From Alcanivorax sp. S71-1-4 (lineage in GTDB: Bacteria > Pseudomonadota > Gammaproteobacteria > Pseudomonadales > Alcanivoracaceae), in contig NZ_AQOR01000013.1 in the NCBI RefSeq assembly GCF_009846755.1, positions 1 through 64,000 of the forward strand: a stretch of DNA of 64,000 bases, in the 5' to 3' direction. Position 1 is the first letter of the stretch. Every line of letters begins with the position of its first letter. The notes beneath the pieces are model-generated. The model made no database searches and was not told the DNA's origin. It saw nothing but the letters and a program-made list of their open reading frames with translations. The position numbers were made by a program, and so were the translations under genes. Below are positions 1-64,000 of the stretch, piece by piece.

Positions 1-14
1 TCTACCCACCCTAC
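1..14. repeat. Right end of a dispersed terminal-inverted-repeat element (copy A, cut by window edge)
   Basis: The first 14 bases match the right terminus (CTCTACCCACCCTAC) of the element found complete at 14389, 24269, 41370, 46732 and 56382. Only the outer end is inside the window. It stops 6 bases before the stop codon of the cNMP-binding gene that reads toward it, the same placement as in the complete copies. Confidence 0.75.
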
Positions 15-20
15 CGCACC

Positions 21-482
21 TCACCCCAGCGGCAACATATATTGCGCCAGTTGTGCCGACGTGCGCCGCAGATTGCTGCTCAACAACCGTGCAATATTTT
101 CCAGCACCACATTGGCCGCACCCGGCGAACGCTTGCGCAGGTGCTCGAAACCCTTACGGGTCAGCACAATCACGGTGCTGTCTTCTGTGGCCTGCACCGA
201 TGCGGAACGCGGCTCATGGTCCACCAGCGCCATTTCGCCGAGTGAATCACCCGCCCGCAGGTGCGCGATCACGACATCCTTGCCTTCCGCTCCCCGCTTG
301 CTGATTTCCAGCTTGCCACGCACCACAAAGCACATGAAATCGCTGTTATCGCCTTCGCGGCAGACCACATCGCCGCCGTTGAAACGGTTGACGAATACGA
401 GCTTTTCCACCTGCTGCAGATCTTCTTCGCTCATGCCATCGAACAGACGCATGCGCGCCAGGACTTCACCCACCTTCGACAT
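21..482 (-). CDS. Cyclic nucleotide-binding domain protein
   Basis: A 153-residue protein made almost entirely of one cNMP-binding beta-roll. The family pattern is visible: an RFNGGDVVCREGD strand-turn, then GDSLGEMALVDHEPRSASVQA, which is the phosphate-binding cassette with Gly-Glu and Arg. No DNA-binding domain follows, so this is probably a sensor or partner protein rather than a Crp-type regulator; the ligand is unknown. I chose the ATG at 482 over the longer frame because TGAGGT lies just upstream and the domain starts there. It follows tldD by 19 bases and is the last gene of the mreB-to-tldD run. Confidence 0.85.
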   Translation of the reverse strand: MSKVGEVLARMRLFDGMSEEDLQQVEKLVFVNRFNGGDVVCREGDNSDFMCFVVRGKLEISKRGAEGKDVVIAHLRAGDSLGEMALVDHEPRSASVQATEDSTVIVLTRKGFEHLRKRSPGAANVVLENIARLLSSNLRRTSAQLAQYMLPLG

Positions 483-501
483 GGTTACCTCAGAACCGAA
501 T

Positions 502-2022
502 TTACGCCGTGCCGCCCACCGTGAGCGCTTCAATGCGCAAGGTCGGCTGGCCAACACCCACCGGTACGGACTGACCTTCCTTGCCGCACACACCGATGCC
601 GGTATCCAGTGCAAGATCGTTGCCGACCATGGAGATCGCCTGCATCACTTCCGCACCGCTGCCGATCAGCGTGGCACCGCGCACCGGTGCAACGATACGG
701 CCTTTCTCGACCAGATAGGCTTCGCTGGTGGAAAACACGAAACGCCCGGAGGTGATATCGACCTGGCCGCCACCAAAATTGACGGCATAGATACCGCGTT
801 CCAGTGACGCCACGATGTCAGCCGGGTCGTCCTTGCCCGGCAACATGTAGGTATTGGTCATGCGCGGCATCGGCAGGTGTGCGTAGGATTCGCGGCGGCC
901 GTTGCCGGTCAGGCGCTGCCCGGTCAGGCGCGCATTGAGCTTGTCCTGCATGTGGCCCACCAGGCGGCCGTTCTCGATCAACGTGGTGCAGGAGGTCGGT
1001 GTGCCTTCATCATCGACATTGAGCGAGCCCCGGCGCCCCAGCAGGGTGCCGTCATCGACCACCGTGCACAGGTTCGAGGCCACCTGCTCGCCCATGCGGC
1101 GCGCAAACATCGAGGTGCCCTTGCGGTTGAAATCTCCTTCCAGGCCATGCCCCACTGCCTCGTGCAGCAAGACGCCGGGCCAGCCGGGGCCGAGCACCAC
1201 CGGCATGGTGCCGGCCGGCGCCGGCCGGGCTTCCAGGTTCACCAGCGCCTGGCGCACCGCATCACGCACCCAGGCGTCAGCCCGGCCGCCGGCTTCGAGC
1301 CAGTCGTAATCGACCCGGCCACCGCCGCCGGACGACCCGCGCTCGCGCCGGCCGTTGCGCTCCGCCTGCACGGAAATGCCCAGCCGCACCAAAGGCCGTA
1401 CATCCGCTGCCAGGGTGCCGTCGGTGGCCGCCACCAGCATCACTTCATGCACCGCGTTCAGCGACACCGTGACTTCGGTCACCGCCGGATCAAGGCTGCG
1501 CGCCAGCTTGTCCAGCCGTTCCAGGAACGCCACCTTGCGCGGCGCCGGCCAGGTGGCCAGCGGGTCAAAGGCCCCGTACAGCGCCGGCGCGGTCACCGCT
1601 TTAAGTGCCGGTGCCGTGCCCTGGCCACCACTGCGGGCGATGGCGCGCGCAGCCCCCGTGGCCCGGTCCAGCGCCGGCAGCGCGATCTCGTCACTGTAGG
1701 CAAAGCCGGTGCGGTCACCGCTGATCACGCGCACGCCGGTACCGCGCTCCAGGTTGTAGCTGGCATCGCGTACCACACCGTCCTCCAGCACCCAGCCTTC
1801 GTGGCGGCTGTGCTGGAAATACAGGTCGGCGTAATCCACCCCGGGGGCCAGCGTGGCACTGAGCAGGCGGTTCAGCGCGGTGTCGGTCAGTTGGGCGGGG
1901 GCCAGCAGTACCTCTTCGGCCACTTTAAGCGCCTCCGCCGCAGACGGGGTGGGGGTCACATGCAGGGCCGCCGCGCTGTCGCGGGTGGCGAGGGAAGCAG
2001 GGTCAGTTATCACGGATGTCAT
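502..2022 (-). CDS. tldD: Metalloprotease TldD
   Basis: TldD forms a heterodimeric zinc protease with TldE (PmbA), which degrades unfolded peptides and acts in maturation of microcin-type peptides and CcdA turnover. At 506 residues it is slightly longer than E. coli TldD (481), the excess lying at the N terminus. The zinc motif HEAVGH is at residues 287-292, and the [30 protein letters not shown] and GVCGKEGQ blocks are intact. The start overlaps the end of the nitrilase-family gene by 20 bases, suggesting translational coupling. tldE is not in the window. Confidence 0.97.
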
Positions 2023-2848
2023 CAGGCAGACCTGTCAGCAATCTCTGGTGAGTGTGCACCGGAAGCCGGTGTCGTACATCGTCAATCTCGTTGCGCAGCA
2101 CCTCGCCGAGCAGCACGCCGGGGCGGTCGGCGAGCGTGGCCTGCACGCGTCCCCAGGGGTCCACCAGCATGCTGTGGCCGTAGCTGGCACGGCGTTCGCT
2201 GTGCTGGCCACACTGGTTCACGCCAAGCACATAGCAGCCGGTTTCCACCGCCCGGGCGCGCAACAGCAACTCCCAGTGCGCGGCGCCGGTCACGGCGGTA
2301 AAGGCGCTCGGGTACACCAGCAGGTCACTGCCATGGTCCGCCAGCGCCCGCGCCAGGGACGGGAAGCGCAGGTCGTAACAGACCGCCATGCCCAGCGTGA
2401 ACTGGTCCACCTGCGCCGTCACCAGCCGGTCGCCCGGCTCGAACTGGCGTGATTCGCAGTAACTGCCCTGAGCATCGGGTACCAGTGCATCGAACAGGTG
2501 CAGTTTGTCATACCGGGCGCGCAGGGTACCGTCCGGGCCGACCAGTAGCGAGGCGGCACGCACACGGGGTGCCGGCACCGGCTCGCCATCGGGCCGTACC
2601 GCCAGCGGCAGGCTGCCGCCGAGCAGCCAGACAGCCTGTTCGCGGGCCTGCGTGGCGAGCCACTCGGTCACGGTCTCGATGCCGTGCCCGGCCAGGGCGC
2701 GGTAATCGCCGCCATAGCAGGCAAAGTTTTCCGGCAGCACTACCAGCCGGGCACCGCCCTCGACGGCCTCGGCGATGCGCGCACCCGCTTCGCGCAGGTT
2801 TTCCTGCACATCAGCTCCGGCGCAATACTGGATCGCGGCAAGACGCAT
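2003..2848 (-). CDS. Carbon-nitrogen hydrolase (nitrilase superfamily, Nit/omega-amidase type)
   Basis: A 281-residue cytoplasmic hydrolase with the complete catalytic triad: Glu40 in LPENFACYG, Lys115 in YDKLHLFD and Cys157 in AVCYDLRFP. The family cleaves carbon-nitrogen bonds of small amides. The Nit1/omega-amidase branch also repairs deaminated glutathione, but the substrate cannot be settled from this sequence. It lies between yhdP and tldD on the same strand, the arrangement known in pseudomonads, with a 20-base gap from yhdP. The ATG at 2848 is preceded by GAGAGGT. Confidence 0.93.
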
Positions 2849-2868
2849 GTGTACCTCTCGGGTGGGAT

Positions 2869-5800
2869 TTATGGGCTCTGCGGCGGTGTCTCAAGGCTGT
2901 CCAACCGCTCAGGGCTGTCTACCCGCTCAAGGCTGTCTACCCGCGAGCCCGCACGTTCGAACATGCCCTGCACTTCCTCGACCTTCGGATTGTCCCAGCT
3001 ACCGGTCACGCGATAACCCATCGACGTCATCTTCTCCAGCCGGTCACCCCACAGGCGTTCCACCACGAAGATGCCGGCGCAGGCCGCCGGGCCGGCCAGG
3101 CAACCCGCGTACAGGTTACTCGACAACGGCAGCGTCACTTCAATGCCGTAGTCCATGGTCTGGACATCCAGCGCCAGCGTCCCGGCGATGGCGAACTCCG
3201 CCGCCGGCGAACGGATGCGCAGGTTATCCGTGCTGATGCGCGGGCCATCAAAGGTGAAATGCCCCCGGATACGATCCGCCACTAGCCCTTCACTGATCAC
3301 ATCGGAAAAATCCAGCCGCAGACGGCGGTTGATGGTGTTGCCGATGTTGATCAGGCCCAGCAGCCGCAGCGCCGAGGTGCGCCGGTCCGTGCTCGGCAGC
3401 AGGGCGTTGGCAATGTCCACCGACAGCGTACCGCCCAGGCGACGGTAATCGAAATCCAGCGGCGAGCCGCGCCAGGTCACATCCACACTGCCCGAGGCAT
3501 CCTGGCTTTCGAGAAAGGATTCCAGCCCGAAATTGCCGAGCAGCGCGGCCAGATCGCGGCTGTTGTAGGCCCCCGTGAGACCGCTGCGGGTGCTGTCGCC
3601 GGCGCCGTCGCGCTGCCAGTCCAGTTCACCGCTGAAGGTCGTCTCCTGCCAGCGGCCGGTGAGCGCCAGGATACGTGCGCCCTCATTGGTGGCCCGCACC
3701 TGCCCCTGCCACTGACCGTAGTCGCGCCCCTGGATGGACACGTTGCGCAGGCTGATGTCCGCTACCGGCACGCGCAGCGGGTCCAGTTGTTGCAGGGAAA
3801 AATCATCGCCTCCGGTGCCATCCGCCGGGACGGTTTCCCCGAACGGCCAGCGCAGCCGTTCGATATCAACCACCAGCGGTCGCTCGCCACGCAGTGCATA
3901 GTCACGCGGCAGAAATACTTCGCCGGCCAGCGACGCACTGCCCAGCGCCAAGTGCCAGCCGGTTTCCAGTTGTTGCACCGACAGGCTGCCCTGCCCGAGG
4001 TCCTGGCCCTGCACCCGCAGGGCACTGGTATCCACCGCCAGGCTTAGCGGCGGCAGGGAAGCCCCGCCATCACTGCCGGCAAACGGCCCTTCACCGGCAG
4101 CGATCATCAGCCCCCAGGGCACCGGGTCCAGTGTCGGCAACCAGCCGTCGATGCGCAGACCGGTGTCCGGCATCGCCACACCCCGGGCCCCGAAACGTAA
4201 CGCGCCACGGCTGAGCGCACCGCCCCGGTCCAGTTGCAGCTGGGCTGCCAGCAGGTCGGTCAGCAACAGGTTGTAGCGCTGGACGCCGTCACGCACGGTC
4301 AGCACCAGTTGCGCGGCGCGGCGCTCGCCAGCCGTCTTGCCCAGCGGCGGCGGCAGGGCCGCACTGACCCCCTCCAGGTCAGAATCCACCTGCAGGCGCA
4401 CCGTGCCGCCGCCGCGCGGCAGGGACAGCCCGGCGCGGTAACCCAGCGTGCCGTCCAGTGGCGCCAGCCAGGGCTTGTCCAGCCAGTTACGCAGCACCGG
4501 CATCGGTACAGCCCCCTGGACGTTGATACGCAGCGCCTCGGCGTCGGTGCGCACGCTGCCTGTCACCGGCGCACCAAACAGCTCACCGGTCAGCGCCGGC
4601 CATTGCAGGCCGCCGCGCAAACTGAAACTGCCGGCGCCACTGAGGCTGGTGGCCGCCAGCCGCCAGCCACCGGAATGCAGGTTCACCTGGCTGGCACGTG
4701 CTTCCACCAGCACCTCACGACGCCGGTCACCCGCGCTCAGCGGCAAGTGCAACAGCAGGTGCCCATCTAGGGCGCCACCCCGGATATCCCAATCGTTCAG
4801 CGCCTCCGGCACCTGTTCTTTCAAGGGCGTATCACGCAGCAGGGTCTGCAGGTCCGTGGCCGGGCCGGACACTTCACCACTGATCACCAGCAATGGCCGC
4901 GCTTGCGGCAGGATGTCGACCACGTCCACGCTGGCATCGCGCACCTCACTTTGCATATAGCGCGCCCGCAGGCCCCGGCCACTGACCTCCAGGCCGTTGA
5001 TCAGCACCGTACCGTCAATACCCTGCACCGCCGGCCAGCCGTCGAGGAAATGCAGACCCAGGTCACGCACCGTGAATGCCATCTGCTGGGTGCGCTCTTG
5101 CTGGCGTGTCCGGTCGTACCGCAGCGGGCCTTCATAGAGAATGCGGCCCCGCTCCAGCGTGCCGCCGATGAACGCCTGTCCCAGCCAGGCACTGAGGCCA
5201 TCGCTCATCCGTTCGCGCGGAATATAGCGTGCGGCGCGGGCCGCATTGCCGTCATGAATGTCTGCTCGCAGGCTCAACTGCGGCACCTGGTCAGGGGCCA
5301 GAGACAGCGACATCAGCGCCTCGCCCCGGGCATCGGCGTTATTCGCGCGCAACACGCCGCTGTCGACCGTCAGCGCGCCCTGGTCATCACGCCGCCAGCG
5401 CAACAGACCACCAAGCGATGCCGCCAGCGGCTGCTCGAACAGCGCCGGCATGTCCAGCACCAGCGACGGGCTCAGCAACCGCGCCACACCGGCCTGCGGC
5501 GTGCCGGCCACCCAGCCGCTGACGCCCTGCGCGCCGGGCTGGCGGTCATTGGCAGCCACCGACAGCTCCGCGAAACGCCCGTTGAAGGCAGTGACCCGTG
5601 CGCCACTGCCGGCCAGATACAGCGCGGGTACCCGTCCGGCCGGCGCCAGCGCCACCAGTTGCTCGCGCACAGTCGCCACACTCGCCGGCAGCGGGAACGG
5701 CCAGGCCAGCAGTTGTTCGCGCAACACCGTGGCATTCAGGCTTTCCGCGCGCAGGCGCCAGGCCGTGTCGCGGCTGATGCGGCCATCCCACCACAGCGCC

Positions 5801-6828
5801 AGCGGGCCGGCACGCAACTCACCGACACGCTCGGTCTGCCCGCGCACTTCGTCGAGCACCAGTTGGTAGCCTTCGTCCAGGCGCTGCACGGCAAAGCGTG
5901 CGTTCAGACGGTCCAGGATCCAGCTTTGCGGGTAATCATTGTGGCGCAGGCGCACGTCGCGCGTGGCCAGCACAGCACTGGCCTCGGACACCACGCCCTC
6001 GTGCAGCGCGCCCCACAGCTCTACCCGCCCGGCCGCCGCCTCCGGCTTGATCGGCAACGGCCAGCGCTCAGGCAGCCAGTATTCCAGTTGCGCGCCTTCG
6101 ACCCGCAGATAACCGTCGCCGCTGACCTGGTTAAGCGCATAGGCCTCGCCACGCAACGTCAGCCGGGCATCCAGCCGGAACGGGCGGTCCTGGGCAGAAA
6201 ACCGCAGCGCCAGATGACGGCTGCGCCCTTCCCTGACCAATGCCAGCGACGCATCTTCCGAGCGCAGCGGCGGCAACCCCGGCCAGTCAACGCGGGCGCG
6301 GACATCGTCCAGCACCAGCCGCGGCTGCCGGTAGACCAGTTCGAGCAGGTCACGTACCCCTTCCGGGTTGTTGTTGTCCCCGCCAAAGGCTTCCAGGCCA
6401 CGCAGATGAATGCGACCGTCTTCATCACGTACCAGATGCAGGTCCAGGCCGGTGATCCAGAGCTGGTGCAGGCGCAGTTCACGCGCCAGCAGGGTGCGCC
6501 ACAGATCGATGCCCACCTCCACATGGCGCAGCGTCAACGGCGCCCCGTCAGCATCGGCGGCGGGCAATTGCACGTCCTGCAGGACAAACACGGGGGAGAC
6601 ACCATCGAGGTAGCCACGCAGGCCACCGATGGTCACGGGGGTGCCGAGGCGATCGGCCACCAGATTCTGCAACGGCTCGCGGAAATCCGGTGCCATGGTC
6701 ATCAGCTGCCGTGCCAGCACCACATAGACAGCCAGCAACAGCAGCACCAGGGTGACCAGCCACCAGAGGTACATGCGGAGTCGTTCAAATTGTCTGCGCA
6801 GCCGGTTGCGCGCAGGGGATCGGGTCAC
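2869..6828 (-). CDS. yhdP: YhdP family AsmA-like envelope protein
   Basis: A 1319-residue inner-membrane-anchored protein: a single N-terminal membrane segment at about residues 19-40, then a very long beta-rich periplasmic region with the DUF3971/AsmA_2 character of YhdP. In E. coli YhdP, TamB and YdbH are bridge-like proteins for phospholipid transport to the outer membrane. The GTG start overlaps the maf stop codon (GTGA), so the two are coupled. The extreme C terminus is a hexapeptide repeated three times (RVDSLE-type), encoded by an 18-bp tandem repeat. It is slightly longer than E. coli YhdP (about 1266 residues). Confidence 0.93.
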   Translation of the reverse strand: MTRSPARNRLRRQFERLRMYLWWLVTLVLLLLAVYVVLARQLMTMAPDFREPLQNLVADRLGTPVTIGGLRGYLDGVSPVFVLQDVQLPAADADGAPLTLRHVEVGIDLWRTLLARELRLHQLWITGLDLHLVRDEDGRIHLRGLEAFGGDNNNPEGVRDLLELVYRQPRLVLDDVRARVDWPGLPPLRSEDASLALVREGRSRHLALRFSAQDRPFRLDARLTLRGEAYALNQVSGDGYLRVEGAQLEYWLPERWPLPIKPEAAAGRVELWGALHEGVVSEASAVLATRDVRLRHNDYPQSWILDRLNARFAVQRLDEGYQLVLDEVRGQTERVGELRAGPLALWWDGRISRDTAWRLRAESLNATVLREQLLAWPFPLPASVATVREQLVALAPAGRVPALYLAGSGARVTAFNGRFAELSVAANDRQPGAQGVSGWVAGTPQAGVARLLSPSLVLDMPALFEQPLAASLGGLLRWRRDDQGALTVDSGVLRANNADARGEALMSLSLAPDQVPQLSLRADIHDGNAARAARYIPRERMSDGLSAWLGQAFIGGTLERGRILYEGPLRYDRTRQQERTQQMAFTVRDLGLHFLDGWPAVQGIDGTVLINGLEVSGRGLRARYMQSEVRDASVDVVDILPQARPLLVISGEVSGPATDLQTLLRDTPLKEQVPEALNDWDIRGGALDGHLLLHLPLSAGDRRREVLVEARASQVNLHSGGWRLAATSLSGAGSFSLRGGLQWPALTGELFGAPVTGSVRTDAEALRINVQGAVPMPVLRNWLDKPWLAPLDGTLGYRAGLSLPRGGGTVRLQVDSDLEGVSAALPPPLGKTAGERRAAQLVLTVRDGVQRYNLLLTDLLAAQLQLDRGGALSRGALRFGARGVAMPDTGLRIDGWLPTLDPVPWGLMIAAGEGPFAGSDGGASLPPLSLAVDTSALRVQGQDLGQGSLSVQQLETGWHLALGSASLAGEVFLPRDYALRGERPLVVDIERLRWPFGETVPADGTGGDDFSLQQLDPLRVPVADISLRNVSIQGRDYGQWQGQVRATNEGARILALTGRWQETTFSGELDWQRDGAGDSTRSGLTGAYNSRDLAALLGNFGLESFLESQDASGSVDVTWRGSPLDFDYRRLGGTLSVDIANALLPSTDRRTSALRLLGLINIGNTINRRLRLDFSDVISEGLVADRIRGHFTFDGPRISTDNLRIRSPAAEFAIAGTLALDVQTMDYGIEVTLPLSSNLYAGCLAGPAACAGIFVVERLWGDRLEKMTSMGYRVTGSWDNPKVEEVQGMFERAGSRVDSLERVDSPERLDSLETPPQSP
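2891..2944. repeat. Tandem 18-bp repeat, three units, in the 3' end of yhdP
   Basis: Three in-phase units at 2891-2908, 2909-2926 and 2927-2944 read TCAAGGCTGTCTACCCGC with one or a few substitutions each. The unit length is a multiple of three, so copy-number change keeps the frame and only alters the length of the YhdP C-terminal tail. Confidence 0.9.
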
Positions 6829-7421
6829 ACCGGGTCCTGCTGCCAGTAAGGAACATTTGCCCAGTGCAGCAAGGCACGGGTTTCCGCCAGGGGAAGCCCG
6901 ACCACGCCGCTGTAGCTGCCATGCAATGCGTCCACCAGCACCGCACCACAGCCCTGGATGCCATAGGCACCGGCCTTGTCAAAAGGTTCGCCGGTGGCCA
7001 GATAGGTTTCGATCTCTTCGCGGTCGAGGTCACGAAACCAGACCCGTGTGGTCGACAGCCGCGTCTGCTGGCCGTCTGCCGTCAGCACCGACACCGCCGA
7101 CAGCACCGCATGCTCGTTGCCCGAGAGCGCCTGCAGCATCTGCCGGGCATCGTCACGGTCGGCAGGCTTGCCGAGAATCCGTTCGCCCAGCACCACCGAG
7201 GTGTCGGCACCGAGCACGGCGGCCTGCGGTGCCGCATCCAGCGCCGCGCGCCCGGCCAGTGCCTTTTCGCGCGCCATGCGCTGCACATAGTCTGCCGGTG
7301 CTTCGCCCGCACGGGGAGTCTCATTAATACCGGGAAAAACCAGGCGAGAGAACCGCACGCCAATCTGCGTGAGCAGTTCAGCGCGCCGTGGCGAGGCGGA
7401 GGCCAGGTACAGCGCGCGCAT
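6825..7421 (-). CDS. maf: Maf/YhdE family nucleoside triphosphate pyrophosphatase
   Basis: A 198-residue Maf protein. The family hydrolyses dTTP/UTP and modified nucleotides to the monophosphate, as house-cleaning enzymes. Hallmarks are the N-terminal SASPRR loop at residues 8-13, GADTSVVLG with Asp73 as the catalytic/metal position, GKPAD and the YGIQG motif. The ATG directly abuts the mreD stop (TGAATG), and its own stop overlaps the yhdP start. In E. coli rng follows maf; here yhdP follows immediately. Confidence 0.96.
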   Translation of the reverse strand: MRALYLASASPRRAELLTQIGVRFSRLVFPGINETPRAGEAPADYVQRMAREKALAGRAALDAAPQAAVLGADTSVVLGERILGKPADRDDARQMLQALSGNEHAVLSAVSVLTADGQQTRLSTTRVWFRDLDREEIETYLATGEPFDKAGAYGIQGCGAVLVDALHGSYSGVVGLPLAETRALLHWANVPYWQQDPV

Positions 7422-7905
7422 TCAACGCACCAGAAAACGGCGCCGGGTCCACCGCAACACGGCGAACACCGGGCGCCAGATCAGCGCCGACACCAGTGCC
7501 GGCAACAGCACCCAGACCGGCGGCAACAGCGCCCGCCCCACCGCATTCTGTACGATGTAGGCCAGCAGGCTGCCGGTGCCGATGAGCAGAAACACCACCA
7601 CCGCCTGCTGCAGTGGCGGGAACACCCCTGTGCACCGCCAGCGCAATATAGGCCACCACCGCCAGGGCGATGGCATGCTGCCCGAGCACGCTGCCGGTCA
7701 ACACATCTTGAAACAATCCAACGCCGAAACCCCAGAACACGCCGATCCGTTGCGGCAGCGCAATGACCCAGTAAATCAGCACCAGGGTGAGCCACTCCGG
7801 CCGCCCGAGCGCCAGTGCCTCCGGCAACGGCAGGATCGCCAGCAGGCCGGCCAGCAGGATGGTAACGAGAATGGCGCCCGTACCGGACGCCTTGCGTTCA
7901 CGCAT
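7422..7905 (-). pseudogene. mreD: MreD, rod-shape-determining membrane protein, frameshifted
   Basis: MreD is a small multi-spanning inner-membrane partner of MreC in the elongasome. The N-terminal half (93 codons from ATG 7905, ending ...YIALAVHR) is in one frame. The C-terminal half (VFPPLQQAVVVFLLIG... to a TGA at 7424-7422) is in another, and the frames meet at about 7626. In E. coli MreD 15 residues separate the AY of the preceding helix from the QQ pair; here the two halves give 12. An 8-base deletion would explain both the missing three residues and the shift. It is otherwise undecayed and correctly spaced (TGATG with mreC, TGAATG with maf), so either a very recent mutation or a sequence/assembly error is possible. 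Confidence 0.88.
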
Positions 7906-8801
7906 CACGGCCTCTCTCCGGACTGGCCTTCGGCCATGATGGTGGGATCATCCGGCGATGACTCTGCCGGCGTGGGCACATCCCGCGGCGGGCCTTCCAC
8001 CAGCAGTACATGGCTGGCGCGGTCAATGCGTGCAGTCGGCCGCGCTTCCACCGTGGCGAAGGACGCCGAGCGGTCATGCTCCACACGTTCCACCTGCGCC
8101 ACCGGATAGCCGCGCGGAAAACGCTGGTCCAGCCCCGTGCTCACCAGCAGATCGCCTTCCTGAATATCGGCGGTGTCCGGCACAAACAACAAACGCACGC
8201 GGCCCGGTTGCCCGGAACCGGCGAGGATGGCGCGCACACCATTGCGGTTCACCTGCACCGACAACGCATGGCTGGCATCGGTGATCAACAGCACGCGCGC
8301 GGTGAACGGCCCCACTTCCACCACCTGACCCAGCAGACCGCTGGCATCCAGCACCGCCTGGGTGCGATAGACGCCATCGTGCGAGCCTTTGTTGATGACC
8401 AGTTCCTGACGCGACGGGTCCGGTTCAATGCCGATGATTTCCGCCGCCAGCACACCGGAATCCAGTTGCGCCGAAGAGTTGAGCAGCTCACGCAAACGCG
8501 TGTTTTCCGCCTCCAGCACCGCCAGCCGTTGCACACGTTGTTGCAGGATCAGCAGTTGCCGGGTGAGCCGTTCGTTGTCGTCCATCAGATCGCCGCGCGA
8601 ACGCGCCTGGCCGGACAGCCAGTTGCCGATTGCGCCGGGCATGTGCGCGAGGTAATGCACGGGAGCGGTGAGATAACCAATGCTGTGCCGCACGGCGTCA
8701 ACACGGTCGCTGCGCTGATCCAGCAGCATCAGTGCCATGCCGATGACCAGTGCCACCAGCAGGCGATAGCCGGGATTGGGTGTTTCGGAAAAGAGATTCA
8801 A
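7905..8801 (-). CDS. mreC: Rod shape-determining protein MreC
   Basis: A 298-residue bitopic protein that links cytoplasmic MreB to periplasmic peptidoglycan synthases (PBP2/RodA). It shows an N-terminal membrane helix at about residues 12-27, a coiled coil at about 70-110 (MDDNERLTRQLLILQQRVQ...) and the beta-barrel region with INKGSHDGV and LLITDASHALSVQV. The C-terminal tail is Pro/Ser/Glu-rich and low complexity. The start is a TTG at 8801, supported by GGAGG eight bases upstream; no suitable ATG is present. It ends in a one-base overlap with mreD. Confidence 0.95.
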   Translation of the reverse strand: MNLFSETPNPGYRLLVALVIGMALMLLDQRSDRVDAVRHSIGYLTAPVHYLAHMPGAIGNWLSGQARSRGDLMDDNERLTRQLLILQQRVQRLAVLEAENTRLRELLNSSAQLDSGVLAAEIIGIEPDPSRQELVINKGSHDGVYRTQAVLDASGLLGQVVEVGPFTARVLLITDASHALSVQVNRNGVRAILAGSGQPGRVRLLFVPDTADIQEGDLLVSTGLDQRFPRGYPVAQVERVEHDRSASFATVEARPTARIDRASHVLLVEGPPRDVPTPAESSPDDPTIMAEGQSGERP

Positions 8802-8862
8802 CGACCGGCCTCCGAATGAATCCGTACAGCGGCGGCCACGCGCTCGCCGCGGCCGGGAGCGA

Positions 8863-9998
<1,136 letters not shown>

Positions 9999-10136
9999 GC
10001 AGACGGATCCCGGCCGATATGGCCTCAATCGGGGCGAATGTGGTAGTTTTTGCGGTTTCCCCGGCACGGATCGTGACCCGTGCACGATTCGAATCAGGCG
10101 CCTCTTCTCAGGAGCCGCTTTTCAGGAGAAAGTTTC

Positions 10137-10424
10137 ATGGCCCTCGACCCTCAGGCCCTGGCACGCGTGGCCCATCTCGCGCGGCTGCACCTGGACCCGA
10201 CCGACAGCGCTGCGCTGACCGACCGTCTCAACAGCATCCTGGACATGGTCAATCAGTTGCAGGACGCCAATGTGGGCGATGTGGCGCCGATGGCCCACCC
10301 CATGGACGTGGCCCAGACCCTGCGCGCCGACGTGGTGACCGAGGGGGATATCCGCGCCATCGTGCAACCGCTGGCCCCGGCCACCGAAGACGGCTGCTAC
10401 CTGGTGCCGCGCGTCATCGAGTGA
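10137..10424 (+). CDS. gatC: Asp-tRNA(Asn)/Glu-tRNA(Gln) amidotransferase subunit GatC
   Basis: A 95-residue subunit that wraps around GatA and stabilises the GatCAB complex, which converts Glu-tRNA(Gln) and Asp-tRNA(Asn) to the cognate aminoacyl-tRNAs. Family features are the N-terminal VAHLARLHL helix and the C-terminal YLVPRVIE. The ATG at 10137 follows AGGAGA; a frame-open start 57 bases upstream lacks these signals. Divergent from mreB. Confidence 0.96.
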   Translation: MALDPQALARVAHLARLHLDPTDSAALTDRLNSILDMVNQLQDANVGDVAPMAHPMDVAQTLRADVVTEGDIRAIVQPLAPATEDGCYLVPRVIE

Positions 10425-10501
10425 TGCGCCATCCGTGACACCCCTACCGCGCCGTGCGCTGCCGCACACGCCGCCACTGAATAAAAGACGCTGGACACGA
10501 C

Positions 10502-11962
10502 ATGCACCGCAAGACCCTCACCGAATTACAGGCCGGCCTGGCCCGGGGCGACTATTCCGCCCGCGAGCTGGCCGAGCACTTTATCAAGCGAATTCAGTCA
10601 CTTGACCCTGAACTGAACAGCTTTATCAGCATTACGGCCGAACAGGCACTGGCCCAGGCCGACGCCGCCGACGCCGCCCGTGCACGGGGCGAGGCCGGCC
10701 CGCTGAACGGCCTGCCGATTGCCCACAAGGACATCTTCTGCACCCGTGGCGTCCGCACCAGCTGTGGCTCGCGCATGCTCGACAACTTCAACGCCCCGTA
10801 TGACGCCACCGTGGTCGAGAAGCTGCAGGCGGGCGGTGCCGTGGTGCTGGGCAAGACCAACATGGACGAGTTCGCCATGGGCTCCTCCAACGAGACCAGC
10901 TACTACGGCCCGGTAAAGAACCCGTGGGACCTCACCCGTGTTCCGGGCGGCTCGTCCGGCGGTTCCGCCGCCGCTGTCGCCGCCCGGCTGGTGCCGGCCG
11001 CCACCGGCACCGACACCGGCGGATCAATCCGCCAGCCGGCAGCCTTGACCGGCATCACTGGCCTGAAGCCCACCTATGGCCGCGTCTCCCGCTGGGGCAT
11101 GATCGCTTTCGCCTCCAGCCTGGACCAGGCCGGCCCGATGGCCACCAGTGCCGCCGACTGCGCGCTGCTGCTGTCGGCCATGGCCGGCCATGACCCGCGC
11201 GATTCCACCTGCGTCGACCGCCCGGTGGACAACTACAGCGCCGACCTGGACAAGCCACTCACCGGCCTGCGCATCGGGCTGCCAAAGGAGTTCTTCCCCG
11301 CCACGCTGGACGGCCGCATCGCCGACAGCACCCATGCCGCCCTCCGCGAGCTGGAAAAGCAGGGCGCCACGCTGGTCGACATCAGCCTGCCGTCGGTAGA
11401 CCTGTCGGTGCCGGCCTACTACGTGATCGCGCCAGCGGAAGCCTCCTCCAACCTGTCGCGTTTCGACGGCGTGCGCTACGGCTACCGCTGCAACGACCCG
11501 CAAGACCTGGAAGACATGTTCAAGCGTTCACGCTCGGAAGGCTTCGGGGCCGAAGTGAAACGCCGCATCCTGGTCGGCACCTACGCCCTGTCACACGGCT
11601 ACTACGACGCCTACTACCTGAAGGCGCAAAAAGTGCGCCGCCTGATCAGCGACGATTTTGTCCGTGCCTTCGAACAGGTCGATGTGATCATGGGCCCGAC
11701 TTCGCCGGAACTGGCCTTCGGCCTGGGTGCAAAGAGCGATGACCCGGTCACCATGTACATGGCCGACGTGTTCACCATCGCCGTCAACCTGGCTGGCCTG
11801 CCGGCGCTGTCCATGCCGGCCGGCGTGATCGACGGCCTGCCGGTGGGCGTGCAGGTGATCGGCAACTATTTCCGCGAAGGCCAGATCCTGAACGTGGCGC
11901 ACCGCTTCCAGCAGGCCACCGACTGGCATCAGCAACAGCCGGCCTTCGGAGGTGACGCATGA
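10502..11962 (+). CDS. gatA: Amidotransferase subunit GatA (amidase)
   Basis: The 486-residue amidase subunit that releases ammonia from glutamine. The Ser-cisSer-Lys triad of the amidase signature family is visible: Lys76 in AHKDIF, Ser151 in the [10 protein letters not shown] loop and Ser175 in TGGSIRQPA. Length is typical. It starts 77 bases after gatC and overlaps gatB by four bases (ATGA). Confidence 0.97.
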
Positions 11963-13416
11963 GCTGGGAAACCGTGATCGGGCTGGAAATCCACGTTCAG
12001 CTTTCCACGCAATCAAAAATCTTCTCCGGGTCGTCCACGGCCTTCGGTGCCGAACCGAACAGCCAGGCCAGCCTGGTGGACCTGGCGATGCCGGGCACGC
12101 TGCCGGTGACCAACCTGGAAGCCATTCGCAAGGCGGTGAAATTCGGCCTGGCGATCGATGCGCAGATTGCCAAACGCTCGGTGTTCGAGCGCAAAAACTA
12201 TTTCTACCCGGACTTGCCGAAAGGCTACCAGACCACCCAGCTTGCCGAACCGATCGTTGGTGCTGGCGCGGTGGAGATTCAACTGGAAGACGGCACGCGC
12301 AAGACCGTGCGCATTCATCACGCGCACCTGGAAGAAGACGCCGGGAAGTCCTTGCACGAGGCGTTCTTTGACGAAAACGGTCATGGCATGACCGGCATCG
12401 ACCTCAACCGGGCCGGCACGCCACTGATCGAAATCGTCACCGAGCCGGACATGCGCAGCGCCGAAGAAGCGGTCGCCTTTGCCCGCAAGCTGCACAGCCT
12501 GGTCACGTCCATCGGCATCTGCGATGGTCACATGGCCCAAGGTTCCATGCGTTTTGATGTCAACGTCTCGGTGCGCAAAAAAGGCGACGACACACTCGGC
12601 ACCCGCACCGAAACCAAAAACCTGAACTCGTTCAAGTTCATGGAAGCGGCGATCAAACTGGAAGTCGAGCGCCAGATCGACCTGATCGAAGACGGCGGCA
12701 AAGTGGTGCAGGAAACCCGCCTGTACAACGGCGACACCCACACCGCACGCAGCATGCGCAGCAAGGAAGATGCCAACGATTACCGCTACTTCCCCTGCCC
12801 GGACCTGCTCCCGGTGATCATCACCGATGAAGACATCGAGGCGCTGCGCGCCGAGCTGCCGGAACTGCCGGACGCTCGCCAGGCCCGCTTTATCGACCAG
12901 TACGGCCTGTCCGACTACGACGCCGGCATCCTCGCCGGTGACCGGGCCGTGGCCGACTATTTTGAAGCCGTGGTGACGGCCTCCGGCGACGCCAAGCTGT
13001 CCGCCAACTGGGTGACCGGCGACGTGGCCGCGCGGCTGAACGCGGCAGACATCGGTATCGACCAGTGCCCGGTCAGCGCCGTCCATCTCGGCCAGATGAT
13101 CCAGCGGATCCTCGACGGCACGATTTCATCAAAAATCGCCAAGCAGGTCTTTGACGCCTGCTGGAATGGCGAAGGCAGCCCGGACCAGGTCATCGAAGCG
13201 CGCGGCCTGAAGCAGATGTCGGATTCCGGCGAACTGGAAAAGATCATTGACCAGGTGATCCATGACAACACCGCCCAGGCAGAGGCCTTCCGCGCCGCCG
13301 ACGAAGGCAAACAGAAGAAGATGTTCGGTTTCTTTGTCGGCCAGGTGATGAAGCTGACCCAGGGCAAGGCCAATCCGCAGCAGGTCAATGCGTTGTTGCA
13401 GGAGAGGTTGAAATAA
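11959..13416 (+). CDS. gatB: Amidotransferase subunit GatB
   Basis: The 485-residue tRNA-binding kinase-like subunit that phosphorylates and amidates the mischarged aminoacyl-tRNA. Conserved blocks include GLEIHVQL near the N terminus, [40 protein letters not shown] and the C-terminal YqeY-like domain ending in [17 protein letters not shown]. Its start overlaps the gatA stop. The repeat element at 13421 begins four bases after the stop. Confidence 0.97.
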
Positions 13417-13420
13417 AAGC

Positions 13421-13533
13421 GGTCGGACGTCTGACGTCGGACGTCTGACGCTTAAAACAAATGAAGACAGGCAGTGGCGGGCGGGTGTCCGTCCTGTCTT
13501 TTGCGTCCGACGTCAGACGTCCGACGTCAGACC
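13421..13533. repeat. Inverted-arm element of alternating heptamers (copy 1)
   Basis: A left arm (13421-13451) and a right arm (13503-13533), each 31 bases, flank a 51-base core. The left arm is GGTC followed by alternating GGACGTC and TGACGTC units; the right arm is the inverted counterpart. The arms can pair in more than one register because the two heptamers differ by one base. A second copy with near-identical arms but an unrelated 99-base core is at 27260-27420. It occupies the gatB to crotonase intergenic region. Confidence 0.9.
13464..13502 (+). terminator. Candidate Rho-independent terminator of gatCAB
   Basis: AAGACAGG (13464-13471) pairs with CCTGTCTT (13493-13500) around a GC-rich 21-base loop and is followed by a short T run. 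It lies inside the core of the heptamer element. The loop is long and the T run short, so termination strength is uncertain. Confidence 0.5.
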
Positions 13534-13552
13534 ATCCACCGAGGCCACCAAC

Positions 13553-14377
13553 ATGTCCGACACGCCCATCACCTTCCGGCAACGCGTCACGATCCAGCGT
13601 ACCGACACCGGCATCGCCTATGTGCACCTGGCCCGCGCGGAAAAATACAACGGCCTGGACCTGGACATGCTCTACGCACTGGTCGAGGCCGCCAAAAGCC
13701 TGCGCAAGGATCGCAGCGTGCGTGCCGTGATCCTGCAGGGCGAAGGCAAGGCATTCTGTGCCGGCCTGGATTTCGCCAGCGTCATGAGCAAGCCGCTCGG
13801 CATCCTGCGCGCCTTCGTCAAGTGGGGCGGGCGCAGCACCAATATCTTCCAGCAGGCATGCTGGGCCTGGCGCACCCTGCCCGTGCCGGTGATCGCCGTG
13901 ACCCACGGGCACTGTTTCGGCGGTGGTTTACAGATCGCACTGGCTGCGGACTTCCGCTTCACCACGCCGGATTGCGAATTCTCGGTGATGGAAATCAAAT
14001 GGGGCCTGATCCCGGACATGACCGGCAGTGTCACGTTGCGCGAGCTGGTGCCACTGGACGTGGCCAAAGCGCTGACCATGACCGGCCGCATTATCGATGG
14101 CGAAGAAGCGTTGCACCTGAACCTGGTCACCGGTGTCAGCGACACCCCGCTGGCCGAAGCTGAAGCCCTGGCGCAGGAATTGCTGACCCGCTCACCGGAT
14201 GCGCTGGCTGCCACCAAACAGTTGTTTCGTGAGACCTGGCAGGCCCCGGAAGACGTCGCGTTCGATGTGGAAAGCAAACTCCAGTTCCGCCTGCTGCGCG
14301 GCAAAAACCAGCGCCGCGCCATGCAAGCCGCCCGCAAAAAAGAACCCGCCCGCTTCCTGCCACGCCGTTTCGGATAA
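13553..14377 (+). CDS. Crotonase/enoyl-CoA hydratase family protein
   Basis: A 274-residue crotonase-fold enzyme acting on an acyl-CoA thioester in the cytoplasm. Both oxyanion-hole blocks are present: KAFCAGLD (66-73) and GHCFGGGLQIALAADFRF (119-136). Acidic residues in VMEIKWGLIPDM (Glu147, Asp155) could serve catalysis, but the exact hydratase Glu pair is not clear, so hydratase, isomerase or another crotonase reaction remains open. The basic C terminus (RRAMQAARKKEPARFLPRRFG) is distinctive of this subgroup. No neighbouring beta-oxidation genes. Confidence 0.9.
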   Translation: MSDTPITFRQRVTIQRTDTGIAYVHLARAEKYNGLDLDMLYALVEAAKSLRKDRSVRAVILQGEGKAFCAGLDFASVMSKPLGILRAFVKWGGRSTNIFQQACWAWRTLPVPVIAVTHGHCFGGGLQIALAADFRFTTPDCEFSVMEIKWGLIPDMTGSVTLRELVPLDVAKALTMTGRIIDGEEALHLNLVTGVSDTPLAEAEALAQELLTRSPDALAATKQLFRETWQAPEDVAFDVESKLQFRLLRGKNQRRAMQAARKKEPARFLPRRFG

Positions 14378-14388
14378 GACAGTGCGCC

Positions 14389-14583
14389 GTAGGGTGGGTA
14401 GAGCCAAAGGCGAAACCCACCGGGACCATGCCGCACACTGCTCGCACAAAACCAGCGGAACTACCCACCTCCGAAGCAGGGCAGTTTCGACGCTTTTGCG
14501 GGAAGGGCAGTTTCGATGATTTTGTGGGAGTGAATACCGGGCATGGACGTGGTGGGTTTCGCCTTTGGCTCTACCCACCCTAC
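14389..14583. repeat. Dispersed terminal-inverted-repeat element, copy B
   Basis: 195 bp bounded by GTAGGGTGGGTAGAGC and its inverse. The inverted match runs through a further CAAAGGCGAAACCCACC, making arms of about 33 bp, with a partly matching CCATG beyond. Inside are GCTCGCACAAAACC and TTTTGTGGGAGTGA, which are inverted relative to each other. It starts 11 bases after the crotonase stop and is the one complete copy between genes in the same direction. Confidence 0.92.
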
Positions 14584-14721
14584 TCAAACCTCGACCTGGC
14601 TCACGTTTTCGGGGGGTGTGTCTGCTTTACTGACATATCGCGGCGGCATACTCTGCCTGTGGGAGCGCGCCCGGGGGCTTGTTGGCGCGTTCGTTTTCCG
14701 GGGGAAAAACGGAGTCAATCA

Positions 14722-15504
14722 ATGCTGTCCATCGTGGAACCCACCAGCGGTTTCTCCGCACTGGTCCGGCAGTACAAACGCCTGGCCCGTGAACTGATGC
14801 AAGACCTGCCACTCGACGGCGAACCGCTGCACCTCGCCGCCACCGACAACGCCTTTACCCATGGCATGGACCCGTCGCGCACTTACCTGATCAAAGGCGG
14901 CATGCTCGGCATGGAGTGCCAGCGGCGCCGCCTGCTGACCTGGGACGAAGGCGATCTGGTGCTGCCGGACGCCTCCGGCGAAGGCATCCGCTACCACGCT
15001 GACAGCGCCGTGCTGTTGCTCGGTTTTGATACTCTGGCACTGGTGCGCACCTTGCTGCGTGACGAACAGCGCGCACGCCTGTGGACACAACTGCTGATGA
15101 CCCAGCAGGGCATGCTGGTGCGCCTGCTCGCGGCACAGATAGAGGAAGGCCCGCACACCACACCGGGCTTCGCCTATTTCCAGCCGGGCGATGAAATCAT
15201 TCGCCAGGGCGACAATGCCGATTATGTGTTCAGCCTGTTCGAAGGCGAAGCAGACGTGCTGGTGGACAATGTCGTCGTCGGCCACGTCAGCGAGGGCGAG
15301 GTGCTGGGCGCGCTGGCGCTGCTGACGCAATCACCCCGCACCGCGACCGTGCGCGCGAACACCCGCTGTGCGGTCGTGAAAGTGCCGAAAGACCAGTTCC
15401 GGCAATTGATCCGTTCCAACCCGTCGATGATTCATGGTTTGCTCACCGACATGGCGCGGCAGATCGTGCAGCTGAATAATCAAGTGGTCGCCCTGTCGGG
15501 CTGA
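14722..15504 (+). CDS. Cyclic nucleotide-binding domain protein (C-terminal domain)
   Basis: A 260-residue protein with an uncharacterised N-terminal half (about residues 1-140) and a C-terminal cNMP-binding domain: YFQPGDEIIRQGDNADYVFSLFEGEADVL, then GEVLGALALLTQSPRTATVRA as the phosphate-binding cassette. The usual GE-A-L glutamate position reads GALALL, so cyclic-nucleotide binding may be weakened. No helix-turn-helix follows. The ATG at 14722 has GGAG seven bases upstream. It ends 14 bases before phzF, so co-transcription is likely. Confidence 0.85.
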   Translation: MLSIVEPTSGFSALVRQYKRLARELMQDLPLDGEPLHLAATDNAFTHGMDPSRTYLIKGGMLGMECQRRRLLTWDEGDLVLPDASGEGIRYHADSAVLLLGFDTLALVRTLLRDEQRARLWTQLLMTQQGMLVRLLAAQIEEGPHTTPGFAYFQPGDEIIRQGDNADYVFSLFEGEADVLVDNVVVGHVSEGEVLGALALLTQSPRTATVRANTRCAVVKVPKDQFRQLIRSNPSMIHGLLTDMARQIVQLNNQVVALSG

Positions 15505-15518
15505 AACGGAACCGGAAC

Positions 15519-16331
15519 ATGGATTACTACCATATAGACGCCTTTACCCATCACTTGTTTGGCGGCAATCCCGCTGGCGTGGTGCCCCTGGCCACCTGGT
15601 TGCCAGACGCACAGATGCAACGCATCGCTGCAGAAAACAACCTGTCCGAAACCGCCTTTTTTGCGCCGGAAGGTGATCACTATCGTATCCGCTGGTTCAC
15701 CCCCACCGTGGAGGTGGACCTGTGCGGCCACGCCACGCTGGCCAGCGCCTGGGTACTGTTCAATGCGCTCCGCTGCGACAGCGACAGCGTACAGTTCGAC
15801 TCCGCCAGCGGCAGGCTCACCGTGCACCGTGACGGCGACTGGCTGACACTGGACTTTCCGGCGCGCCCGCCCACCCCCGTGGCCCGTACTGCGAGTGTGG
15901 ACACCGTGCTCAAGGCCCTCGGCGTCACCGAGCCGCTTTATGTCGGTGCGGCGCGCGATCTGGTGGTCATGCTGCCGGACGAAGCGGCTGTGCGCGCACT
16001 GCAGCCGGATTTCGCCCTGCTCGGCACCGTCCGTGACTGGTTCGCCGTCACCGTCACCGCACCGGGTGCCGAGGCGGATACCGATTTTGTCTGCCGCTTC
16101 TTCGCCCCCGTGCAGGGCCTCGACGAAGACCCGGTGACCGGCTCCGCGTTCTGTACCCTGATCCCGTTGTGGGCCGCACGGCTGGGCCGCACCGCGCTGC
16201 GCGCTCGTCAGGTTTCCGCCCGGGGCGGTACCTTGCGCTGTGAACTGCTCCCGGACAACAGGTCCCCGGAACGGGTACATATCAGTGGCCAGGCAGTGTG
16301 CTATCTTCATGGCCGGCTCAACATCGACTGA
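15519..16331 (+). CDS. PhzF family isomerase
   Basis: A 270-residue member of the PhzF/diaminopimelate-epimerase fold family. The N-terminal half has GGNPAGVV and NLSETAFF with the catalytic Glu44; CGHATLA and the C-terminal DPVTGSAFC loop are also present. PhzF itself isomerises DHHA in phenazine synthesis, but most family members, including this one with no phenazine genes nearby, have unknown substrates. It closely follows the cNMP-binding gene. Confidence 0.92.
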   Translation: MDYYHIDAFTHHLFGGNPAGVVPLATWLPDAQMQRIAAENNLSETAFFAPEGDHYRIRWFTPTVEVDLCGHATLASAWVLFNALRCDSDSVQFDSASGRLTVHRDGDWLTLDFPARPPTPVARTASVDTVLKALGVTEPLYVGAARDLVVMLPDEAAVRALQPDFALLGTVRDWFAVTVTAPGAEADTDFVCRFFAPVQGLDEDPVTGSAFCTLIPLWAARLGRTALRARQVSARGGTLRCELLPDNRSPERVHISGQAVCYLHGRLNID

Positions 16332-16371
16332 CCCACATCATTCCTATTCCATCCGACAAGGAGGTTTGCCC

Positions 16372-16914
16372 ATGTTCCGCTTTGTTCTTGCCAGCGCGCT
16401 GTTCGCGCTGAGCCTCGCCGCGCACGCTGCGGGGCTGACCCAGGATAGCCTTGATCGCTGGATGGCCGCCGCCGCAGAGGGCGAAGCCTGGTCCGACGCC
16501 CATCCCGAAGCCGAAGAGTTCGGCGGGCACATCACCCCGCAGGGCGGCTCACTGCGTGAGCAGATGATCCAGGCGGTCAACGAACACCCGGAAGCCTCCC
16601 GCATTCTGCGGCGCCACGGTTTCAACAGCGAACAATGGGCCGACACCACCATCAAGGTGATGAACGCCTACAGCGCCCTGGAATTCGACGCCTCCGGCAC
16701 CGATGCCCAGTCCATGCAATCCGGGCTGGCCGAGGCACTGGCAGAGCTGGAAAAAAATCCGAATATCCCCGCCGAGCAAAAGCAGATGCTTCGCCAGCAG
16801 TTGGCCCAGAGCCAGGCATTCATGGGTGAACTCGACAACCAGGCACCGGAAGCCGACAAGGCACTGGTGAAGCGCAACAAGGCGCGCCTGGACCGCCTGT
16901 TCGAAGAGGAATAG
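16372..16914 (+). CDS. Small exported protein of unknown function
   Basis: A 180-residue protein with a clear signal peptide (MFRFVLASALFALSLAAHAA, cleavage after AHA). The mature part is helical and rich in Glu/Gln/Ala, ending in a charged tail (RLDRLFEEE). I recognise no family. The start at 16372 is fixed by AAGGAGG seven bases upstream, one of the best Shine-Dalgarno sites in the window, suggesting strong translation. Confidence 0.85.
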   Translation: MFRFVLASALFALSLAAHAAGLTQDSLDRWMAAAAEGEAWSDAHPEAEEFGGHITPQGGSLREQMIQAVNEHPEASRILRRHGFNSEQWADTTIKVMNAYSALEFDASGTDAQSMQSGLAEALAELEKNPNIPAEQKQMLRQQLAQSQAFMGELDNQAPEADKALVKRNKARLDRLFEEE

Positions 16915-16949
16915 CCCCCATCCGCGCAGGTACCGCCCCGCACGGCCTG

Positions 16950-18056
16950 GTGCTGGCCGGCGGGGGGCATACCCACGCCCTGCTGCTCAGCCAGGGCCCG
17001 TTGCCCGGGCCCGTGACCCTGGTGTCACCGGCCCGCTTCACCCCCTACTCCGGCATGCTGCCCGGTGTGGTGGCCGGCCACTACCACAGCCGTGAAGCCC
17101 ATATTGATCTGGCCGCGCTGTGCCAGCGTTGCGGCGCGACCTTTATCGAACAGGCCGCCACCGGCATTGATCGCGCCGGCCGGCATCTGTTGCTGGACGA
17201 TGGCCGCCGCCTGCCTTACCACCTGTTGAGTCTGGACATCGGCGCCCAACCGGCGCTGGCCACGGTGCCCGGCGCCCGCGAGCACGCCGTGGCCGTCAAG
17301 CCGGTATCCGGGTTCCTTGCCCGCTGGCAGCGTCTGCTGGCCACCCTGCCCCGGCTACCGCACCCCTTGCGCCTTGCCGTGGTCGGCGCTGGCGCCGGCG
17401 GCACAGAAATGGCCCTGGCGATTGCCCATGTGTTACGCCAGCAGCAGTTGCCTGCCCAGCTGTCGCTGTTCAGCGCCAGCAGCCTGCTGCCGGGCTACCC
17501 GCCCGGCGTGCGCCGGCGCATGCAACGCGCCCTGGATCACTACGGTATCGCCCTGCACACCGAGACGCCGATCCAGCGCGTGACCGCCACCCATCTTTAC
17601 GGCGAGGACGCACACTCCTACCCGCACGATTTCCTGCTCTGGTGCACGGGCGCCGTCGGCGCCGCCTGGCCCGGCGACAGCGGCCTGTCCGTCACCGATA
17701 GCGGCTTCGTGCGAGTGCAGGACACCTTGCAAAGCCTCAATGACCCTGCGGTGTTCGCCGCCGGGGACTGCGCCTGGCCGGAACCCGGTCCGGTGCCACG
17801 CGCCGGGGTCTACGCCGCACGCCAGGCACCGGTGTTGCGGCACAACCTGATCGCGGCCTGGCGAGGCAGACCATTGCGACACTGGCGCCCGCAGCCACAC
17901 TTCCTGTCGCTGCTGTCGGCCGGCGAGCGCTACGCCACCGGCAGCCGGGGCCGGCGGCTGTCTGCCGGCGGCCGGTGGTTATGGCATGTGAAAGACCGCA
18001 TCGACCGCCGCTTCATGGCGCGCTTCCCGGCCATGGCTACTCCCCCAGAGGCGTAA
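16950..18056 (+). CDS. FAD-dependent pyridine nucleotide-disulfide oxidoreductase (NDH-2/SelD-associated type)
   Basis: A flavoprotein of at least 368 residues with two dinucleotide-binding folds: AGGGHTHALLL at the very N terminus (FAD) and VVGAGAGGTEMALAIA near residue 145 (NAD(P)H), plus VFAAGDCAWPE near the C terminus. It resembles the NADH-dehydrogenase-like module that is fused to SelD in some bacteria; PYSGMLPGVVAGHY and EAHIDL are typical. The only canonical start (GTG 16950) would cut the first beta strand. Upstream, in frame, an ATC at 16920 with AGAGGA nine bases before it would restore it. It overlaps ectD by 20 bases, tail to tail. Confidence 0.82.
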   Translation: MLAGGGHTHALLLSQGPLPGPVTLVSPARFTPYSGMLPGVVAGHYHSREAHIDLAALCQRCGATFIEQAATGIDRAGRHLLLDDGRRLPYHLLSLDIGAQPALATVPGAREHAVAVKPVSGFLARWQRLLATLPRLPHPLRLAVVGAGAGGTEMALAIAHVLRQQQLPAQLSLFSASSLLPGYPPGVRRRMQRALDHYGIALHTETPIQRVTATHLYGEDAHSYPHDFLLWCTGAVGAAWPGDSGLSVTDSGFVRVQDTLQSLNDPAVFAAGDCAWPEPGPVPRAGVYAARQAPVLRHNLIAAWRGRPLRHWRPQPHFLSLLSAGERYATGSRGRRLSAGGRWLWHVKDRIDRRFMARFPAMATPPEA

Positions 18057-19056
18057 AGCACTCGTACATATCCAGCGGCTTGATCCCGCCCGCCGGCCGA
18101 CCAGGGTGCTGCGCCGAATCCGCCCGCGTCGCGAGAAAACGCGGCCGCGGCGGCCGGCCACAGTACGGCGCCACAGGGGCGTTATCGATGCTGTTGTAGA
18201 CGAAAAAAAGATTCGAGCGTGGCCAGGGCGACATATTGCGGTTGGAGGCATGCAATACATTGCACTCGAACAACAGCAACGACCCGGCCGGCCCTTTCGG
18301 AGCGCGGATGCCGCCGTCCCGGGACAGCTTCGCCAGCGCCTGCTGCGGCGGCACGCCAAGCTGCTGCGCCTGCAATGACCGGCGCCAGTGACGCTCCGGC
18401 GTGCTGCCCTGGCACGGAATGAAATACTGGTGCGAGCCGGGAATCAGCATCAACGGCCCATTGAATTCGTTGTTGTCGGTCAGCATCAGCGACGCATTGA
18501 CGGCACGCATGCGCGGCATGCCGTCTTCCATATGCCAGGTTTCAAAATCCGAGTGCCAGTCAAAACCGCTGCCCTGAAAACCATACTTGTCGTTCACCCG
18601 CGACTGGTGGATATACACCTCACCACCCAGCAACTGACGTACCATGCCGAGAATGCGCGGGTCGCGGGTCAGCCGGTCAAAACGCGCCGACAGTTCATGC
18701 ATGGCAAACACCGAGCGCAGTTCGCCACTTTCCGGATCACGGATCACCTGATCCGAGTCCATCAATGCGCTGTCGCGCGACAAGGCCAGCAGCTCGTCAA
18801 AAAAAGGCTCCACCCGTTCGCGGGAAAAAAAGCCCTCGAACCACAAAAAACCATCACGTTCATAATGAGACAACGCCACTTCATCAAGCGGGCCATCCCA
18901 GCGTTGCTGGTAACGGGCATGCACCACCGGTTCACGCCGGGGAAACATGGCAGGCAGATCAGCGGCGCGGGCAAAGCGTGAAGGATAGGGATCCGCAGGC
19001 ACCGGACGGGGCATTTCGTCCTTTACCGGCACTTCGGCGGTGGGGATAGCTGACAT
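18037..19056 (-). CDS. ectD: Ectoine hydroxylase (Fe(II)/2-oxoglutarate dioxygenase)
   Basis: Converts ectoine to 5-hydroxyectoine. The 339-residue protein carries the EctD signature almost unchanged: iron ligands His168 and Asp170 in DWHSDFETWHMEDGMPRMRA, distal His269 in ECNVLHASN, and the 2-oxoglutarate Arg280 in PWPRSN; FNGPLMLIPGSH is also typical. The ATG at 19056 is chosen because AGGAGA lies seven bases upstream. ectA, ectB and ectC are not in the window, so the enzyme is encoded apart from synthesis genes or acts on imported ectoine. Confidence 0.93.
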   Translation of the reverse strand: MSAIPTAEVPVKDEMPRPVPADPYPSRFARAADLPAMFPRREPVVHARYQQRWDGPLDEVALSHYERDGFLWFEGFFSRERVEPFFDELLALSRDSALMDSDQVIRDPESGELRSVFAMHELSARFDRLTRDPRILGMVRQLLGGEVYIHQSRVNDKYGFQGSGFDWHSDFETWHMEDGMPRMRAVNASLMLTDNNEFNGPLMLIPGSHQYFIPCQGSTPERHWRRSLQAQQLGVPPQQALAKLSRDGGIRAPKGPAGSLLLFECNVLHASNRNMSPWPRSNLFFVYNSIDNAPVAPYCGRPPRPRFLATRADSAQHPGRPAGGIKPLDMYECFTPLGE

Positions 19057-19483
19057 GATCCGGTCTCCTGTCTGCAAGAAAATACACATAGGACAGGCTG
19101 TTGAAAGACAGCCTGCGCTGACGGCTCAATCAAGCCGCTTGAAAAAGTCTCAACGAGATTTTTTCAACATCCTGAAAAGGACGATGCCGGTCAGTCAGAC
19201 GCTGGCGTTGTCAGTCAGCACTTACCCGACCGGCCATCATCAGCGGAGCCACCTTGCCACGCTCTCTTCACGCGCGCAAACGCCACCCGGAACGCGCGCC
19301 TTGCTACCGCCGAAATGCACTGCACAAAAAACACTGTCCGCGCCGGATTTGACAATTTTTCACGCTTCACACCGGCGTGCTTCGCCCGCAAAAAAATGCA
19401 AAACCCCGGCCGACAATCCCGGCAGCGCAAAAGGGATATGCTAATGTCCCAGTCCATACCCCGAGCAACGAAAGGACGCTGCC
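19057..19483. other. Intergenic region between divergent ectD and PA2779-like gene, with hairpins
   Basis: 427 bases without a supported gene. AGGCTGT/ACAGCCT forms a small hairpin near 19095-19114. TTGAAAAAGTCTC-AAC-GAGATTTTTTCAA (19139-19167) forms a 13-bp stem with one wobble pair. A TTGACA at about 19347 has no good -10 at 17 bases, while TATGCTAAT at 19438-19446 could be a -10 for the plus-strand gene. No protein-coding signal was found. Confidence 0.5.
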
Positions 19484-19909
19484 ATGACGACCTCTTTCCG
19501 ATCGCACTCCCGCACCCGATCCGTTTTTGTCCGCCTGCTGGCGGTGCTGTTTGTGTCCATGCAGACGCTTCTCGTCCCTGCCGCGCACGCAGCGGTGACC
19601 GGGGCCGGCCAGGGCATGATCGGCACGGCAGAAGTACTGCAGCAGGAAAGCCGCGCTGAAAACGAAGCCCGCATTCACGCCGCGCTCGCCCGCGACGACG
19701 CCAGCAGTGCCCTGGAGCGTTTCGGCGTGGCGCCGGAACAGGTGGATGAGCGCCTGGACCGCCTGAGTGACAGCGAGCTGGCCAGCCTCGCCGATCAGGC
19801 CGAGGACCTGCCGGCCGGTGAAGGCGCCCTGGGCGTGCTGGTGTTTATTCTGGTACTGCTGATCATTCTTGATCTGCTGGGTGTCACCAACGTTTTCCCC
19901 GCCATCTGA
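19484..19909 (+). CDS. PA2779 family exported protein
   Basis: A 141-residue protein with an N-terminal signal segment (LLAVLFVSMQTLLVPAAHA), a short acidic helical middle and one C-terminal membrane helix (ALGVLVFILVLLIILDLLGV). This architecture matches the PA2779 family, whose gene is typically followed by a PA2778-type peptidase, as here one base downstream. Function is unknown; the pairing implies the two proteins act together in the envelope. AAGGA lies eight bases before the ATG. Confidence 0.85.
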   Translation: MTTSFRSHSRTRSVFVRLLAVLFVSMQTLLVPAAHAAVTGAGQGMIGTAEVLQQESRAENEARIHAALARDDASSALERFGVAPEQVDERLDRLSDSELASLADQAEDLPAGEGALGVLVFILVLLIILDLLGVTNVFPAI

Positions 19910-19910
19910 C

Positions 19911-20867
19911 GTGGCGCAACAGACCCGTTTGCCCACGCACCGGAAGAGCAGCCTGCGCGCTGCTCTTTTTTTGCCCGTCGCGCTGTTGCTGGGTGCCTGC
20001 CAGAGCCTGGCGCCCCTGGACAGCGACATGCCGGCTGCACAGCAGGTGCCGGACGTACCGTTTTTCCCGCAGGAAGCCTACCAGTGCGGCCCGGCGGCGC
20101 TGGCCACCGTGCTCGGCAGCGCGGGTGTGCCCGTGGATGACCAGGCCCTGGTGGATGAAGTGTGGCTGCCAGCACGCCGTGGCAGCCTGGCCATGGAACT
20201 GGTCGCCGCCGCCCGCGCCCGCGCGCGCCTGGTGTATCCGGTCAACACGCCGCAGGCGCTGCTGCAGCAACTGGAGGCCGGCCAGCCGGTACTGGTGATG
20301 CAGAATCTGGCCTTTTCCTTCTATCCGCGCTGGCATTTTGCTGTGGTCACCGGGTATCGCGACCGGGGCGCCACCGTGGTGCTCAACACCGATACCCGCG
20401 AAGCCGAACCGGAGAACTGGAACCGTTTTGTGCGCACCTGGGCACGGGCGGATTATCAGGGCTGGGTGGTAACACCGCCGGGTATTCTGCCGGCCGGCGC
20501 CCGGCCAGTGGCCCTGGTCCGCGCGCTGGAAGAACTCTCCGGCACTGCCGGCGCCAGCGCGGCCACCGCCTATTGGGACGCAGCCGGCGAACGCTTCCCG
20601 AACGACTATCTGGTGCAATTCGCCCTCGGCAATCACCGCTGGGCCGAGGGCCGTGCGCCGCATGCCATCGACGCCTGGCGCGCGGCCACCCGGGCCCGGC
20701 CGTCCGAATTTGCGGCCTGGCACAATCTGGCACTGGCTCTGGCCAGCCAGGGCTGTGACACGGCGAGCGCGCTGGACGGCGCCCGGCAGAGCGCCCCCGG
20801 CAGCGAGCGCCTGCAGCAACTGGAGCAGGCCGTCGCCGACACACCCGCCGGCGAAAGCTGCCTGTAA
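19911..20867 (+). CDS. PA2778 family C39-like cysteine peptidase lipoprotein with TPR-like tail
   Basis: A 318-residue predicted lipoprotein: the lipobox LLLGACQS puts the acylated Cys near residue 29. The N-terminal half is a papain-like C39 domain with Cys in YQCGPAALATVL, His in PRWHFAVVTGY and the following VVLNTDTRE. The C-terminal part contains helical TPR-like repeats (FALGNHRWAEGRAPHAIDAWRAA, AWHNLALALASQG). The GTG at 19911 is the start, giving a signal peptide of normal length and no overlap with the PA2779-like gene. Role in peptide or protein processing at the envelope is inferred. Confidence 0.87.
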   Translation: MAQQTRLPTHRKSSLRAALFLPVALLLGACQSLAPLDSDMPAAQQVPDVPFFPQEAYQCGPAALATVLGSAGVPVDDQALVDEVWLPARRGSLAMELVAAARARARLVYPVNTPQALLQQLEAGQPVLVMQNLAFSFYPRWHFAVVTGYRDRGATVVLNTDTREAEPENWNRFVRTWARADYQGWVVTPPGILPAGARPVALVRALEELSGTAGASAATAYWDAAGERFPNDYLVQFALGNHRWAEGRAPHAIDAWRAATRARPSEFAAWHNLALALASQGCDTASALDGARQSAPGSERLQQLEQAVADTPAGESCL

Positions 20868-20940
20868 CGGTTTGCAGACTGGCAGCGCCGGCGTTTTCTG
20901 CGATGATGGCCCGAGGTTGCCTTTGTCACAGGATCCGACA

Positions 20941-23900
20941 ATGAAATCAGGCTTTTCGTATCTGCTGTTGCTGCTCTGTGTGCTGTTCACCTTGCCCGCC
21001 ACTGCGGCAGACACTGACCTGCCCGGTATCGCCGATATCCAGCGCCAGATCGACAATCTCGGCGATCCGCAGTCGCTGGATGCGGACAAGATGGCCCAGC
21101 GCGATGAACTGACCCAGACCCTGCAATGGCTCAACGAACTGGCGGACAACGAAAAGCGCCAGCAACAGGTGGCTGAGAAGCTGGCCCGCGCGCCGACCGA
21201 GACATTGCGCCTGAACCGCGAACTCAGCCGCTTTACACCGAGCGATCCGGACGCCTTGCGGCGCGACTATGAAGCGCGCGACATCGACGCCCTGGTGGCA
21301 GAACTGATCAGCCTGCTGGAACGACAGGAACAGCTTCAGGAACAATTGTCCGACGCCACCAGCGAGGTCAGCAGCAACCAGATGCTGCCGGAGCGCGCAC
21401 AGAACGCGATTGCCGGCACCCTGGACGAACTGGAAGCCGCCCGCAGCACGCTGATCCAGCTCAACGTGCGTGACGATGCCCTCGACAATACGGCCACGCT
21501 CACCCGCCTGCGGGCGCAGATCGCGGCACTGAACAGCCGGCTGGAACTGCGTCGCATCGAACTGCAGGCCAACTCTGATCTGCAGACACTGGCCAGCCAG
21601 CAGGCCGCGTTGCTGCAACGCCGTATCGATGACGACGACACCCGCCTGGGCATCCTGCAATCGGTGCTGGAGCAAAAGCGCCAGGTGCGGACCCGCGCTG
21701 CGATTGAAGCCGCCAGCGAACAGATCGCCGCGTTGCCCGACAGCCCGTTGCTGCGTGACCAGCTGGCACAGAACCAGGCACTGGCCGAGCGCATGCTGAC
21801 CGTCACCGCACAGGTGAATGAACAACTGCGTGTGAACCTTCAATTGCGCAACCAGCTCGACAAAGTACGGCAACTGGAACGGTCGCTGACCGAACAGGTG
21901 GCTGCCCTGCAAGGCAGTCTGTTGCTGTCGCGCATCCTCTACCAGCAACAACGCCTGCTGCCCCGGCTGGATGACAGCGGCGTGACAACACCGGATATCG
22001 CCGAACTGCGCCTGGAACAGTTCCAGCTCACCGAGCAACGCGAAGCGCTGCTGGATACCCGGGCCGCCGCCGATCGCCTGCTGGCACCCGGCAGCCCGGC
22101 GGACAACGCCGACATTCGCGCGGCACTGCTGGCGCTGCTGAACGTGCGCAAGGAACTGTTGCAACAACTCGACCCGGAGCTGTCGCGATTGCTGACGCTG
22201 TCGATCAACGCCACCACCGCCCGCGCGCAACTGCAGGCGGCACGGCGCACAGCCCGCGACACCATCCAGGAACAACTGTTCTGGATGCCCAGCAGCCGCC
22301 CGCTGACGCTCAGCACGGTGCGCGAATTCCCCGGCACGCTGGCGGAGGAATGGCGCAGCCTGGTGCACAACACTTACTGGGCGCAGGCGCTGGAACGTTT
22401 TCAGGCGCGCTGGCCGGCGGTGGCGTTTGCCGCCCTGGTGGCACTGGTCTTGCTGTGGCGCCGGCGCAGCATCAAGGCACGCCTGAAAGCCCTGCACCAG
22501 GAAGTCGGTTTTCTGAAACAGGATTCACAACAACACACGCCGCTGGCCCTGTGGCTGACCGTGCTGCTCACCGCACCGCTGCCGCTGGTGCTGGTGACTC
22601 TGGGCCTGGTACTGCGCAGCGGGGAAGCGCCCGGCGCGGTACTGATCGGCGCCGTGCTGATGAAAGTGTCAATGATTGTGCTGGTGTTCGGCACCCTGCT
22701 GCGTCTGCTGGGCAAGGACAGCGTGATCACCCGGCATTTCCGCTGGCCGGCGGACAACGTGCGCCTGCTGCGCCGGCAAACGCTGTTCACCGCGCTGGCT
22801 TTCCTGCCACTGGGCATCGTCATCGCCATCGGCGAACGCGCGCCGGAGTTGCTGGCCAACGATGTGATCGGGCTGCTGGTCGTGCTGATCAGCGGGCCGC
22901 TGCTGGCCGTGCTGCTGTGGCGTCTGGCCGAGCATTACCCGAGCCAGCAGTCCGTGCGCCTGATGCGCTACACCACTATCGCCACAGTGGCGCTGTTACC
23001 ACTGATCCTCACCGTGCTGGGGGCACTGGGCTATTACTACACGGCGGTCCAGCTCGGTGGCCGGCTGGTAGACACCTTTTATCTGCTGCTGCTGTGGTTG
23101 CTGGTCGGCGCCACCGTCCGGCGCGGCCTGACGCTGGCTGCCCGCCGCCTTGCCTACCGCCGGGCACTGGCCCGGCGAGAGGAACAGCGCGAACAGAAAG
23201 CCGCCGCCGAGGCCGGCGAACAGGCCGAGGTGGTGGAAGAACCGCCGATGGACCTGGAGCTGGTCAATGCCCAGTCATTGCGGCTGGCCAATCTGTTTCT
23301 GCTGCTGGCGTTCGGTGTCGCCATCTACTGGGTCTGGGCAGACCTGATTGGCGCCATGTCCTACCTCAACAATGTCACCCTCTGGCAACAGACCGTCGGC
23401 GAGGGCGAACAGGCACGTCAGGTCAGCACCAGCCTCGGTGACGTGCTGTTTGCCATCCTGTTCCTGATTGTTGCGTTGATGATGGCGCGCAACCTGCCGG
23501 GGCTGCTGGAAGTCATGGTGCTGTCGCGGCTCGCACTGCGCCCCGGCAGTGCCTACGCGATCACGTCACTGCTGACCTATGTACTGACCGCCGTCGGTAT
23601 TGTCGTGTCCCTGGGCGCGCTGGGCGTGTCCTGGTCGAAACTGCAATGGCTGGTGGCAGCACTCGGTGTCGGCCTGGGGTTCGGCCTGCAGGAAGTGTTC
23701 GGGAATTTCGTCTCCGGCATCATCATCCTGTTCGAACGCCCGGTGCGCATCGGGGACCTGGTCACCATCGGCGACCTGTCCGGCACGGTCAATCGCATCC
23801 GGATCCGTGCCACCACCATTCGCGATTTCGACAACAAGGAGATCATCATTCCGAACAAGTCGTTCGTCACCGACCGGCTGATCAACTGGTCATTGAGCGA

Positions 23901-24258
23901 CAGCGTGACACGGCTGGTGATCCAGGTCGGCTTTGCCTACGGCAGTGATCTGGAACTGGCACGCAAGGTCCTGTTGCAGGCGGCCCGGGAAAACCCGCGC
24001 GTGATGCAGACGCCGGAACCGGTGGCCCTGTTCACGGCCTTCGGCGCCAGCTCGCTCGACCACGAACTGCGCCTGCATGTGCGCGAACTGGCCGACCGGG
24101 TGCCGGCCGGCGACGAACTGTTGCGGCGCATCGATGCACTGTGTCGTGAGCACGGTCTGGAGATCGCCTTCAACCAGCTGGACGTGTTCATCAAAAACAA
24201 GGAAGGCAACGAAATCGCCCTGCGCACCCGCCAGGACGGCGGCCCCGCCCCAGCATGA
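20941..24258 (+). CDS. mscK: Mechanosensitive channel MscK (KefA)
   Basis: A 1105-residue channel close to E. coli MscK (1120). A signal peptide (to TAADTD) is followed by a roughly 450-residue periplasmic coiled-coil region rich in Gln/Leu/Arg, about eleven membrane segments, and a C-terminal MscS module: pore helix, GLGFGLQEVFGNFVSGIIIL, RPVRIGDLVTIGDLSGTV and IPNKSFVTDRLINWS. It opens under membrane tension to release solutes in hypo-osmotic shock. The ATG at 20941 starts exactly at the signal peptide; the upstream open frame overlaps the peptidase gene and is not used. Confidence 0.95.
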   Translation: MKSGFSYLLLLLCVLFTLPATAADTDLPGIADIQRQIDNLGDPQSLDADKMAQRDELTQTLQWLNELADNEKRQQQVAEKLARAPTETLRLNRELSRFTPSDPDALRRDYEARDIDALVAELISLLERQEQLQEQLSDATSEVSSNQMLPERAQNAIAGTLDELEAARSTLIQLNVRDDALDNTATLTRLRAQIAALNSRLELRRIELQANSDLQTLASQQAALLQRRIDDDDTRLGILQSVLEQKRQVRTRAAIEAASEQIAALPDSPLLRDQLAQNQALAERMLTVTAQVNEQLRVNLQLRNQLDKVRQLERSLTEQVAALQGSLLLSRILYQQQRLLPRLDDSGVTTPDIAELRLEQFQLTEQREALLDTRAAADRLLAPGSPADNADIRAALLALLNVRKELLQQLDPELSRLLTLSINATTARAQLQAARRTARDTIQEQLFWMPSSRPLTLSTVREFPGTLAEEWRSLVHNTYWAQALERFQARWPAVAFAALVALVLLWRRRSIKARLKALHQEVGFLKQDSQQHTPLALWLTVLLTAPLPLVLVTLGLVLRSGEAPGAVLIGAVLMKVSMIVLVFGTLLRLLGKDSVITRHFRWPADNVRLLRRQTLFTALAFLPLGIVIAIGERAPELLANDVIGLLVVLISGPLLAVLLWRLAEHYPSQQSVRLMRYTTIATVALLPLILTVLGALGYYYTAVQLGGRLVDTFYLLLLWLLVGATVRRGLTLAARRLAYRRALARREEQREQKAAAEAGEQAEVVEEPPMDLELVNAQSLRLANLFLLLAFGVAIYWVWADLIGAMSYLNNVTLWQQTVGEGEQARQVSTSLGDVLFAILFLIVALMMARNLPGLLEVMVLSRLALRPGSAYAITSLLTYVLTAVGIVVSLGALGVSWSKLQWLVAALGVGLGFGLQEVFGNFVSGIIILFERPVRIGDLVTIGDLSGTVNRIRIRATTIRDFDNKEIIIPNKSFVTDRLINWSLSDSVTRLVIQVGFAYGSDLELARKVLLQAARENPRVMQTPEPVALFTAFGASSLDHELRLHVRELADRVPAGDELLRRIDALCREHGLEIAFNQLDVFIKNKEGNEIALRTRQDGGPAPA

Positions 24259-24268
24259 CCCCATGGCC

Positions 24269-24437
24269 GTAGGGTGGGTAGAGCCAAAGGCGAAACCCAC
24301 CATGTCCATGCCCGTTATCCACTCCCGCAAAATCATCGAAATCACCCGGCTTGGGAGGTGGGTAGTTCCGCTGGTTTTGTGCGAGCAGTGTGCGACATGG
24401 ACCCGGTGGGTTTCGCCTTTGGCTCTACCCACCCTAC
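24269..24437. repeat. Dispersed terminal-inverted-repeat element, copy C
   Basis: 169 bp, the shortest complete copy, with the same 33-bp inverted ends. The core blocks are in the opposite order from copy B (ATCCACTCCCGCAAAATC left, TTTTGTGCGAGCAGTG right), so it is inserted in the opposite orientation. It fills the space between convergent mscK and the ABC permease, 10 bases after one stop and one base before the other. Confidence 0.92.
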
Positions 24438-24438
24438 G

Positions 24439-25199
24439 TCACCGTTTAAGGCGGTAGCCGGTACGGAAAATCCACCAGATCACCAGCACACAGGCCAGCA
24501 TGAAGGCCACTGTCATGCCGAAGCTGACCACCACGTCCACATCCGAAACGCCGTAGAAACTCCAGCGGAAACCACTGATCAGGTACACCACCGGGTTGAA
24601 CAGCGTGATCTTCTGCCACAGCGGCGGCAGCATGCTGATCGAATAGAAAGTGCCGCCCAGGAAGGTCAGCGGCGTCACCACCATCAGCGGGATGATCTGC
24701 AGCTTTTCAAAGCCGTCTGCCCAGATGCCGATAATGAAGCCGAACAGGCTGAAGGTGACCGCTGTGAGGATCAGGAACGCCACCATCCATACCGGGTGCT
24801 GTATCTCGAACGGCACAAATAACCGCGCCGTCAGCAGGATCAGCAATCCCAGCATCACCGACTTGGTCGCCGCTGCACCGACATAGCCGATCACCACTTC
24901 CACATAGGACACCGGCGCTGACAGCACCTCATAGATGGTGCCCGCGTAGCGCGGCATGTAGATGCCGAATGACGCATTGGAAATGCTCTCGGTCAGCAGC
25001 ATCAGCATGATCAGGCCCGGCACGATAAAGGCGCCGTAGCCGATGCCGTCGATTTCCACCATGCGCGAGCCGATGGCGGAACCGAACACGATGAAATACA
25101 GCGAGGTGGACAGTACCGGCGAGGCGATGCTCTGCATCAGTGTCCGGAACGTGCGGGCCATCTCGAACCGGTAAATGGCGCGGATCGCATAACGGTTCA

Positions 25200-25200
<1 letters not shown>
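24439..25200 (-). CDS. ABC-2 type transporter permease (YadH-like)
   Basis: A 253-residue inner-membrane protein with six predicted membrane segments and the ABC-2 permease hallmarks ([44 protein letters not shown]). With the preceding ATPase it resembles E. coli YadG/YadH, an exporter of unknown substrate. Its ATG overlaps the ATPase stop by one base (TGATG). The gene ends one base from repeat copy C. Confidence 0.92.
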
Positions 25201-26144
<944 letters not shown>

Positions 26145-26159
26145 ACGTCCTCCTTATGA

Positions 26160-26615
26160 TCATGCACTGTCCCGCAGCGCCTGCGGGGTCGGCAATTCGG
26201 TATTCTGCACTGCCGAGAGCCACCAGCGCCCGTCCCGCCGCACCATCACGTACAGGCTGCGGCAGGCCCGCGCGCCGCTGAGCGGCTGGCCACGCTGATC
26301 CAGCGGCTCCTGCACCAGATGCACCAGCGCCGCGTCCGGGGCCGGGAAGCGGATGTGCTCGATGCTGTAGCGGGCACGCAGTTCGCGCAAGGGCCCGTCA
26401 AACAGACTCTTGCGTGCCTCAAAGATGCGGTACCAGCCTTCGAGCACGACCCCGGCCGGGTCGACCCAGACCGCGTCGCGGGTGACGTCGCGGCAGACGC
26501 GTTCGGCGTCCTTGCGATTGAACGCCTGTTCCATCTCCAGCACAAACTGTGTCAATTCCTGAGTATCGGTATGTTCAGAGGCCAACCTGATACGGGCTTC
26601 CGGACGGTTCAACAT
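26160..26615 (-). CDS. SnoaL-like / NTF2-fold protein, first of the ABC exporter operon
   Basis: A 151-residue single-domain protein of the cone-shaped NTF2/SnoaL fold: the helix FVLEMEQAFNRKDAERVCRDVTRDAVWVDPAGVVLEGWYRI and later strands ending in WWLSAVQNTELPTP are typical of the SgcJ/EcaC-type subgroup. The ATG at 26615 is preferred over one 15 bases upstream because GAGGGG sits between the two. Only 15 bases separate it from the ATPase, so it is probably co-expressed with the exporter. Substrate or ligand unknown. Confidence 0.82.
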   Translation of the reverse strand: MLNRPEARIRLASEHTDTQELTQFVLEMEQAFNRKDAERVCRDVTRDAVWVDPAGVVLEGWYRIFEARKSLFDGPLRELRARYSIEHIRFPAPDAALVHLVQEPLDQRGQPLSGARACRSLYVMVRRDGRWWLSAVQNTELPTPQALRDSA

Positions 26616-26713
26616 ACTCCCCTCCATCAATGTACGGATTGCCTGATCCTGTCAGATCCAGTCCTGATCGCCGCGCAGTCTGGAACATCAAGCCTGCTTG
26701 AGGTCAACCGCGC

Positions 26714-26760
26714 ACGACCACAGCAGGACGCCCCGTCTGCGGGCGTCTTGCTGTGGTCGT
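26714..26760. terminator. Long GC-rich hairpin between two SnoaL-like genes
   Basis: ACGACCACAGCA pairs with TGCTGTGGTCGT, and GACGCC with GGCGTC inside it, giving a stem of about 18 bp with a single bulge region. No long T run follows on either strand, so it may be a processing or attenuation site rather than a simple terminator. The rest of the 263-base gap (26616-26878) has inverted pieces such as AGTCA...TGACT near 26790 but no gene. Confidence 0.5.
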
Positions 26761-26878
26761 TCGGGATGCCGGAAATTCGACAGGGTGACAGTCATACCAT
26801 GAGTGACTGACGTGTCCTGTCAGGATATGTCAGCGCGACAGGCCGCCGTTGGCAGTGGGCCACGGCGGCACGCCTGCA

Positions 26879-27232
26879 TCAGGCGTAATGTGCGTAGGCG
26901 CGACACACCAGGTGGCGTTCATTGAAGAAAAACACTTCGGCGGCCATGCCGGAGGTACCGTGGTAATACAGCGTCACACTGTCGGTGCCGACGAGAATAT
27001 CCTGCAGCTCGAAATGCAGGTTGGGCAGCAGTTTCAGCGCCTTGCCCCAGTAGGCACCGACCGCGTCCCTGCCCTGCAGCGTGCCGGAGGGCTCATCGGC
27101 AATCTGCACGATACGCGGCGAGGACATGCTGAAATCCTCACTGTAGTGGGACAGGATGCGTCCCAGGTCATGGCTGTTCCAGGCATCGATCCATTCGCGG
27201 GCAAAATGCTCCGCCTGCTCTCGTGTGATCAT
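26879..27232 (-). CDS. SnoaL-like / nuclear transport factor 2 family protein
   Basis: A 117-residue NTF2-fold protein (HFAREWIDAWNSHDLGRILSHYSEDFSMSSPRIVQIA...) of the SnoaL-like group, ending VFFFNERHLVCRAYAHYA. The pocket pattern is typical, but the family is catalytically diverse, so no reaction is assigned. The ATG at 27232 has AGAGGGG directly upstream; the longer frame reads through the heptamer repeat and is rejected. The repeat element lies 27 bases upstream, where its promoter would be expected. Confidence 0.85.
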   Translation of the reverse strand: MITREQAEHFAREWIDAWNSHDLGRILSHYSEDFSMSSPRIVQIADEPSGTLQGRDAVGAYWGKALKLLPNLHFELQDILVGTDSVTLYYHGTSGMAAEVFFFNERHLVCRAYAHYA

Positions 27233-27259
27233 GTTCCCCTCTTCTCCCTTGCTGAAAAG

Positions 27260-27420
27260 CGTCGGACGTCTGACGTCGGACGTCTGACGCAAAAAAACCA
27301 GAGGCGTGATACCCGAAGGTCCAGATGCCTGTCTCGGCATTCATGCACACCACCAGCACAACTGACATCACCAAAAGCTTCCCGGTTTTGCGTCCGACGT
27401 CAGACGTCCGACGTCAGACC
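27260..27420. repeat. Inverted-arm element of alternating heptamers (copy 2)
   Basis: Left arm 27260-27290 matches the left arm of copy 1 at 30 of 31 bases. Right arm 27390-27420 is identical to the right arm of copy 1 over all 31 bases. The 99-base core differs from that of copy 1. The right arm overlaps the last codons and stop of the unknown gene at 27400. Apart from this end overlap the element fills the gap between two genes on the minus strand. Confidence 0.9.
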
Positions 27421-28071
27421 TCTCGCTACCCCCCCCGCAAAGACTTTCGCAGCATCCCCCATCAATGCCACCAGTGTCTGGCTGTTGAGTGTTTCCTCAC
27501 GCAGCCGGTCAAACTTCTGTCGCAGCGTCAGCGCCTTGTCCAGCAGGCGGGCGCTGGCGGCCTTGTCGTCCACGTGGCGGCGCACCAGTTTCTCGAACTC
27601 GCGCTCGCCGCGCTCCATATTGTCCAGCATCAGTTCCAGCAGCCGCACCGGTGCAATGCGCAGCAGCTCGGTGTTGAGCGTGTACTCGGCGTGATGGCCC
27701 CGGCTTTTCAGAAAGTGCTCCAGCTCGCGTTGCTCGACCGGGTCTTCCAGTGCCACCGACACCTTGCCGCCCTCGAAGGTGGCCAGCACATCCTGCGCCA
27801 CCAGCCGCTGCACAATGCACCCCAGGACCGCCTTGCTGTTGATGTCCTCGTACTTGAGCGCCGATTCGAGCCGCAGGGAGCGGATACGGCGCTCGGGAAT
27901 GCGCAGCCGTGCCGCCAGTGCATAGGCGGACAGGCCCCGGTACTCGCCCCGCTCGCGCAGCAGGTGGAACACCAGCAGTTCCGTCTCGCGCTTGGTCATG
28001 CTGCCAAAACCGCCGGCCAGCCAGTGGTGCAGGAATTCTTCCGCGAATCCTTGCTGTTCCTCCGGGCTCAC
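27400..28071 (-). CDS. Hypothetical helical protein, winged-helix-like N terminus
   Basis: A 223-residue, mostly helical, charged protein that I do not recognise. An N-terminal stretch (ETELLVFHLLRERGEYRGLSAYALAARLRIPERRIRSLRLESALKY) looks like a helix-turn-helix or winged helix followed by long amphipathic helices. The start is a GTG at 28071 after AGGAGGGG. The last residues (GLTSDV) and the TGA are encoded by the right arm of the heptamer repeat, so the original C terminus may have been different. It lies 49 bases after the MsbA-like exporter gene. Confidence 0.7.
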   Translation of the reverse strand: MSPEEQQGFAEEFLHHWLAGGFGSMTKRETELLVFHLLRERGEYRGLSAYALAARLRIPERRIRSLRLESALKYEDINSKAVLGCIVQRLVAQDVLATFEGGKVSVALEDPVEQRELEHFLKSRGHHAEYTLNTELLRIAPVRLLELMLDNMERGEREFEKLVRRHVDDKAASARLLDKALTLRQKFDRLREETLNSQTLVALMGDAAKVFAGGVARGLTSDV

Positions 28072-28120
28072 ATCCCCTCCTTGTCGTTATTCAGGGCCTG
28101 TTGATACTGAGTCCACGGCC

Positions 28121-29947
28121 CTAGTCCGCCAGAAAACCCCCTGACTGGCGCTGCCAGAGCTGCGCATACACGCCACCGCGCGCGACCAGTTCATCATGGG
28201 TGCCCTGCTCGATGATGCGGCCCTGGTCCATCACCACCAGCCGGTCCATCGCCGCAATGGTGGACAGCCGGTGGGCAATGGCGATCACGGTCTTGCCTGC
28301 CATCAACTGCGCCAGGTTTTCCTGGATCGCGGTTTCCACTTCGGAATCCAGTGCCGACGTTGCTTCATCCAGTATCAGGATCGGCGCATCCTTGAGCACC
28401 ACGCGGGCAATCGCCACCCGCTGGCGCTGGCCGCCGGACAACTTTACGCCGCGCTCGCCGACGTGCGCCGACAGCCCGGCGCGGCCCTTGATATCACTCA
28501 GCGCCGGAATGAATTCCCACGCATGGGCACGTTTCGCTGCGTCGATCACCTGCTCTTCGGTGGCGTCCGGCCGCCCGTAGCGAATGTTGTCACGCACCGA
28601 GCGGTGCAGCAGCGAGGTGTCCTGCGTCACCATGCCGATATTGGCGCGCAGCGACTCCTGTGTCACCTGGTCAATCGGCTGGCCGTCGATCAGGATGCGG
28701 CCGCCCTGCACATCATGAAAGCGCAGCAGCAGGCTGACCAGCGTCGACTTGCCGGCACCGGAACGGCCCACCAGGCCGACTTTTTCGCCGGCACGGATGG
28801 TCAGGTCCAGGTCATCGAACAGGCCCGTGTCCCGACCGTAGTGAAACGCGACATGCTCGAAACGGATTTCACCCTGTGGCACCGACAGCGCCGCCGCACC
28901 GGGTGCGTCCTGCACCGTATGGGGCCGGGCAATCGTGCCCAGGCCATCCTGCACGGTACCGATGTTCTCGAACAGCCCGGCGGTTTCCCACATCACCCAC
29001 TGCGACATCCCCCACAGTCTCAGTACCAGACCCAATGCCACCGCCACGGCGCCGACGCTGACGTATTCCCCCAGCCACAACCACAACGCCAGTGCCGCCA
29101 CCGAGAACAGCAACAGCGAGTTGAGACTGTAAAGCACGCCGTTGAGTACCGTCACCAGCCGCATCTGCTGGTTCACCGTGCTCAGAAAGCCGTCCATGCC
29201 CTCCCGCGCGTAAGCCGCCTCACGGCGCGCATGGGAGAACAACTTCACGGTCTGGATGTTGGTGTAACTGTCGACAATGCGCCCTGTCATGACGGATCGG
29301 GCATCCGCCTGCTTCTCCGCCACGCGGCCCAGCATCGGTACAAAGACGCGCAGGAACAGGACGTAGCAGGCCAGCCAGATCAACAGCGGCGCCGCCAGCC
29401 GCCAGTCGGCGCTACCGATGATCAGCAGGGTGCCGAGGAAATACACCGCCACATAGTTCAGCACGTCGATCAGCTTGATCACCGACTCACGCACTGCCAG
29501 AGCGGTCTGCATCATCTTGGTGGCAATACGGCCGGCGAATTCATCCTGATAAAAGTCCATTGACTGGCCGAGCAGGTAACGGTGTACCAGCCAGCGAATG
29601 CGCATCGGGTAGTTGCCCATCAGCGTCTGGTGCAGCACCAGCGAATGCAGCACCACCGCCAGCGGCAGGCCGACCAGTACCAGCGCCGCCATCCAAGCGA
29701 GATGAGCGCCCTCGCGGTCGAGAAACGTGGCACGGTCCTGCACCGACAGCCAGTCGACGATGTTGCCGAGGAAGCCGAACATCCACACTTCGATCAGCGC
29801 GATCACCGCCATCAATATGGCGCTGGCGACCAGGTACGGGCCGGCGCCACGAGTGTAGTGGCGGCAGAAGGCAAACAGGGTGGCCGGCGGCGTCTCCGGC
29901 GTTTCAGGGGGGAACGGCGGCAGCCGTTGTTCGAACCAGCGAAACAT
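28121..29947 (-). CDS. MsbA-like ABC exporter (fused permease and ATPase)
   Basis: A 608-residue half-transporter: an N-terminal six-helix exporter domain, then an ATPase with Walker A GRSGAGKST, Q-loop MVTQDTSLLHRSVRDNIRYG, signature LSGGQRQR, Walker B ILILDEATSALD and H-loop AHRLSTI. It probably works as a homodimer exporting a lipid or drug. Substrate unknown; unusual Trp-rich helix WLWLGEYVSVGAVAVALGL. The ATG at 29947 is preferred over a GTG 30 bases upstream because the family N terminus fits. It follows pbpC by 70 bases on the same strand. Confidence 0.92.
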   Translation of the reverse strand: MFRWFEQRLPPFPPETPETPPATLFAFCRHYTRGAGPYLVASAILMAVIALIEVWMFGFLGNIVDWLSVQDRATFLDREGAHLAWMAALVLVGLPLAVVLHSLVLHQTLMGNYPMRIRWLVHRYLLGQSMDFYQDEFAGRIATKMMQTALAVRESVIKLIDVLNYVAVYFLGTLLIIGSADWRLAAPLLIWLACYVLFLRVFVPMLGRVAEKQADARSVMTGRIVDSYTNIQTVKLFSHARREAAYAREGMDGFLSTVNQQMRLVTVLNGVLYSLNSLLLFSVAALALWLWLGEYVSVGAVAVALGLVLRLWGMSQWVMWETAGLFENIGTVQDGLGTIARPHTVQDAPGAAALSVPQGEIRFEHVAFHYGRDTGLFDDLDLTIRAGEKVGLVGRSGAGKSTLVSLLLRFHDVQGGRILIDGQPIDQVTQESLRANIGMVTQDTSLLHRSVRDNIRYGRPDATEEQVIDAAKRAHAWEFIPALSDIKGRAGLSAHVGERGVKLSGGQRQRVAIARVVLKDAPILILDEATSALDSEVETAIQENLAQLMAGKTVIAIAHRLSTIAAMDRLVVMDQGRIIEQGTHDELVARGGVYAQLWQRQSGGFLAD

Positions 29948-30017
29948 GAAAAACCTATTCAGGCAGAAAACAGACACTGCGTCAGCGGACGCAAAACGAA
30001 ACCGGGATCATACGACC

Positions 30018-32387
30018 TCAATGCTGATTGAGGTCAACAGCCGTGTTCACCGCCCGGGCGTCACGGGAAAGCGCCTGCACCCATTGCGTGAGACGCTGGC
30101 CATGCTGATCGATCAGCACGATCTGGTGCCAGCCGGGTGTCAGCAGCAGCGCACGTTCATGAAAATGCCGCGTCTCGCCGAGGTATTCATCATCCAGATG
30201 CCATTGCATCCGCGCGCGCGGGTCGCGGTGTACGGCACGGAACATTACCCGGCCCAGACGGCCATCCAGCTCTACCGGCAGCATCACCCGCGTGCCGTCC
30301 TGCGGGTACAGCAACGCCATCGGGCGGTCCTCGGTAAAGTCTGCCAGCCGTGCCAGGCAGTCTTCGCGCCAGGGCGGCAGCGGCCGGTATTCCGGATGAT
30401 GCCGGCGCCAGAAAAACTCCTGCGCCGCCGGCAGCAGGAATTGCGCGTGCGTCTGCATGCGCAGCGGATTCTCGCAGCCGGCGTGGACGCGATAACCGGC
30501 ACTGTCCACATGGACGCGCCGGTAATGCGGTGACACCCGTTCAAAGTGACTGTCACGCGGCGCCTTGACGATGTGGGTGGGGCAGTCGCCCTGTGGCAGC
30601 AAACCGTCGTCCGTGCAGACCGCGATGTCCTGCAATGCCCAGTGTGGCGTGCGCAGCCAGGGCGTGACGCCGAGCAGACTGAACACTTCCAGCATCACCG
30701 GCGCGGCAGCCGTGGTGCCGGTCAGGCCCGGCACGCCCTGGCCTTCGGCATTGCCGGCCCAGACACCGACGGTGTATTCACCGTTGCTGCCGATCGCCCA
30801 GCCGTCGCGCAGCCCGAAACTGGTACCGGTTTTCCAGGCAATCGGCTGGCTGGAGGCGTACTCGCGCCAGACGCTGTCCTCGCCCGGCCGCACCACCTCG
30901 GTGAGCGCCTGCAGGGTCAGCCAGGCGGCGCCCTGGCCAATCACCGGCGGCAGCGGCGCGGGCGCCTCGTCCAGCAACCATTGCGGCCGGCGTGGCCGCG
31001 CGTCGACACCGTCACGGGCGCTGATGACCAGGTTCATGTACAGACCGGTCAACTCCCACAGTGTCGCTTCCGAGCCACCGAGGATCAGCGTCAGGCCGTA
31101 ATCCGCCGGCGCCCGGAACAGGGTGGTCAGGCCCAGCGCAGTGAGCTGGTCATGAAAGCGTTCGACACCATACTGGCGCAGCAGGCGCACCATCGGCACG
31201 TTCAGCGAGCGTGCCAGTGCTGCCCTGGCAGACACCGCGCCGCGGTAATCGCGGTCGTAGTTTTCCGGGCTGTAACCGGCAAACTGGGTGGGAATATCCG
31301 CCACCAGCGTCTGCGGCAACAATTGCCCTTCCTGCAACATCAGCGCATAGAGAAACGGTTTCAGCAGGCTGCCGTTGCTGCGCGGCCGCTGGATCAGGTC
31401 CAGCATGCCGCCCTCACGATGCACTTCCCCGGCCGCATGGTTGCCAACATAGGCACGCACCTGGCCGTCGCGATGATCCAGCACCAGCACGGCCAGATCA
31501 GACACACCCTCACGGCCCAGCCGCTGGCCGTGGCGCGCCGCAATCTGCGTCACGCCCTGTTGCAGGTCACGGCTCAGGGTGGTGTGGGAAAAGCCATCGC
31601 CATGCTGCTGTTGCAACGTTGCCAGCAGGTGCGGCGCCAGACGCGGCAGCGGACGCGGCGAGGACGGCAACGGCTCGGCCAGTGCGAGGCGAAAGTCCAG
31701 ATCGCTCATGTCATCCTGGGCGTGCAGCGCGGCCAGCAGCCGGTCCCGTTTCGCCTGCAATGCCTCGCGGTTGCGGCCGGGGTGCAGCAGCGCGGGGTTG
31801 TTCGGCAGCACCGCCAGCATGGCCGCCTCGGCCCAGCTCAGTTCCGCCGGCGGGCGGTCGAAGTAACGCCAGGCAGCGGCGTTGAGACCCACGACATTGC
31901 CACCGAACGGCGCGTGGCTGGCATACAGCGCCAGCAGCTCGTCCTTGCTGTAGTGCAACTCCAGCCGCAGCGCGAGCCAGGCTTCGTCCAGTTTGGCGCC
32001 CAGCGTGCGCGCCTCATGGCCGGCAATCTGCCGCGCCAATTGCATGGTCAGGGTGCTGCCGCCACTGACCACGCGACCGTGGCGCAGGTTGTCGCGCGTG
32101 GCACGGATAATCGCCAGCGGGTCAACGCCGGGATGCCAGAAAAAGCGTTTGTCCTCGAAGGTCACCAGCGCGCGGGCAAACCGTGGGGGCGCCGTGTCCA
32201 CCGGCGAAAAACGCCATTGTTCATCTGCCGCAATAGTCGCCGCCAGCAGACGGCCATCACGATCCAGCAGCGCATGCGCATAAGGTGTGCTGAACAAGGG
32301 GGACGGCAATGGCCAGGCAAGCAGGCACAGCAACGCCACCGCACTCAGCAGCAACAGGTAACGCTTGCGTGGACGAAAGATGGCCAT
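30018..32387 (-). CDS. pbpC: Penicillin-binding protein 1C
   Basis: A bifunctional class A PBP of 789 residues. After a membrane anchor (about 10-25) comes a GT51 glycosyltransferase with catalytic Glu78 in TFEDKRFFWHPGVDP, then the transpeptidase with Ser340/Lys343 (SxxK), SLN at 394-396 and KTG at 519-521, and finally the PBP1C-specific C-terminal domain. Pairing with an alpha-2-macroglobulin gene directly upstream matches E. coli pbpC-yfhM; the two may form a trap-and-repair system when the wall is breached. The ATG at 32387 is used; a GTG at 32411 is possible, and neither has a good ribosome-binding site. Confidence 0.96.
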   Translation of the reverse strand: MAIFRPRKRYLLLLSAVALLCLLAWPLPSPLFSTPYAHALLDRDGRLLAATIAADEQWRFSPVDTAPPRFARALVTFEDKRFFWHPGVDPLAIIRATRDNLRHGRVVSGGSTLTMQLARQIAGHEARTLGAKLDEAWLALRLELHYSKDELLALYASHAPFGGNVVGLNAAAWRYFDRPPAELSWAEAAMLAVLPNNPALLHPGRNREALQAKRDRLLAALHAQDDMSDLDFRLALAEPLPSSPRPLPRLAPHLLATLQQQHGDGFSHTTLSRDLQQGVTQIAARHGQRLGREGVSDLAVLVLDHRDGQVRAYVGNHAAGEVHREGGMLDLIQRPRSNGSLLKPFLYALMLQEGQLLPQTLVADIPTQFAGYSPENYDRDYRGAVSARAALARSLNVPMVRLLRQYGVERFHDQLTALGLTTLFRAPADYGLTLILGGSEATLWELTGLYMNLVISARDGVDARPRRPQWLLDEAPAPLPPVIGQGAAWLTLQALTEVVRPGEDSVWREYASSQPIAWKTGTSFGLRDGWAIGSNGEYTVGVWAGNAEGQGVPGLTGTTAAAPVMLEVFSLLGVTPWLRTPHWALQDIAVCTDDGLLPQGDCPTHIVKAPRDSHFERVSPHYRRVHVDSAGYRVHAGCENPLRMQTHAQFLLPAAQEFFWRRHHPEYRPLPPWREDCLARLADFTEDRPMALLYPQDGTRVMLPVELDGRLGRVMFRAVHRDPRARMQWHLDDEYLGETRHFHERALLLTPGWHQIVLIDQHGQRLTQWVQALSRDARAVNTAVDLNQH

Positions 32388-32434
32388 GCAGGAACGGCCA
32401 CGGTGCCTCACACACCGTGACCGCAGTCTCCTTG

Positions 32435-35400
32435 TTATCGGGCTTCCACCGTGACCCAGCGGCCAGCACTCTGTGCCTGCACACCCGCGTCGTACATGTT
32501 TTCCACCTGCCAGCCCGGCAGGTAAAAACGGCCCGCGAACGAGGCGTTCAGCGACAACGTCACCGTGCGGCTTTCACCCGCTTTGAGACTGAAATAACTG
32601 AGCACCCGATCATCGCGGATGTCCTGATAGGTGAGCGCCTGCGGCGCCTCCGCACCGGCCAGACGATCGTTGCTGACCTGCCAGCCGCTCGGCAGGATCT
32701 GTGTCAGCGCCAGTTGCTGTTGCAGACGGCCACTGGTGTTGGTCACCGTGACCTCGGCGCGGATATCCGTGCCCTGCCCCAGCCTGTCGATCGCCAGCGG
32801 CTGGCCGTCCAGGCCGGTGAAGCGGGCCGTCAATTGCAGGCCGTTGGCACGGGCCTGTTCGTTGCCGGCTGCCGGCACGCCGCGATTGCTGAGCACCACA
32901 TACAGGCGTTGCGCACTGTTATTACGGACCGCGATCGCACCCGGTTCAGGCGCGGGTGTCCGGGTGCTCAGCACTGCGCTCTCGCGCACGCTCACCCACT
33001 CGCCGTCACCCTGGCGCCAGGCGAAATCCAGGCCGTTCTGCTCGCTCGCATCGAAATAACGGGACAGCGCCATCAGCGCCCAGGCCACGGACTGCGTGCT
33101 GTACCAGCGTTCGCCACCGAGTGATTCGGCAATCGCCTGCACCTGCGCTTCGGCATCGTCCTCGCGCTTCAAGCCATCGAGCACCGGCAACAGGATCGCG
33201 CGGTCGCGCAACGCCGAGCCGAAGGTGTCACCAGGCTGGTCATAATCACGCAGTGCCGTGCTGGCGTTGTCGGTCAGGGCTGCCGCCACGTCGATCATGC
33301 CCATGGCCTGGTAGGCCGCCGCCAGTTGCCAGCGGGCAATCACCGCCAGCCCGGCCGTTTCGCGCAGGCGGTTCATAGCGCCGGTTTCCGGCGCGCCGGC
33401 CCGCACCAGCGTGTACAGGCGATAGGCCTGCGCGAGTTGCGTGGCCTCGTTGCCGCTGAGGTAACCGCGCGCCTGCTGGCGCTGATGAGTGCGCCAGCGA
33501 TCCAGCATGTCCGCCGGCACCGCGTAACCGAGCCGTTGTGCTTCCAGCAGGAAATGCCCTGCATAACTGGTGGCCCAGTCGTGCGCACCGCTGGCGCCCG
33601 GCCAGTAGGCAAAGCCGCCGTCCGCCAGTTGATAGCCGCGCAGGCGATCAATGGCGCGCTGCACATTGGCGGCGGTATCCAGCTGCTGGGCTTCCGACAG
33701 CGCCATCAGGCCCGGCAGGTAAAGCTGCGGGAAGGCGGCGGAGGTGACCTGCTCCAGGCAACCGTGCGGGTACTGGATCAGGTATTGCAGCCGTTGCCCC
33801 AGATGCAGTGGCGGCACGCTGCTGATTTCCAGCGTGGTGCTGTTGGTGCCGGCCAGGCCGTGCGGGGTGAAGTCCTGTGTCCAGGTCTCGCCCGGCGGCA
33901 GCGTTGCCTGCCACTGCGTCACCGACGGCGGGTTCGGGCTGCGCACGGTCATGAAAATGGCTTCCTGCGTCTGCTCGCCACCGCCCTGTGCGTTGACACG
34001 GATTTCGCCGCTGCCGACTTCGTCACCCACCGACAGGCCGAGCACGGTGATCGCTTCGCCCGGTGCATCGAACGACACGGATGCGTCGCCCTGCGTCACC
34101 GTGAACAACGAATCCGCTTCCAGCGTCACCGCCACGTCACGGATCTCCGGCGACTGCACAAACAGGTTCACCGGCACCGACACCTGTTCACCCGGGCCGA
34201 GCACACGCGGCAGAGTGGTCAGCAGCGCCAGCGGATCGCGCACGGTGACGGTCTTTTCCGCGCGGCCATAACGGCCGTTGTCACCGGCCACCAGCATCAC
34301 GCGCACGGCGCCCAGGTATTGCGGCAGTGTCACCTCGTGCTCGCGGGTTTCGCCGGCACCGAGTTCAAACGCGCCGAGGAAACGCACCACGGGCGGGAAG
34401 CGTCGCTTGCGGCTGGCGTCGTCGTCCATGTCGGCGGCGTCACTGCCGCCGATGGCGATCAGCCGTTCCAGCGCGCCGGCGTAGGCGCCGGCCACTTCAT
34501 CGAACAGGTCCCAGGTGCGCACGCCGAGGGCTTCGCGGCGGAAGAATTCCTTATGCAGGTCCGGCGTGCGGAAGTTGGTCAGGCCAAGCAGCCCTTCGTC
34601 CACCACCGCCAGCGTGTAGGTCATCGGCTTGCCGTCGTTTTCCTGCACGCGAATGCGGAACGGCTGTTGTGGCCGCACGGTATCCGCCACGGTCAGTTGC
34701 GGATGCAGGTGCGTGGCCGGGTCGCTGACCATCAGCGGCACCAGCCCGAACAGGCGCAGCGGGCGATCGTTCTCGCGCCCGGCGTGCGGTTGCAGCAGGG
34801 TCACGCTGACGTAGACGTTCGGCGCCATCTCGGCGGTCACCGGCACCTCGAAGCTGTGCTCACCCTCACCCAGTTCCAGCCAGTACTGGTTCAGGATGCG
34901 ACTGCCGTTTTCGACACTGACCAGGGCACGGCCCTGTTCGGTTTCCGGCAGACGCACGGTGGCGGTATCGCCGACGGTGTACTCGGTCCTGTCGGTGTAG
35001 AGCGTCAGCCGGCTGGCACCTTCGCCGCGTTCTTCCCGGGCCCGGCCGGCCCAGCCGGGCCAGTCCATGTAGAACACTTCACCGGCGCAATGGCCGCCGT
35101 CCGGATCGCACACGCGCAACAGGTAACGGCCCCATTCGGGGTAATTGATGCGCAGCGACCATTCGCCCTTGCCGTCGGCGTCGGTGCTGACCTTGCCCTG
35201 CTGGATCGCCAGGTGACCGGCGCTGCTGGCATAGCGCGCCAGCGCTTCACCGCCCTGATCCCACCACCAGCGCCATTCGATCTTGTACAGCGAGACTTCC
35301 AGGTCTTTCAGCGCCAGCGGCTCACCCTGGCTGTCCAGCGCGGCGATGCGCACGGCGTGGTCCGTGTCGGTCAGCAGCATGTTGCGCGCCTGATCACCCG

Positions 35401-37966
35401 CCGGCAGTTTCAGGCCGACATACTGCGGCCAGGGGTGATAATCCACCGAGCGGCTCTGCACACTGAACTGGCCACCCTGCTCAAACACGCGGCTGGTAAA
35501 GGTGGCACGCAGCATGCCCGGCGCGGTGTGGTCGTGCAGCAGGGTGAGCGGGAAGCGCGCGTAGCCCTTGGCATCAAGACGGCCTTCGAACACCGTCTGC
35601 TCGGCGCTGGAGAAACTGCGCGCCGGGTCGTCGAAACGATAGTCGGTAAAACGGTTGAAGCGTGTCGGCCTGGCACTCAGGCGCGCTTTCACATCCGCTT
35701 TCAGATTGGCGGCGGTGGCGCCGGAAAGCCACTGGCCGAACAGGGTGCTGGCACGCGGCATATCGTCCACGCGTAACGGCTCCTCACCCACGTCCAGGTT
35801 TACGCTCAGGCGGTTCGGCACCACGGTTTCGATACGCACCGGGGCGTCGAACAGCATGCCGCCGACGCGGGCCAGTACACGCCATTGTCCGGTGGGGGCG
35901 TCCTCGTCGGTGTTCAGCGTAAAGGGATAGAAGTTGCCCACCGGCGCGCCGCTGGTGCGGCTGGCCACACGGTTGCCGCGCGGGTCGTAGAGTTCCAGCG
36001 TCACCGGGTGTTTCGCCGGCAGCACCTGCTCGCGGTCTTCCAGCACGAAGGTCAGGTGCATGTCGTCGCCGGGGCGCCAGACGTCACGTTCACCATAAAG
36101 ATGGCCTTTAACCGCGTGCCGGACCTGCACCCCGCCGACATCGAACTGGCTGGTGGGCAACGCCATGCCGCGCGACAGCTTCAGGTAGCCCCGGTCATCG
36201 TTGCGGCGCGCCGTCATGTAGAAGCCCGCACCATCCAGTGGCAGCGTCAACATGCCGCGGGCGTCGGTCACACCCTTGCCGATGCGTTGCTGCTGGTAGT
36301 TGAACACCTCCACTTCCACGCCGCCAGCCGGCTGCGCGTTGCGCAGGTGCGTGGTGACCACGTGCAGGGTGTTGTCGCTGCCCTGCTTGGCCAGCAGGCC
36401 AAGGTTCGAGGCCAGCAGATTGCGCGTGGCGCTGACCGGGTTGTCGTAATCGTAAACGTAATAGGCGCGGCTGCAGGGGTTGTGCCGTTCGGAGTACGCC
36501 ACGTACCCGCTGTCGTTGAACCAGTTTTCAATGCCGTCCCAGCCACTGCCTTCCACCTGGCCCGGCGCCTCCCAGTTGTCCAGCGGACGGGCCGGGTCCT
36601 GCGTGGGGGCAGCGTCGGAGCACTCGAACAAGACCTGGTCACGGTCGATGCGCAGTTCCAGCTGGAACAGCGTGCCCGGTTCGTCGGCGACCAGTTCAGA
36701 CACGTCCAGCAGGTAACGCTGCCAGCGGTCACGCGGCAACTCGTTGAGCGGGAATTCACGGCGCCACAGATAGCGGCCCACCTGTTGCAGCCCGTGGCCT
36801 TCGGTGAGGCTGTTCTGCTGGAAAAACTGGCCAATATTATTGCGGTATACCTTCAGGGCGGTGACGGTCACGGCACGCACATTGACAGCCTCGAAGGGTA
36901 CCGTCAGGCGGTCATTTTCCGGCAGCACCACGCCCTTGCCGACAAACCGCACGCCCGGCTTGAGGCTGACAAACGTGAGCGCCTGTTCCCACGGCTCGCC
37001 CAGCCGGCCGCCCTGTTCGCTGCGCAGGCCCGGCTCCAGCCGCAGACGGGCTTCACCGGTAAAGTTTTCCGGCGGGTAGATGCGCAACTGGCTGCCTTCG
37101 ATACGCGCGCTCGCATCCTTGCCATCCAGCCGTACCAGCCCGGCAAGGTTCTGCCGCGCCGCCAGCGGCGCACTGAAGCTCACGGCAATGTATTGCCGCT
37201 CGGCGGCGGTGATGCGCACATCCGTCACACTGAATTCGTGCCGTGCCGGCACGCGCAGCGTGCGGTCTCCCTGCTGGTCGGCGCCGATCCCGGCACCCTG
37301 CCAGCGCAACACCATCTCGCTGGCCTGATCGCTCCGGCGGATGTCCTCGATCAGGAAGCTGTGTGTGCGGCCGGCGGCGTCGTGCTGCCAGGTCACGGGC
37401 AGCGCGCGCTCGCCCTGATGCGCCTGCAGCACCGTCTGTATCGCCTCGGGCGAGGCCAGGTCCAGTGTGGTCAGCTCGCCGGCCAGTTGCATGGTGTCAT
37501 CGTCCACCGGGGCCAGCCCCTGCAGGCGCAGGTCCATGCTTTGCGGCAGGGCACTGACACTGAACTGGTACGGCGTATCCAGCGGCACCCCCGGCAGCAC
37601 TGCCGGGTTCAGGCTGACCTGATAGGCCTGCCCGGCCTGGAGCGGTGAAGCCAGCCGGATGACCAGTTCATGCTCGCTGACAAACCGTGCCTCGGCCTCT
37701 ATCTGCGGTGTGATCGTGACCAGTTTCTCCAGGGGCTTCTCCAGCTGGTCGGAACCGATCACCGGGCCACTGAAACGTACCTGCAACGGCCCGGCAGCGG
37801 GTACCCGGGCCGCAGAATGGCCGGCCAGGTAGGTGTCCCAGGCGGCGTCAGGTGCGGCGCGGGTCACCGGCGGCGCGGTGTCCTGAGCGGGTTCGGGGGT
37901 GTCATCGCAGGCAACAAGGGTCAAACAACAGAACAGGGCCAAAAGGCGAAAGGGCGACAAGCTCAT
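32435..37966 (-). CDS. yfhM: Alpha-2-macroglobulin family lipoprotein with thioester motif
   Basis: A very large periplasmic protease-trap lipoprotein of 1843 residues (E. coli YfhM is about 1650). The signal peptide ends in the lipobox LTLVACDD, followed by a Pro/Asp-rich linker, MG-type beta domains, and the thioester motif PHGCLEQ with Cys1403 and Gln1406, then the helical toroid region with its aspartate/glycine-rich repeats (GYQLADGGFAYWPG). The intact thioester means it can covalently trap attacking proteases. Stop-to-start spacing to pbpC is 47 bases, so they are co-transcribed. The ATG at 37966 gives a normal signal peptide. Confidence 0.94.
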   Translation of the reverse strand: MSLSPFRLLALFCCLTLVACDDTPEPAQDTAPPVTRAAPDAAWDTYLAGHSAARVPAAGPLQVRFSGPVIGSDQLEKPLEKLVTITPQIEAEARFVSEHELVIRLASPLQAGQAYQVSLNPAVLPGVPLDTPYQFSVSALPQSMDLRLQGLAPVDDDTMQLAGELTTLDLASPEAIQTVLQAHQGERALPVTWQHDAAGRTHSFLIEDIRRSDQASEMVLRWQGAGIGADQQGDRTLRVPARHEFSVTDVRITAAERQYIAVSFSAPLAARQNLAGLVRLDGKDASARIEGSQLRIYPPENFTGEARLRLEPGLRSEQGGRLGEPWEQALTFVSLKPGVRFVGKGVVLPENDRLTVPFEAVNVRAVTVTALKVYRNNIGQFFQQNSLTEGHGLQQVGRYLWRREFPLNELPRDRWQRYLLDVSELVADEPGTLFQLELRIDRDQVLFECSDAAPTQDPARPLDNWEAPGQVEGSGWDGIENWFNDSGYVAYSERHNPCSRAYYVYDYDNPVSATRNLLASNLGLLAKQGSDNTLHVVTTHLRNAQPAGGVEVEVFNYQQQRIGKGVTDARGMLTLPLDGAGFYMTARRNDDRGYLKLSRGMALPTSQFDVGGVQVRHAVKGHLYGERDVWRPGDDMHLTFVLEDREQVLPAKHPVTLELYDPRGNRVASRTSGAPVGNFYPFTLNTDEDAPTGQWRVLARVGGMLFDAPVRIETVVPNRLSVNLDVGEEPLRVDDMPRASTLFGQWLSGATAANLKADVKARLSARPTRFNRFTDYRFDDPARSFSSAEQTVFEGRLDAKGYARFPLTLLHDHTAPGMLRATFTSRVFEQGGQFSVQSRSVDYHPWPQYVGLKLPAGDQARNMLLTDTDHAVRIAALDSQGEPLALKDLEVSLYKIEWRWWWDQGGEALARYASSAGHLAIQQGKVSTDADGKGEWSLRINYPEWGRYLLRVCDPDGGHCAGEVFYMDWPGWAGRAREERGEGASRLTLYTDRTEYTVGDTATVRLPETEQGRALVSVENGSRILNQYWLELGEGEHSFEVPVTAEMAPNVYVSVTLLQPHAGRENDRPLRLFGLVPLMVSDPATHLHPQLTVADTVRPQQPFRIRVQENDGKPMTYTLAVVDEGLLGLTNFRTPDLHKEFFRREALGVRTWDLFDEVAGAYAGALERLIAIGGSDAADMDDDASRKRRFPPVVRFLGAFELGAGETREHEVTLPQYLGAVRVMLVAGDNGRYGRAEKTVTVRDPLALLTTLPRVLGPGEQVSVPVNLFVQSPEIRDVAVTLEADSLFTVTQGDASVSFDAPGEAITVLGLSVGDEVGSGEIRVNAQGGGEQTQEAIFMTVRSPNPPSVTQWQATLPPGETWTQDFTPHGLAGTNSTTLEISSVPPLHLGQRLQYLIQYPHGCLEQVTSAAFPQLYLPGLMALSEAQQLDTAANVQRAIDRLRGYQLADGGFAYWPGASGAHDWATSYAGHFLLEAQRLGYAVPADMLDRWRTHQRQQARGYLSGNEATQLAQAYRLYTLVRAGAPETGAMNRLRETAGLAVIARWQLAAAYQAMGMIDVAAALTDNASTALRDYDQPGDTFGSALRDRAILLPVLDGLKREDDAEAQVQAIAESLGGERWYSTQSVAWALMALSRYFDASEQNGLDFAWRQGDGEWVSVRESAVLSTRTPAPEPGAIAVRNNSAQRLYVVLSNRGVPAAGNEQARANGLQLTARFTGLDGQPLAIDRLGQGTDIRAEVTVTNTSGRLQQQLALTQILPSGWQVSNDRLAGAEAPQALTYQDIRDDRVLSYFSLKAGESRTVTLSLNASFAGRFYLPGWQVENMYDAGVQAQSAGRWVTVEAR

Positions 37967-37999
37967 GATGCGGGCATCCGGTCCGTAGGCTGTCGGGCA

Positions 38000-38049
38000 A
38001 ACATAGCACACCGCCACGGCGGCGGTGTGTACCGGCGTCATGCTACACT
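38000..38049. promoter_or_regulatory. Divergent promoter region with 8-bp inverted repeat (alpha-2-macroglobulin / uup)
   Basis: On the minus strand TGC-TATGTT (-10 at 38005-38000) could serve the macroglobulin-pbpC unit. On the plus strand TGC-TACACT (38044-38049) is an extended -10 for uup, 37 bases before its ATG. Between them ACACCGCC-ACGGC-GGCGGTGT (38008-38028) is a perfect inverted repeat, a possible operator. -35 boxes are weak on both sides. Confidence 0.45.
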
Positions 38050-38085
38050 CGCGCGCCAGAAATCCGACCGTCTACGGGAACCGCC

Positions 38086-39972
38086 ATGCCCCTGCTTACT
38101 CTCCGCAACCTGCAACTGAGCTTCGGCGCTGCGCCGCTGCTGCACGATGTGTCGCTGACCATCGACAAGGGAGAGCGGCTGTGTCTGGTCGGCCGCAACG
38201 GCGCGGGCAAATCCACGCTGATGAAAATCATCGCCGGCGAACTGCACCCCGACGACGGCAGCATTGAGCAGGCCCAGGGGCTGCGCGTGGCACGGCTGGA
38301 ACAGGATGTGCCACGCGGCACCGAAGGCAGCGTGTTCGACGTGGTCGCTGGCGGGCTTGGTGAACTGGGCCGGCTGCTGGGTGAATACCACCAGCTCACC
38401 CTGCAACTGGGTGACGGCGACGACGCCACGCTGCAACGCTTCGAGACGGTGCAGGCCGCCATCGATGCGCACAACGCCTGGGATATGTCGCAGCGTGTGG
38501 AAACCGTGCTCTCGCGCCTGACGCTGGAGGGTGACATCGGGTTTGCCGGGCTGTCCGGCGGCATGAAGCGCCGCGTGCTGCTGGCGCGCGCCCTGGTGCA
38601 GGCACCGGATATCCTGCTGCTGGACGAGCCCACCAACCACCTGGACATCGACGCCATCCGCTGGCTGGAAGAATTCCTGCGCAGCTTCAATGCCACACTG
38701 GTGTTCATCACCCATGACCGGGCCTTCATCCGCGCCCTGGCGACACGCATCATCGAACTGGATCGCGGCCGGCTGACCAGCTGGCCCGGCGACTACCAGG
38801 CCTATCTGGACGGCAAGCAGGCGGCGCTGGACGCGGAAGAAAAAGCCAACGCCGAATTCGACAAGAAACTGTCCCGCGAGGAAGCCTGGATTCGCCAGGG
38901 TATCAAGGCACGGCGCACCCGCAACGAAGGCCGGGTGCGCGCATTGAAAGCCCTGCGCAATGAATTTGCCGCGCGCCGCAATCGCCAGGGCACCGCCAGC
39001 CTGACGGTGCAGGACGTGGCCCGTTCCGGCAAGCTGGTGATCGAAGCCGAGCACCTGAGCCAGCGTTATGATGGCCGGCAGATCATCGACGACCTGTCAC
39101 TGACGATCCTGCGTGGTGACCGCATCGGTATCATCGGCGCCAACGGCTGCGGCAAGTCCACGCTACTGAAAATCCTGCTCGGCCGGCTGACCCCGGACAG
39201 CGGCAGCGTGAAGCTGGGCACCAGCCTGGAAGTAGCCTACTTCGATCAGCTGCGCGACACCCTGGACGAAGAAAAATCAGTGCTCGAGAACGTCACCGAA
39301 GGCAGCGATATCCTGACCATCAACGGCCAGCCGAAACACGCCATTGGCTACCTGCAGGACTTTCTGTTCGAACCGGCACGCGCCCGCCAGCCGGTCAAGT
39401 CCCTGTCCGGTGGAGAACGCAACCGGCTGTTGCTGGCGAAACTGTTCACGCGGCCATTCAATGTGCTGGTGCTGGACGAACCGACCAACGACCTGGACGC
39501 GGAAACCCTGGACCTGCTCGAAGAACAGTTGATGCAGTACACCGGCACCCTGTTGCTGGTCAGCCACGACCGGGAATTCATTGACAACGTGGTCACCAGC
39601 ACGCTGGTGTTCGAACAGGGCCAGATCAACGAATACGTGGGCGGCTATCAGGACTGGCTGCGCCAGCGCGCCGCCGGCGAGCCCGCCGCGAAAGCCGGCA
39701 AGCCCCCCGAGGACAAGAAGCCGGCACCGAAAGCAACCGCGTCGAAAACTGTAAAAAAACTGTCCTACAGTGAGCGGCTGGAACTGGAAAAGCTGCCCGC
39801 CGAAATCGAGCAGCTGGAACAGCAGATCGAGGCCGTGCAGGCCCGCATGAGCGCGCCGGCGTTCTACCAGCAGGACGCGTCAGCCATTGCCGCGGTGCAG
39901 CAGCAACTGGCGGAGCTGGAGCGCACACTGGAAACACGTTTCACCCGCTGGGAAGCACTCGACGCTCTGTAA
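38086..39972 (+). CDS. uup: ABC-F family ATPase Uup
   Basis: A 628-residue soluble twin-ATPase of the ABC-F family, acting on the ribosome and linked in E. coli to precise excision of transposons. Two cassettes are complete: [28 protein letters not shown] and GANGCGKST/LSGGERNR/LVLDEPTNDLD. The linker WIRQGIKARRTRNEGRVRALKALR and the C-terminal coiled coil (ERLELEKLPAEIEQLEQQIEAVQ...) after a Lys/Pro/Ala linker are the features that separate Uup from EttA, YbiT and YheS. Confidence 0.95.
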   Translation: MPLLTLRNLQLSFGAAPLLHDVSLTIDKGERLCLVGRNGAGKSTLMKIIAGELHPDDGSIEQAQGLRVARLEQDVPRGTEGSVFDVVAGGLGELGRLLGEYHQLTLQLGDGDDATLQRFETVQAAIDAHNAWDMSQRVETVLSRLTLEGDIGFAGLSGGMKRRVLLARALVQAPDILLLDEPTNHLDIDAIRWLEEFLRSFNATLVFITHDRAFIRALATRIIELDRGRLTSWPGDYQAYLDGKQAALDAEEKANAEFDKKLSREEAWIRQGIKARRTRNEGRVRALKALRNEFAARRNRQGTASLTVQDVARSGKLVIEAEHLSQRYDGRQIIDDLSLTILRGDRIGIIGANGCGKSTLLKILLGRLTPDSGSVKLGTSLEVAYFDQLRDTLDEEKSVLENVTEGSDILTINGQPKHAIGYLQDFLFEPARARQPVKSLSGGERNRLLLAKLFTRPFNVLVLDEPTNDLDAETLDLLEEQLMQYTGTLLLVSHDREFIDNVVTSTLVFEQGQINEYVGGYQDWLRQRAAGEPAAKAGKPPEDKKPAPKATASKTVKKLSYSERLELEKLPAEIEQLEQQIEAVQARMSAPAFYQQDASAIAAVQQQLAELERTLETRFTRWEALDAL

Positions 39973-40052
39973 AACCGGCCGGCCCCTCAGGAACCGGCGC
40001 CGGTTTCACCTATCCAAGCCGCCGAATGCCGTTTTATCTGAGGAGTTATGCC

Positions 40053-41360
40053 ATGCCATTGCGTCTTCCCCGTCTGCGCCCGCTGTCGCGCGCCCTGCTG
40101 CCGGGCCTGCTGTGCCTGGCCGTAGTGCCGGTGTTTGCCACCGAGGTGGAAGACGAAGACATCGCCAAACCCCAGCAGGCAGCGGCGCCGCAACTGGTGG
40201 AAGAACCGGTGGTGAGCGTCGAGGAAGACGGCCGCCCCGCGCCCTTCACGCTGCTCGGCGACAGCGTCGCGGCCGGTGGCATCGACACCCTGTACTGGTC
40301 GCCGGAACAATCGTTTGCTTCCATCGCCACGCCGGTGCCGGTACTGGTCGCGCACGGCAGCCAGCCCGGACCGACCGTGTGCCTGACGGCAGCGATCCAT
40401 GGCGACGAACTCAACGGCATCGAAATGGTGCGCCGGCTGATGTATCAACTGGAGCCGGCCACACTCACCGGCACCGTGGTCGGCATTCCGATTGTGAATC
40501 TGGACGGTTTCCGGCGGGGTGAACGCTATCTGGCCGACCGTCGTGACCTGAACCGTTATTTTCCCGGCGTACCGGATGGTAGCTCGGCGGCACGCATTGC
40601 GCATTCGCTGTTCTCGGAAATCATAGTCCACTGCCAATACCTAGTTGACCTGCATACCGGCTCGCTGCGGCGCGTGAACCATGCACAGCTTCGCGGCGAC
40701 ATGACGCACCCGGATATCGTCGAGTTCGCGCGCAAGTTCGGCGGCATCACCGTGCTGCACGGCAAGGCGGCCAGCGGCACCCTGCGCCGCGCCGCCACCG
40801 AGGCCGGCATTCCCACCGTGACCATGGAGGCCGGCGGCCCGAACCGGCTGGAAGAAGAAGCGGTGGACAGTGGCGTAAAGGCGATTGAAACCGTGCTCGA
40901 CAACCTCGGCATGCGCAAGACACGCCGCTTCTGGAGTTCGCCGCAACCGGTGTTCTATGAATCGCAATGGCTGCGCGCCAGCCAGGGCGGCATTCTCATG
41001 TCGCAGGTCAAACTCAATGATCAGGTGCGGCGCGGCCAGGTACTCGGCACGGTCACCGATCCGGTCACCAACACCGGCAGCGCGATCATCGCGCCGTTCG
41101 ATGGCCGTCTGCTGGGCATGGCGGAAAACCAGGTGGTGCACACGGGCTTCGCCGCCTACCACGTCGGTGTGGAAAAGGCGCCCGAGCAGGTGCAGGAAGA
41201 AGCGGCCCGGCAGGAAGCCGAGCAACAGGAAAGCACTCAGCCGGTAACGGATGACAGCGGCACTGCGGAAACGATTTCCCCGGACAACAAGACACCGGCC
41301 CCAACCAGCGAAGAAGCGCCCCCGGCGGACGTTGAGACAGCGCCGTCCACCGACGGCTGA
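40053..41360 (+). CDS. Exported succinylglutamate desuccinylase/aspartoacylase family protein
   Basis: A 435-residue zinc-dependent deacylase-like protein of the AstE/AspA family (M14-related). Zinc ligands are His116 and Glu119 in IHGDELNG and His201 in DLHTG; RDLNRYFPG and Glu259 in TMEAGGP complete the active site. Unlike AstE it has a signal peptide (cleaved near VFAT) and a long acidic, Glu/Thr/Pro-rich C-terminal tail, so it acts in the periplasm on an unknown substrate. The ATG at 40053 has GAGGAG eight bases upstream. A late linker-like domain (ASQGGILMSQVKLNDQV) resembles a biotinyl/lipoyl fold. Confidence 0.9.
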   Translation: MPLRLPRLRPLSRALLPGLLCLAVVPVFATEVEDEDIAKPQQAAAPQLVEEPVVSVEEDGRPAPFTLLGDSVAAGGIDTLYWSPEQSFASIATPVPVLVAHGSQPGPTVCLTAAIHGDELNGIEMVRRLMYQLEPATLTGTVVGIPIVNLDGFRRGERYLADRRDLNRYFPGVPDGSSAARIAHSLFSEIIVHCQYLVDLHTGSLRRVNHAQLRGDMTHPDIVEFARKFGGITVLHGKAASGTLRRAATEAGIPTVTMEAGGPNRLEEEAVDSGVKAIETVLDNLGMRKTRRFWSSPQPVFYESQWLRASQGGILMSQVKLNDQVRRGQVLGTVTDPVTNTGSAIIAPFDGRLLGMAENQVVHTGFAAYHVGVEKAPEQVQEEAARQEAEQQESTQPVTDDSGTAETISPDNKTPAPTSEEAPPADVETAPSTDG

Positions 41361-41369
41361 GAGAGTGAT

Positions 41370-41598
41370 GTAGGGTGGGTAGAGCCAAAGGCGAAACCCA
41401 CCGTGTCCATGCAGCGCACTGCTCGCACAAAACCATCGAAACTACCTGCTTCCGAAACAGAGCAGTTCATGTACCCCACCGCTCGCACAAAACCATCGAA
41501 ACTACCCATCTCCCTGGCCGGGTGATTTCGATGGTTTTGCGGGAGTGATTAACGGGCATGGACCCGGTGGGTTTCGCCTTTGGCTCTACCCACCCTAC
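41370..41598. repeat. Dispersed terminal-inverted-repeat element, copy D
   Basis: 229 bp with inverted ends matching over about 42 bases (including CCGNGTCCATG beyond the common part). The core block GCTCGCACAAAACCATCG occurs twice (41421 and 41481), 60 bases apart, an internal duplication. The counterpart TTTCGATGGTTTTGCGGG is inverted to it. It fills the gap between convergent AstE-like and lipocalin genes, ending 5 bases from the latter's stop. Confidence 0.93.
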
Positions 41599-41603
41599 CC
41601 CCT

Positions 41604-42137
41604 TCACCATTTTTGCGGCACTTTTCGCAGCGCACTCACGTCATAACCCTGCCGCGCCAGAAACGCCACCAGCCGATCATAATCCGCCTCACTGATGTCC
41701 GGCGTGCGCGCCATGATCCAGGCATAGTCGCGTTTTTCCCGGCCGATCACCGTCATGCGGTAATCCTCGTCCAGCCAGCTGACGCGAAAATCCGCCTTGA
41801 ACGGCCAGAGGAACTGCATGCCCCAGAGCGCATTGCCATGCCCTTCGCGCACTGTGGCCACGGGCGTCATGGTCTTGCGCTCGCCATCGAAGCCCCCCTT
41901 GAGGAACGTGAAGGTGGTAGCGATGCGGCCGTCATCACGCAGCTCGTAACGCTCTACTGCGTTCCAGGCATCACGCTCGAACATCGTCGGGATGCTGGCG
42001 ATCACATACCAGTCCCCCATGAAACGGGGCAGGTCTACCTGTTGCGCCATCGCCACCGACGGCAACGGCCGGCTCTGACAGCCGAGCATCAGCATTGCCA
42101 GCGCCAGCGCGCCGGGAGCAGCCATCCATCCACGCAT
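41604..42137 (-). CDS. blc: Outer-membrane lipoprotein Blc (bacterial lipocalin)
   Basis: A 177-residue lipocalin with a lipoprotein signal (ALALAMLMLGCQS, acylated Cys near residue 20). The lipocalin GxW motif is present as FMGDWYVIASIP and the later FRVSWLDEDYRMTVIGREKRDYAWIMARTP block is typical of Blc. It binds lipids or lysophospholipids at the outer membrane. Start at 42137 follows GGAGGA. It is the last gene in a same-strand run with rutE, doxX and the pirin gene. Confidence 0.9.
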   Translation of the reverse strand: MRGWMAAPGALALAMLMLGCQSRPLPSVAMAQQVDLPRFMGDWYVIASIPTMFERDAWNAVERYELRDDGRIATTFTFLKGGFDGERKTMTPVATVREGHGNALWGMQFLWPFKADFRVSWLDEDYRMTVIGREKRDYAWIMARTPDISEADYDRLVAFLARQGYDVSALRKVPQKW

Positions 42138-42208
42138 GACACGTCCTCCACTGTGGGTGTCCGGGTACTGAAACCCATCCCCGGACAACACACTGTGAAG
42201 ACGGCGCC

Positions 42209-42811
42209 TCAGAGGATCTCTGCCACCTCGTCAAATGCCGGGCGCGGGCCACGCGGATAGAGTTTTTCCGCAACGCCGTAGCCGATGTTGATCAGCATGT
42301 TGGTGCGGTAGCCGCTGTCGGCAAAAAAGGCAGCGTCCACTTTTGCCGCATCGAAGCCGGACATCGGCCCGGCATCCAGCCCAAACGCGCGCACCGCCAT
42401 GATCAGGTACGCGGCCTGCAGGCTGCTGTTGCGGAAGGCGGTGCTTTCACGCAGCGCGTCGTTGCCGGCAAACAGGTCTTTCGCACCCGGCGCGCCCGGA
42501 AACAATGCCGGTAACTGTTCATGAAACGACGGATCACTGGCGACGATGATCGTGGCCGGCGCGGCACGGGTCTTGGCCTGGTTACCTTCGGACAGCAACG
42601 GGATCAGCGTGTCCTTGGCCGCCGGGCTGACGACGAATTTCAGCCGCATGGGAAAGCCGTTCATGCTGGTCGGGCCCCACTTGGCCAGATCGTAGATCTC
42701 GCGAAGTTGCGCCGCCGTGACCGGACGATCCTGCCAGTGCATGTGCGTGCGCGCCTCGGTAAACAATTGCGCCAGTGCGGCAGGCGGCAGTGTCTGTGCG
42801 GTGTCACTCAT
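42209..42811 (-). CDS. rutE: Nitroreductase family protein, malonic semialdehyde reductase RutE-like
   Basis: A 200-residue FMN-dependent nitroreductase-fold protein that aligns with E. coli RutE throughout: LFTEARTHMHWQDRPV, LAKWGPTSMNG, ETAFRNSSLQAAYLIMAVRAFGLDAGPMSGFD and MLINIGYG. RutE reduces malonic semialdehyde to 3-hydroxypropionate in pyrimidine degradation, but the other rut genes are absent here, so the physiological substrate may differ. It follows doxX by 48 bases. Confidence 0.88.
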   Translation of the reverse strand: MSDTAQTLPPAALAQLFTEARTHMHWQDRPVTAAQLREIYDLAKWGPTSMNGFPMRLKFVVSPAAKDTLIPLLSEGNQAKTRAAPATIIVASDPSFHEQLPALFPGAPGAKDLFAGNDALRESTAFRNSSLQAAYLIMAVRAFGLDAGPMSGFDAAKVDAAFFADSGYRTNMLINIGYGVAEKLYPRGPRPAFDEVAEIL

Positions 42812-42859
42812 GATTCACTCCTTGCAAAACAGGGCGGGCCTGCGCCCGCCGATACGAAC

Positions 42860-43252
42860 TTACCAGTGGCGGCCCAGCGTGCTGTCGATACTGAGACGGC
42901 CCGGTCCGCTGGCGGCGAGGATCAGCAGGCCACCGGCGATGGACAGGTTTTTCATGAACAGCAGTTGCTGGGTGTAGTCATTGAAGTCAGCGTGGAAAAT
43001 CACCGCCGCCAGCACCGTGAACACGGCCAGGCCAATGGACGCGGTGCGGGTCAGGAAACCGAATACGATTGCCAGGCCACCGCCCAGCTCCGCCAGAATC
43101 ACCAGCGGCAACAGCGCGCCGGGCACGCCGGCTGACGCCATGAACTGTTGCGTGCCTTCATAGCCGCCGATCTTGTCGTAGCCTGCCAGCACAAACATCA
43201 ATGCCAGCAGCACGCGGCCAGCCAGTGCAATCCAGGGGGTGAACTTGTCCAT
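42860..43252 (-). CDS. DoxX family membrane protein
   Basis: A 130-residue protein with four membrane helices and the DoxX pattern (GRVLLALMFVLAGYDKIGGYEGTQQFMASAGVP, AELGGGLAIVFGF). DoxX-like proteins are redox-related membrane proteins with diverse or unknown roles. It sits between the pirin and rutE genes with short gaps (71 and 48 bases), suggesting one transcript. Confidence 0.9.
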   Translation of the reverse strand: MDKFTPWIALAGRVLLALMFVLAGYDKIGGYEGTQQFMASAGVPGALLPLVILAELGGGLAIVFGFLTRTASIGLAVFTVLAAVIFHADFNDYTQQLLFMKNLSIAGGLLILAASGPGRLSIDSTLGRHW

Positions 43253-43323
43253 CAGGTGTCTCCATCAAAGGGGTCGGAAAACGGGTCGAAAAAAAGCCCC
43301 GCCGTGGCCGGCGGGTGTCAGGG

Positions 43324-44025
43324 TCAGGGTAGATAGGGGGCCTGGTCCGGCAGGTCAAACAGCAGCGTTTCACTGTTGTCACCCGCGCTGCCGGCCAGTT
43401 GCGGCTGGCCATACACGGTGATCGCATCACCGGCACGCAGCAGCTGGTCACCGACGCGGCGCTCGCCGCGAATCTGATGCAGGTAGAACAGCCGGCCTGC
43501 CGGCAGGTCGCGGTTGCCCCAGACGTCGCCGCGCAACAGCCAGAGGCGGGCGTCCTGGAGAATCTCCAGGCTGCCGTCAGCGCCGTCCGGGCTGGCGATC
43601 AACCATTCCGGCGCATCACTGGCATCCAGTTCCTGATAGCGCGGCGTACCGCCGGTGCGGTCCGGGCGCACCCAGATTTGCAGAAAATGCAGCGGGTCGG
43701 TTTCCGAGGCATTGAATTCACTGTGGCGAATCCCGCGCCCGGCGCTCATCACCTGCACATTGCCCGCCGGCAGCGTGGCCACGTTGCCCTCGCTGTCGCG
43801 GTGGGCAATGGTGCCTTCCAGCACATAGGTGATGATTTCCATGTCCTGGTGGCCGTGCGTGTCGAAGCCGGCACCGGGGCGCACGCGGTCCTCATTGATG
43901 ACCCGCAGCACCGAGACGCCCTGGTAACGCGGGTCGTAATAGTGCCCGAAGGAGAAACTGTGGCGGCTGTCCAGCCAGCCCAGGTTCACCCCACCGCGAT
44001 CTCCTGCTTTCAGTATTGTCTGCAT
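43324..44025 (-). CDS. Pirin family protein (YhaK-like bicupin)
   Basis: A 233-residue bicupin. The N-terminal cupin carries the metal-binding pattern HYYDPRYQG...THGHQDMEIITYVLEG...AGRGIRHSEFN; the C-terminal cupin is more degenerate. Relatives act as quercetin dioxygenases or redox sensors. The ATG at 44025 has GGAGG eight bases upstream. It is divergently transcribed from a LysR-type regulator 113 bases away and is probably its target. Confidence 0.9.
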   Translation of the reverse strand: MQTILKAGDRGGVNLGWLDSRHSFSFGHYYDPRYQGVSVLRVINEDRVRPGAGFDTHGHQDMEIITYVLEGTIAHRDSEGNVATLPAGNVQVMSAGRGIRHSEFNASETDPLHFLQIWVRPDRTGGTPRYQELDASDAPEWLIASPDGADGSLEILQDARLWLLRGDVWGNRDLPAGRLFYLHQIRGERRVGDQLLRAGDAITVYGQPQLAGSAGDNSETLLFDLPDQAPYLP

Positions 44026-44107
44026 GGGTCTGTTCCTCCCTGCTGATTGATGGAAGCAAGATAAACCGCCTACTATCGCCAATAAACCACCCAAACCTGA
44101 GCGATAC

Positions 44108-44124
44108 GTTCAGAAAAACTGAAC
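44108..44124. promoter_or_regulatory. LysR-type operator between pirin and lysR genes
   Basis: GTTCAGAAAAACTGAAC is a perfect inverted repeat with six-base arms and an A5 centre, containing the T-N11-A core (T at 44110, A at 44122) typical of LysR-type binding sites. It lies 14 bases before the likely regulator start and could serve autoregulation and activation of the divergent pirin operon. Confidence 0.6.
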
Positions 44125-44138
44125 AGAGGATGCCGACC

Positions 44139-45026
44139 ATGCCCCTGAGCCTGGATGCCCTGCGCGTGCTGGACGCGATTGCCCGCCGAGGCAGCTTTGC
44201 CGCCGCGGCCCAGGAACTGGACCGCGCCCCCTCGGCCATCAGCTACAGCATCCAGAAGCTGGAAGAAGACACTGGCGTGCTGCTGTTCGACCGCTCGGGC
44301 CGCAAGGCACGGCTCACCGCTGCCGGCGAACTGCTGCTCAATGGTGGCCGGCAACTGCTCAACCACGCCGATAACCTGGGGCAGCAGGCGCGGGCACTGG
44401 AAACCGGCTGGGAAAACCAGATTACCGTGGCGCTGGACGTGATCTTCCCGCCGGCGCGGCTGTGGCCGCTGGTGCAGCGTTTCGACGGTGTGGCGCCGAC
44501 CACCACGTTGCGCATCATCGGCGAGGCCATCGGCGGCGGCTGGGAGGCACTGGCCGAGGGCCGCGCCATGATCTGCGTCGGCGGGCCACCGGACAGCACG
44601 CCGCCGGGCGTCAGGGTGCAGGAAATGGGCCTGGCGCAGTTCATCTATGTCGCAAGCCCTGCCCATCCGGCCGCGCACAACGGGCCGCTGGACAGCCACC
44701 GGCTCAGCCGCTTCCGCGCGGTGGCGGTCGCCGACACGTCGCGCACGCACCCGGCCCGCACCATCCGCCTCACGCACTTGCAACCGGCCCTGACCGTGAG
44801 CGATTTCCACAGCAAGGCCAGCGCACTGGAAGCCGGCCTTGGCATCGGCACCCTGCCGCGCGGCCTGGCACAACCGCTGCTGGCCAGCGGCCGCCTGGTG
44901 CAGCTTGAGGTGGACACGCCCCCGGCCCCGTTCCCGGTCTTCATGGGCTGGCGCGTGGACGGGGCCGGCAAGGGATTGCGCTGGCTGGTCCGGCACCTGC
45001 CGGAGTATCTGCGCGACGAACCCTGA
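44139..45026 (+). CDS. LysR family transcriptional regulator
   Basis: A 295-residue regulator with an N-terminal winged helix-turn-helix (LDALRVLDAIARRGSFAAAAQELDRAPSAISYSIQKLEEDTGVLLFDRSGRKARLTAAGELLL) and a periplasmic-binding-protein-like effector domain. ATG 44139 is favoured because AGAGG is nine bases upstream; an ATG at 44130 is possible. Divergence from pirin-doxX-rutE-blc and the operator between them point to local control. Confidence 0.93.
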   Translation: MPLSLDALRVLDAIARRGSFAAAAQELDRAPSAISYSIQKLEEDTGVLLFDRSGRKARLTAAGELLLNGGRQLLNHADNLGQQARALETGWENQITVALDVIFPPARLWPLVQRFDGVAPTTTLRIIGEAIGGGWEALAEGRAMICVGGPPDSTPPGVRVQEMGLAQFIYVASPAHPAAHNGPLDSHRLSRFRAVAVADTSRTHPARTIRLTHLQPALTVSDFHSKASALEAGLGIGTLPRGLAQPLLASGRLVQLEVDTPPAPFPVFMGWRVDGAGKGLRWLVRHLPEYLRDEP

Positions 45027-45076
45027 CCCGGACCGGCCGGGCAGCGTGCTGTTCGCCTGCCCGCTACACAACCCTC

Positions 45077-45107
45077 CTGTCAGCACCGCGCCGAAGGGTT
45101 ATAGAAT
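45077..45107 (+). promoter_or_regulatory. Promoter upstream of the condensation-fold gene
   Basis: CTGTCA (45077-45082) and TATAGA (45100-45105, within TATAGAAT) are separated by 17 bases. The -10 is one of the closest matches to consensus in this window; the -35 matches four of six positions. It lies about 40 bases before the ATG at 45147. Confidence 0.5.
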
Positions 45108-45146
45108 CGGGGCAACCGCGATGTCCGGGCCCAGGGAGGGCGACTG

Positions 45147-46475
45147 ATGACAACACCGCTGCCGAAACGGTTTCCACTGAACCTGTATGACGAGTTATTG
45201 CTGCACCTGGACCAGCCCGCCTCACCGCTGGGCTTGCAGATGGAAATCCGGGTCAGCGGCCATCTGGACGAAGAACGCCTGCTGCACGCCATCCGCAGCG
45301 CCGCCCGCAAACACCCGATGAGCCGCGTGTCGCTGGTGCCCCACGCCGCCGGCGACACCGCCTACTTCTGGCAACTGCACGACGCGCTGGAACAGGTGCC
45401 GTTGCGGATCATCCAGTGCTGCGACGAAGAAAGCCTGCATGAAGCCCGCAGCGCCCTGCACAGCCTGCCGATCCCGCTGGCCGAGGCGCCACCGTTCCGC
45501 TGCGCCCTGGCGCACTGCGGTGAGCGCGGCGACTTTTTCATGATCAACATGAACAGCACCGTCAGTGACCACATCGGCCTGTACCGTTTCATGCTCTCGG
45601 TGCTGCGCGCCTACGCCAATATCAGTGACCCGGTGTCCGGCCAGGATTTCCTGACCGCACGCCAGGCCGGCCAGGAACCGGACCAGAACCTGCTCCAGGA
45701 CGGCATCAGCCGCCTGACACGCGTGATGGAAATGCTCGGCAGCACCCTGAATCCACCGGCCCGTATCGCCGGGGACGGTGACGAGGCCGACCAGGCCGGT
45801 CTCGGCTTCATGCCGGTCCGCTTCAGCGGCGCCCAGACCCGGCGCCTGCAAACGTTGCGACACGGCGGCGCCACCATCAACGATCTGCTGGCCACCACGC
45901 TGCATACGGCGATTGACCGCTGGAACACCGACCACGGCCAGAGCACCGGCCGGATCAGCATGGTGATGCCGATGAACACGCGCGGGGACGGCTGGCGCGA
46001 CGAGATCGCCAGCAACCTCTGCATGTGGGTCAACGTGGTGTCACGTGCCAGTGAACGGGAGGATTTCGACAGCCTGCTCGCCGCCATCACCCGCCAGACC
46101 AGCAACCTCAAGGAAAGCGTGACCATGGCCGTACTGGTGGACCTGATGCGGGAATTGCGCGCCCTGCCCGCCTGGATCCGACAGGCGGTACCGGCGCTGT
46201 TGCCGCTGACCGGCAACCGCATCGGCAGCACCACGGTGCTCGGCAACCTGGGGGCCATCCATTCGCCGCTGCCAGCCGGCAGCGAGCTGGCACTGTCCGA
46301 ACTGTGGTTCTCGCCCCCCTGCCGCATGCCGATGGGCCTGTCGCTGGGCGCGCTGACACTGGACGACCACCTGCATTTGTCGTTCCGCTACCACCGGCAA
46401 CAGTTCCGCCGGGAAAGCGCCTGGGCGTTCGCTGAAGTGTTTCTGGACATCCTCAATCAGCACCCGGGTACCTGA
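45147..46475 (+). CDS. Condensation/acyltransferase-fold protein (WS/DGAT and PapA-like) with altered active site
   Basis: A 442-residue protein of the chloramphenicol-acetyltransferase/condensation superfamily that includes wax ester synthases. The fold is recognisable: N-terminal LNLYDELLLHLDQPASPLGLQMEI, middle PVRFSGAQTRRL...GATINDLLATTLHTAIDRW and MVMPMNTRGD (the usual PVNLR-type block), then IGSTTVLGNLG. At the HHxxxDG position the sequence reads NSTVSDH: the Asp remains, but both His positions are Asn-Ser and the Gly is His. Classical acyl transfer is therefore doubtful; binding or a different chemistry is possible. A good promoter precedes it. Confidence 0.75.
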   Translation: MTTPLPKRFPLNLYDELLLHLDQPASPLGLQMEIRVSGHLDEERLLHAIRSAARKHPMSRVSLVPHAAGDTAYFWQLHDALEQVPLRIIQCCDEESLHEARSALHSLPIPLAEAPPFRCALAHCGERGDFFMINMNSTVSDHIGLYRFMLSVLRAYANISDPVSGQDFLTARQAGQEPDQNLLQDGISRLTRVMEMLGSTLNPPARIAGDGDEADQAGLGFMPVRFSGAQTRRLQTLRHGGATINDLLATTLHTAIDRWNTDHGQSTGRISMVMPMNTRGDGWRDEIASNLCMWVNVVSRASEREDFDSLLAAITRQTSNLKESVTMAVLVDLMRELRALPAWIRQAVPALLPLTGNRIGSTTVLGNLGAIHSPLPAGSELALSELWFSPPCRMPMGLSLGALTLDDHLHLSFRYHRQQFRRESAWAFAEVFLDILNQHPGT

Positions 46476-46586
46476 GGCACCCGGTGCACCGAGGCCAGTT
46501 AAGTTTACAACCACATTGACTACCCCGCGCGGCGCCATGGTCAATTCAGCGAATGACTGTTCACCCAATAGAGCTAGACTGGCCGC

Positions 46587-46703
46587 TCAGCTTCAGCATG
46601 GCTGAGGGCTCAGAGAGTGTCCCTCCTGAGTCCGGAGTGTATTCTCCGTGATAGCTCTCCCGAGCAAAAAATTCCGGCGCCCCTTTGGGGCGCCGTTTTT
46701 TTT
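46587..46703 (+). ncRNA. Candidate small RNA or long 3' UTR with strong terminator
   Basis: ATGACT (46553) and TAGACT (46575-46580) spaced 16 bases form a possible promoter. Downstream are CTCAGC...GCTGAG (46595 area), an imperfect CCGGAG/CTCCG hairpin, and a perfect terminator at 46675. No open frame fits, and the next gene (HNH) points the other way. It could equally be the 3' UTR of the condensation-fold gene. No known RNA family was recognised. Confidence 0.35.
46675..46703 (+). terminator. Strong Rho-independent terminator
   Basis: CGGCGCCCC-TTT-GGGGCGCCG (46675-46695) is a perfect 9-bp stem with a 3-base loop followed by eight T residues. Two further GCGGC-T6 units follow up to about 46727, as if the end of the terminator had been duplicated. 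It ends transcription from the condensation-fold gene and any sRNA inside the interval. Confidence 0.85.
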
Positions 46704-46731
46704 GCGGCTTTTTTGCGGCTTTTTTTGGGGC

Positions 46732-46943
46732 GTAGGGTGGGTAGAGCGAATGCGAAACCCACCGGGTCCATGTGCCGCACTGCTCGCACAAAACCATCGA
46801 AACTACCTGTTCCTGTTCCTGTTCCTGTTCCCACGACCCACTATCCACGCCCCCTAACCAAACCGGGTGATTTCGATGATTTTGCGGGAGTGAGTAACAG
46901 GCATGGACTCGGTGGGTTTCGCCTTTGGCTCTACCCACCCTAC
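46732..46943. repeat. Dispersed terminal-inverted-repeat element, copy E
   Basis: 212 bp. The left end is the variant GTAGGGTGGGTAGAGCGAATGCGAA..., the right end the common type. The core GCTCGCACAAAACCATCG is followed by four tandem CCTGTT hexamers and then the inverted partner TTTCGATGATTTTGCGGG. It lies between the convergent condensation-fold and HNH genes, six bases from the HNH stop. Confidence 0.93.
46806..46829. repeat. Hexanucleotide tandem repeat CCTGTT x4 inside element copy E
   Basis: Four exact CCTGTT units. They are absent from the other copies at this position, so the array arose after this copy was inserted. Non-coding, and a candidate variable-number locus. Confidence 0.9.
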
Positions 46944-46949
46944 CACCCT

Positions 46950-47528
46950 TCAGGCTGCCGGCATCCCTTCCAGCCAGCGGCTCTGCCGGGAGAACTGGCC
47001 ACGCAGGAATTCCATCTGGTCACCACGAATGCGGTGGCTGTTGATCAGTGCCAGGTACTCGGCCATGTTCGGCACGTACGGCAACGCCAGCAGCTCCATA
47101 TTGCATTCCTCCAGCAGCCGGCTGCCCTTGTGCTGGTTGCAGCGCCGGCAGGCGGCCACCACATTCAGCCAGGTGTCACGCCCACCGCGCGACGTCGGCA
47201 CGATGTGATCACGGGTCAGCGCGTGGTCACTGAACGACTGGCCACAATACAGGCAGATGTTCTGGTCACGGCGAAACAGGGCACGGTTGGTCAGGGGTGG
47301 CCGGGTGCGGGGGTGCGGGTTGATGCGCCCGTCACAGGCGATGATGGAGTGCAACTGCATCTCGGAGCGCTCGCCGGTGCAGCGGGAGATACCACCGCGC
47401 ACACGGTAGATGACGTCGCCCAGCGTCCAGGTCACCAGCCCCCGGGCATACAGACAGGCGGCATCCTGCCAATGGAGCCATTCCATTGGTGTACCGGCGA
47501 TATCCAGCCTGAGAATCCGAGCGGACAT
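46950..47528 (-). CDS. HNH endonuclease family protein
   Basis: A 192-residue protein with a C-terminal HNH (beta-beta-alpha metal) nuclease: zinc-ribbon Cys92/Cys95 (CLYCG) and Cys127/Cys130 (CRRC), catalytic DH at 107-108 in LTRDHIVPTSRGG, Asn122, and His133. The N-terminal half (about 1-80) is a conserved extra domain of a group widespread in proteobacteria, outside restriction loci. Cellular role unknown. The ATG at 47528 has GGAG seven bases upstream. Repeat copy E lies immediately downstream. Confidence 0.9.
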   Translation of the reverse strand: MSARILRLDIAGTPMEWLHWQDAACLYARGLVTWTLGDVIYRVRGGISRCTGERSEMQLHSIIACDGRINPHPRTRPPLTNRALFRRDQNICLYCGQSFSDHALTRDHIVPTSRGGRDTWLNVVAACRRCNQHKGSRLLEECNMELLALPYVPNMAEYLALINSHRIRGDQMEFLRGQFSRQSRWLEGMPAA

Positions 47529-47952
47529 AATCACTCCCGTTGCGACCCGATCATCGACACCGGCGGCTGCACCCGTCCCGGCAGCTAACCGGCACGCACA
47601 CAACGCACAGCGACTTCTGTCTTCGCCGGCCTGCTTTGCGTACCGCGATGGAGAGCATCACAGCGCAAAAACATGACCACCGCATGGCAGTGACAGATCG
47701 TTTTTCCGCCCGCCCCGGCGCGACATGACGCAGGCTCGGAGCGCGGCGTTTAGCCGGTCGGGTGAAACACCGCTCAGGTATTCGCACCGCGCCGGCCACG
47801 CAAACCCGGTGAAGACACTCGGATTTGCCGTGATTCGGGCAACAGGCACCGGCAACAGGTTGGCCGGCGCAACGGAAGTTGCCGAAATAATAACCACGCT
47901 TTTTATCAGACCACAAGCACGATCACGGCAGAAAAAGCCGAAAAAACCGCTA
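47529..47952. other. Intergenic region, no gene seen
   Basis: 424 bases between the HNH start and the DUF3047 stop, both on the minus strand. Reading from DUF3047, T-rich runs (GCGGTTTTTTCGGCTTTTTC) right after its stop could be a weak terminator. The rest should contain the HNH promoter. No convincing open frame, tRNA or repeat match to other places in the window was found. Confidence 0.4.
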
Positions 47953-48591
47953 TCACGGCCCGCCGCCAAAACGTGGCAATCGATAACAGGCGCTCGCCTG
48001 GCCCCGCGTGTTGTCGGCATCGGTCATGATCGCCACCGCCGTCACCCGGGTGATATCAATGTCGTGAAAGCGACGAAAATCCGCGCGCACGTCACGTTCG
48101 AAGCTGCGCCATTCGCCCAGCCCGTCTTCGCCGCTCTGCACCGCCACCATGATGGCATTGCCGGTAAACGGATTCGGCCACACGGTGCCGATCGCCTGTT
48201 CGCGTGACCAGACATAGTTCACCGCCCGCGTCTGCCAGAAGAAACGCCCTTCATGAATCACGTAAACCCGGGCCAGGAAATCGTCGCCACCGCGGCGTCG
48301 TTCCAGCGCCGCAGTGCCCGGCGTGTCAGAGCCGGGCACCAGAGGCGCCTCGGCACGCCACTGCCAGCGCAATAACAGGTCCGGCTGATCGGCGGCGTCC
48401 AGTTGCCTGACCAGCCCGGACGCAGTGCCGCGGGCCTCCGCACGAATGCAGTCATGTTCGGCATCCAGGCTGTACAGGGTGCGCCCTGCGAACACGACCT
48501 CGCGCCAGCCCGGCACCGGGTCGGGCAAGGTGTCGCGGGCCAGCGCCTGGGCACTGAGCAGTGTCATGAGCACGATAACCGTGCATCGCAT
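47953..48591 (-). CDS. DUF3047 domain exported protein
   Basis: A 212-residue secreted protein with a signal peptide (VIVLMTLLSAQALA) and the DUF3047 pattern: LLLRWQWRAEAPLVPGSD, DDFLARVYVI, RAVNYVWSREQAIGTVWPNPFTGNAIMVAVQSGEDGLGEW and AVAIMTDADNTRGQASACY. The family is of unknown function, with a sugar-binding-like beta fold. The second of two close ATGs (48591) is favoured by GGGAGG six bases upstream. Divergent from the GMC oxidoreductase gene. Confidence 0.87.
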   Translation of the reverse strand: MRCTVIVLMTLLSAQALARDTLPDPVPGWREVVFAGRTLYSLDAEHDCIRAEARGTASGLVRQLDAADQPDLLLRWQWRAEAPLVPGSDTPGTAALERRRGGDDFLARVYVIHEGRFFWQTRAVNYVWSREQAIGTVWPNPFTGNAIMVAVQSGEDGLGEWRSFERDVRADFRRFHDIDITRVTAVAIMTDADNTRGQASACYRLPRFGGGP

Positions 48592-48660
48592 CGGCATCCT
48601 CCCGACCGGTCGAAGGGTCGCCAGCGGCCACAGGTCCATGGCAGTCTGACGGCACAGTGA

Positions 48661-48674
48661 TGACCAAATGGTCA
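48661..48674. promoter_or_regulatory. Operator-like palindrome upstream of the GMC oxidoreductase
   Basis: TGACCA-AA-TGGTCA has perfect six-base arms, 96 bases upstream of the GMC ATG and 70 bases upstream of DUF3047. TAGTAT (48679-48684) beside it could be a -10. A TetR-like or other homodimeric regulator could bind here; no local regulator gene was found for it. Confidence 0.4.
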
Positions 48675-48769
48675 CAAATAGTATTCAGTGAACAGGTGTG
48701 CCTGCTTACAATTGAGCCACTTCAGCCCCGGGGATTTCATTACCCTTTTCACAACTGGACCGTAACCGT

Positions 48770-50359
48770 ATGTCCTTTGATTATCTGATTATCGGCGGTG
48801 GCTCGGCCGGCTGCGTGATGGCCAACCGCCTGTCCGCCAACCCGAATAACAAAGTCTGCCTGCTGGAAGCCGGCCCGGATGACAACAGCCTGCTGGTACG
48901 CATGCCCGCCGGCATCATCGCACTGATGCGTTCCAACAAGCGCAACTGGCGTTATTACACCGCTCCCCAGACCGCCCTGAACAACCGCGAAATCTACATT
49001 CCGCGCGGCAAGACGCTGGGCGGCTCCAGCGCCGTGAACGCCATGATCTACACCCGTGGCCACCAGTGGGATTACGACCACTGGGCCTCGCTGGGCAATG
49101 CCGGCTGGGGCTGGGACGAGGTGCTGCCGATCTTCAAGCGCAGCCAGAACCAGGAACGTGGCGCGAGCGAATTCCACGGCACCGGCGGCCCGCTGAACGT
49201 GGCCGACCTGCGCTACCACCACCCGGTCAGCAACGCCTTTATCAGCGCCTGCGCGCAGGCCGGCCTGCCGCTGACGGACGATTTCAACAATGCCACCCAG
49301 GAAGGCGTCGGTTTTTATCAGGTCACCCAGAAAGACGGCGAACGTTGCGGCGTGGCGCGCGGCTACCTGCACCCGGCGCTGGAGCGCCCGAACCTGACCG
49401 TGATCACCGATGCCCGCGTCAGCCGCCTGATCCTCGATGGCAAGCGTGTGATCGGCGCGGAATACACCCGCAAGGGCCGCGCGCAACGCGTTGAAGCGGC
49501 TGAAACCGTACTCTGCGGTGGCGCCATCAACTCGCCGCAGGTGTTGTTGCTGTCCGGCATCGGGCCGCGCGAGGAACTGGCACGGCACGATATTCAGGTT
49601 CGCCATGAGCTGCCCGGCGTCGGTGAAAACCTGCAGGATCATCCGGATGTGCTGCTGGTGCACCGCTCACTGAAAAAAGACGCACTGAGCCTGTCGCCGT
49701 TCGCGCTGCCCAAGCATATCAAGGCACTGTGGCAGTTTTTCCGCGACCGCTCCGGCCCGTTGACCTCGAACGTGGCAGAATCCGGCGGCTTCATCAAATC
49801 GCGCCCGGAAGAACCGATCCCCGATCTGCAATTGCACCTGACCGCCGCGATGCTCGACAACCATGGCCTGAACTGGCTGTTCGCCATGGGCTGGGGCTAT
49901 TCCGCCCACGTCTGTATCCTGCGCCCGAAAAGCCGGGGCCGGGTCGCCCTCAACAGCGCCGACCCGCACGACAACGCGCTGATCGACCCGCGTTTCCTGA
50001 CTCATCCGGACGATATGGAAGGCATGGTGCGCGGCGCCAAGGTGGTACGCGATATTCTTCGCCAGGAAGCCCTGAAAGACTGGTCCGGCGATGAAATCTT
50101 CCCCGGCACGGCGATCCAGAGCGACGAAGACTATCGCGATTTCCTGCGCCGCAAATGCGACAACATTTATCACCCGGTGGGCACCTGCAAGATGGGTATC
50201 GATGACATGGCCGTCGTGGCACCGGACAGCCTGCGTGTGCATGGCCTGGACGGCGTGCGCGTGGTCGATGCCTCCGTCATGCCGACCCTGATCGGCGGCA
50301 ACACCAATGCCCCCACCGTGATGATCGCCGAGAAAGCGGCGGACATGATGGGCGTGTAA
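48770..50359 (+). CDS. GMC family FAD-dependent alcohol dehydrogenase (AlkJ/BetA type)
   Basis: A 529-residue flavoenzyme with the GMC signatures: DYLIIGGGSAGCVMANRL (FAD-binding), GKTLGGSSAVNAMIYTRGH (signature 1), and AINSPQVLLLSGIGP (signature 2). The catalytic His is in NIYHPVGTCKMG and a conserved Asn in GGNTNAPTVMIAEKAAD. Close relatives are AlkJ (aliphatic alcohol oxidation in alkane degradation) and choline dehydrogenase. Without alkane or betaine genes here, AlkJ-like oxidation of medium-chain alcohols is a reasonable guess. The ribosome-binding site is weak. Confidence 0.93.
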   Translation: MSFDYLIIGGGSAGCVMANRLSANPNNKVCLLEAGPDDNSLLVRMPAGIIALMRSNKRNWRYYTAPQTALNNREIYIPRGKTLGGSSAVNAMIYTRGHQWDYDHWASLGNAGWGWDEVLPIFKRSQNQERGASEFHGTGGPLNVADLRYHHPVSNAFISACAQAGLPLTDDFNNATQEGVGFYQVTQKDGERCGVARGYLHPALERPNLTVITDARVSRLILDGKRVIGAEYTRKGRAQRVEAAETVLCGGAINSPQVLLLSGIGPREELARHDIQVRHELPGVGENLQDHPDVLLVHRSLKKDALSLSPFALPKHIKALWQFFRDRSGPLTSNVAESGGFIKSRPEEPIPDLQLHLTAAMLDNHGLNWLFAMGWGYSAHVCILRPKSRGRVALNSADPHDNALIDPRFLTHPDDMEGMVRGAKVVRDILRQEALKDWSGDEIFPGTAIQSDEDYRDFLRRKCDNIYHPVGTCKMGIDDMAVVAPDSLRVHGLDGVRVVDASVMPTLIGGNTNAPTVMIAEKAADMMGV

Positions 50360-50390
50360 CGTCCCGGAAAACGGCCTGTGCCGGGGTGGC

Positions 50391-50750
50391 TCAGATCACC
50401 CCGGCCTGCCGGCACAGCACTAACGCCAGCCCCGCTTCAATCCCCAGGAACAGCCACACCGGCCAGCGCCGGGTCGGTTCCCGCACCAGGCCCACCAGCC
50501 GCCCGGCCGCCATCCCCGCCAGCGCCACCCCGACCGTCAGCCAGATGCCTTCGGCCCATTGCGGCTGCTGTCGCGACCACCACAGCAAGGCGCACATGGC
50601 GACACCGTAGCCGCCGTAGACCGCCTGGATTTCATTGCGGGCGGCGGCAGTACCAGCCTGAATATCGAACACGGCGAGAAAGGTTCGCGGCACAATCAAC
50701 GCGCCCAGCCCCATGGCCAGGAACAGCATGGCAATGACAGTGATCATCAT
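50391..50750 (-). CDS. DUF4345 small membrane protein
   Basis: A 119-residue protein with four membrane helices (IAMLFLAMGLGALIVPR, AVYGGYGVAMCALLWW, IWLTVGVALAGMAAGRLVGL, WPVWLFLGIEAGLALVL), fitting DUF4345. Function unknown. Start at 50750 or 50747, with AGGAG about nine bases upstream. It converges on the GMC gene with a gap of 31 bases. Confidence 0.8.
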   Translation of the reverse strand: MMITVIAMLFLAMGLGALIVPRTFLAVFDIQAGTAAARNEIQAVYGGYGVAMCALLWWSRQQPQWAEGIWLTVGVALAGMAAGRLVGLVREPTRRWPVWLFLGIEAGLALVLCRQAGVI

Positions 50751-50869
50751 GGTCCGGCTCTCCTTGGTTTTTTCGCGAGGCTAGAGGGCCGGTGCTGCGC
50801 TGGCAACGACCTCCGGTATCATTGCTGCCTTCCCGCTATTTCTTTCCGGGAAATGTATACCGCAGAGAC

Positions 50870-50897
50870 GAATAAAGCGCCCGGAGGCGCTTTATTC
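50870..50897. terminator. Terminator hairpin downstream of degQ
   Basis: GAATAAAGCGCC-CGGA-GGCGCTTTATTC is a perfect 12-bp inverted repeat lying 27 bases beyond the degQ stop. The AAT/ATT outer part makes it usable in both directions. It separates degQ from the DUF4345 gene. Confidence 0.75.
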
Positions 50898-50924
50898 AGT
50901 GTCGTCACTGCCTGGACGGGCAGG

Positions 50925-52316
50925 CTAACGCAGTACGACGAAGAACATTCCGCCAGAGCGGTTGAGCCGCAGCAGCAACGCCGCATCCTGATCCGGCACG
51001 GCGGCACGCAACTGGTCGACGTTCTCCACATCCTTGCGGTTGGCATTGATGATCACGTCGCCCCGGCGCAGGCCGGCGCGCCAGGCGGCGCTGCCGTCTT
51101 CCACATCCTCGACCAGCACACCTTTGCTGGCGTAATCCACTTCGCCATCGCGCAGGTCGCGGATACTGGCGCCACGCAGATGCTCGGACACCGCATTGCC
51201 GTCAGCCGTCTGCCCGCCGGTTTCGCGGATCACAGCCACCACCTGACGCGGCTTGCCGTCACGCACGATATCCAGCCGCACCTGCTCGCCTACCGGCGAC
51301 AGACCGACCCGGTTGCGCAGGTCCGCCGCGCGGGTTATCGGCTTGCCGTCCACCGCCGTCACGATATCGCCCGGTTGCAGGCCGGCTTCCGAGGCCGCGC
51401 TGTTGTCCAGCACCTGGCTCACCACCACACCGCTCTTCTGTTCCACGTCGAAGGCTTCTGCCAGTTCCGGGCCGAGATCCTGCACCGTCACACCGAGCAC
51501 ACCGCGACGCACTTCACCATTCTCGATCAGCTGCATCATCACGTTGCCGGCCATCTCGGTGGGGATGGCGAAACCGATACCGACGTTACCGCCTGCCGGT
51601 GCAATGATGGCCGTGTTGATCCCCACCAGTTCACCGCGCAGGTTCACCAGCGCACCGCCGGAATTACCCGGGTTGATGGACGCGTCGGTCTGGATGAAAT
51701 TCTCGTAGCCGTCGATGCGCAGGCCGGTCCGGCCCAGCGCGGACACGATCCCCGAGGTCACCGTCTGGCCGAGGCCGAACGGATTGCCGATGGCGATCAC
51801 GAAATCCCCGACGCGCAGCGTGGTGGAATCAGCGATCTTGATCTCCACCAGGTTGGCCGCCTCGACTTTCAACACCGCCAGATCGACGCCGCTGTCAGTG
51901 CCGACCACCTCGGCTTTCATGGTGCGGCCATCCACCAGCGTCACTTCTACTTCGTCGGCATTGCGCACCACGTGCGCGTTGGTCAGGACATAACCGTTCT
52001 TCGCGTCCACAATCACCCCGGACCCGGCACTGGCGGTACGCCGCTCGGGCATTTGCCCCGGCTGGTCAGGCAGGTTGAAGAAACGACGGAAAAACGGGTC
52101 CTGCATGAGTGGGTTCTGGTGCGCACGCACGCGCGCAAACGTCGCAATATTCACCACCGCCGGCGAGACTTCCTCCAGCATCGGCGCCAGTGACGGCAAC
52201 TCCTGGCCATCGCCAATGACGCGGGGTAAAACGGCCTGCGCCGGCAGGGTCAGGATCATGCCCAGCAGTATCAGGAACGCCGGCACGGACAGGCGCCGGA
52301 ATCGTGTTGCTTGCAA
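50925..52316 (-). CDS. degQ: Periplasmic serine endoprotease DegQ/MucD-like
   Basis: A 463-residue trypsin-fold protease with signal peptide, triad His115 (TNAHVV), Asp145 (GVDLAVLKV) and Ser219 (NPGNSGGAL), and two C-terminal PDZ domains. It degrades or chaperones misfolded envelope proteins. DegP, DegQ and MucD cannot be separated without comparing orthologues; the short linker after the N-terminal region favours DegQ/MucD. The start is TTG at 52316, fixed by AGGAGG eight bases upstream, and no ATG is better. No algU/muc genes are adjacent. Confidence 0.9.
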   Translation of the reverse strand: MQATRFRRLSVPAFLILLGMILTLPAQAVLPRVIGDGQELPSLAPMLEEVSPAVVNIATFARVRAHQNPLMQDPFFRRFFNLPDQPGQMPERRTASAGSGVIVDAKNGYVLTNAHVVRNADEVEVTLVDGRTMKAEVVGTDSGVDLAVLKVEAANLVEIKIADSTTLRVGDFVIAIGNPFGLGQTVTSGIVSALGRTGLRIDGYENFIQTDASINPGNSGGALVNLRGELVGINTAIIAPAGGNVGIGFAIPTEMAGNVMMQLIENGEVRRGVLGVTVQDLGPELAEAFDVEQKSGVVVSQVLDNSAASEAGLQPGDIVTAVDGKPITRAADLRNRVGLSPVGEQVRLDIVRDGKPRQVVAVIRETGGQTADGNAVSEHLRGASIRDLRDGEVDYASKGVLVEDVEDGSAAWRAGLRRGDVIINANRKDVENVDQLRAAVPDQDAALLLRLNRSGGMFFVVLR

Positions 52317-52476
52317 GGTTCGCCCTCCTAATCAAGGTTCGGAAAATCGCCCGGAGCGTTTTTTTGACATCGCATCAGCGACTGCCTGAAGGGTGGCCGC
52401 CAGGAACGGTGGGCCACGGAAACAATCACCCCAATGCAGCGGATTCGACCCAGGCAGTGTGACAAGGTTCCTGATA

Positions 52477-53160
52477 TCAGGCCGGGCTCACCGGCTCCGC
52501 GACGAACAGCCGCACCCGGTTGTATTCACTGGATTCACCCAGGTCCGGCCAGGTGCAGGCCTGGTCCTCGGCCAGCCGCCGGTAGCCCGGCGGGTTCAGA
52601 TCCGGAATGCGAGAATCCGCCAGCCATACCGACGGGACAGCGCGGAACGTCTCCAGCAGGGTGAGGTTGTCACGGTCGTAGAGAATATCCGCGGCGGTCA
52701 GCACGTCGGCCCGTGGCAGGCACTCGGCCAGGTCCTCGCAGGTCTCTACCCGCAAGCCGTTGAGCACCGCGTTTTCCTGTACCGCCAGCCGCGCATACGG
52801 ATCAAGATCGCAGGCAATTACCCGAGCCGCACCCGCCAGTGCAGCAGACAGCGCCACCACCCCGGAACCACTGCCTACATCCACGACAGTACGGCCTGCC
52901 ACCGCCGCCGGATGCGCCAGCAACCAGGCGCCCAGCACCTGCCCGGACGCCCAGCAAAACGACCAGTACGGCGGCTCTTCCATCAACGTATTCACGGTCT
53001 GTGGCGACAGCGCCCGGCTGGACAGGATGTCCGCCAGCAACCACAGGCGCAGCGTCGGGATACGCGGCAGTGGCGTGGCCGCCAGCGACGCCTCCGGCAA
53101 TACCGCCTGCAACCGCGCGAGCAGCCCGGACGGCGCTGTCTTTCCTGATTCTGCTGTCAT
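52477..53160 (-). CDS. Class I SAM-dependent methyltransferase (PrmA/ETFB-KMT-like)
   Basis: A 227-residue methyltransferase. Motif I is VVDVGSGSGVVALSAALAG, motif post-I IACDLDPYARLAVQENAVLNG, and motif IV TAADILYDRDN. The pattern YWSFCWASGQVLGAWLL before motif I is shared with lysine methyltransferases of the NNT1/ETFB-KMT group, so a protein substrate is likely. ATG 53160 is chosen since the upstream part of the frame is not family-like. Divergent from the exported unknown protein. Confidence 0.88.
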   Translation of the reverse strand: MTAESGKTAPSGLLARLQAVLPEASLAATPLPRIPTLRLWLLADILSSRALSPQTVNTLMEEPPYWSFCWASGQVLGAWLLAHPAAVAGRTVVDVGSGSGVVALSAALAGAARVIACDLDPYARLAVQENAVLNGLRVETCEDLAECLPRADVLTAADILYDRDNLTLLETFRAVPSVWLADSRIPDLNPPGYRRLAEDQACTWPDLGESSEYNRVRLFVAEPVSPA

Positions 53161-53278
53161 ACCCTTTGCACCCTGAAACAGATTTTGCCCGATGAGGGCC
53201 TTTGACCTCTGTGCCGCCCCCGTTGCGCGGCACCCGGCGCCCCAGATGGTCGCCAGAATGGACGCGGAGAATAACAAG

Positions 53279-55165
53279 ATGACGCGGTTTTGCCTGCTGG
53301 CCTGGCTGCTGCTGTGCGGCCTCCCTGCCCTCACGCACGCTGACACACCCGCCCCTGTGATGCCGGAACCCGGTGTTTCGGATCGTTTTATCGATACTTT
53401 TTTGCGCCTGTACGAAGCTGACCCCGGTGCACTGGTGCGTTACGCCAATGCACTGCGAGCGGTCAAACCGGAGCAGTTGCAGCGCGCCATCGACGGGCTG
53501 GACACCACCTCATTCACCTACCTCTACCCCATGGTGATCACGGCAGCCGAATTGCCGGCTCTGCAGGGGCGCTCCCTGGACACACTGTCGCTGATGGCCG
53601 TGCGCGGCGGCGCGCTGAAACCGATTCCATTCCAGTTTGACGAGTATGACAGCGAGGGGCTGATCTGGATCGACGGCGTCAGCCGCCATCCGGCCGATGG
53701 CACACCAGGCAGACTCGACGCACTGGACGAGCTGGTGTTCATGTATCGCGATGGTGGCCGTACCCGCTATGCCCCGGACCAGCATGGGCCACATGCCGGC
53801 ACGCTGCTTCGCGAAATTCGTCTGACCTCACCGCGTAACGACGACCGCTTTGTGTATCTGGTAGCAGATAATCCGGCGCGCTCAGAGGCACGCTATGTCG
53901 ACATCGATCTGGATGCCGGCACCCTGCGCACCACCGTCATGACACTGGATTTCAACCCGAAAAACCTGGCCAATATCGGCGAGGTCACCGCACGCGTTGG
54001 CGAGCATGCCGACGAAAACCTGTTCGATACGCTGTACTTCAGCCTCAGCACCGGCATTCTCAACCGCAATCTGCGCGTCAACCTGGACACCCGCAAAAAT
54101 ATCCGCGCGCTCCCCCTGGGCGTCAAACAGGGCCCGGTGCGTGCCAGCGTATTGTTGCGCGCACGCATCTGGTATTTCGGCCTGCCGACGCTGTTCAACC
54201 ACCACCTGCATGTGCATCTGTACGAACAGGGCGCCGTGCTGCCGGTACAGCTCGCAGTCTCGAGCCTGGGGGCAGTGAAATATCTGATCTCGCTGCTGCG
54301 CCAACCGGAAGCCACGCTGACGGTTGATCTGCACCAGATCACCGGCGCACGCACCACCTTTGACAGTGCCTGGCACGAGCGCCTGACCGGCGTCGTCGAT
54401 GGCGAGATGAGCCTGTACGAGCAGAGCCTGAACCATCACCGCATGCCGGGCGACTGGCTGATGCTCGATTCCACCCGTGGCTGGTCACTGTTTTTTGTCA
54501 ACGGCGTGCCGATCACCGAAGGCGGCCTGTTCGATGCGTTCCTGGCCGGTTCAGACCTGTCGATGCTGTACCTGGATGACCCGCAGGCCAGCACCGACTA
54601 CCAGCAATTCACCGGCGCCACGCCACGTCTGGGCTTTCGTGCCCGCGGCCTGCCACAACCGGCCATTGATCTGCTGGCCGCAGCACCGCGCATGCCGCGC
54701 TCGGTCCACACACTGGGCGAGGCGCTGCTGTACCTGGAGGAAACCGCCCGGCACGGCGCACTCGATGACTATGACCGCATCGTCAGCAACGTGCTCAGTG
54801 ATCTGGTCCGCAGTGGCCGCTACGCCAGCGTGGCGGCGCTCACCGACGCCTACGTCCACGACGCCAGCCGGATGCGCTTTACCGGTATCGACGAAGCCAC
54901 CCTGGAGACGATTTTTCGCGCCGCGATGCAGCGCGCGGTGACCGATCCTGCCACAATCCGCCATGCTGCCCTGTTGTCCGCGATCAAAGCCGAAGCCGAG
55001 GTGCGTGGCGTGAACCTGGCCGACCTGCGCCACGCCACCATGGATCTCGCGCTGTGGTTCCCGAACAGCCCTGGCCCGGACGGCCCGAAGGACTTTTTCT
55101 GGCAAGTGCAGCACCCGCCGGCGGCCGTGATCACGCCGCTGACGCAACTCAGCCACCGGGACTGA
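53279..55165 (+). CDS. Large exported protein of unknown function
   Basis: A 628-residue protein with a signal peptide (MTRFCLLAWLLLCGLPALTHA). The N-terminal third includes FQFDEYDSEGLIWIDGVSRHPADG...DELVFMYRDGGRTRYA, the middle is beta-rich, and the C-terminal part is helical, ending in LALWFPNSPGPDGPKDFFWQVQHPP. I know no family for it and see no membrane segment after the signal. GGAG lies about ten bases before the ATG. The CoA-transferase starts 17 bases after its stop, so they may be co-transcribed. Confidence 0.75.
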   Translation: MTRFCLLAWLLLCGLPALTHADTPAPVMPEPGVSDRFIDTFLRLYEADPGALVRYANALRAVKPEQLQRAIDGLDTTSFTYLYPMVITAAELPALQGRSLDTLSLMAVRGGALKPIPFQFDEYDSEGLIWIDGVSRHPADGTPGRLDALDELVFMYRDGGRTRYAPDQHGPHAGTLLREIRLTSPRNDDRFVYLVADNPARSEARYVDIDLDAGTLRTTVMTLDFNPKNLANIGEVTARVGEHADENLFDTLYFSLSTGILNRNLRVNLDTRKNIRALPLGVKQGPVRASVLLRARIWYFGLPTLFNHHLHVHLYEQGAVLPVQLAVSSLGAVKYLISLLRQPEATLTVDLHQITGARTTFDSAWHERLTGVVDGEMSLYEQSLNHHRMPGDWLMLDSTRGWSLFFVNGVPITEGGLFDAFLAGSDLSMLYLDDPQASTDYQQFTGATPRLGFRARGLPQPAIDLLAAAPRMPRSVHTLGEALLYLEETARHGALDDYDRIVSNVLSDLVRSGRYASVAALTDAYVHDASRMRFTGIDEATLETIFRAAMQRAVTDPATIRHAALLSAIKAEAEVRGVNLADLRHATMDLALWFPNSPGPDGPKDFFWQVQHPPAAVITPLTQLSHRD

Positions 55166-55182
55166 CACAGGAGCCTTGCACC

Positions 55183-56385
55183 ATGAGCACCGATACCCGC
55201 CTGCCGCTGGCCGGCATCCGTGTGATCGAACTTGGGCAACTGCTGGCCGGCCCCTTTGCCGGGGCACTGCTGGGTTATTTCGGTGCCGAGGTGATCAAGG
55301 TGGAGCCGCCCGGTGGCGATCCGATTCGTGGCTGGCGCAAGCTGGATGACGACGGCACCTCGTTCTGGTGGCGCAGCCTGGCACGCAATAAGAAGTGCGT
55401 GACACTGGACCTGAAGCAACCGCAGGGCATCGCGCTGGCGCGGCAGCTGATCGAAGGCGCCGACGTGGTGGTGGAAAACTTCCGCCCCGGCATGATGGAA
55501 AGCTGGCAGCTCGGGCCGGCGGATTTCCGCGACAGCCACCCTGGCCTGGTGTATGCGCGCATCTCCGGCTATGGCCAGGACGGCCCCTACGCCGACAAAC
55601 CGGGCTTCGCCTCCGTGTGCGAGGGCATCGGCGGTTTCCGCTATGTGAACGGCTTCCCCGGCGAACGCCCTGTGCGCCCGAACCTCTCCATGGGTGACAC
55701 ACTGGCCGGCATTCATGCCGCGCTCGGTATCGTGCTGGCGTTGTTCGAGCGCGAGCGCGGCGGCGACGGCCAGGTGGTGGACGTGTCACTGTTCGAATCC
55801 GTATTCAATCTGCTCGAAGCAGTGATCCCGGAATTCGATGGTGCCGGTGTGGTGCGCGGCCCGTCCGGCTCCACCGTGACCGGCATCGTGCCCACCAATA
55901 CCTACCTGTGCGCCGACGGCCGCTACGTGATCATTGGCGGCAATGGCGACTCGATCTTCAAGCGCCTGATGACCGCCGCCGGCCGCGACGATATGGCCAA
56001 TGACCCGCGGCTGGCCAACAACAGCGGCCGCGTGCAGCACGAACAGATGATCGACGATGCGCTGTCTGCCTGGTGCGCCGGTCTCGACAGCCAGGCCGTG
56101 CTGGCCACACTGGAAACCGCGCGGGTACCCGCCGGCCCGATCTATTCCGTCGCCGACATGTTCAACGACCCGCACTTCCATGCGCGCAGGCTGTTCGAAC
56201 AGGTCGAAATCAACGGCAAGCGGTTGCGCATTCCGGCACTGATGCCGAAACTCGCCGGCACACCGGGCCAGACCCGCTGGCCGGGGCAGGCGGCAGGATC
56301 ACATAACGACGAAGTCTTGCGCAAAGGGCTGGGGCTGGACGACGCCACCTGGGCAGCGCTACAAAAACAAGGCGTGGTCTCGTAG
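55183..56385 (+). CDS. CaiB/BaiF (family III) CoA-transferase
   Basis: A 400-residue CoA-transferase. Family blocks: GIRVIELGQLLAGPFAGALLGYFGAEVIKVEPPGGDPIRGW, the FRPGMMESWQLG region, and catalytic Asp172 in SMGDTLAGIHAALG that forms the acyl anhydride. The CoA donor and acceptor are unknown. ATG 55183 has AGGAG eight bases upstream. The TAG stop (56383-56385) is formed by the first bases of repeat copy F, so the C terminus may have been changed by the insertion. Confidence 0.93.
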   Translation: MSTDTRLPLAGIRVIELGQLLAGPFAGALLGYFGAEVIKVEPPGGDPIRGWRKLDDDGTSFWWRSLARNKKCVTLDLKQPQGIALARQLIEGADVVVENFRPGMMESWQLGPADFRDSHPGLVYARISGYGQDGPYADKPGFASVCEGIGGFRYVNGFPGERPVRPNLSMGDTLAGIHAALGIVLALFERERGGDGQVVDVSLFESVFNLLEAVIPEFDGAGVVRGPSGSTVTGIVPTNTYLCADGRYVIIGGNGDSIFKRLMTAAGRDDMANDPRLANNSGRVQHEQMIDDALSAWCAGLDSQAVLATLETARVPAGPIYSVADMFNDPHFHARRLFEQVEINGKRLRIPALMPKLAGTPGQTRWPGQAAGSHNDEVLRKGLGLDDATWAALQKQGVVS

Positions 56386-56620
56386 GGTGGGTAGAGCGAA
56401 CGCGAAACCCACCGAGTCCATGCCCGTTAATCACTCCCGCAAAACCATCGAAACTACCTTCTCTCCAGAGAGAGGTGATTTCAATAGTCTTGCAGGAGGC
56501 CACGCCGACCGGCGCAGGAAAAAATCGGAACCGCCGGAGAGGGGGTGGTTTCGATGGTTGGGTGGGAGCAGTGCGTGACATGGTCCCGGTGGGTTTCGCC
56601 TTTGGCTCTACCCACCCTAC
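56382..56620. repeat. Dispersed terminal-inverted-repeat element, copy F
   Basis: 239 bp, the longest complete copy. Left end variant GTAGGGTGGGTAGAGCGAACGCGAA..., right end common type. The core has diverged, with additional GGAGAG/CTCTCC hairpin material and an ACTCCCGCAAAACCATCG block. The left terminus overlaps the CoA-transferase stop codon. It lies between this gene and the convergent 98-residue unknown gene. Confidence 0.92.
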
Positions 56621-56642
56621 GCCACAGCAATATTTTGGGGTG

Positions 56643-56939
56643 CTAGCGAATCACCCGCTCACGATGGCTGTGCCAGATATCGTCCTTGCGAGACCAGGGC
56701 TTGATGCGCACTGCCAGCGAACGATTCAAGCTGATGCCGAAAGTCTGCTCGATCTGCGACAACGTACCCAGCTCATGCTCGAACACCCGCGTGGCCTCGG
56801 CATAATTGCCGTAGAATTTTTCCGCCACCCGTTTCCATTTTTCCTTCGGCGGTTTCATCGGCTTGTCCGGGTCGGACGGCGGTGGCTTCACGACGGCCGC
56901 GTCGGGGTTACCCTGCTCAATGGTGATGCGTGCGCTCAT
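56643..56939 (-). CDS. Small basic hypothetical protein
   Basis: 98 residues, soluble, basic, with a Pro-rich stretch (VKPPPSDPDKPMKPPKEKW) followed by helices (RVAEKFYGNYAEATRVFEHELGTLSQIEQTFGISLNRSLAVRI). No family recognised. AAGGAG six bases before the ATG supports a real gene. The left inverted repeat of the nested element begins only 12 bases upstream of its start, so its promoter lies in or beyond the element. Confidence 0.65.
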   Translation of the reverse strand: MSARITIEQGNPDAAVVKPPPSDPDKPMKPPKEKWKRVAEKFYGNYAEATRVFEHELGTLSQIEQTFGISLNRSLAVRIKPWSRKDDIWHSHRERVIR

Positions 56940-56951
56940 TCAGGTCTCCTT

Positions 56952-57134
56952 GGGAACCTCTGAATAACTCCCCGGTGGTTCTGGCTTTCCGGGCAGCACC
57001 TGATCAAGGCGCGACTTCGAAGGCATAGCGGGCTACGTCGAGGAGTCGCAACGCGGAGCAGGTGCTGCCCGGAAAGCCCCGCAGGGCGGGCGCTACAGCA
57101 CGCAGAACCACCGGGGAGTTATTCAGAGGTTCCC
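56952..57134. repeat. Nested inverted-repeat element (MITE-like)
   Basis: Perfect 32-bp terminal inverted repeats (56952-56983 and 57103-57134, outer sequence GGGAACCTCTGAATAACTC). Inside lie perfect 20-bp inverted repeats (56983-57002 and 57059-57078, GGCTTTCCGGGCAGCACCTG). The right side has 24 additional bases between inner and outer arms. TT flanks both outer ends, possibly a short target duplication. There is no transposase. The ends recall insertion-sequence termini, but no family is assigned. Confidence 0.9.
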
Positions 57135-57598
57135 TTACCAATCTCTGCAAACCGCGCATCCAGTTGCGCAGCCAGATCATCCGGTGCGATTTCCACTTCC
57201 AGGCCACGCCGGCCGGCGCTGATGAAGATAGTGCCGAACTGTTGGGCACTGTGATCGATGACCGTCGCCAGCCGGCGCTTCTGCCCCAGCGGGCTGACGC
57301 CACCGAGCACATACCCGGTGCTGCGTTCCACCTGTTTCGGATCAGCCATGGCGACTTTCTTGCAGCCCAGCGCGCGCGCCAGATGCTTCAGGTCCAGCAA
57401 CCCGGCCACCGGGACGATACCCACCGCCAGCGCGCCGTTATCCTGCGCCACGACCAGCGTCTTGAACACCCGCGCCGGGGCCAGTCCAAGTTTGTCTGCC
57501 GCCTCCGTGCCCCAGGATTCCGCGTGTGCGTCGTGGCTGTACTGATGCACAGTGAACGGCACACCGGCCTTTTTCAGACTGTCGATAGCGGGTGTCAC
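57119..57598 (-). CDS. ybaK: Cys-tRNA(Pro) deacylase YbaK/EbsC
   Basis: A 159-residue trans-editing factor that clears Cys mischarged on tRNA(Pro), the same length as E. coli YbaK. It shows TPAIDSLKKAGVPFTVHQYSHD at the start, the catalytic-Lys region ARVFKTLVV, and GYVLGGVSPLGQKRRLATVID. The start is a GTG at 57598. The last codons and TAA (GTSE, stop) are inside the right terminal repeat of the nested element. It follows the DUF962 gene by ten bases. Confidence 0.93.
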   Translation of the reverse strand: MTPAIDSLKKAGVPFTVHQYSHDAHAESWGTEAADKLGLAPARVFKTLVVAQDNGALAVGIVPVAGLLDLKHLARALGCKKVAMADPKQVERSTGYVLGGVSPLGQKRRLATVIDHSAQQFGTIFISAGRRGLEVEIAPDDLAAQLDARFAEIGKGTSE

Positions 57599-57608
57599 AG
57601 GGATGGCT

Positions 57609-57926
57609 TCACCAGGCGATGCGGCGCGTCAGGATGTCCTTGAACATCACGAAATCGCCAGCGAGGCTGTAGAACGGATGCTTGAAGGTCGCCGGGCGGT
57701 TTTTCTCGAACACGAAATGCCCGACCCAGGCAAAACCGTAGCCAAACACCGGCAACGCCAGCAGCAGCCAGGGGGTCACCCCGAGGATCACCGCCAGCAA
57801 CATGCCCAGCACGCCCAGCGTGCCGAAGAAATGCAACCGCCGGCAGGTGGGGTTGCTGTGCTCTTGCAGGTAATACGGATAAAACTCCGCAAAGGACTGG
57901 AAACCGGACTGTTTGATCGTGTTCAT
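57609..57926 (-). CDS. DUF962/Mpo1-like membrane protein
   Basis: A 105-residue protein: FAEFYPYYLQEHSNPTCRRLHFFGT, then hydrophobic helices and FAWVGHFVFEKNRPATFKHPFYSLAGDFVMF, the DUF962 (YGL010w/Mpo1-like) pattern with conserved His residues. Yeast Mpo1 is an iron-dependent 2-hydroxy-fatty-acid dioxygenase, so a related lipid oxidation is possible. ATG 57926 follows GGGAGAGA. The longer open frame has no family match and is not used. Confidence 0.9.
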   Translation of the reverse strand: MNTIKQSGFQSFAEFYPYYLQEHSNPTCRRLHFFGTLGVLGMLLAVILGVTPWLLLALPVFGYGFAWVGHFVFEKNRPATFKHPFYSLAGDFVMFKDILTRRIAW

Positions 57927-57967
57927 GCTGTCTCTCCCACTGCGGCGCAGGCGCCGGCTGTCTCTTG

Positions 57968-57996
57968 TTATAAGCGCTCGCTCACGGCGTAAGCAA
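57968..57996 (-). promoter_or_regulatory. Sigma70-type promoter for DUF962-ybaK
   Basis: On the minus strand TTGCTT (57996-57991), 17 bases, then TTATAA (57973-57968), 41 bases upstream of the ATG at 57926. Good spacing and -10. It lies in the divergent region shared with the serine hydrolase gene. Confidence 0.6.
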
Positions 57997-58155
57997 CTGA
58001 GTAACTTATAAAAACGGCCCAACCTGCGCTTGTATGAATCCGCTATTGACCGAAAATGCCCACCCCCTGTCATGTTGCGGCCTCTACAGCCCCGACAGGG
58101 CTCCGTAGAATCCGGGCAATCAATCACGCCCCCAATATCAAACAAGACCGGAGTG

Positions 58156-59379
58156 ATGCTGTCCATGTCCCTGTTGCCCCCGCGCCTGCGCCTGTTTCCC
58201 CGTCCCGACTCGCCCGCCCGGGCCGACTGCGGGCGTGAAGCACCGGCCGCACGCGGCGGGCTGCCGGACGCGGCCATCGACGGCATCCAGCGCAGCCTGG
58301 AGCGCGTCTATGCCACCGGCATGACGCCCGGCGTGGCGCTGGCGCTGCGGCGCCATGGCGAGCTGGTGTTCGACCGCGCGCTGGGCTTCGCGGATCCACA
58401 GGCCGGCACACCGCTGACCGTGGACACGCCGATCTGCCTGTTTTCCGCCTCCAAGGCGGTCACCGCCATGCTGGTGCACCATCTGGCCGAACAGGGGCAA
58501 CTTGACCTGCACCAGCGCGTCAGCCACTACCTGCCCGAGTACGGCCAGGCCGGCAAACACCGGACCACGCTGATGCATGTGCTGACGCACCGCGCCGGCG
58601 TGCCGCGTATCCGCGAGCCGGTGTCGCCGGAAGATCTGTTCGATCACGAGCGCATCATGACGCTGATGTGCCGCGCACGCCCGGAGAAACCCGGCCGGCA
58701 GCAGGCTTACCACGCCATCACCGCCGGCTTTGTCCTCGGCGAAGTCATGGAACGTGTCACCGGCGAAACCGTGAACCAGATTCTCGACCGTGTGATCCGC
58801 CAGCCGATGGGCATGCGCTATTTCCGCTTCGGCCTCGGCGACGAAGGCCTGCCACCGGCAAAGAATGCCGCCACCGGGCTGCAGCTGCCGCCCGTGGACC
58901 TGTTCCTCAAACACGCCGTGGGCGGCGGCCTGCAGGAAGTCGTGACGCTGTCCAACGATCCGCGCTTCCAGCAGGTCACCATTCCCGCCGGCAACCTGTA
59001 CGCCACTGCGGAGGAAGCCTCGCGCTTTTTCCAGATGCTGCTCGACGATGGCCGGTATCAGGGCCGGCAACTGTTCCGCCCGCAGACCGTACGCCTGGCC
59101 ACCGGCCGCACGGGACGCGGCGGGCGGGTAGACCGCACACTGATGCTGCCGCTGGAATTCTCGCCGGGCTTCATGCTCGGTGCCCGTGCGATCAGCGTCT
59201 ACGGACCGGGCACTCCGAACGCCTTCGGCCACCTTGGTTTCATCAATATCTATTGCTGGGCCGACCCGGACCGCGCCCTGTCCGGCGCGCTGCTGACCAC
59301 CGGCAAGGGGCTCGTGGGGCCGCTGTTTCCCTCACTGGTGCGCCTGCAGCATCGCATCAACACCTCGACGCGGTTGTAA
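58156..59379 (+). CDS. Serine hydrolase (beta-lactamase/EstB family)
   Basis: A 407-residue serine hydrolase of the beta-lactamase class C/esterase family. SxxK is Ser97-Ala-Ser-Lys100 in CLFSASKAVTAML, the Tyr position is in QQAYHAITAGFVLGEV, and GHLGFIN replaces the KTG box. Such enzymes act as esterases or amidases. No signal peptide is visible. ATG 58156 is used; an ATG at 58165 is equally possible. It ends three bases before the sterol-desaturase-family gene, so the two are a transcriptional pair. Confidence 0.88.
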   Translation: MLSMSLLPPRLRLFPRPDSPARADCGREAPAARGGLPDAAIDGIQRSLERVYATGMTPGVALALRRHGELVFDRALGFADPQAGTPLTVDTPICLFSASKAVTAMLVHHLAEQGQLDLHQRVSHYLPEYGQAGKHRTTLMHVLTHRAGVPRIREPVSPEDLFDHERIMTLMCRARPEKPGRQQAYHAITAGFVLGEVMERVTGETVNQILDRVIRQPMGMRYFRFGLGDEGLPPAKNAATGLQLPPVDLFLKHAVGGGLQEVVTLSNDPRFQQVTIPAGNLYATAEEASRFFQMLLDDGRYQGRQLFRPQTVRLATGRTGRGGRVDRTLMLPLEFSPGFMLGARAISVYGPGTPNAFGHLGFINIYCWADPDRALSGALLTTGKGLVGPLFPSLVRLQHRINTSTRL

Positions 59380-59382
59380 ATC

Positions 59383-60228
59383 ATGGATGATATGGCATCG
59401 CTTCTGCTGCTCGGGCTGGCGCCGGTGTTCGTCGGTTGCGTGGCATGGGAGGCCTGGGCATTGCGCGGGCGGGGCAAATACACGCTGGTGGACACCGTCT
59501 CCAATGCCTCACTGGCCCTGCTGCATCAGGTCAGTGACGGTCTCTTCAATGTGCTGGTAGCCACCCTCGCCTACTCCTTTTTCTATCAGCACCGGCTGTT
59601 TGACCTGTCGCTGACACCCTGGACCATCCTGCTGCTTTTTTTATTGCAGGATTTCTTCTACTACTGGTTCCATCGCGGCAGCCACATGATCCGCTGGATG
59701 TGGGCGTCGCATGTCACGCACCATTCTTCTGAACGCCTGAACCTGTCCACGGCATTCCGCCAGAGTTTCACTTATCCGGTGTCCGGCATGTGGCTGTTCT
59801 GGGTTCCGCTGGCCTGGATCGGCTTTACGCCACAGCAGGTGATCGTGGTAGTGGGGCTGAACCTGGCCTATCAGTTTTTTGTGCACACCGAAGTGGTGCG
59901 CCGGCTGCCACGGCCACTGGAATATCTGTTCAATACACCGTCCCATCACCGCGTCCATCACGCCCGCAACCCGCGCTATATCGATCGCAATTTTGGCGGC
60001 GTGCTGATTATCTGGGACCGGCTGTTCGGCACCTTTGAGCCGGAACGCGACGACGAGCCATGTGAGTACGGCATCACCCGACAGATCCACAGCCACAACC
60101 CGTTCACCCTGACATTGCACGAATGGCGCGACATGCTGAGCGATGCACGCCACAGCGGCTCGCCGGGCAAAGCGATCAGGACGCTGTTCGGCAAACCCCC
60201 GGCGCATCAGCCGTCACGACGTGACTGA
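59383..60228 (+). CDS. Sterol desaturase/fatty acid hydroxylase family di-iron protein
   Basis: A 281-residue membrane protein with four to five helices and the three histidine boxes: HRGSH (97-101), HVTHH (110-114) and HHRVHH (188-193). These bind the di-iron centre that hydroxylates or desaturates a lipid. The substrate is unknown; these bacterial members act on lipids, including alkylglycerols. It follows the serine hydrolase by three bases and overlaps the AraC gene by 22 bases, tail to tail. Confidence 0.92.
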   Translation: MDDMASLLLLGLAPVFVGCVAWEAWALRGRGKYTLVDTVSNASLALLHQVSDGLFNVLVATLAYSFFYQHRLFDLSLTPWTILLLFLLQDFFYYWFHRGSHMIRWMWASHVTHHSSERLNLSTAFRQSFTYPVSGMWLFWVPLAWIGFTPQQVIVVVGLNLAYQFFVHTEVVRRLPRPLEYLFNTPSHHRVHHARNPRYIDRNFGGVLIIWDRLFGTFEPERDDEPCEYGITRQIHSHNPFTLTLHEWRDMLSDARHSGSPGKAIRTLFGKPPAHQPSRRD

Positions 60229-61202
60229 CGCCAGTCTCGTGGGGATTGCCCGGTCCAGCCGCGAAATGCCCGGCTGAACACAGCGACGTCCTCGTAACCC
60301 AGATTCAGCGCCAGCGTCGTCACACCCATGTCCGTGCGATCCAGATACTGGCAGGCCAGTGCGTAACGAATATCGCGCAGCAGCCCGCCGTAACACTGCT
60401 GCTCCTGCTTCAGCCGCTGTTGCAGGGTGCGGGGGTGCAGGCCGATCATCGCTGCCACCTGCTGCAGCGAACACTCCCCGGTCGGCAGCAACGCCGTGAT
60501 CACCCGGCCCACCTGGGAAGCCAGCCCGCTGTCGCCGTCCTCCACCCGCCACTGCTGCATCAGCCGGGCCCGCAACGCCTCGCTCACCGCCACCGGCCGG
60601 CCAAGCAGCTCCACCGGAAAGCGCAGGCTGTTGCAAGGCGCGCCCGTGGTGACGGGACCGTCCAGCCCGGCATGACGGCGCAGCAGCGTTTCATCCATGC
60701 GCAAACACAGCGTCAGGCCCCGTGGCGGCAGTGGTGCGGGCTGCACCTGACGCAGCCCCTGCAATATCTGCAGCACACTCAAGGCGCCCAGCTGGGCGCA
60801 TGCCGTTTCACGTTCAAAAGCGAAACCCAGCCGGAACACCACATCGTCCCCTTCCACCCGTGTCGTCAGCACTACACCGTGGGCGTGAAAGTCCATGTGC
60901 CGCACCAGCAACTGCAGGGCATCGCCGATCGTGGCCTGCAGGCACAGAAAAGACGCCAGCGGCCCGAGCACCTCCAGGCCCTGGCGCAGCCCCAGCCGCA
61001 CACCGAAATCCGGCGCCTGGCAGCGCTCGGCAGCCAGCGTGGTCAGGCGTGCCAGCGCCAGGTAATCGACATACAGGTCCGGATGGGTGAACAGCCCCGC
61101 CGGCAGGCCCGCCGCACGCACCAGGGCCAGGGGATCACCCCCCAGTTCCCGGACCAGCGCCTCGAATCCCTGCATGCCGCCGCTGCGTGCGAAATAGTGC
61201 AT
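60207..61202 (-). CDS. AraC family transcriptional regulator (OruR/ArgR-like)
   Basis: A 331-residue regulator with an N-terminal arabinose-binding-type ligand domain (about residues 20-200) and a C-terminal double helix-turn-helix (SLQQVAAMIGLHPRTLQQRLKQEQQCYGGLLRDIRYALACQYLDRTDMGVTTLALNLGYEDVAVFSRAFRGWTGQSPRDWR). ATG 61202 matches the family N terminus; the 43-residue extension is not supported. Divergent from the amidohydrolase, with a two-repeat operator between them, so it likely controls that gene and itself. Confidence 0.92.
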   Translation of the reverse strand: MHYFARSGGMQGFEALVRELGGDPLALVRAAGLPAGLFTHPDLYVDYLALARLTTLAAERCQAPDFGVRLGLRQGLEVLGPLASFLCLQATIGDALQLLVRHMDFHAHGVVLTTRVEGDDVVFRLGFAFERETACAQLGALSVLQILQGLRQVQPAPLPPRGLTLCLRMDETLLRRHAGLDGPVTTGAPCNSLRFPVELLGRPVAVSEALRARLMQQWRVEDGDSGLASQVGRVITALLPTGECSLQQVAAMIGLHPRTLQQRLKQEQQCYGGLLRDIRYALACQYLDRTDMGVTTLALNLGYEDVAVFSRAFRGWTGQSPRDWRQSRRDG

Positions 61203-61225
61203 GGCCTTTGCCTCGGCATATAAGA

Positions 61226-61262
61226 CTCGCGAAATATCAAATGCCAGCTCGCAAAATGTCAA
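61226..61262. promoter_or_regulatory. AraC-type operator: direct repeat at two helical turns
   Basis: CTCGCGAAATATCAA (61226-61240) and CTCGCAAAATGTCAA (61248-61262) match at 13 of 15 bases and start 22 bases apart, two turns on one face of the helix. This is the classic arrangement for two AraC-family monomers. It sits 24 bases from the regulator start and 62 bases before the amidohydrolase ATG. Confidence 0.7.
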
Positions 61263-61324
61263 GCGCACGGGCGTACCAGCCCGTAGTCTGATGAGCGCGC
61301 CCTCCCCTGATGAGGAAAACAACA

Positions 61325-63070
61325 ATGACACAGCCCTACGACATCATCCTGCGCAACGGCCTGTACTTTGACGGGACCGGCGAGACACCGGCCACCGTAC
61401 GCCACCTCGGCATTCGCGATGGCCGCGTGGCCACCGTCAGCGCCACCGCGCTGGACGAGTCCGGCTGCCCGACGGTCATCGATGCCACCGGCCGCTGGAT
61501 CACGCCGGGCTTTATCGACATGCACACCCACTACGACGCCGAGATCCTGGCGGCGCCGAGCCTGTCCGAGTCCGTGCGTCACGGCATTACCACCGTGATG
61601 GTCGGCAGCTGCTCTCTGAGCATGGTGTGCAGTGAGGCCGAGGATGCCTCGGACATCTTCACCCGAGTGGAAACCGTGCCACGCGAAAAAGTGCTGCCGC
61701 TGTTACAGGCGCGCAAGCACTGGTCCACACCCTCTGAATGGGTGCGTTTTGTGCGTCAGCAGCCGCTCGGCCCGAATGTGATGTCCATGCTCGGGCACAG
61801 TGACCTGCGCGTGGCCACGCTCGGCCTGGTACGTGCCACAGATCACACGGTGGTGCCCAGCGAAGCCGAAATGCGGCAGATGGAAAGCGTGCTGGAAGAA
61901 GCCCTCGACGAGGGTTTTCTTGGCCTGTCCACCATGTGCCTGAAATGGGACAAGGTGGACGGCGATCGCGCCTGGTCGAAAAGCCTGCCCAGCACCTACG
62001 CGCGCTGGCGCGAACTGCGCCGCCTGAACCGCCTGCTGCGCGAGCGCGGCCGGGTGCATCAGGGGGCGCCGAACGCGGCCAATCCGTTACAGGTCACACA
62101 ATATTTTCAGCAGACGCTCGGGCTGCTCGGCAAACCGCTGAAGACCACGCTGATCGCGCTGTTCGATCTGAAGGGCAATGCCACCACCCGGCCGCTGGCA
62201 AAATGCGTGTCCTGGGCTGCCAACCTGCTCGGCGGCAACTTCCGCTGGCAATTGCTGCCGACACCGTTCACGGTCTATGCAGACGGCATCGACGTGGTGT
62301 TTTTCGAGGAATTCGGTGCCGGCGAGATGGCGCTGGACCTGCGCGAGCAGGTGGAACGCAACAGCCTGCTGCGCGATGAACAATACCGCCGCGACTTCCG
62401 CAAATTCTACGGCGAGAAACTCAGCCCGCGCGTCTGGCAGCGCGACTTTGGCGACGCCCTGGTGCTGGATTGCCCGGACGCACAACTGATCGGCCGCAAT
62501 TTCGACGACATCGCCCGCGAGCGCGGTGTCCATGTGGTGGACCTGTTCCTGGACCTGGTGGTGGAACACGGCCGCGCATTGCGCTGGTACACCACCATCG
62601 GCAATCACCGCCGGCACGTGCTGGAACAGATGGTCACCGACGAGCACACCCTGATCACCTTCTCTGATGCGGGCGCGCATTTGCGCAACATGGCGTTCTA
62701 CAACCTGCCACTGCGCTTCCTGAAAATGGTGCACGAACGCCAGGCACAGGGCGCTCCAATCATGTCACTGGAACGTGCCGTCTGGCGGGTGACCGGGGAA
62801 CAGGCCGACTGGCTTGGTGTAGACGCCGGCCATATTCGTGAAGGCGACCGGGCGGACATTGCGGTGCTCAACCCGGCCGCATTTGATCAGGACCTGAACG
62901 CGGTGCACTGGGCCGAGATGGAAAATTTTGGCCTGCAACGGCTGGTGAACCGCAATCCGGGCCTGGTGGAGCACGTGCTGATCAACGGGCGCGTGGCCGT
63001 GAACAATGACACACTGGTGCCGGCACTGGGCCAGCAGACCGGCTTTGGCACGTTCCTGCCGGCGCGATAA
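61325..63070 (+). CDS. D-aminoacylase / N-acyl-D-amino-acid deacylase-like amidohydrolase
   Basis: A 581-residue metal-dependent amidohydrolase. Family hallmarks: PGFIDMHTHYDAE (His67, His69, Asp71), Cys96 in VMVGSCSLS matching the zinc-ligand Cys of D-aminoacylases, GHSDLR, TTIGNHRRHVLEQM, and LITFSDAGAHLRN with the catalytic Asp. Such enzymes release D-amino acids from N-acyl derivatives; substrate specificity here is not defined. ATG 61325 follows GAGGA; an ATG 15 bases upstream lies on the ribosome-binding site. Probably under the divergent AraC regulator. Confidence 0.9.
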   Translation: MTQPYDIILRNGLYFDGTGETPATVRHLGIRDGRVATVSATALDESGCPTVIDATGRWITPGFIDMHTHYDAEILAAPSLSESVRHGITTVMVGSCSLSMVCSEAEDASDIFTRVETVPREKVLPLLQARKHWSTPSEWVRFVRQQPLGPNVMSMLGHSDLRVATLGLVRATDHTVVPSEAEMRQMESVLEEALDEGFLGLSTMCLKWDKVDGDRAWSKSLPSTYARWRELRRLNRLLRERGRVHQGAPNAANPLQVTQYFQQTLGLLGKPLKTTLIALFDLKGNATTRPLAKCVSWAANLLGGNFRWQLLPTPFTVYADGIDVVFFEEFGAGEMALDLREQVERNSLLRDEQYRRDFRKFYGEKLSPRVWQRDFGDALVLDCPDAQLIGRNFDDIARERGVHVVDLFLDLVVEHGRALRWYTTIGNHRRHVLEQMVTDEHTLITFSDAGAHLRNMAFYNLPLRFLKMVHERQAQGAPIMSLERAVWRVTGEQADWLGVDAGHIREGDRADIAVLNPAAFDQDLNAVHWAEMENFGLQRLVNRNPGLVEHVLINGRVAVNNDTLVPALGQQTGFGTFLPAR

Positions 63071-63080
63071 TCAGCACGAC

Positions 63081-63104
63081 GACGCCTCCTGACGGGGAGG
63101 CGTC
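63081..63104. terminator. Bidirectional hairpin between convergent genes
   Basis: GACGCCTCC-TGACGG-GGAGGCGTC is a perfect 9-bp stem lying between the amidohydrolase stop and the BCCT transporter stop. No T run, so termination may rely on the stem alone or on Rho. Confidence 0.65.
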
Positions 63105-63110
63105 CGCCAT

Positions 63111-64000
63111 TCAGTTGCTGTCGTCATCCTTGCGCTGGTTGAAGCGGGAAAGCCGGCCCTTTTGCCACAGGTATTCCGGTTCATTGCCGTTGCCCTGCAT
63201 GGCCTGCCATTCCTCGGCCAGCCCCTTGTGCAGGCTATAGCAGATCAGCAGCAACACCATGGCAAACGGCAGCCCGGTCAGCACCGCGCCGGCCTGTAAC
63301 GCTTCCAGCCCACCGGCCAGCAACAGCGCTGCCGCCACCGCGCCTTCGGCAATCACCCAGAAGATACGCTGGATCGCCGGGGTATTTTCTTCGCCGCCGG
63401 CGGTGATGCTGTCCACCACCAGCGAACCGGAATCCGACGACGTGACAAAGAACGCCACCACCACCATCACCGCCACGGCGGACGTCAGGTTCGCCAGCGG
63501 GAATTTCGCCAGCAGGGCATACAGCGCCGTCGAGATATCGCTATTCACCGCCGCCACAATGCCACCGGCACCGAACAGTTCCTCGAACAGCGCGGTGCCG
63601 CCAAACACCGTCATCCACACCGTGGTCATCAGCATCGGCACGAACAACACCGCCGAGAGAAATTCCCGGATGGTACGGCCACGGGAAATGCGCGCGATAA
63701 ACATGCCCACAAACGGACTCCAGGCAATCCACCAGGCCCAGTAGAAGATGGTCCATTTATGCTGCCAGCGCGTGTCGCCGTAGGACTCGGTCCAGGTGGA
63801 CAGCTCCACCAGTTCACGCAGGTATGCGCCCAGGTTCTGCACCACCGAATTGAGAATGAACAGGCTTGGCCCGAGCAGGAACACGAACACCATCAGCAAT
63901 GCCGCCAGGCCCATGTTGATTTCCGAGAGCCGGCGTACGCCAGCGTCCAGGCCATTGAGCACTGACCAGAGCGCGATCAGGGTAATCCCGGCAATCAGCG
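63111..64000 (-). CDS. BCCT family betaine/carnitine/choline transporter, 3' part
   Basis: The C-terminal 296 or so residues of a BCCT secondary transporter; the frame stays open to the window end (upstream ...LIAGITLIALWSVLNGLDAG). The core signature WTIFYWAWWIAWSPFVG and MFIARISRGRTIREF, the SSDSGSLVVDSITAGGEE helix and later helices are present, followed by a charged C-terminal tail (KGRLSRFNQRKDDDSN). It imports betaine-type osmolytes, choline or carnitine with Na+ or H+. Confidence 0.92.
   Translation of the reverse strand, partial: LIAGITLIALWSVLNGLDAGVRRLSEINMGLAALLMVFVFLLGPSLFILNSVVQNLGAYLRELVELSTWTESYGDTRWQHKWTIFYWAWWIAWSPFVGMFIARISRGRTIREFLSAVLFVPMLMTTVWMTVFGGTALFEELFGAGGIVAAVNSDISTALYALLAKFPLANLTSAVAVMVVVAFFVTSSDSGSLVVDSITAGGEENTPAIQRIFWVIAEGAVAAALLLAGGLEALQAGAVLTGLPFAMVLLLICYSLHKGLAEEWQAMQGNGNEPEYLWQKGRLSRFNQRKDDDSN

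What the first reader, a model, noticed from the sequence alone, without database searches (positions are those of the whole stretch)
13421..27420. Two copies of an element with inverted arms made of alternating GGACGTC/TGACGTC heptamers around unrelated cores
Arms at 13421-13451, 13503-13533, 27260-27290 and 27390-27420 are 30-31 of 31 identical between copies, while the cores (51 and 99 bases) differ. The arms consist of two heptamers that differ by one base, each containing the palindrome GACGTC. Conserved arms around variable cores resemble a pair of mobile ends or paired protein-binding arrays rather than a simple hairpin.
Basis: seen in the sequence. Interest (0 to 1): 0.6.

Follow-up and report, generated by a model that had tools for sequence, protein, structure and literature searches.

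The report
Palindromic elements with seven-base-repeat arms
The window holds two copies of a small repeat found right behind genes in this group of marine bacteria, whose mirror-image ends are built from a seven-letter unit repeated about four times; it resembles known gene-end palindromes, and its seven-letter rhythm and inner A-rich box recur in a distant bacterium that uses a different unit.

Summary
Both window elements have 31-bp inverted arms of the heptamer KGACGTC (K = G/T; 30/31 and 31/31 identical between copies) around cores of 51 and 99 bp. The array occurs in 13 of 57 genomes searched (own included), 3 of 29 genera, all of one family (Alcanivorax, Alloalcanivorax).

In 136 fetched array groups, 75 are paired. 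Paired arms have strand polarity (left G/T 240 of 268, right C/A 244 of 271), mostly four units, and an inner A-box (AAA in 76 of 106 inner ends; control 4 of 106). They lie behind stop codons (median 8 nt; 43 nt from starts) and often supply the stop. The window cores are single-copy in the three genomes searched apart from sister-species orthologues; other cores form families.

Best reading: a REP/BIME-like extragenic palindrome built of heptamer arrays, changing in 7-bp steps, forming a strong 3' hairpin in mRNA. No RAYT association, MetJ or target duplication was found.

Closest precedent: inverted GGGAATC arrays of Xanthomonas (PMC4692102), which on re-examination carry a similar A-box. 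In 1.2 Mb from three genomes, on contigs known to hold some elements, adjacent arrays were inverted in 15 of 18 cases at period 7 and 0 of 19 at periods 4-6 and 8-13.

The parts
13421..13451 (+). Element 1, left arm: GGTC then KGACGTC units, variable letters G,T,G,T, ending GACGC; begins 4 nt after the gatB stop codon (13414-13416)
13452..13458 (+). Element 1, inner A-box of the left arm (TTAAAAC)
   Evidence: consensus
13464..13500 (+). Element 1, intrinsic-terminator-like hairpin inside the core (AAGACAGG ... CCTGTCTT, then TT)
   Evidence: a shorter overlapping terminator-like site; core fold z -3.56
13452..13502 (.). Element 1 core, 51 bp, one place in this genome; orthologous core in sister species G006
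13503..13533 (-). Element 1, right arm, inverted; ends 19 nt before the enoyl-CoA hydratase ATG (13553)
27260..27290 (+). Element 2, left arm (variable letters G,T,G,T); its outer end reads GCGTC instead of GGTC
27291..27389 (.). Element 2 core, 99 bp, one place in this genome; orthologous core in G006; inner ends AAAAAAACC and GGTTTT
27390..27420 (-). Element 2, right arm, inverted; read on the minus strand it supplies the last six codons (GLTSDV) and the TGA stop of the 223-aa ORF 28071-27400
11959..13416 (+). gatB (Asp/Glu-tRNA amidotransferase subunit B), upstream of element 1
13553..14377 (+). Enoyl-CoA hydratase/isomerase family gene, downstream of element 1
27400..28071 (-). 223-aa ORF without a Pfam match, upstream of element 2 in transcription order; its stop lies in the element
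26879..27232 (-). SnoaL-like gene downstream of element 2 (start taken at MITREQ; the longest ORF reaches into the element)
   Evidence: start choice is inference

Best explanation
A REP/BIME-like extragenic palindromic element: two inverted arms, each about four units of a 7-bp repeat, each with a short A-box on its inner side, around a spacer whose sequence is free to change. Shown: architecture, arm polarity, A-box, unit number, position behind stop codons, shared sites between sister species, a difference of whole 7-bp units at one site, chains of arrays and cores, homologous cores at unrelated sites. Inferred: arrays grow and shrink by 7-nt slippage; fold-back copying between arms keeps them alike; copies spread rarely by recombination or an unidentified enzyme and survive in the short gap between a stop codon and the next ribosome-binding site; in mRNA the element forms a long 3' hairpin that slows 3' exonucleases and, where the core holds a terminator, ends transcription.
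For: Chance excluded. Paired groups with exactly two arrays: left N = G/T 240 of 268, right N = C/A 244 of 271. Units: 106 of 162 arms in paired groups have 4. A-box AAA: 76 of 106 inner ends that begin GC, 4 of 106 when tested 20 nt further in, 4 of 124 outer ends; by genome 51 of 61 in the sister species G000 and G006 (not independent), 10 of 20 in G030, 15 of 25 in the rest. Position: stop-facing sides median 8 nt, 87 of 139 within -28..15; start-facing median 43 nt, 20 of 107; gene stop inside the array on 29 of 151 stop-facing sides. Orthology: 11 of 17 G000 loci match one of 29 G006 loci. One site differs by two whole heptamers and a variable letter, L117 vs L217. Array-core-array-core-array chain in L121 with homologous cores. 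RNA folding of element 1: -66.9 kcal/mol, z -7.2; element 2, minus strand: z -5.4. REP dimers with variable spacers, mostly 20-100 bp, lying close behind stops and supplying stop codons, are described in PMC3733652 (passages; section 15).
Against: Variable letters of the two arms are complementary in register in only 49 of 144 positions (36 elements), against a permuted mean of 63 (20 of 2000 permutations as low), so base-pair covariation is absent or even avoided there; the best of three registers is not enriched either (82, permuted mean 86.6). Inner ends do not pair in a locus-specific way (705 of 2000 permutations as good; 67 cores). No base-exact empty site was seen, so insertion itself is not demonstrated. 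The element set is biased: G000, G006 and G030 loci were taken mainly with a pattern containing the GCGTC inner end and from truncated listings; G000 and G006 share many sites. No RNA data exist here.
Confidence: 0.55

Rival explanations
1. Neutral simple-sequence repeats: heptamer microsatellites that arise by polymerase slippage, tolerated behind stop codons, with no selected function and no common ancestry as elements.
For: Heptamers are reported as over-represented long SSRs in many bacteria, and slippage at 7 nt has been proposed (statements about an earlier survey, seen only as cited inside PMC4679880 and PMC4692102). Array length differs at an orthologous site (L117/L217). Degenerate arms occur in G000 (L225).
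Against: Slippage alone does not give inverted pairs, arm polarity, a constant inner A-box or homologous cores at unrelated sites. Adjacent arrays were inverted in 15 of 18 cases at period 7 and 0 of 19 at periods 4-6 and 8-13, on contigs that were known to hold some elements.
Confidence: 0.2
2. Non-autonomous mobile element (MITE/REPIN type) moved in trans by a tyrosine (RAYT) or other transposase acting on the hairpin ends.
For: Patchy copy number (0 to 120 exact forward hits among species of the same genus). The same gatB|ech gap carries this element, a GACGCC variant, or unrelated GTAGGAGC-type palindromes in different species. Homologous cores occur at unrelated loci in G030 and G006. REPINs are precedent (PMC3116915, passages).
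Against: RAYT-type genes (PF01797) occur in 43 of 57 genomes, with and without arrays. None of 14 fetched neighbourhoods (about 2.5 kb or more on each side, less at contig ends, e.g. L183) holds an array, one two-mismatch 14-nt stretch in L175 apart; 11 of them are all PF01797 hits counted for G000, G006, G030, G018 and G023, and 3 are of the 4 in G013; 6 of 14 hold GTAGGAGC instead. No target duplication or base-exact empty site. No GTAG tag. Other transposase families were not searched.
Confidence: 0.25
3. Bidirectional intrinsic terminator with reinforced flanks: the core is the terminator, the inner A/T tracts are its U-tracts, and the arms extend its stem.
For: T-tract on the inner side of both arms. 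Element 1, L124, L274 and L043 cores are strong hairpins with T-tails. In L124/L228 the sister species has an unrelated terminator-like hairpin at the same site. Among single arrays, 10 convergent and 2 divergent placements.
Against: Only 11 of 55 (plus) and 13 of 55 (minus) cores fold with z below -1.5. The T-tract precedes the arm hairpin instead of following it, except in some single arrays. Elements sit inside apparent operons such as purH-purD and prfB-lysS (gene names recognised by eye, not searched). Paired elements occur in divergent gaps too (5 of 75).
Confidence: 0.2
4. Paired binding arrays for a chromosomal or regulatory protein that reads GACGTC every 7 bp.
For: GACGTC resembles the MetJ box AGACGTCT (recalled, from no call). 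Four-unit arrays and polarity would suit cooperative binding.
Against: MetJ is absent in 57 of 57 genomes while the E. coli control rings. The G030 gatB|ech element has GACGCC units and G030 uses several unrelated heptamers in the same inverted arrangement. The neighbours of the two window elements share no evident function. No other binding protein was tested.
Confidence: 0.1

Closest known systems
GGGAATC heptameric repeats of Xanthomonas (and GGGGA(C/T)T of Nostoc), PMC4692102
   Same: As reported there (sections 10, 15, 16 and passages read): heptamer arrays, four units preferred, 70 and 75 inverted pairs in two species, downstream repeats very close to or overlapping stop codons, majority between the same genes in sister species with length variation. 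Seen here in Xanthomonas sp. Leaf131: inverted pairs with an inner CG[C/T]AAAAGC-like box (AAA in 15 of 34 inner ends, inner control 2 of 34, outer 0 of 34) and 4 units in 17 of 34 arms.
   Different: Unit is GGGAATC, quadruplex-forming in vitro and not self-complementary; here it is KGACGTC, self-complementary and without GGG. So quadruplex formation cannot explain the plan in both. The strings AAAAGC and GCTTTT are not in that paper's main text; figures and supplements were not seen.
REP dimers / BIMEs with GTAG or CGTC tags, PMC3733652; REPINs, PMC3116915
   Same: Inverted palindromic pairs, variable spacers (mostly 20-100 bp), behind genes, termini supplying stop codons; CGTC type reported without its own transposase.
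   Different: Each half is a tandem heptamer array, not a unique 8-9 bp stem with a 4-5 nt loop; no GTAG tag; no AT-start stem and CCA-like tail after CGTC.
TAACTGA heptamer repeats of Beggiatoaceae, Cyanobacteria, Bacteroidetes, PMC4679880 (abstract and passages seen)
   Same: Dispersed short heptamer arrays, scattered taxonomic distribution.
   Different: Direct repeats (one inverted case), mostly just upstream of start codons.

Membership tests
GTAG REP / REPIN | Terminal GTAG tetranucleotide beside a hairpin | tested here: not met
   No GTAG in the window arms; GTAGGAGC repeats occur separately in relatives
GTAG REP / REPIN | RAYT gene flanked by the repeat | tested here: not met
   0 of 14 fetched PF01797 neighbourhoods hold an array
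GTAG REP / REPIN | Inverted pair with spacer, extragenic, behind genes | tested here: met
   75 of 136 groups paired; stop-facing median 8 nt
CGTC REP | Unpaired CGTC tag, stem of 8-9 bp starting with AT, loop 4-5, CCA-like tail (PMC3733652) | tested here: not met
   GCGTC is present at inner ends but is followed by NGACGTC and is part of the array
CGTC REP | No dedicated transposase | tested here: inconclusive
   No association with PF01797 genes; other transposase families not searched
Heptameric SSR in inverted pairs (Xanthomonas type) | Period 7, about four units | tested here: met
   106 of 162 arms of paired groups have 4 units
Heptameric SSR in inverted pairs (Xanthomonas type) | Inverted pairing near stop codons | tested here: met
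Heptameric SSR in inverted pairs (Xanthomonas type) | G-rich unit able to form quadruplex | tested here: not met
   Unit KGACGTC has no GGG
MITE | Target-site duplication and a cognate transposase | tested here: inconclusive
   15 G006 loci compared with G000; the gaps have diverged and no duplication is recognisable
Rfam RNA family | Match at gathering score | tested here: not met
   0 matches in the window

The most novel reading that the evidence does not exclude
There is a widespread class of 'heptamer-armed' palindromic elements in which the 7-nt period, about four units, inverted pairing, location behind stop codons and an inner box are kept while the heptamer sequence itself is replaced freely, between lineages (KGACGTC, GGGAATC) and within one genome (GACGYCK, AAGTTRA, CAAGCTK in G030). 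That would imply a process that measures seven nucleotides and copies one arm onto the other independent of sequence, for example fold-back repair synthesis or a terminal enzyme with a 7-nt step.
Probability: 0.3. Interest if true: 0.75.

Novelty: new variant of a known kind. Interest (0 to 1): 0.5.

Why it matters
Heptamers are reported as over-represented among bacterial simple repeats, and the paper on the Xanthomonas ones leaves their role open (PMC4692102). Here two gammaproteobacterial lineages with unrelated heptamers show the same element plan: about four units, inner A-box, variable core, inverted second arm (stop-codon position measured here for the Alcanivorax group, reported in that paper for Xanthomonas). 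That rules out quadruplex formation as the common cause of the plan and gives a concrete test: does the 7-nt period reflect slippage geometry, an enzyme, or selection on the mRNA 3' end? The family also supplies a natural series of sites with 7-bp length changes and interchangeable cores for measuring how such elements grow and decay.

Tried and rejected
Sequence strings of the arms in papers: one search found 0 papers; one search found 3, on fly, granulosa-cell and gastric-cancer topics; (Xanthomonas strings) 0; (Alcanivorax with palindromic and interspersed repeat) 0. Phage records: no match. Plasmids: 2 weak partial matches. Rfam: none. MetJ as binder: absent in 57 of 57. RAYT as mover: no association. 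Base-pair covariation between arms at the variable letters: not found, rather fewer in-register matches than permuted. Core as a structured RNA: only 11 or 13 of 55 cores fold well. Integron attC-like core ends (GCTTAAC ... GTTAAGC, motif recalled) were considered from the sequences and dropped because many core ends do not fit; no search was run. A solo-arm deletion model (arms recombining and dropping the core) fits 3 of 61 singles with outer-type ends on both sides, but 29 of 61 singles have inner-type ends on both sides and stay unexplained. Class-wide survey with GACGTCNGACGTCNGACGTC: 2 of 369 genomes including the own one, the other with two arrays on one contig. They include tandem arrays in Planctomycetota, Armatimonadetes, Streptomyces and others, many without the two-armed plan, so wide ancestry is not claimed. 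Inverted pairs in Planctomycetota (8 of 11 adjacent pairs at period 7, but also 1 of 3 at period 6) come from loci selected by the pattern and are not counted in the 1.2 Mb test; Parathalassolituus loci gave 0 of 1 at period 7.
Full report
WHAT IS THERE. The four arms are at the stated coordinates and far beyond chance (20 hits, 0.47 expected). Read from the outer end inward, each arm is GGTC followed by K GACGTC units (K = G or T) and ends in GACGC; the left arm of element 2 differs by one outer base. The cores are 51 and 99 bp.

GENOME AND RELATIVES. GACGTCNGACGTCNGAC occurs 47 forward and 45 reverse times in the 4.18 Mb genome (overlapping hits; backward control 0), and in 13 of 57 genomes searched (own included), 3 of 29 genera, all in one family; five species of the same genus have none and one (G006) has 120 forward hits. 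Contig lengths identify G023 as Alcanivorax hongdengensis A-11-3, G030 as Alloalcanivorax mobilis MT13131, G018 as Alcanivorax sp. DP30, G021 as Alcanivorax sp. DSM 26293 and G025 as Alcanivorax jadensis T9. The same two-armed plan was seen in a Spongiibacteraceae MAG (L302) and in Zhongshania aquimaris (L312).

ANATOMY. I examined 136 array groups from 128 loci of G000, G006, G030, G023, G013, G018 and single loci of seven others: 75 paired (two or more arrays within 200 nt) and 61 single. The G000, G006 and G030 loci came mainly from searches with the inner-end pattern and from truncated listings, so counts by type are not genome-wide frequencies, and G000 and G006 share sites. In paired groups with exactly two arrays the arms have polarity: left variable letters G/T 240 of 268, right C/A 244 of 271. 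Unit number is mostly four (106 of 162 arms of paired groups). Inner ends carry GACGC(T)AAAA(C): AAA starting within 5 nt in 76 of 106 inner ends that begin GC, against 4 of 106 when tested 20 nt further in and 4 of 124 outer ends; it is weaker in G030 (10 of 20) and G018 (9 of 16) than in G006 (39 of 46) and G000 (12 of 15). Outer ends are GGTC/GACC with pyrimidine-rich outside sequence. The two arms of one element do not show compensating changes at the variable letters (49 of 144 in-register matches, permuted mean 63), and the inner ends do not match each other beyond the common box.

PLACE. Gene calls used a codon-usage script, not a standard gene finder; starts overlapping an element were moved by rule. 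Sides facing a stop codon lie at a median 8 nt (87 of 139 within -28..15), sides facing a start codon at 43 nt (20 of 107); sides farther than 400 nt were left out of these two figures. In 29 of 151 stop-facing sides the stop falls inside the array, because the unit can read TGA. Element 2 gives the upstream 223-aa ORF its last residues GLTSDV and its stop. At the gatB|ech site the congeners G001, G003 and G005 have only 20, 21 and 35 nt between the genes, G002 has 70 nt with another hairpin, and the G004 contig ends there; G000, G006, G018 and G023 have the element, G030 has a GACGCC version with a 12-nt core, and some other species have unrelated palindromes.

HISTORY. Eleven of 17 G000 loci match one of 29 G006 loci, and both window cores have orthologous cores there and no other match in G000, G006 or G030. 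Seventeen G006 loci had no match; 16 were searched in G000 and 15 compared. None shows a base-exact empty site: three (L130, L139, L140) have no insert at the projected place but the flanks there differ too, and the rest have other sequence in the gap. One differs by two heptamers and a variable letter (L117/L217), one is decayed (L138/L225) and one has a different terminator-like hairpin in the same place (L124/L228). Elsewhere cores are homologous: G000/G006 share a family at several unrelated loci (L063, L126, L127, L128, L139), and in G030 a core with ATTGCGGCTACGCAA lies between repeat arms in 17 distinct copies of 20 motif matches (two matches are chance, inside genes; one is a copy counted on both strands), with GACGTC, GACGCC and, in L417, quite different arms (sorted by eye). 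Chains such as array-core-array-core-array (L121) fit exchange or slippage between arrays.

FOLDING. Element 1 folds as RNA at -66.9 kcal/mol (z -7.2) with 23 pairs between arms, offset by one heptamer, and a terminator-like inner hairpin; element 2 (minus strand only) z -5.4. But only 11 of 55 cores on one strand and 13 of 55 on the other fold better than z -1.5, so a terminator core is a minority feature.

TESTED CANDIDATES. RAYT-type transposases: present in 43 of 57 genomes with or without arrays; 0 of 14 fetched neighbourhoods hold an array, and 6 of 14 hold GTAGGAGC. MetJ: 0 of 57, E. coli control positive. Phages none, plasmids two weak hits. Other transposases and binding proteins were not searched.

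COMPARISON WITH KNOWN SYSTEMS. REP dimers share position, pairing, variable spacers and stop-codon supply, but their tags and stems are different (PMC3733652: abstract, passages and section 15; PMC3116915: passages). The nearest precedent is the GGGAATC heptamer system of Xanthomonas (PMC4692102; passages and sections 10, 15, 16). I searched the Leaf131 genome: 140 forward and 104 reverse GGGANTN triples, backward control 1 and 0. Twenty loci chosen by me from the capped listing gave 17 inverted pairs; AAA lies within the first positions of 15 of 34 inner ends, 2 of 34 in the inner control and 0 of 34 outside. The strings AAAAGC and GCTTTT do not occur in that paper's main text; figures and supplements were not seen.

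PERIOD TEST. On contiguous samples (399 kb of G030, 400 kb of G006, 400 kb of Leaf131) a detector of tandem arrays with the same match threshold at every period found adjacent arrays with inverted consensus in 7 of 10, 6 of 6 and 2 of 2 cases at period 7, and 0 of 19 at periods 4-6 and 8-13; period 14 (6 of 11) is the double of 7. These stretches were picked knowing that they held some elements, which favours the period-7 counts but not the absence at other periods. In G030 the pairs use several heptamers, and left and right arms match better than permuted (91 of 20000 permutations as good; 10 pairs). Control loci of relatives (181 kb) gave 0 of 2 at period 7 and one inverted pair at period 9, lying inside a GTAGGAGC composite, and selected Planctomycetota loci one at period 6, so period 7 is not an absolute rule.

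VERDICT. The feature is real and not sequence noise. It is best filed as a new variant of extragenic inverted palindromes, built from heptamer arrays like those of Xanthomonas but with a different, self-complementary unit. The strongest new point is the shared plan of two unrelated heptamer systems; what maintains the 7-nt period and how copies spread are not shown.

Noticed in passing
window 14381-14583: A 203-bp interspersed repeat with long inverted ends (GTAGGGTGGGTAGAGCCAAAGGCGAAACCCACC ...) between the ech gene and the cyclic-nucleotide-binding gene; about 78% identical to a stretch in G006 (L141) and similar to one near a G000 C11 locus (L229); apparently missing from the G006 orthologous site L119.
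   Followed up: partly
L186, L185, L179 (G013 and G018 RAYT neighbourhoods): Composite palindromes near RAYT genes: outer GTAGGAGC arms, then inner inverted arms with a period of about 9 (CCACAGAGGACACAGAG ... CTCTGTG) and an A-rich centre.
   Followed up: no
L479, L480, L482, L488 (G030, Alloalcanivorax mobilis) and L374 (Alcanivorax jadensis T9): A second heptamer class, AAGTTRA, in inverted pairs around cores of about 40-130 bp, often with GCGCGG-like inner ends.
   Followed up: partly
L309, L314, L347 (Planctomycetota MAG MGR_bin222): Inverted heptamer pairs with three different heptamers, each with a GACAGC- or AACAGC-like box at an inner end.
   Followed up: no
L286, L335, L339, L344 (Parathalassolituus penaei): GTCGGAC arrays embedded in tandem units of roughly 310-370 bp, with variant heptamers (GCCAGAC, GTCGGGC, GTCTGAA).
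   Followed up: no
G000:C13 near 12435 (L007): A run of about eighteen G just outside a left arm; G-rich left and C-rich right flanks are common around elements.
   Followed up: partly
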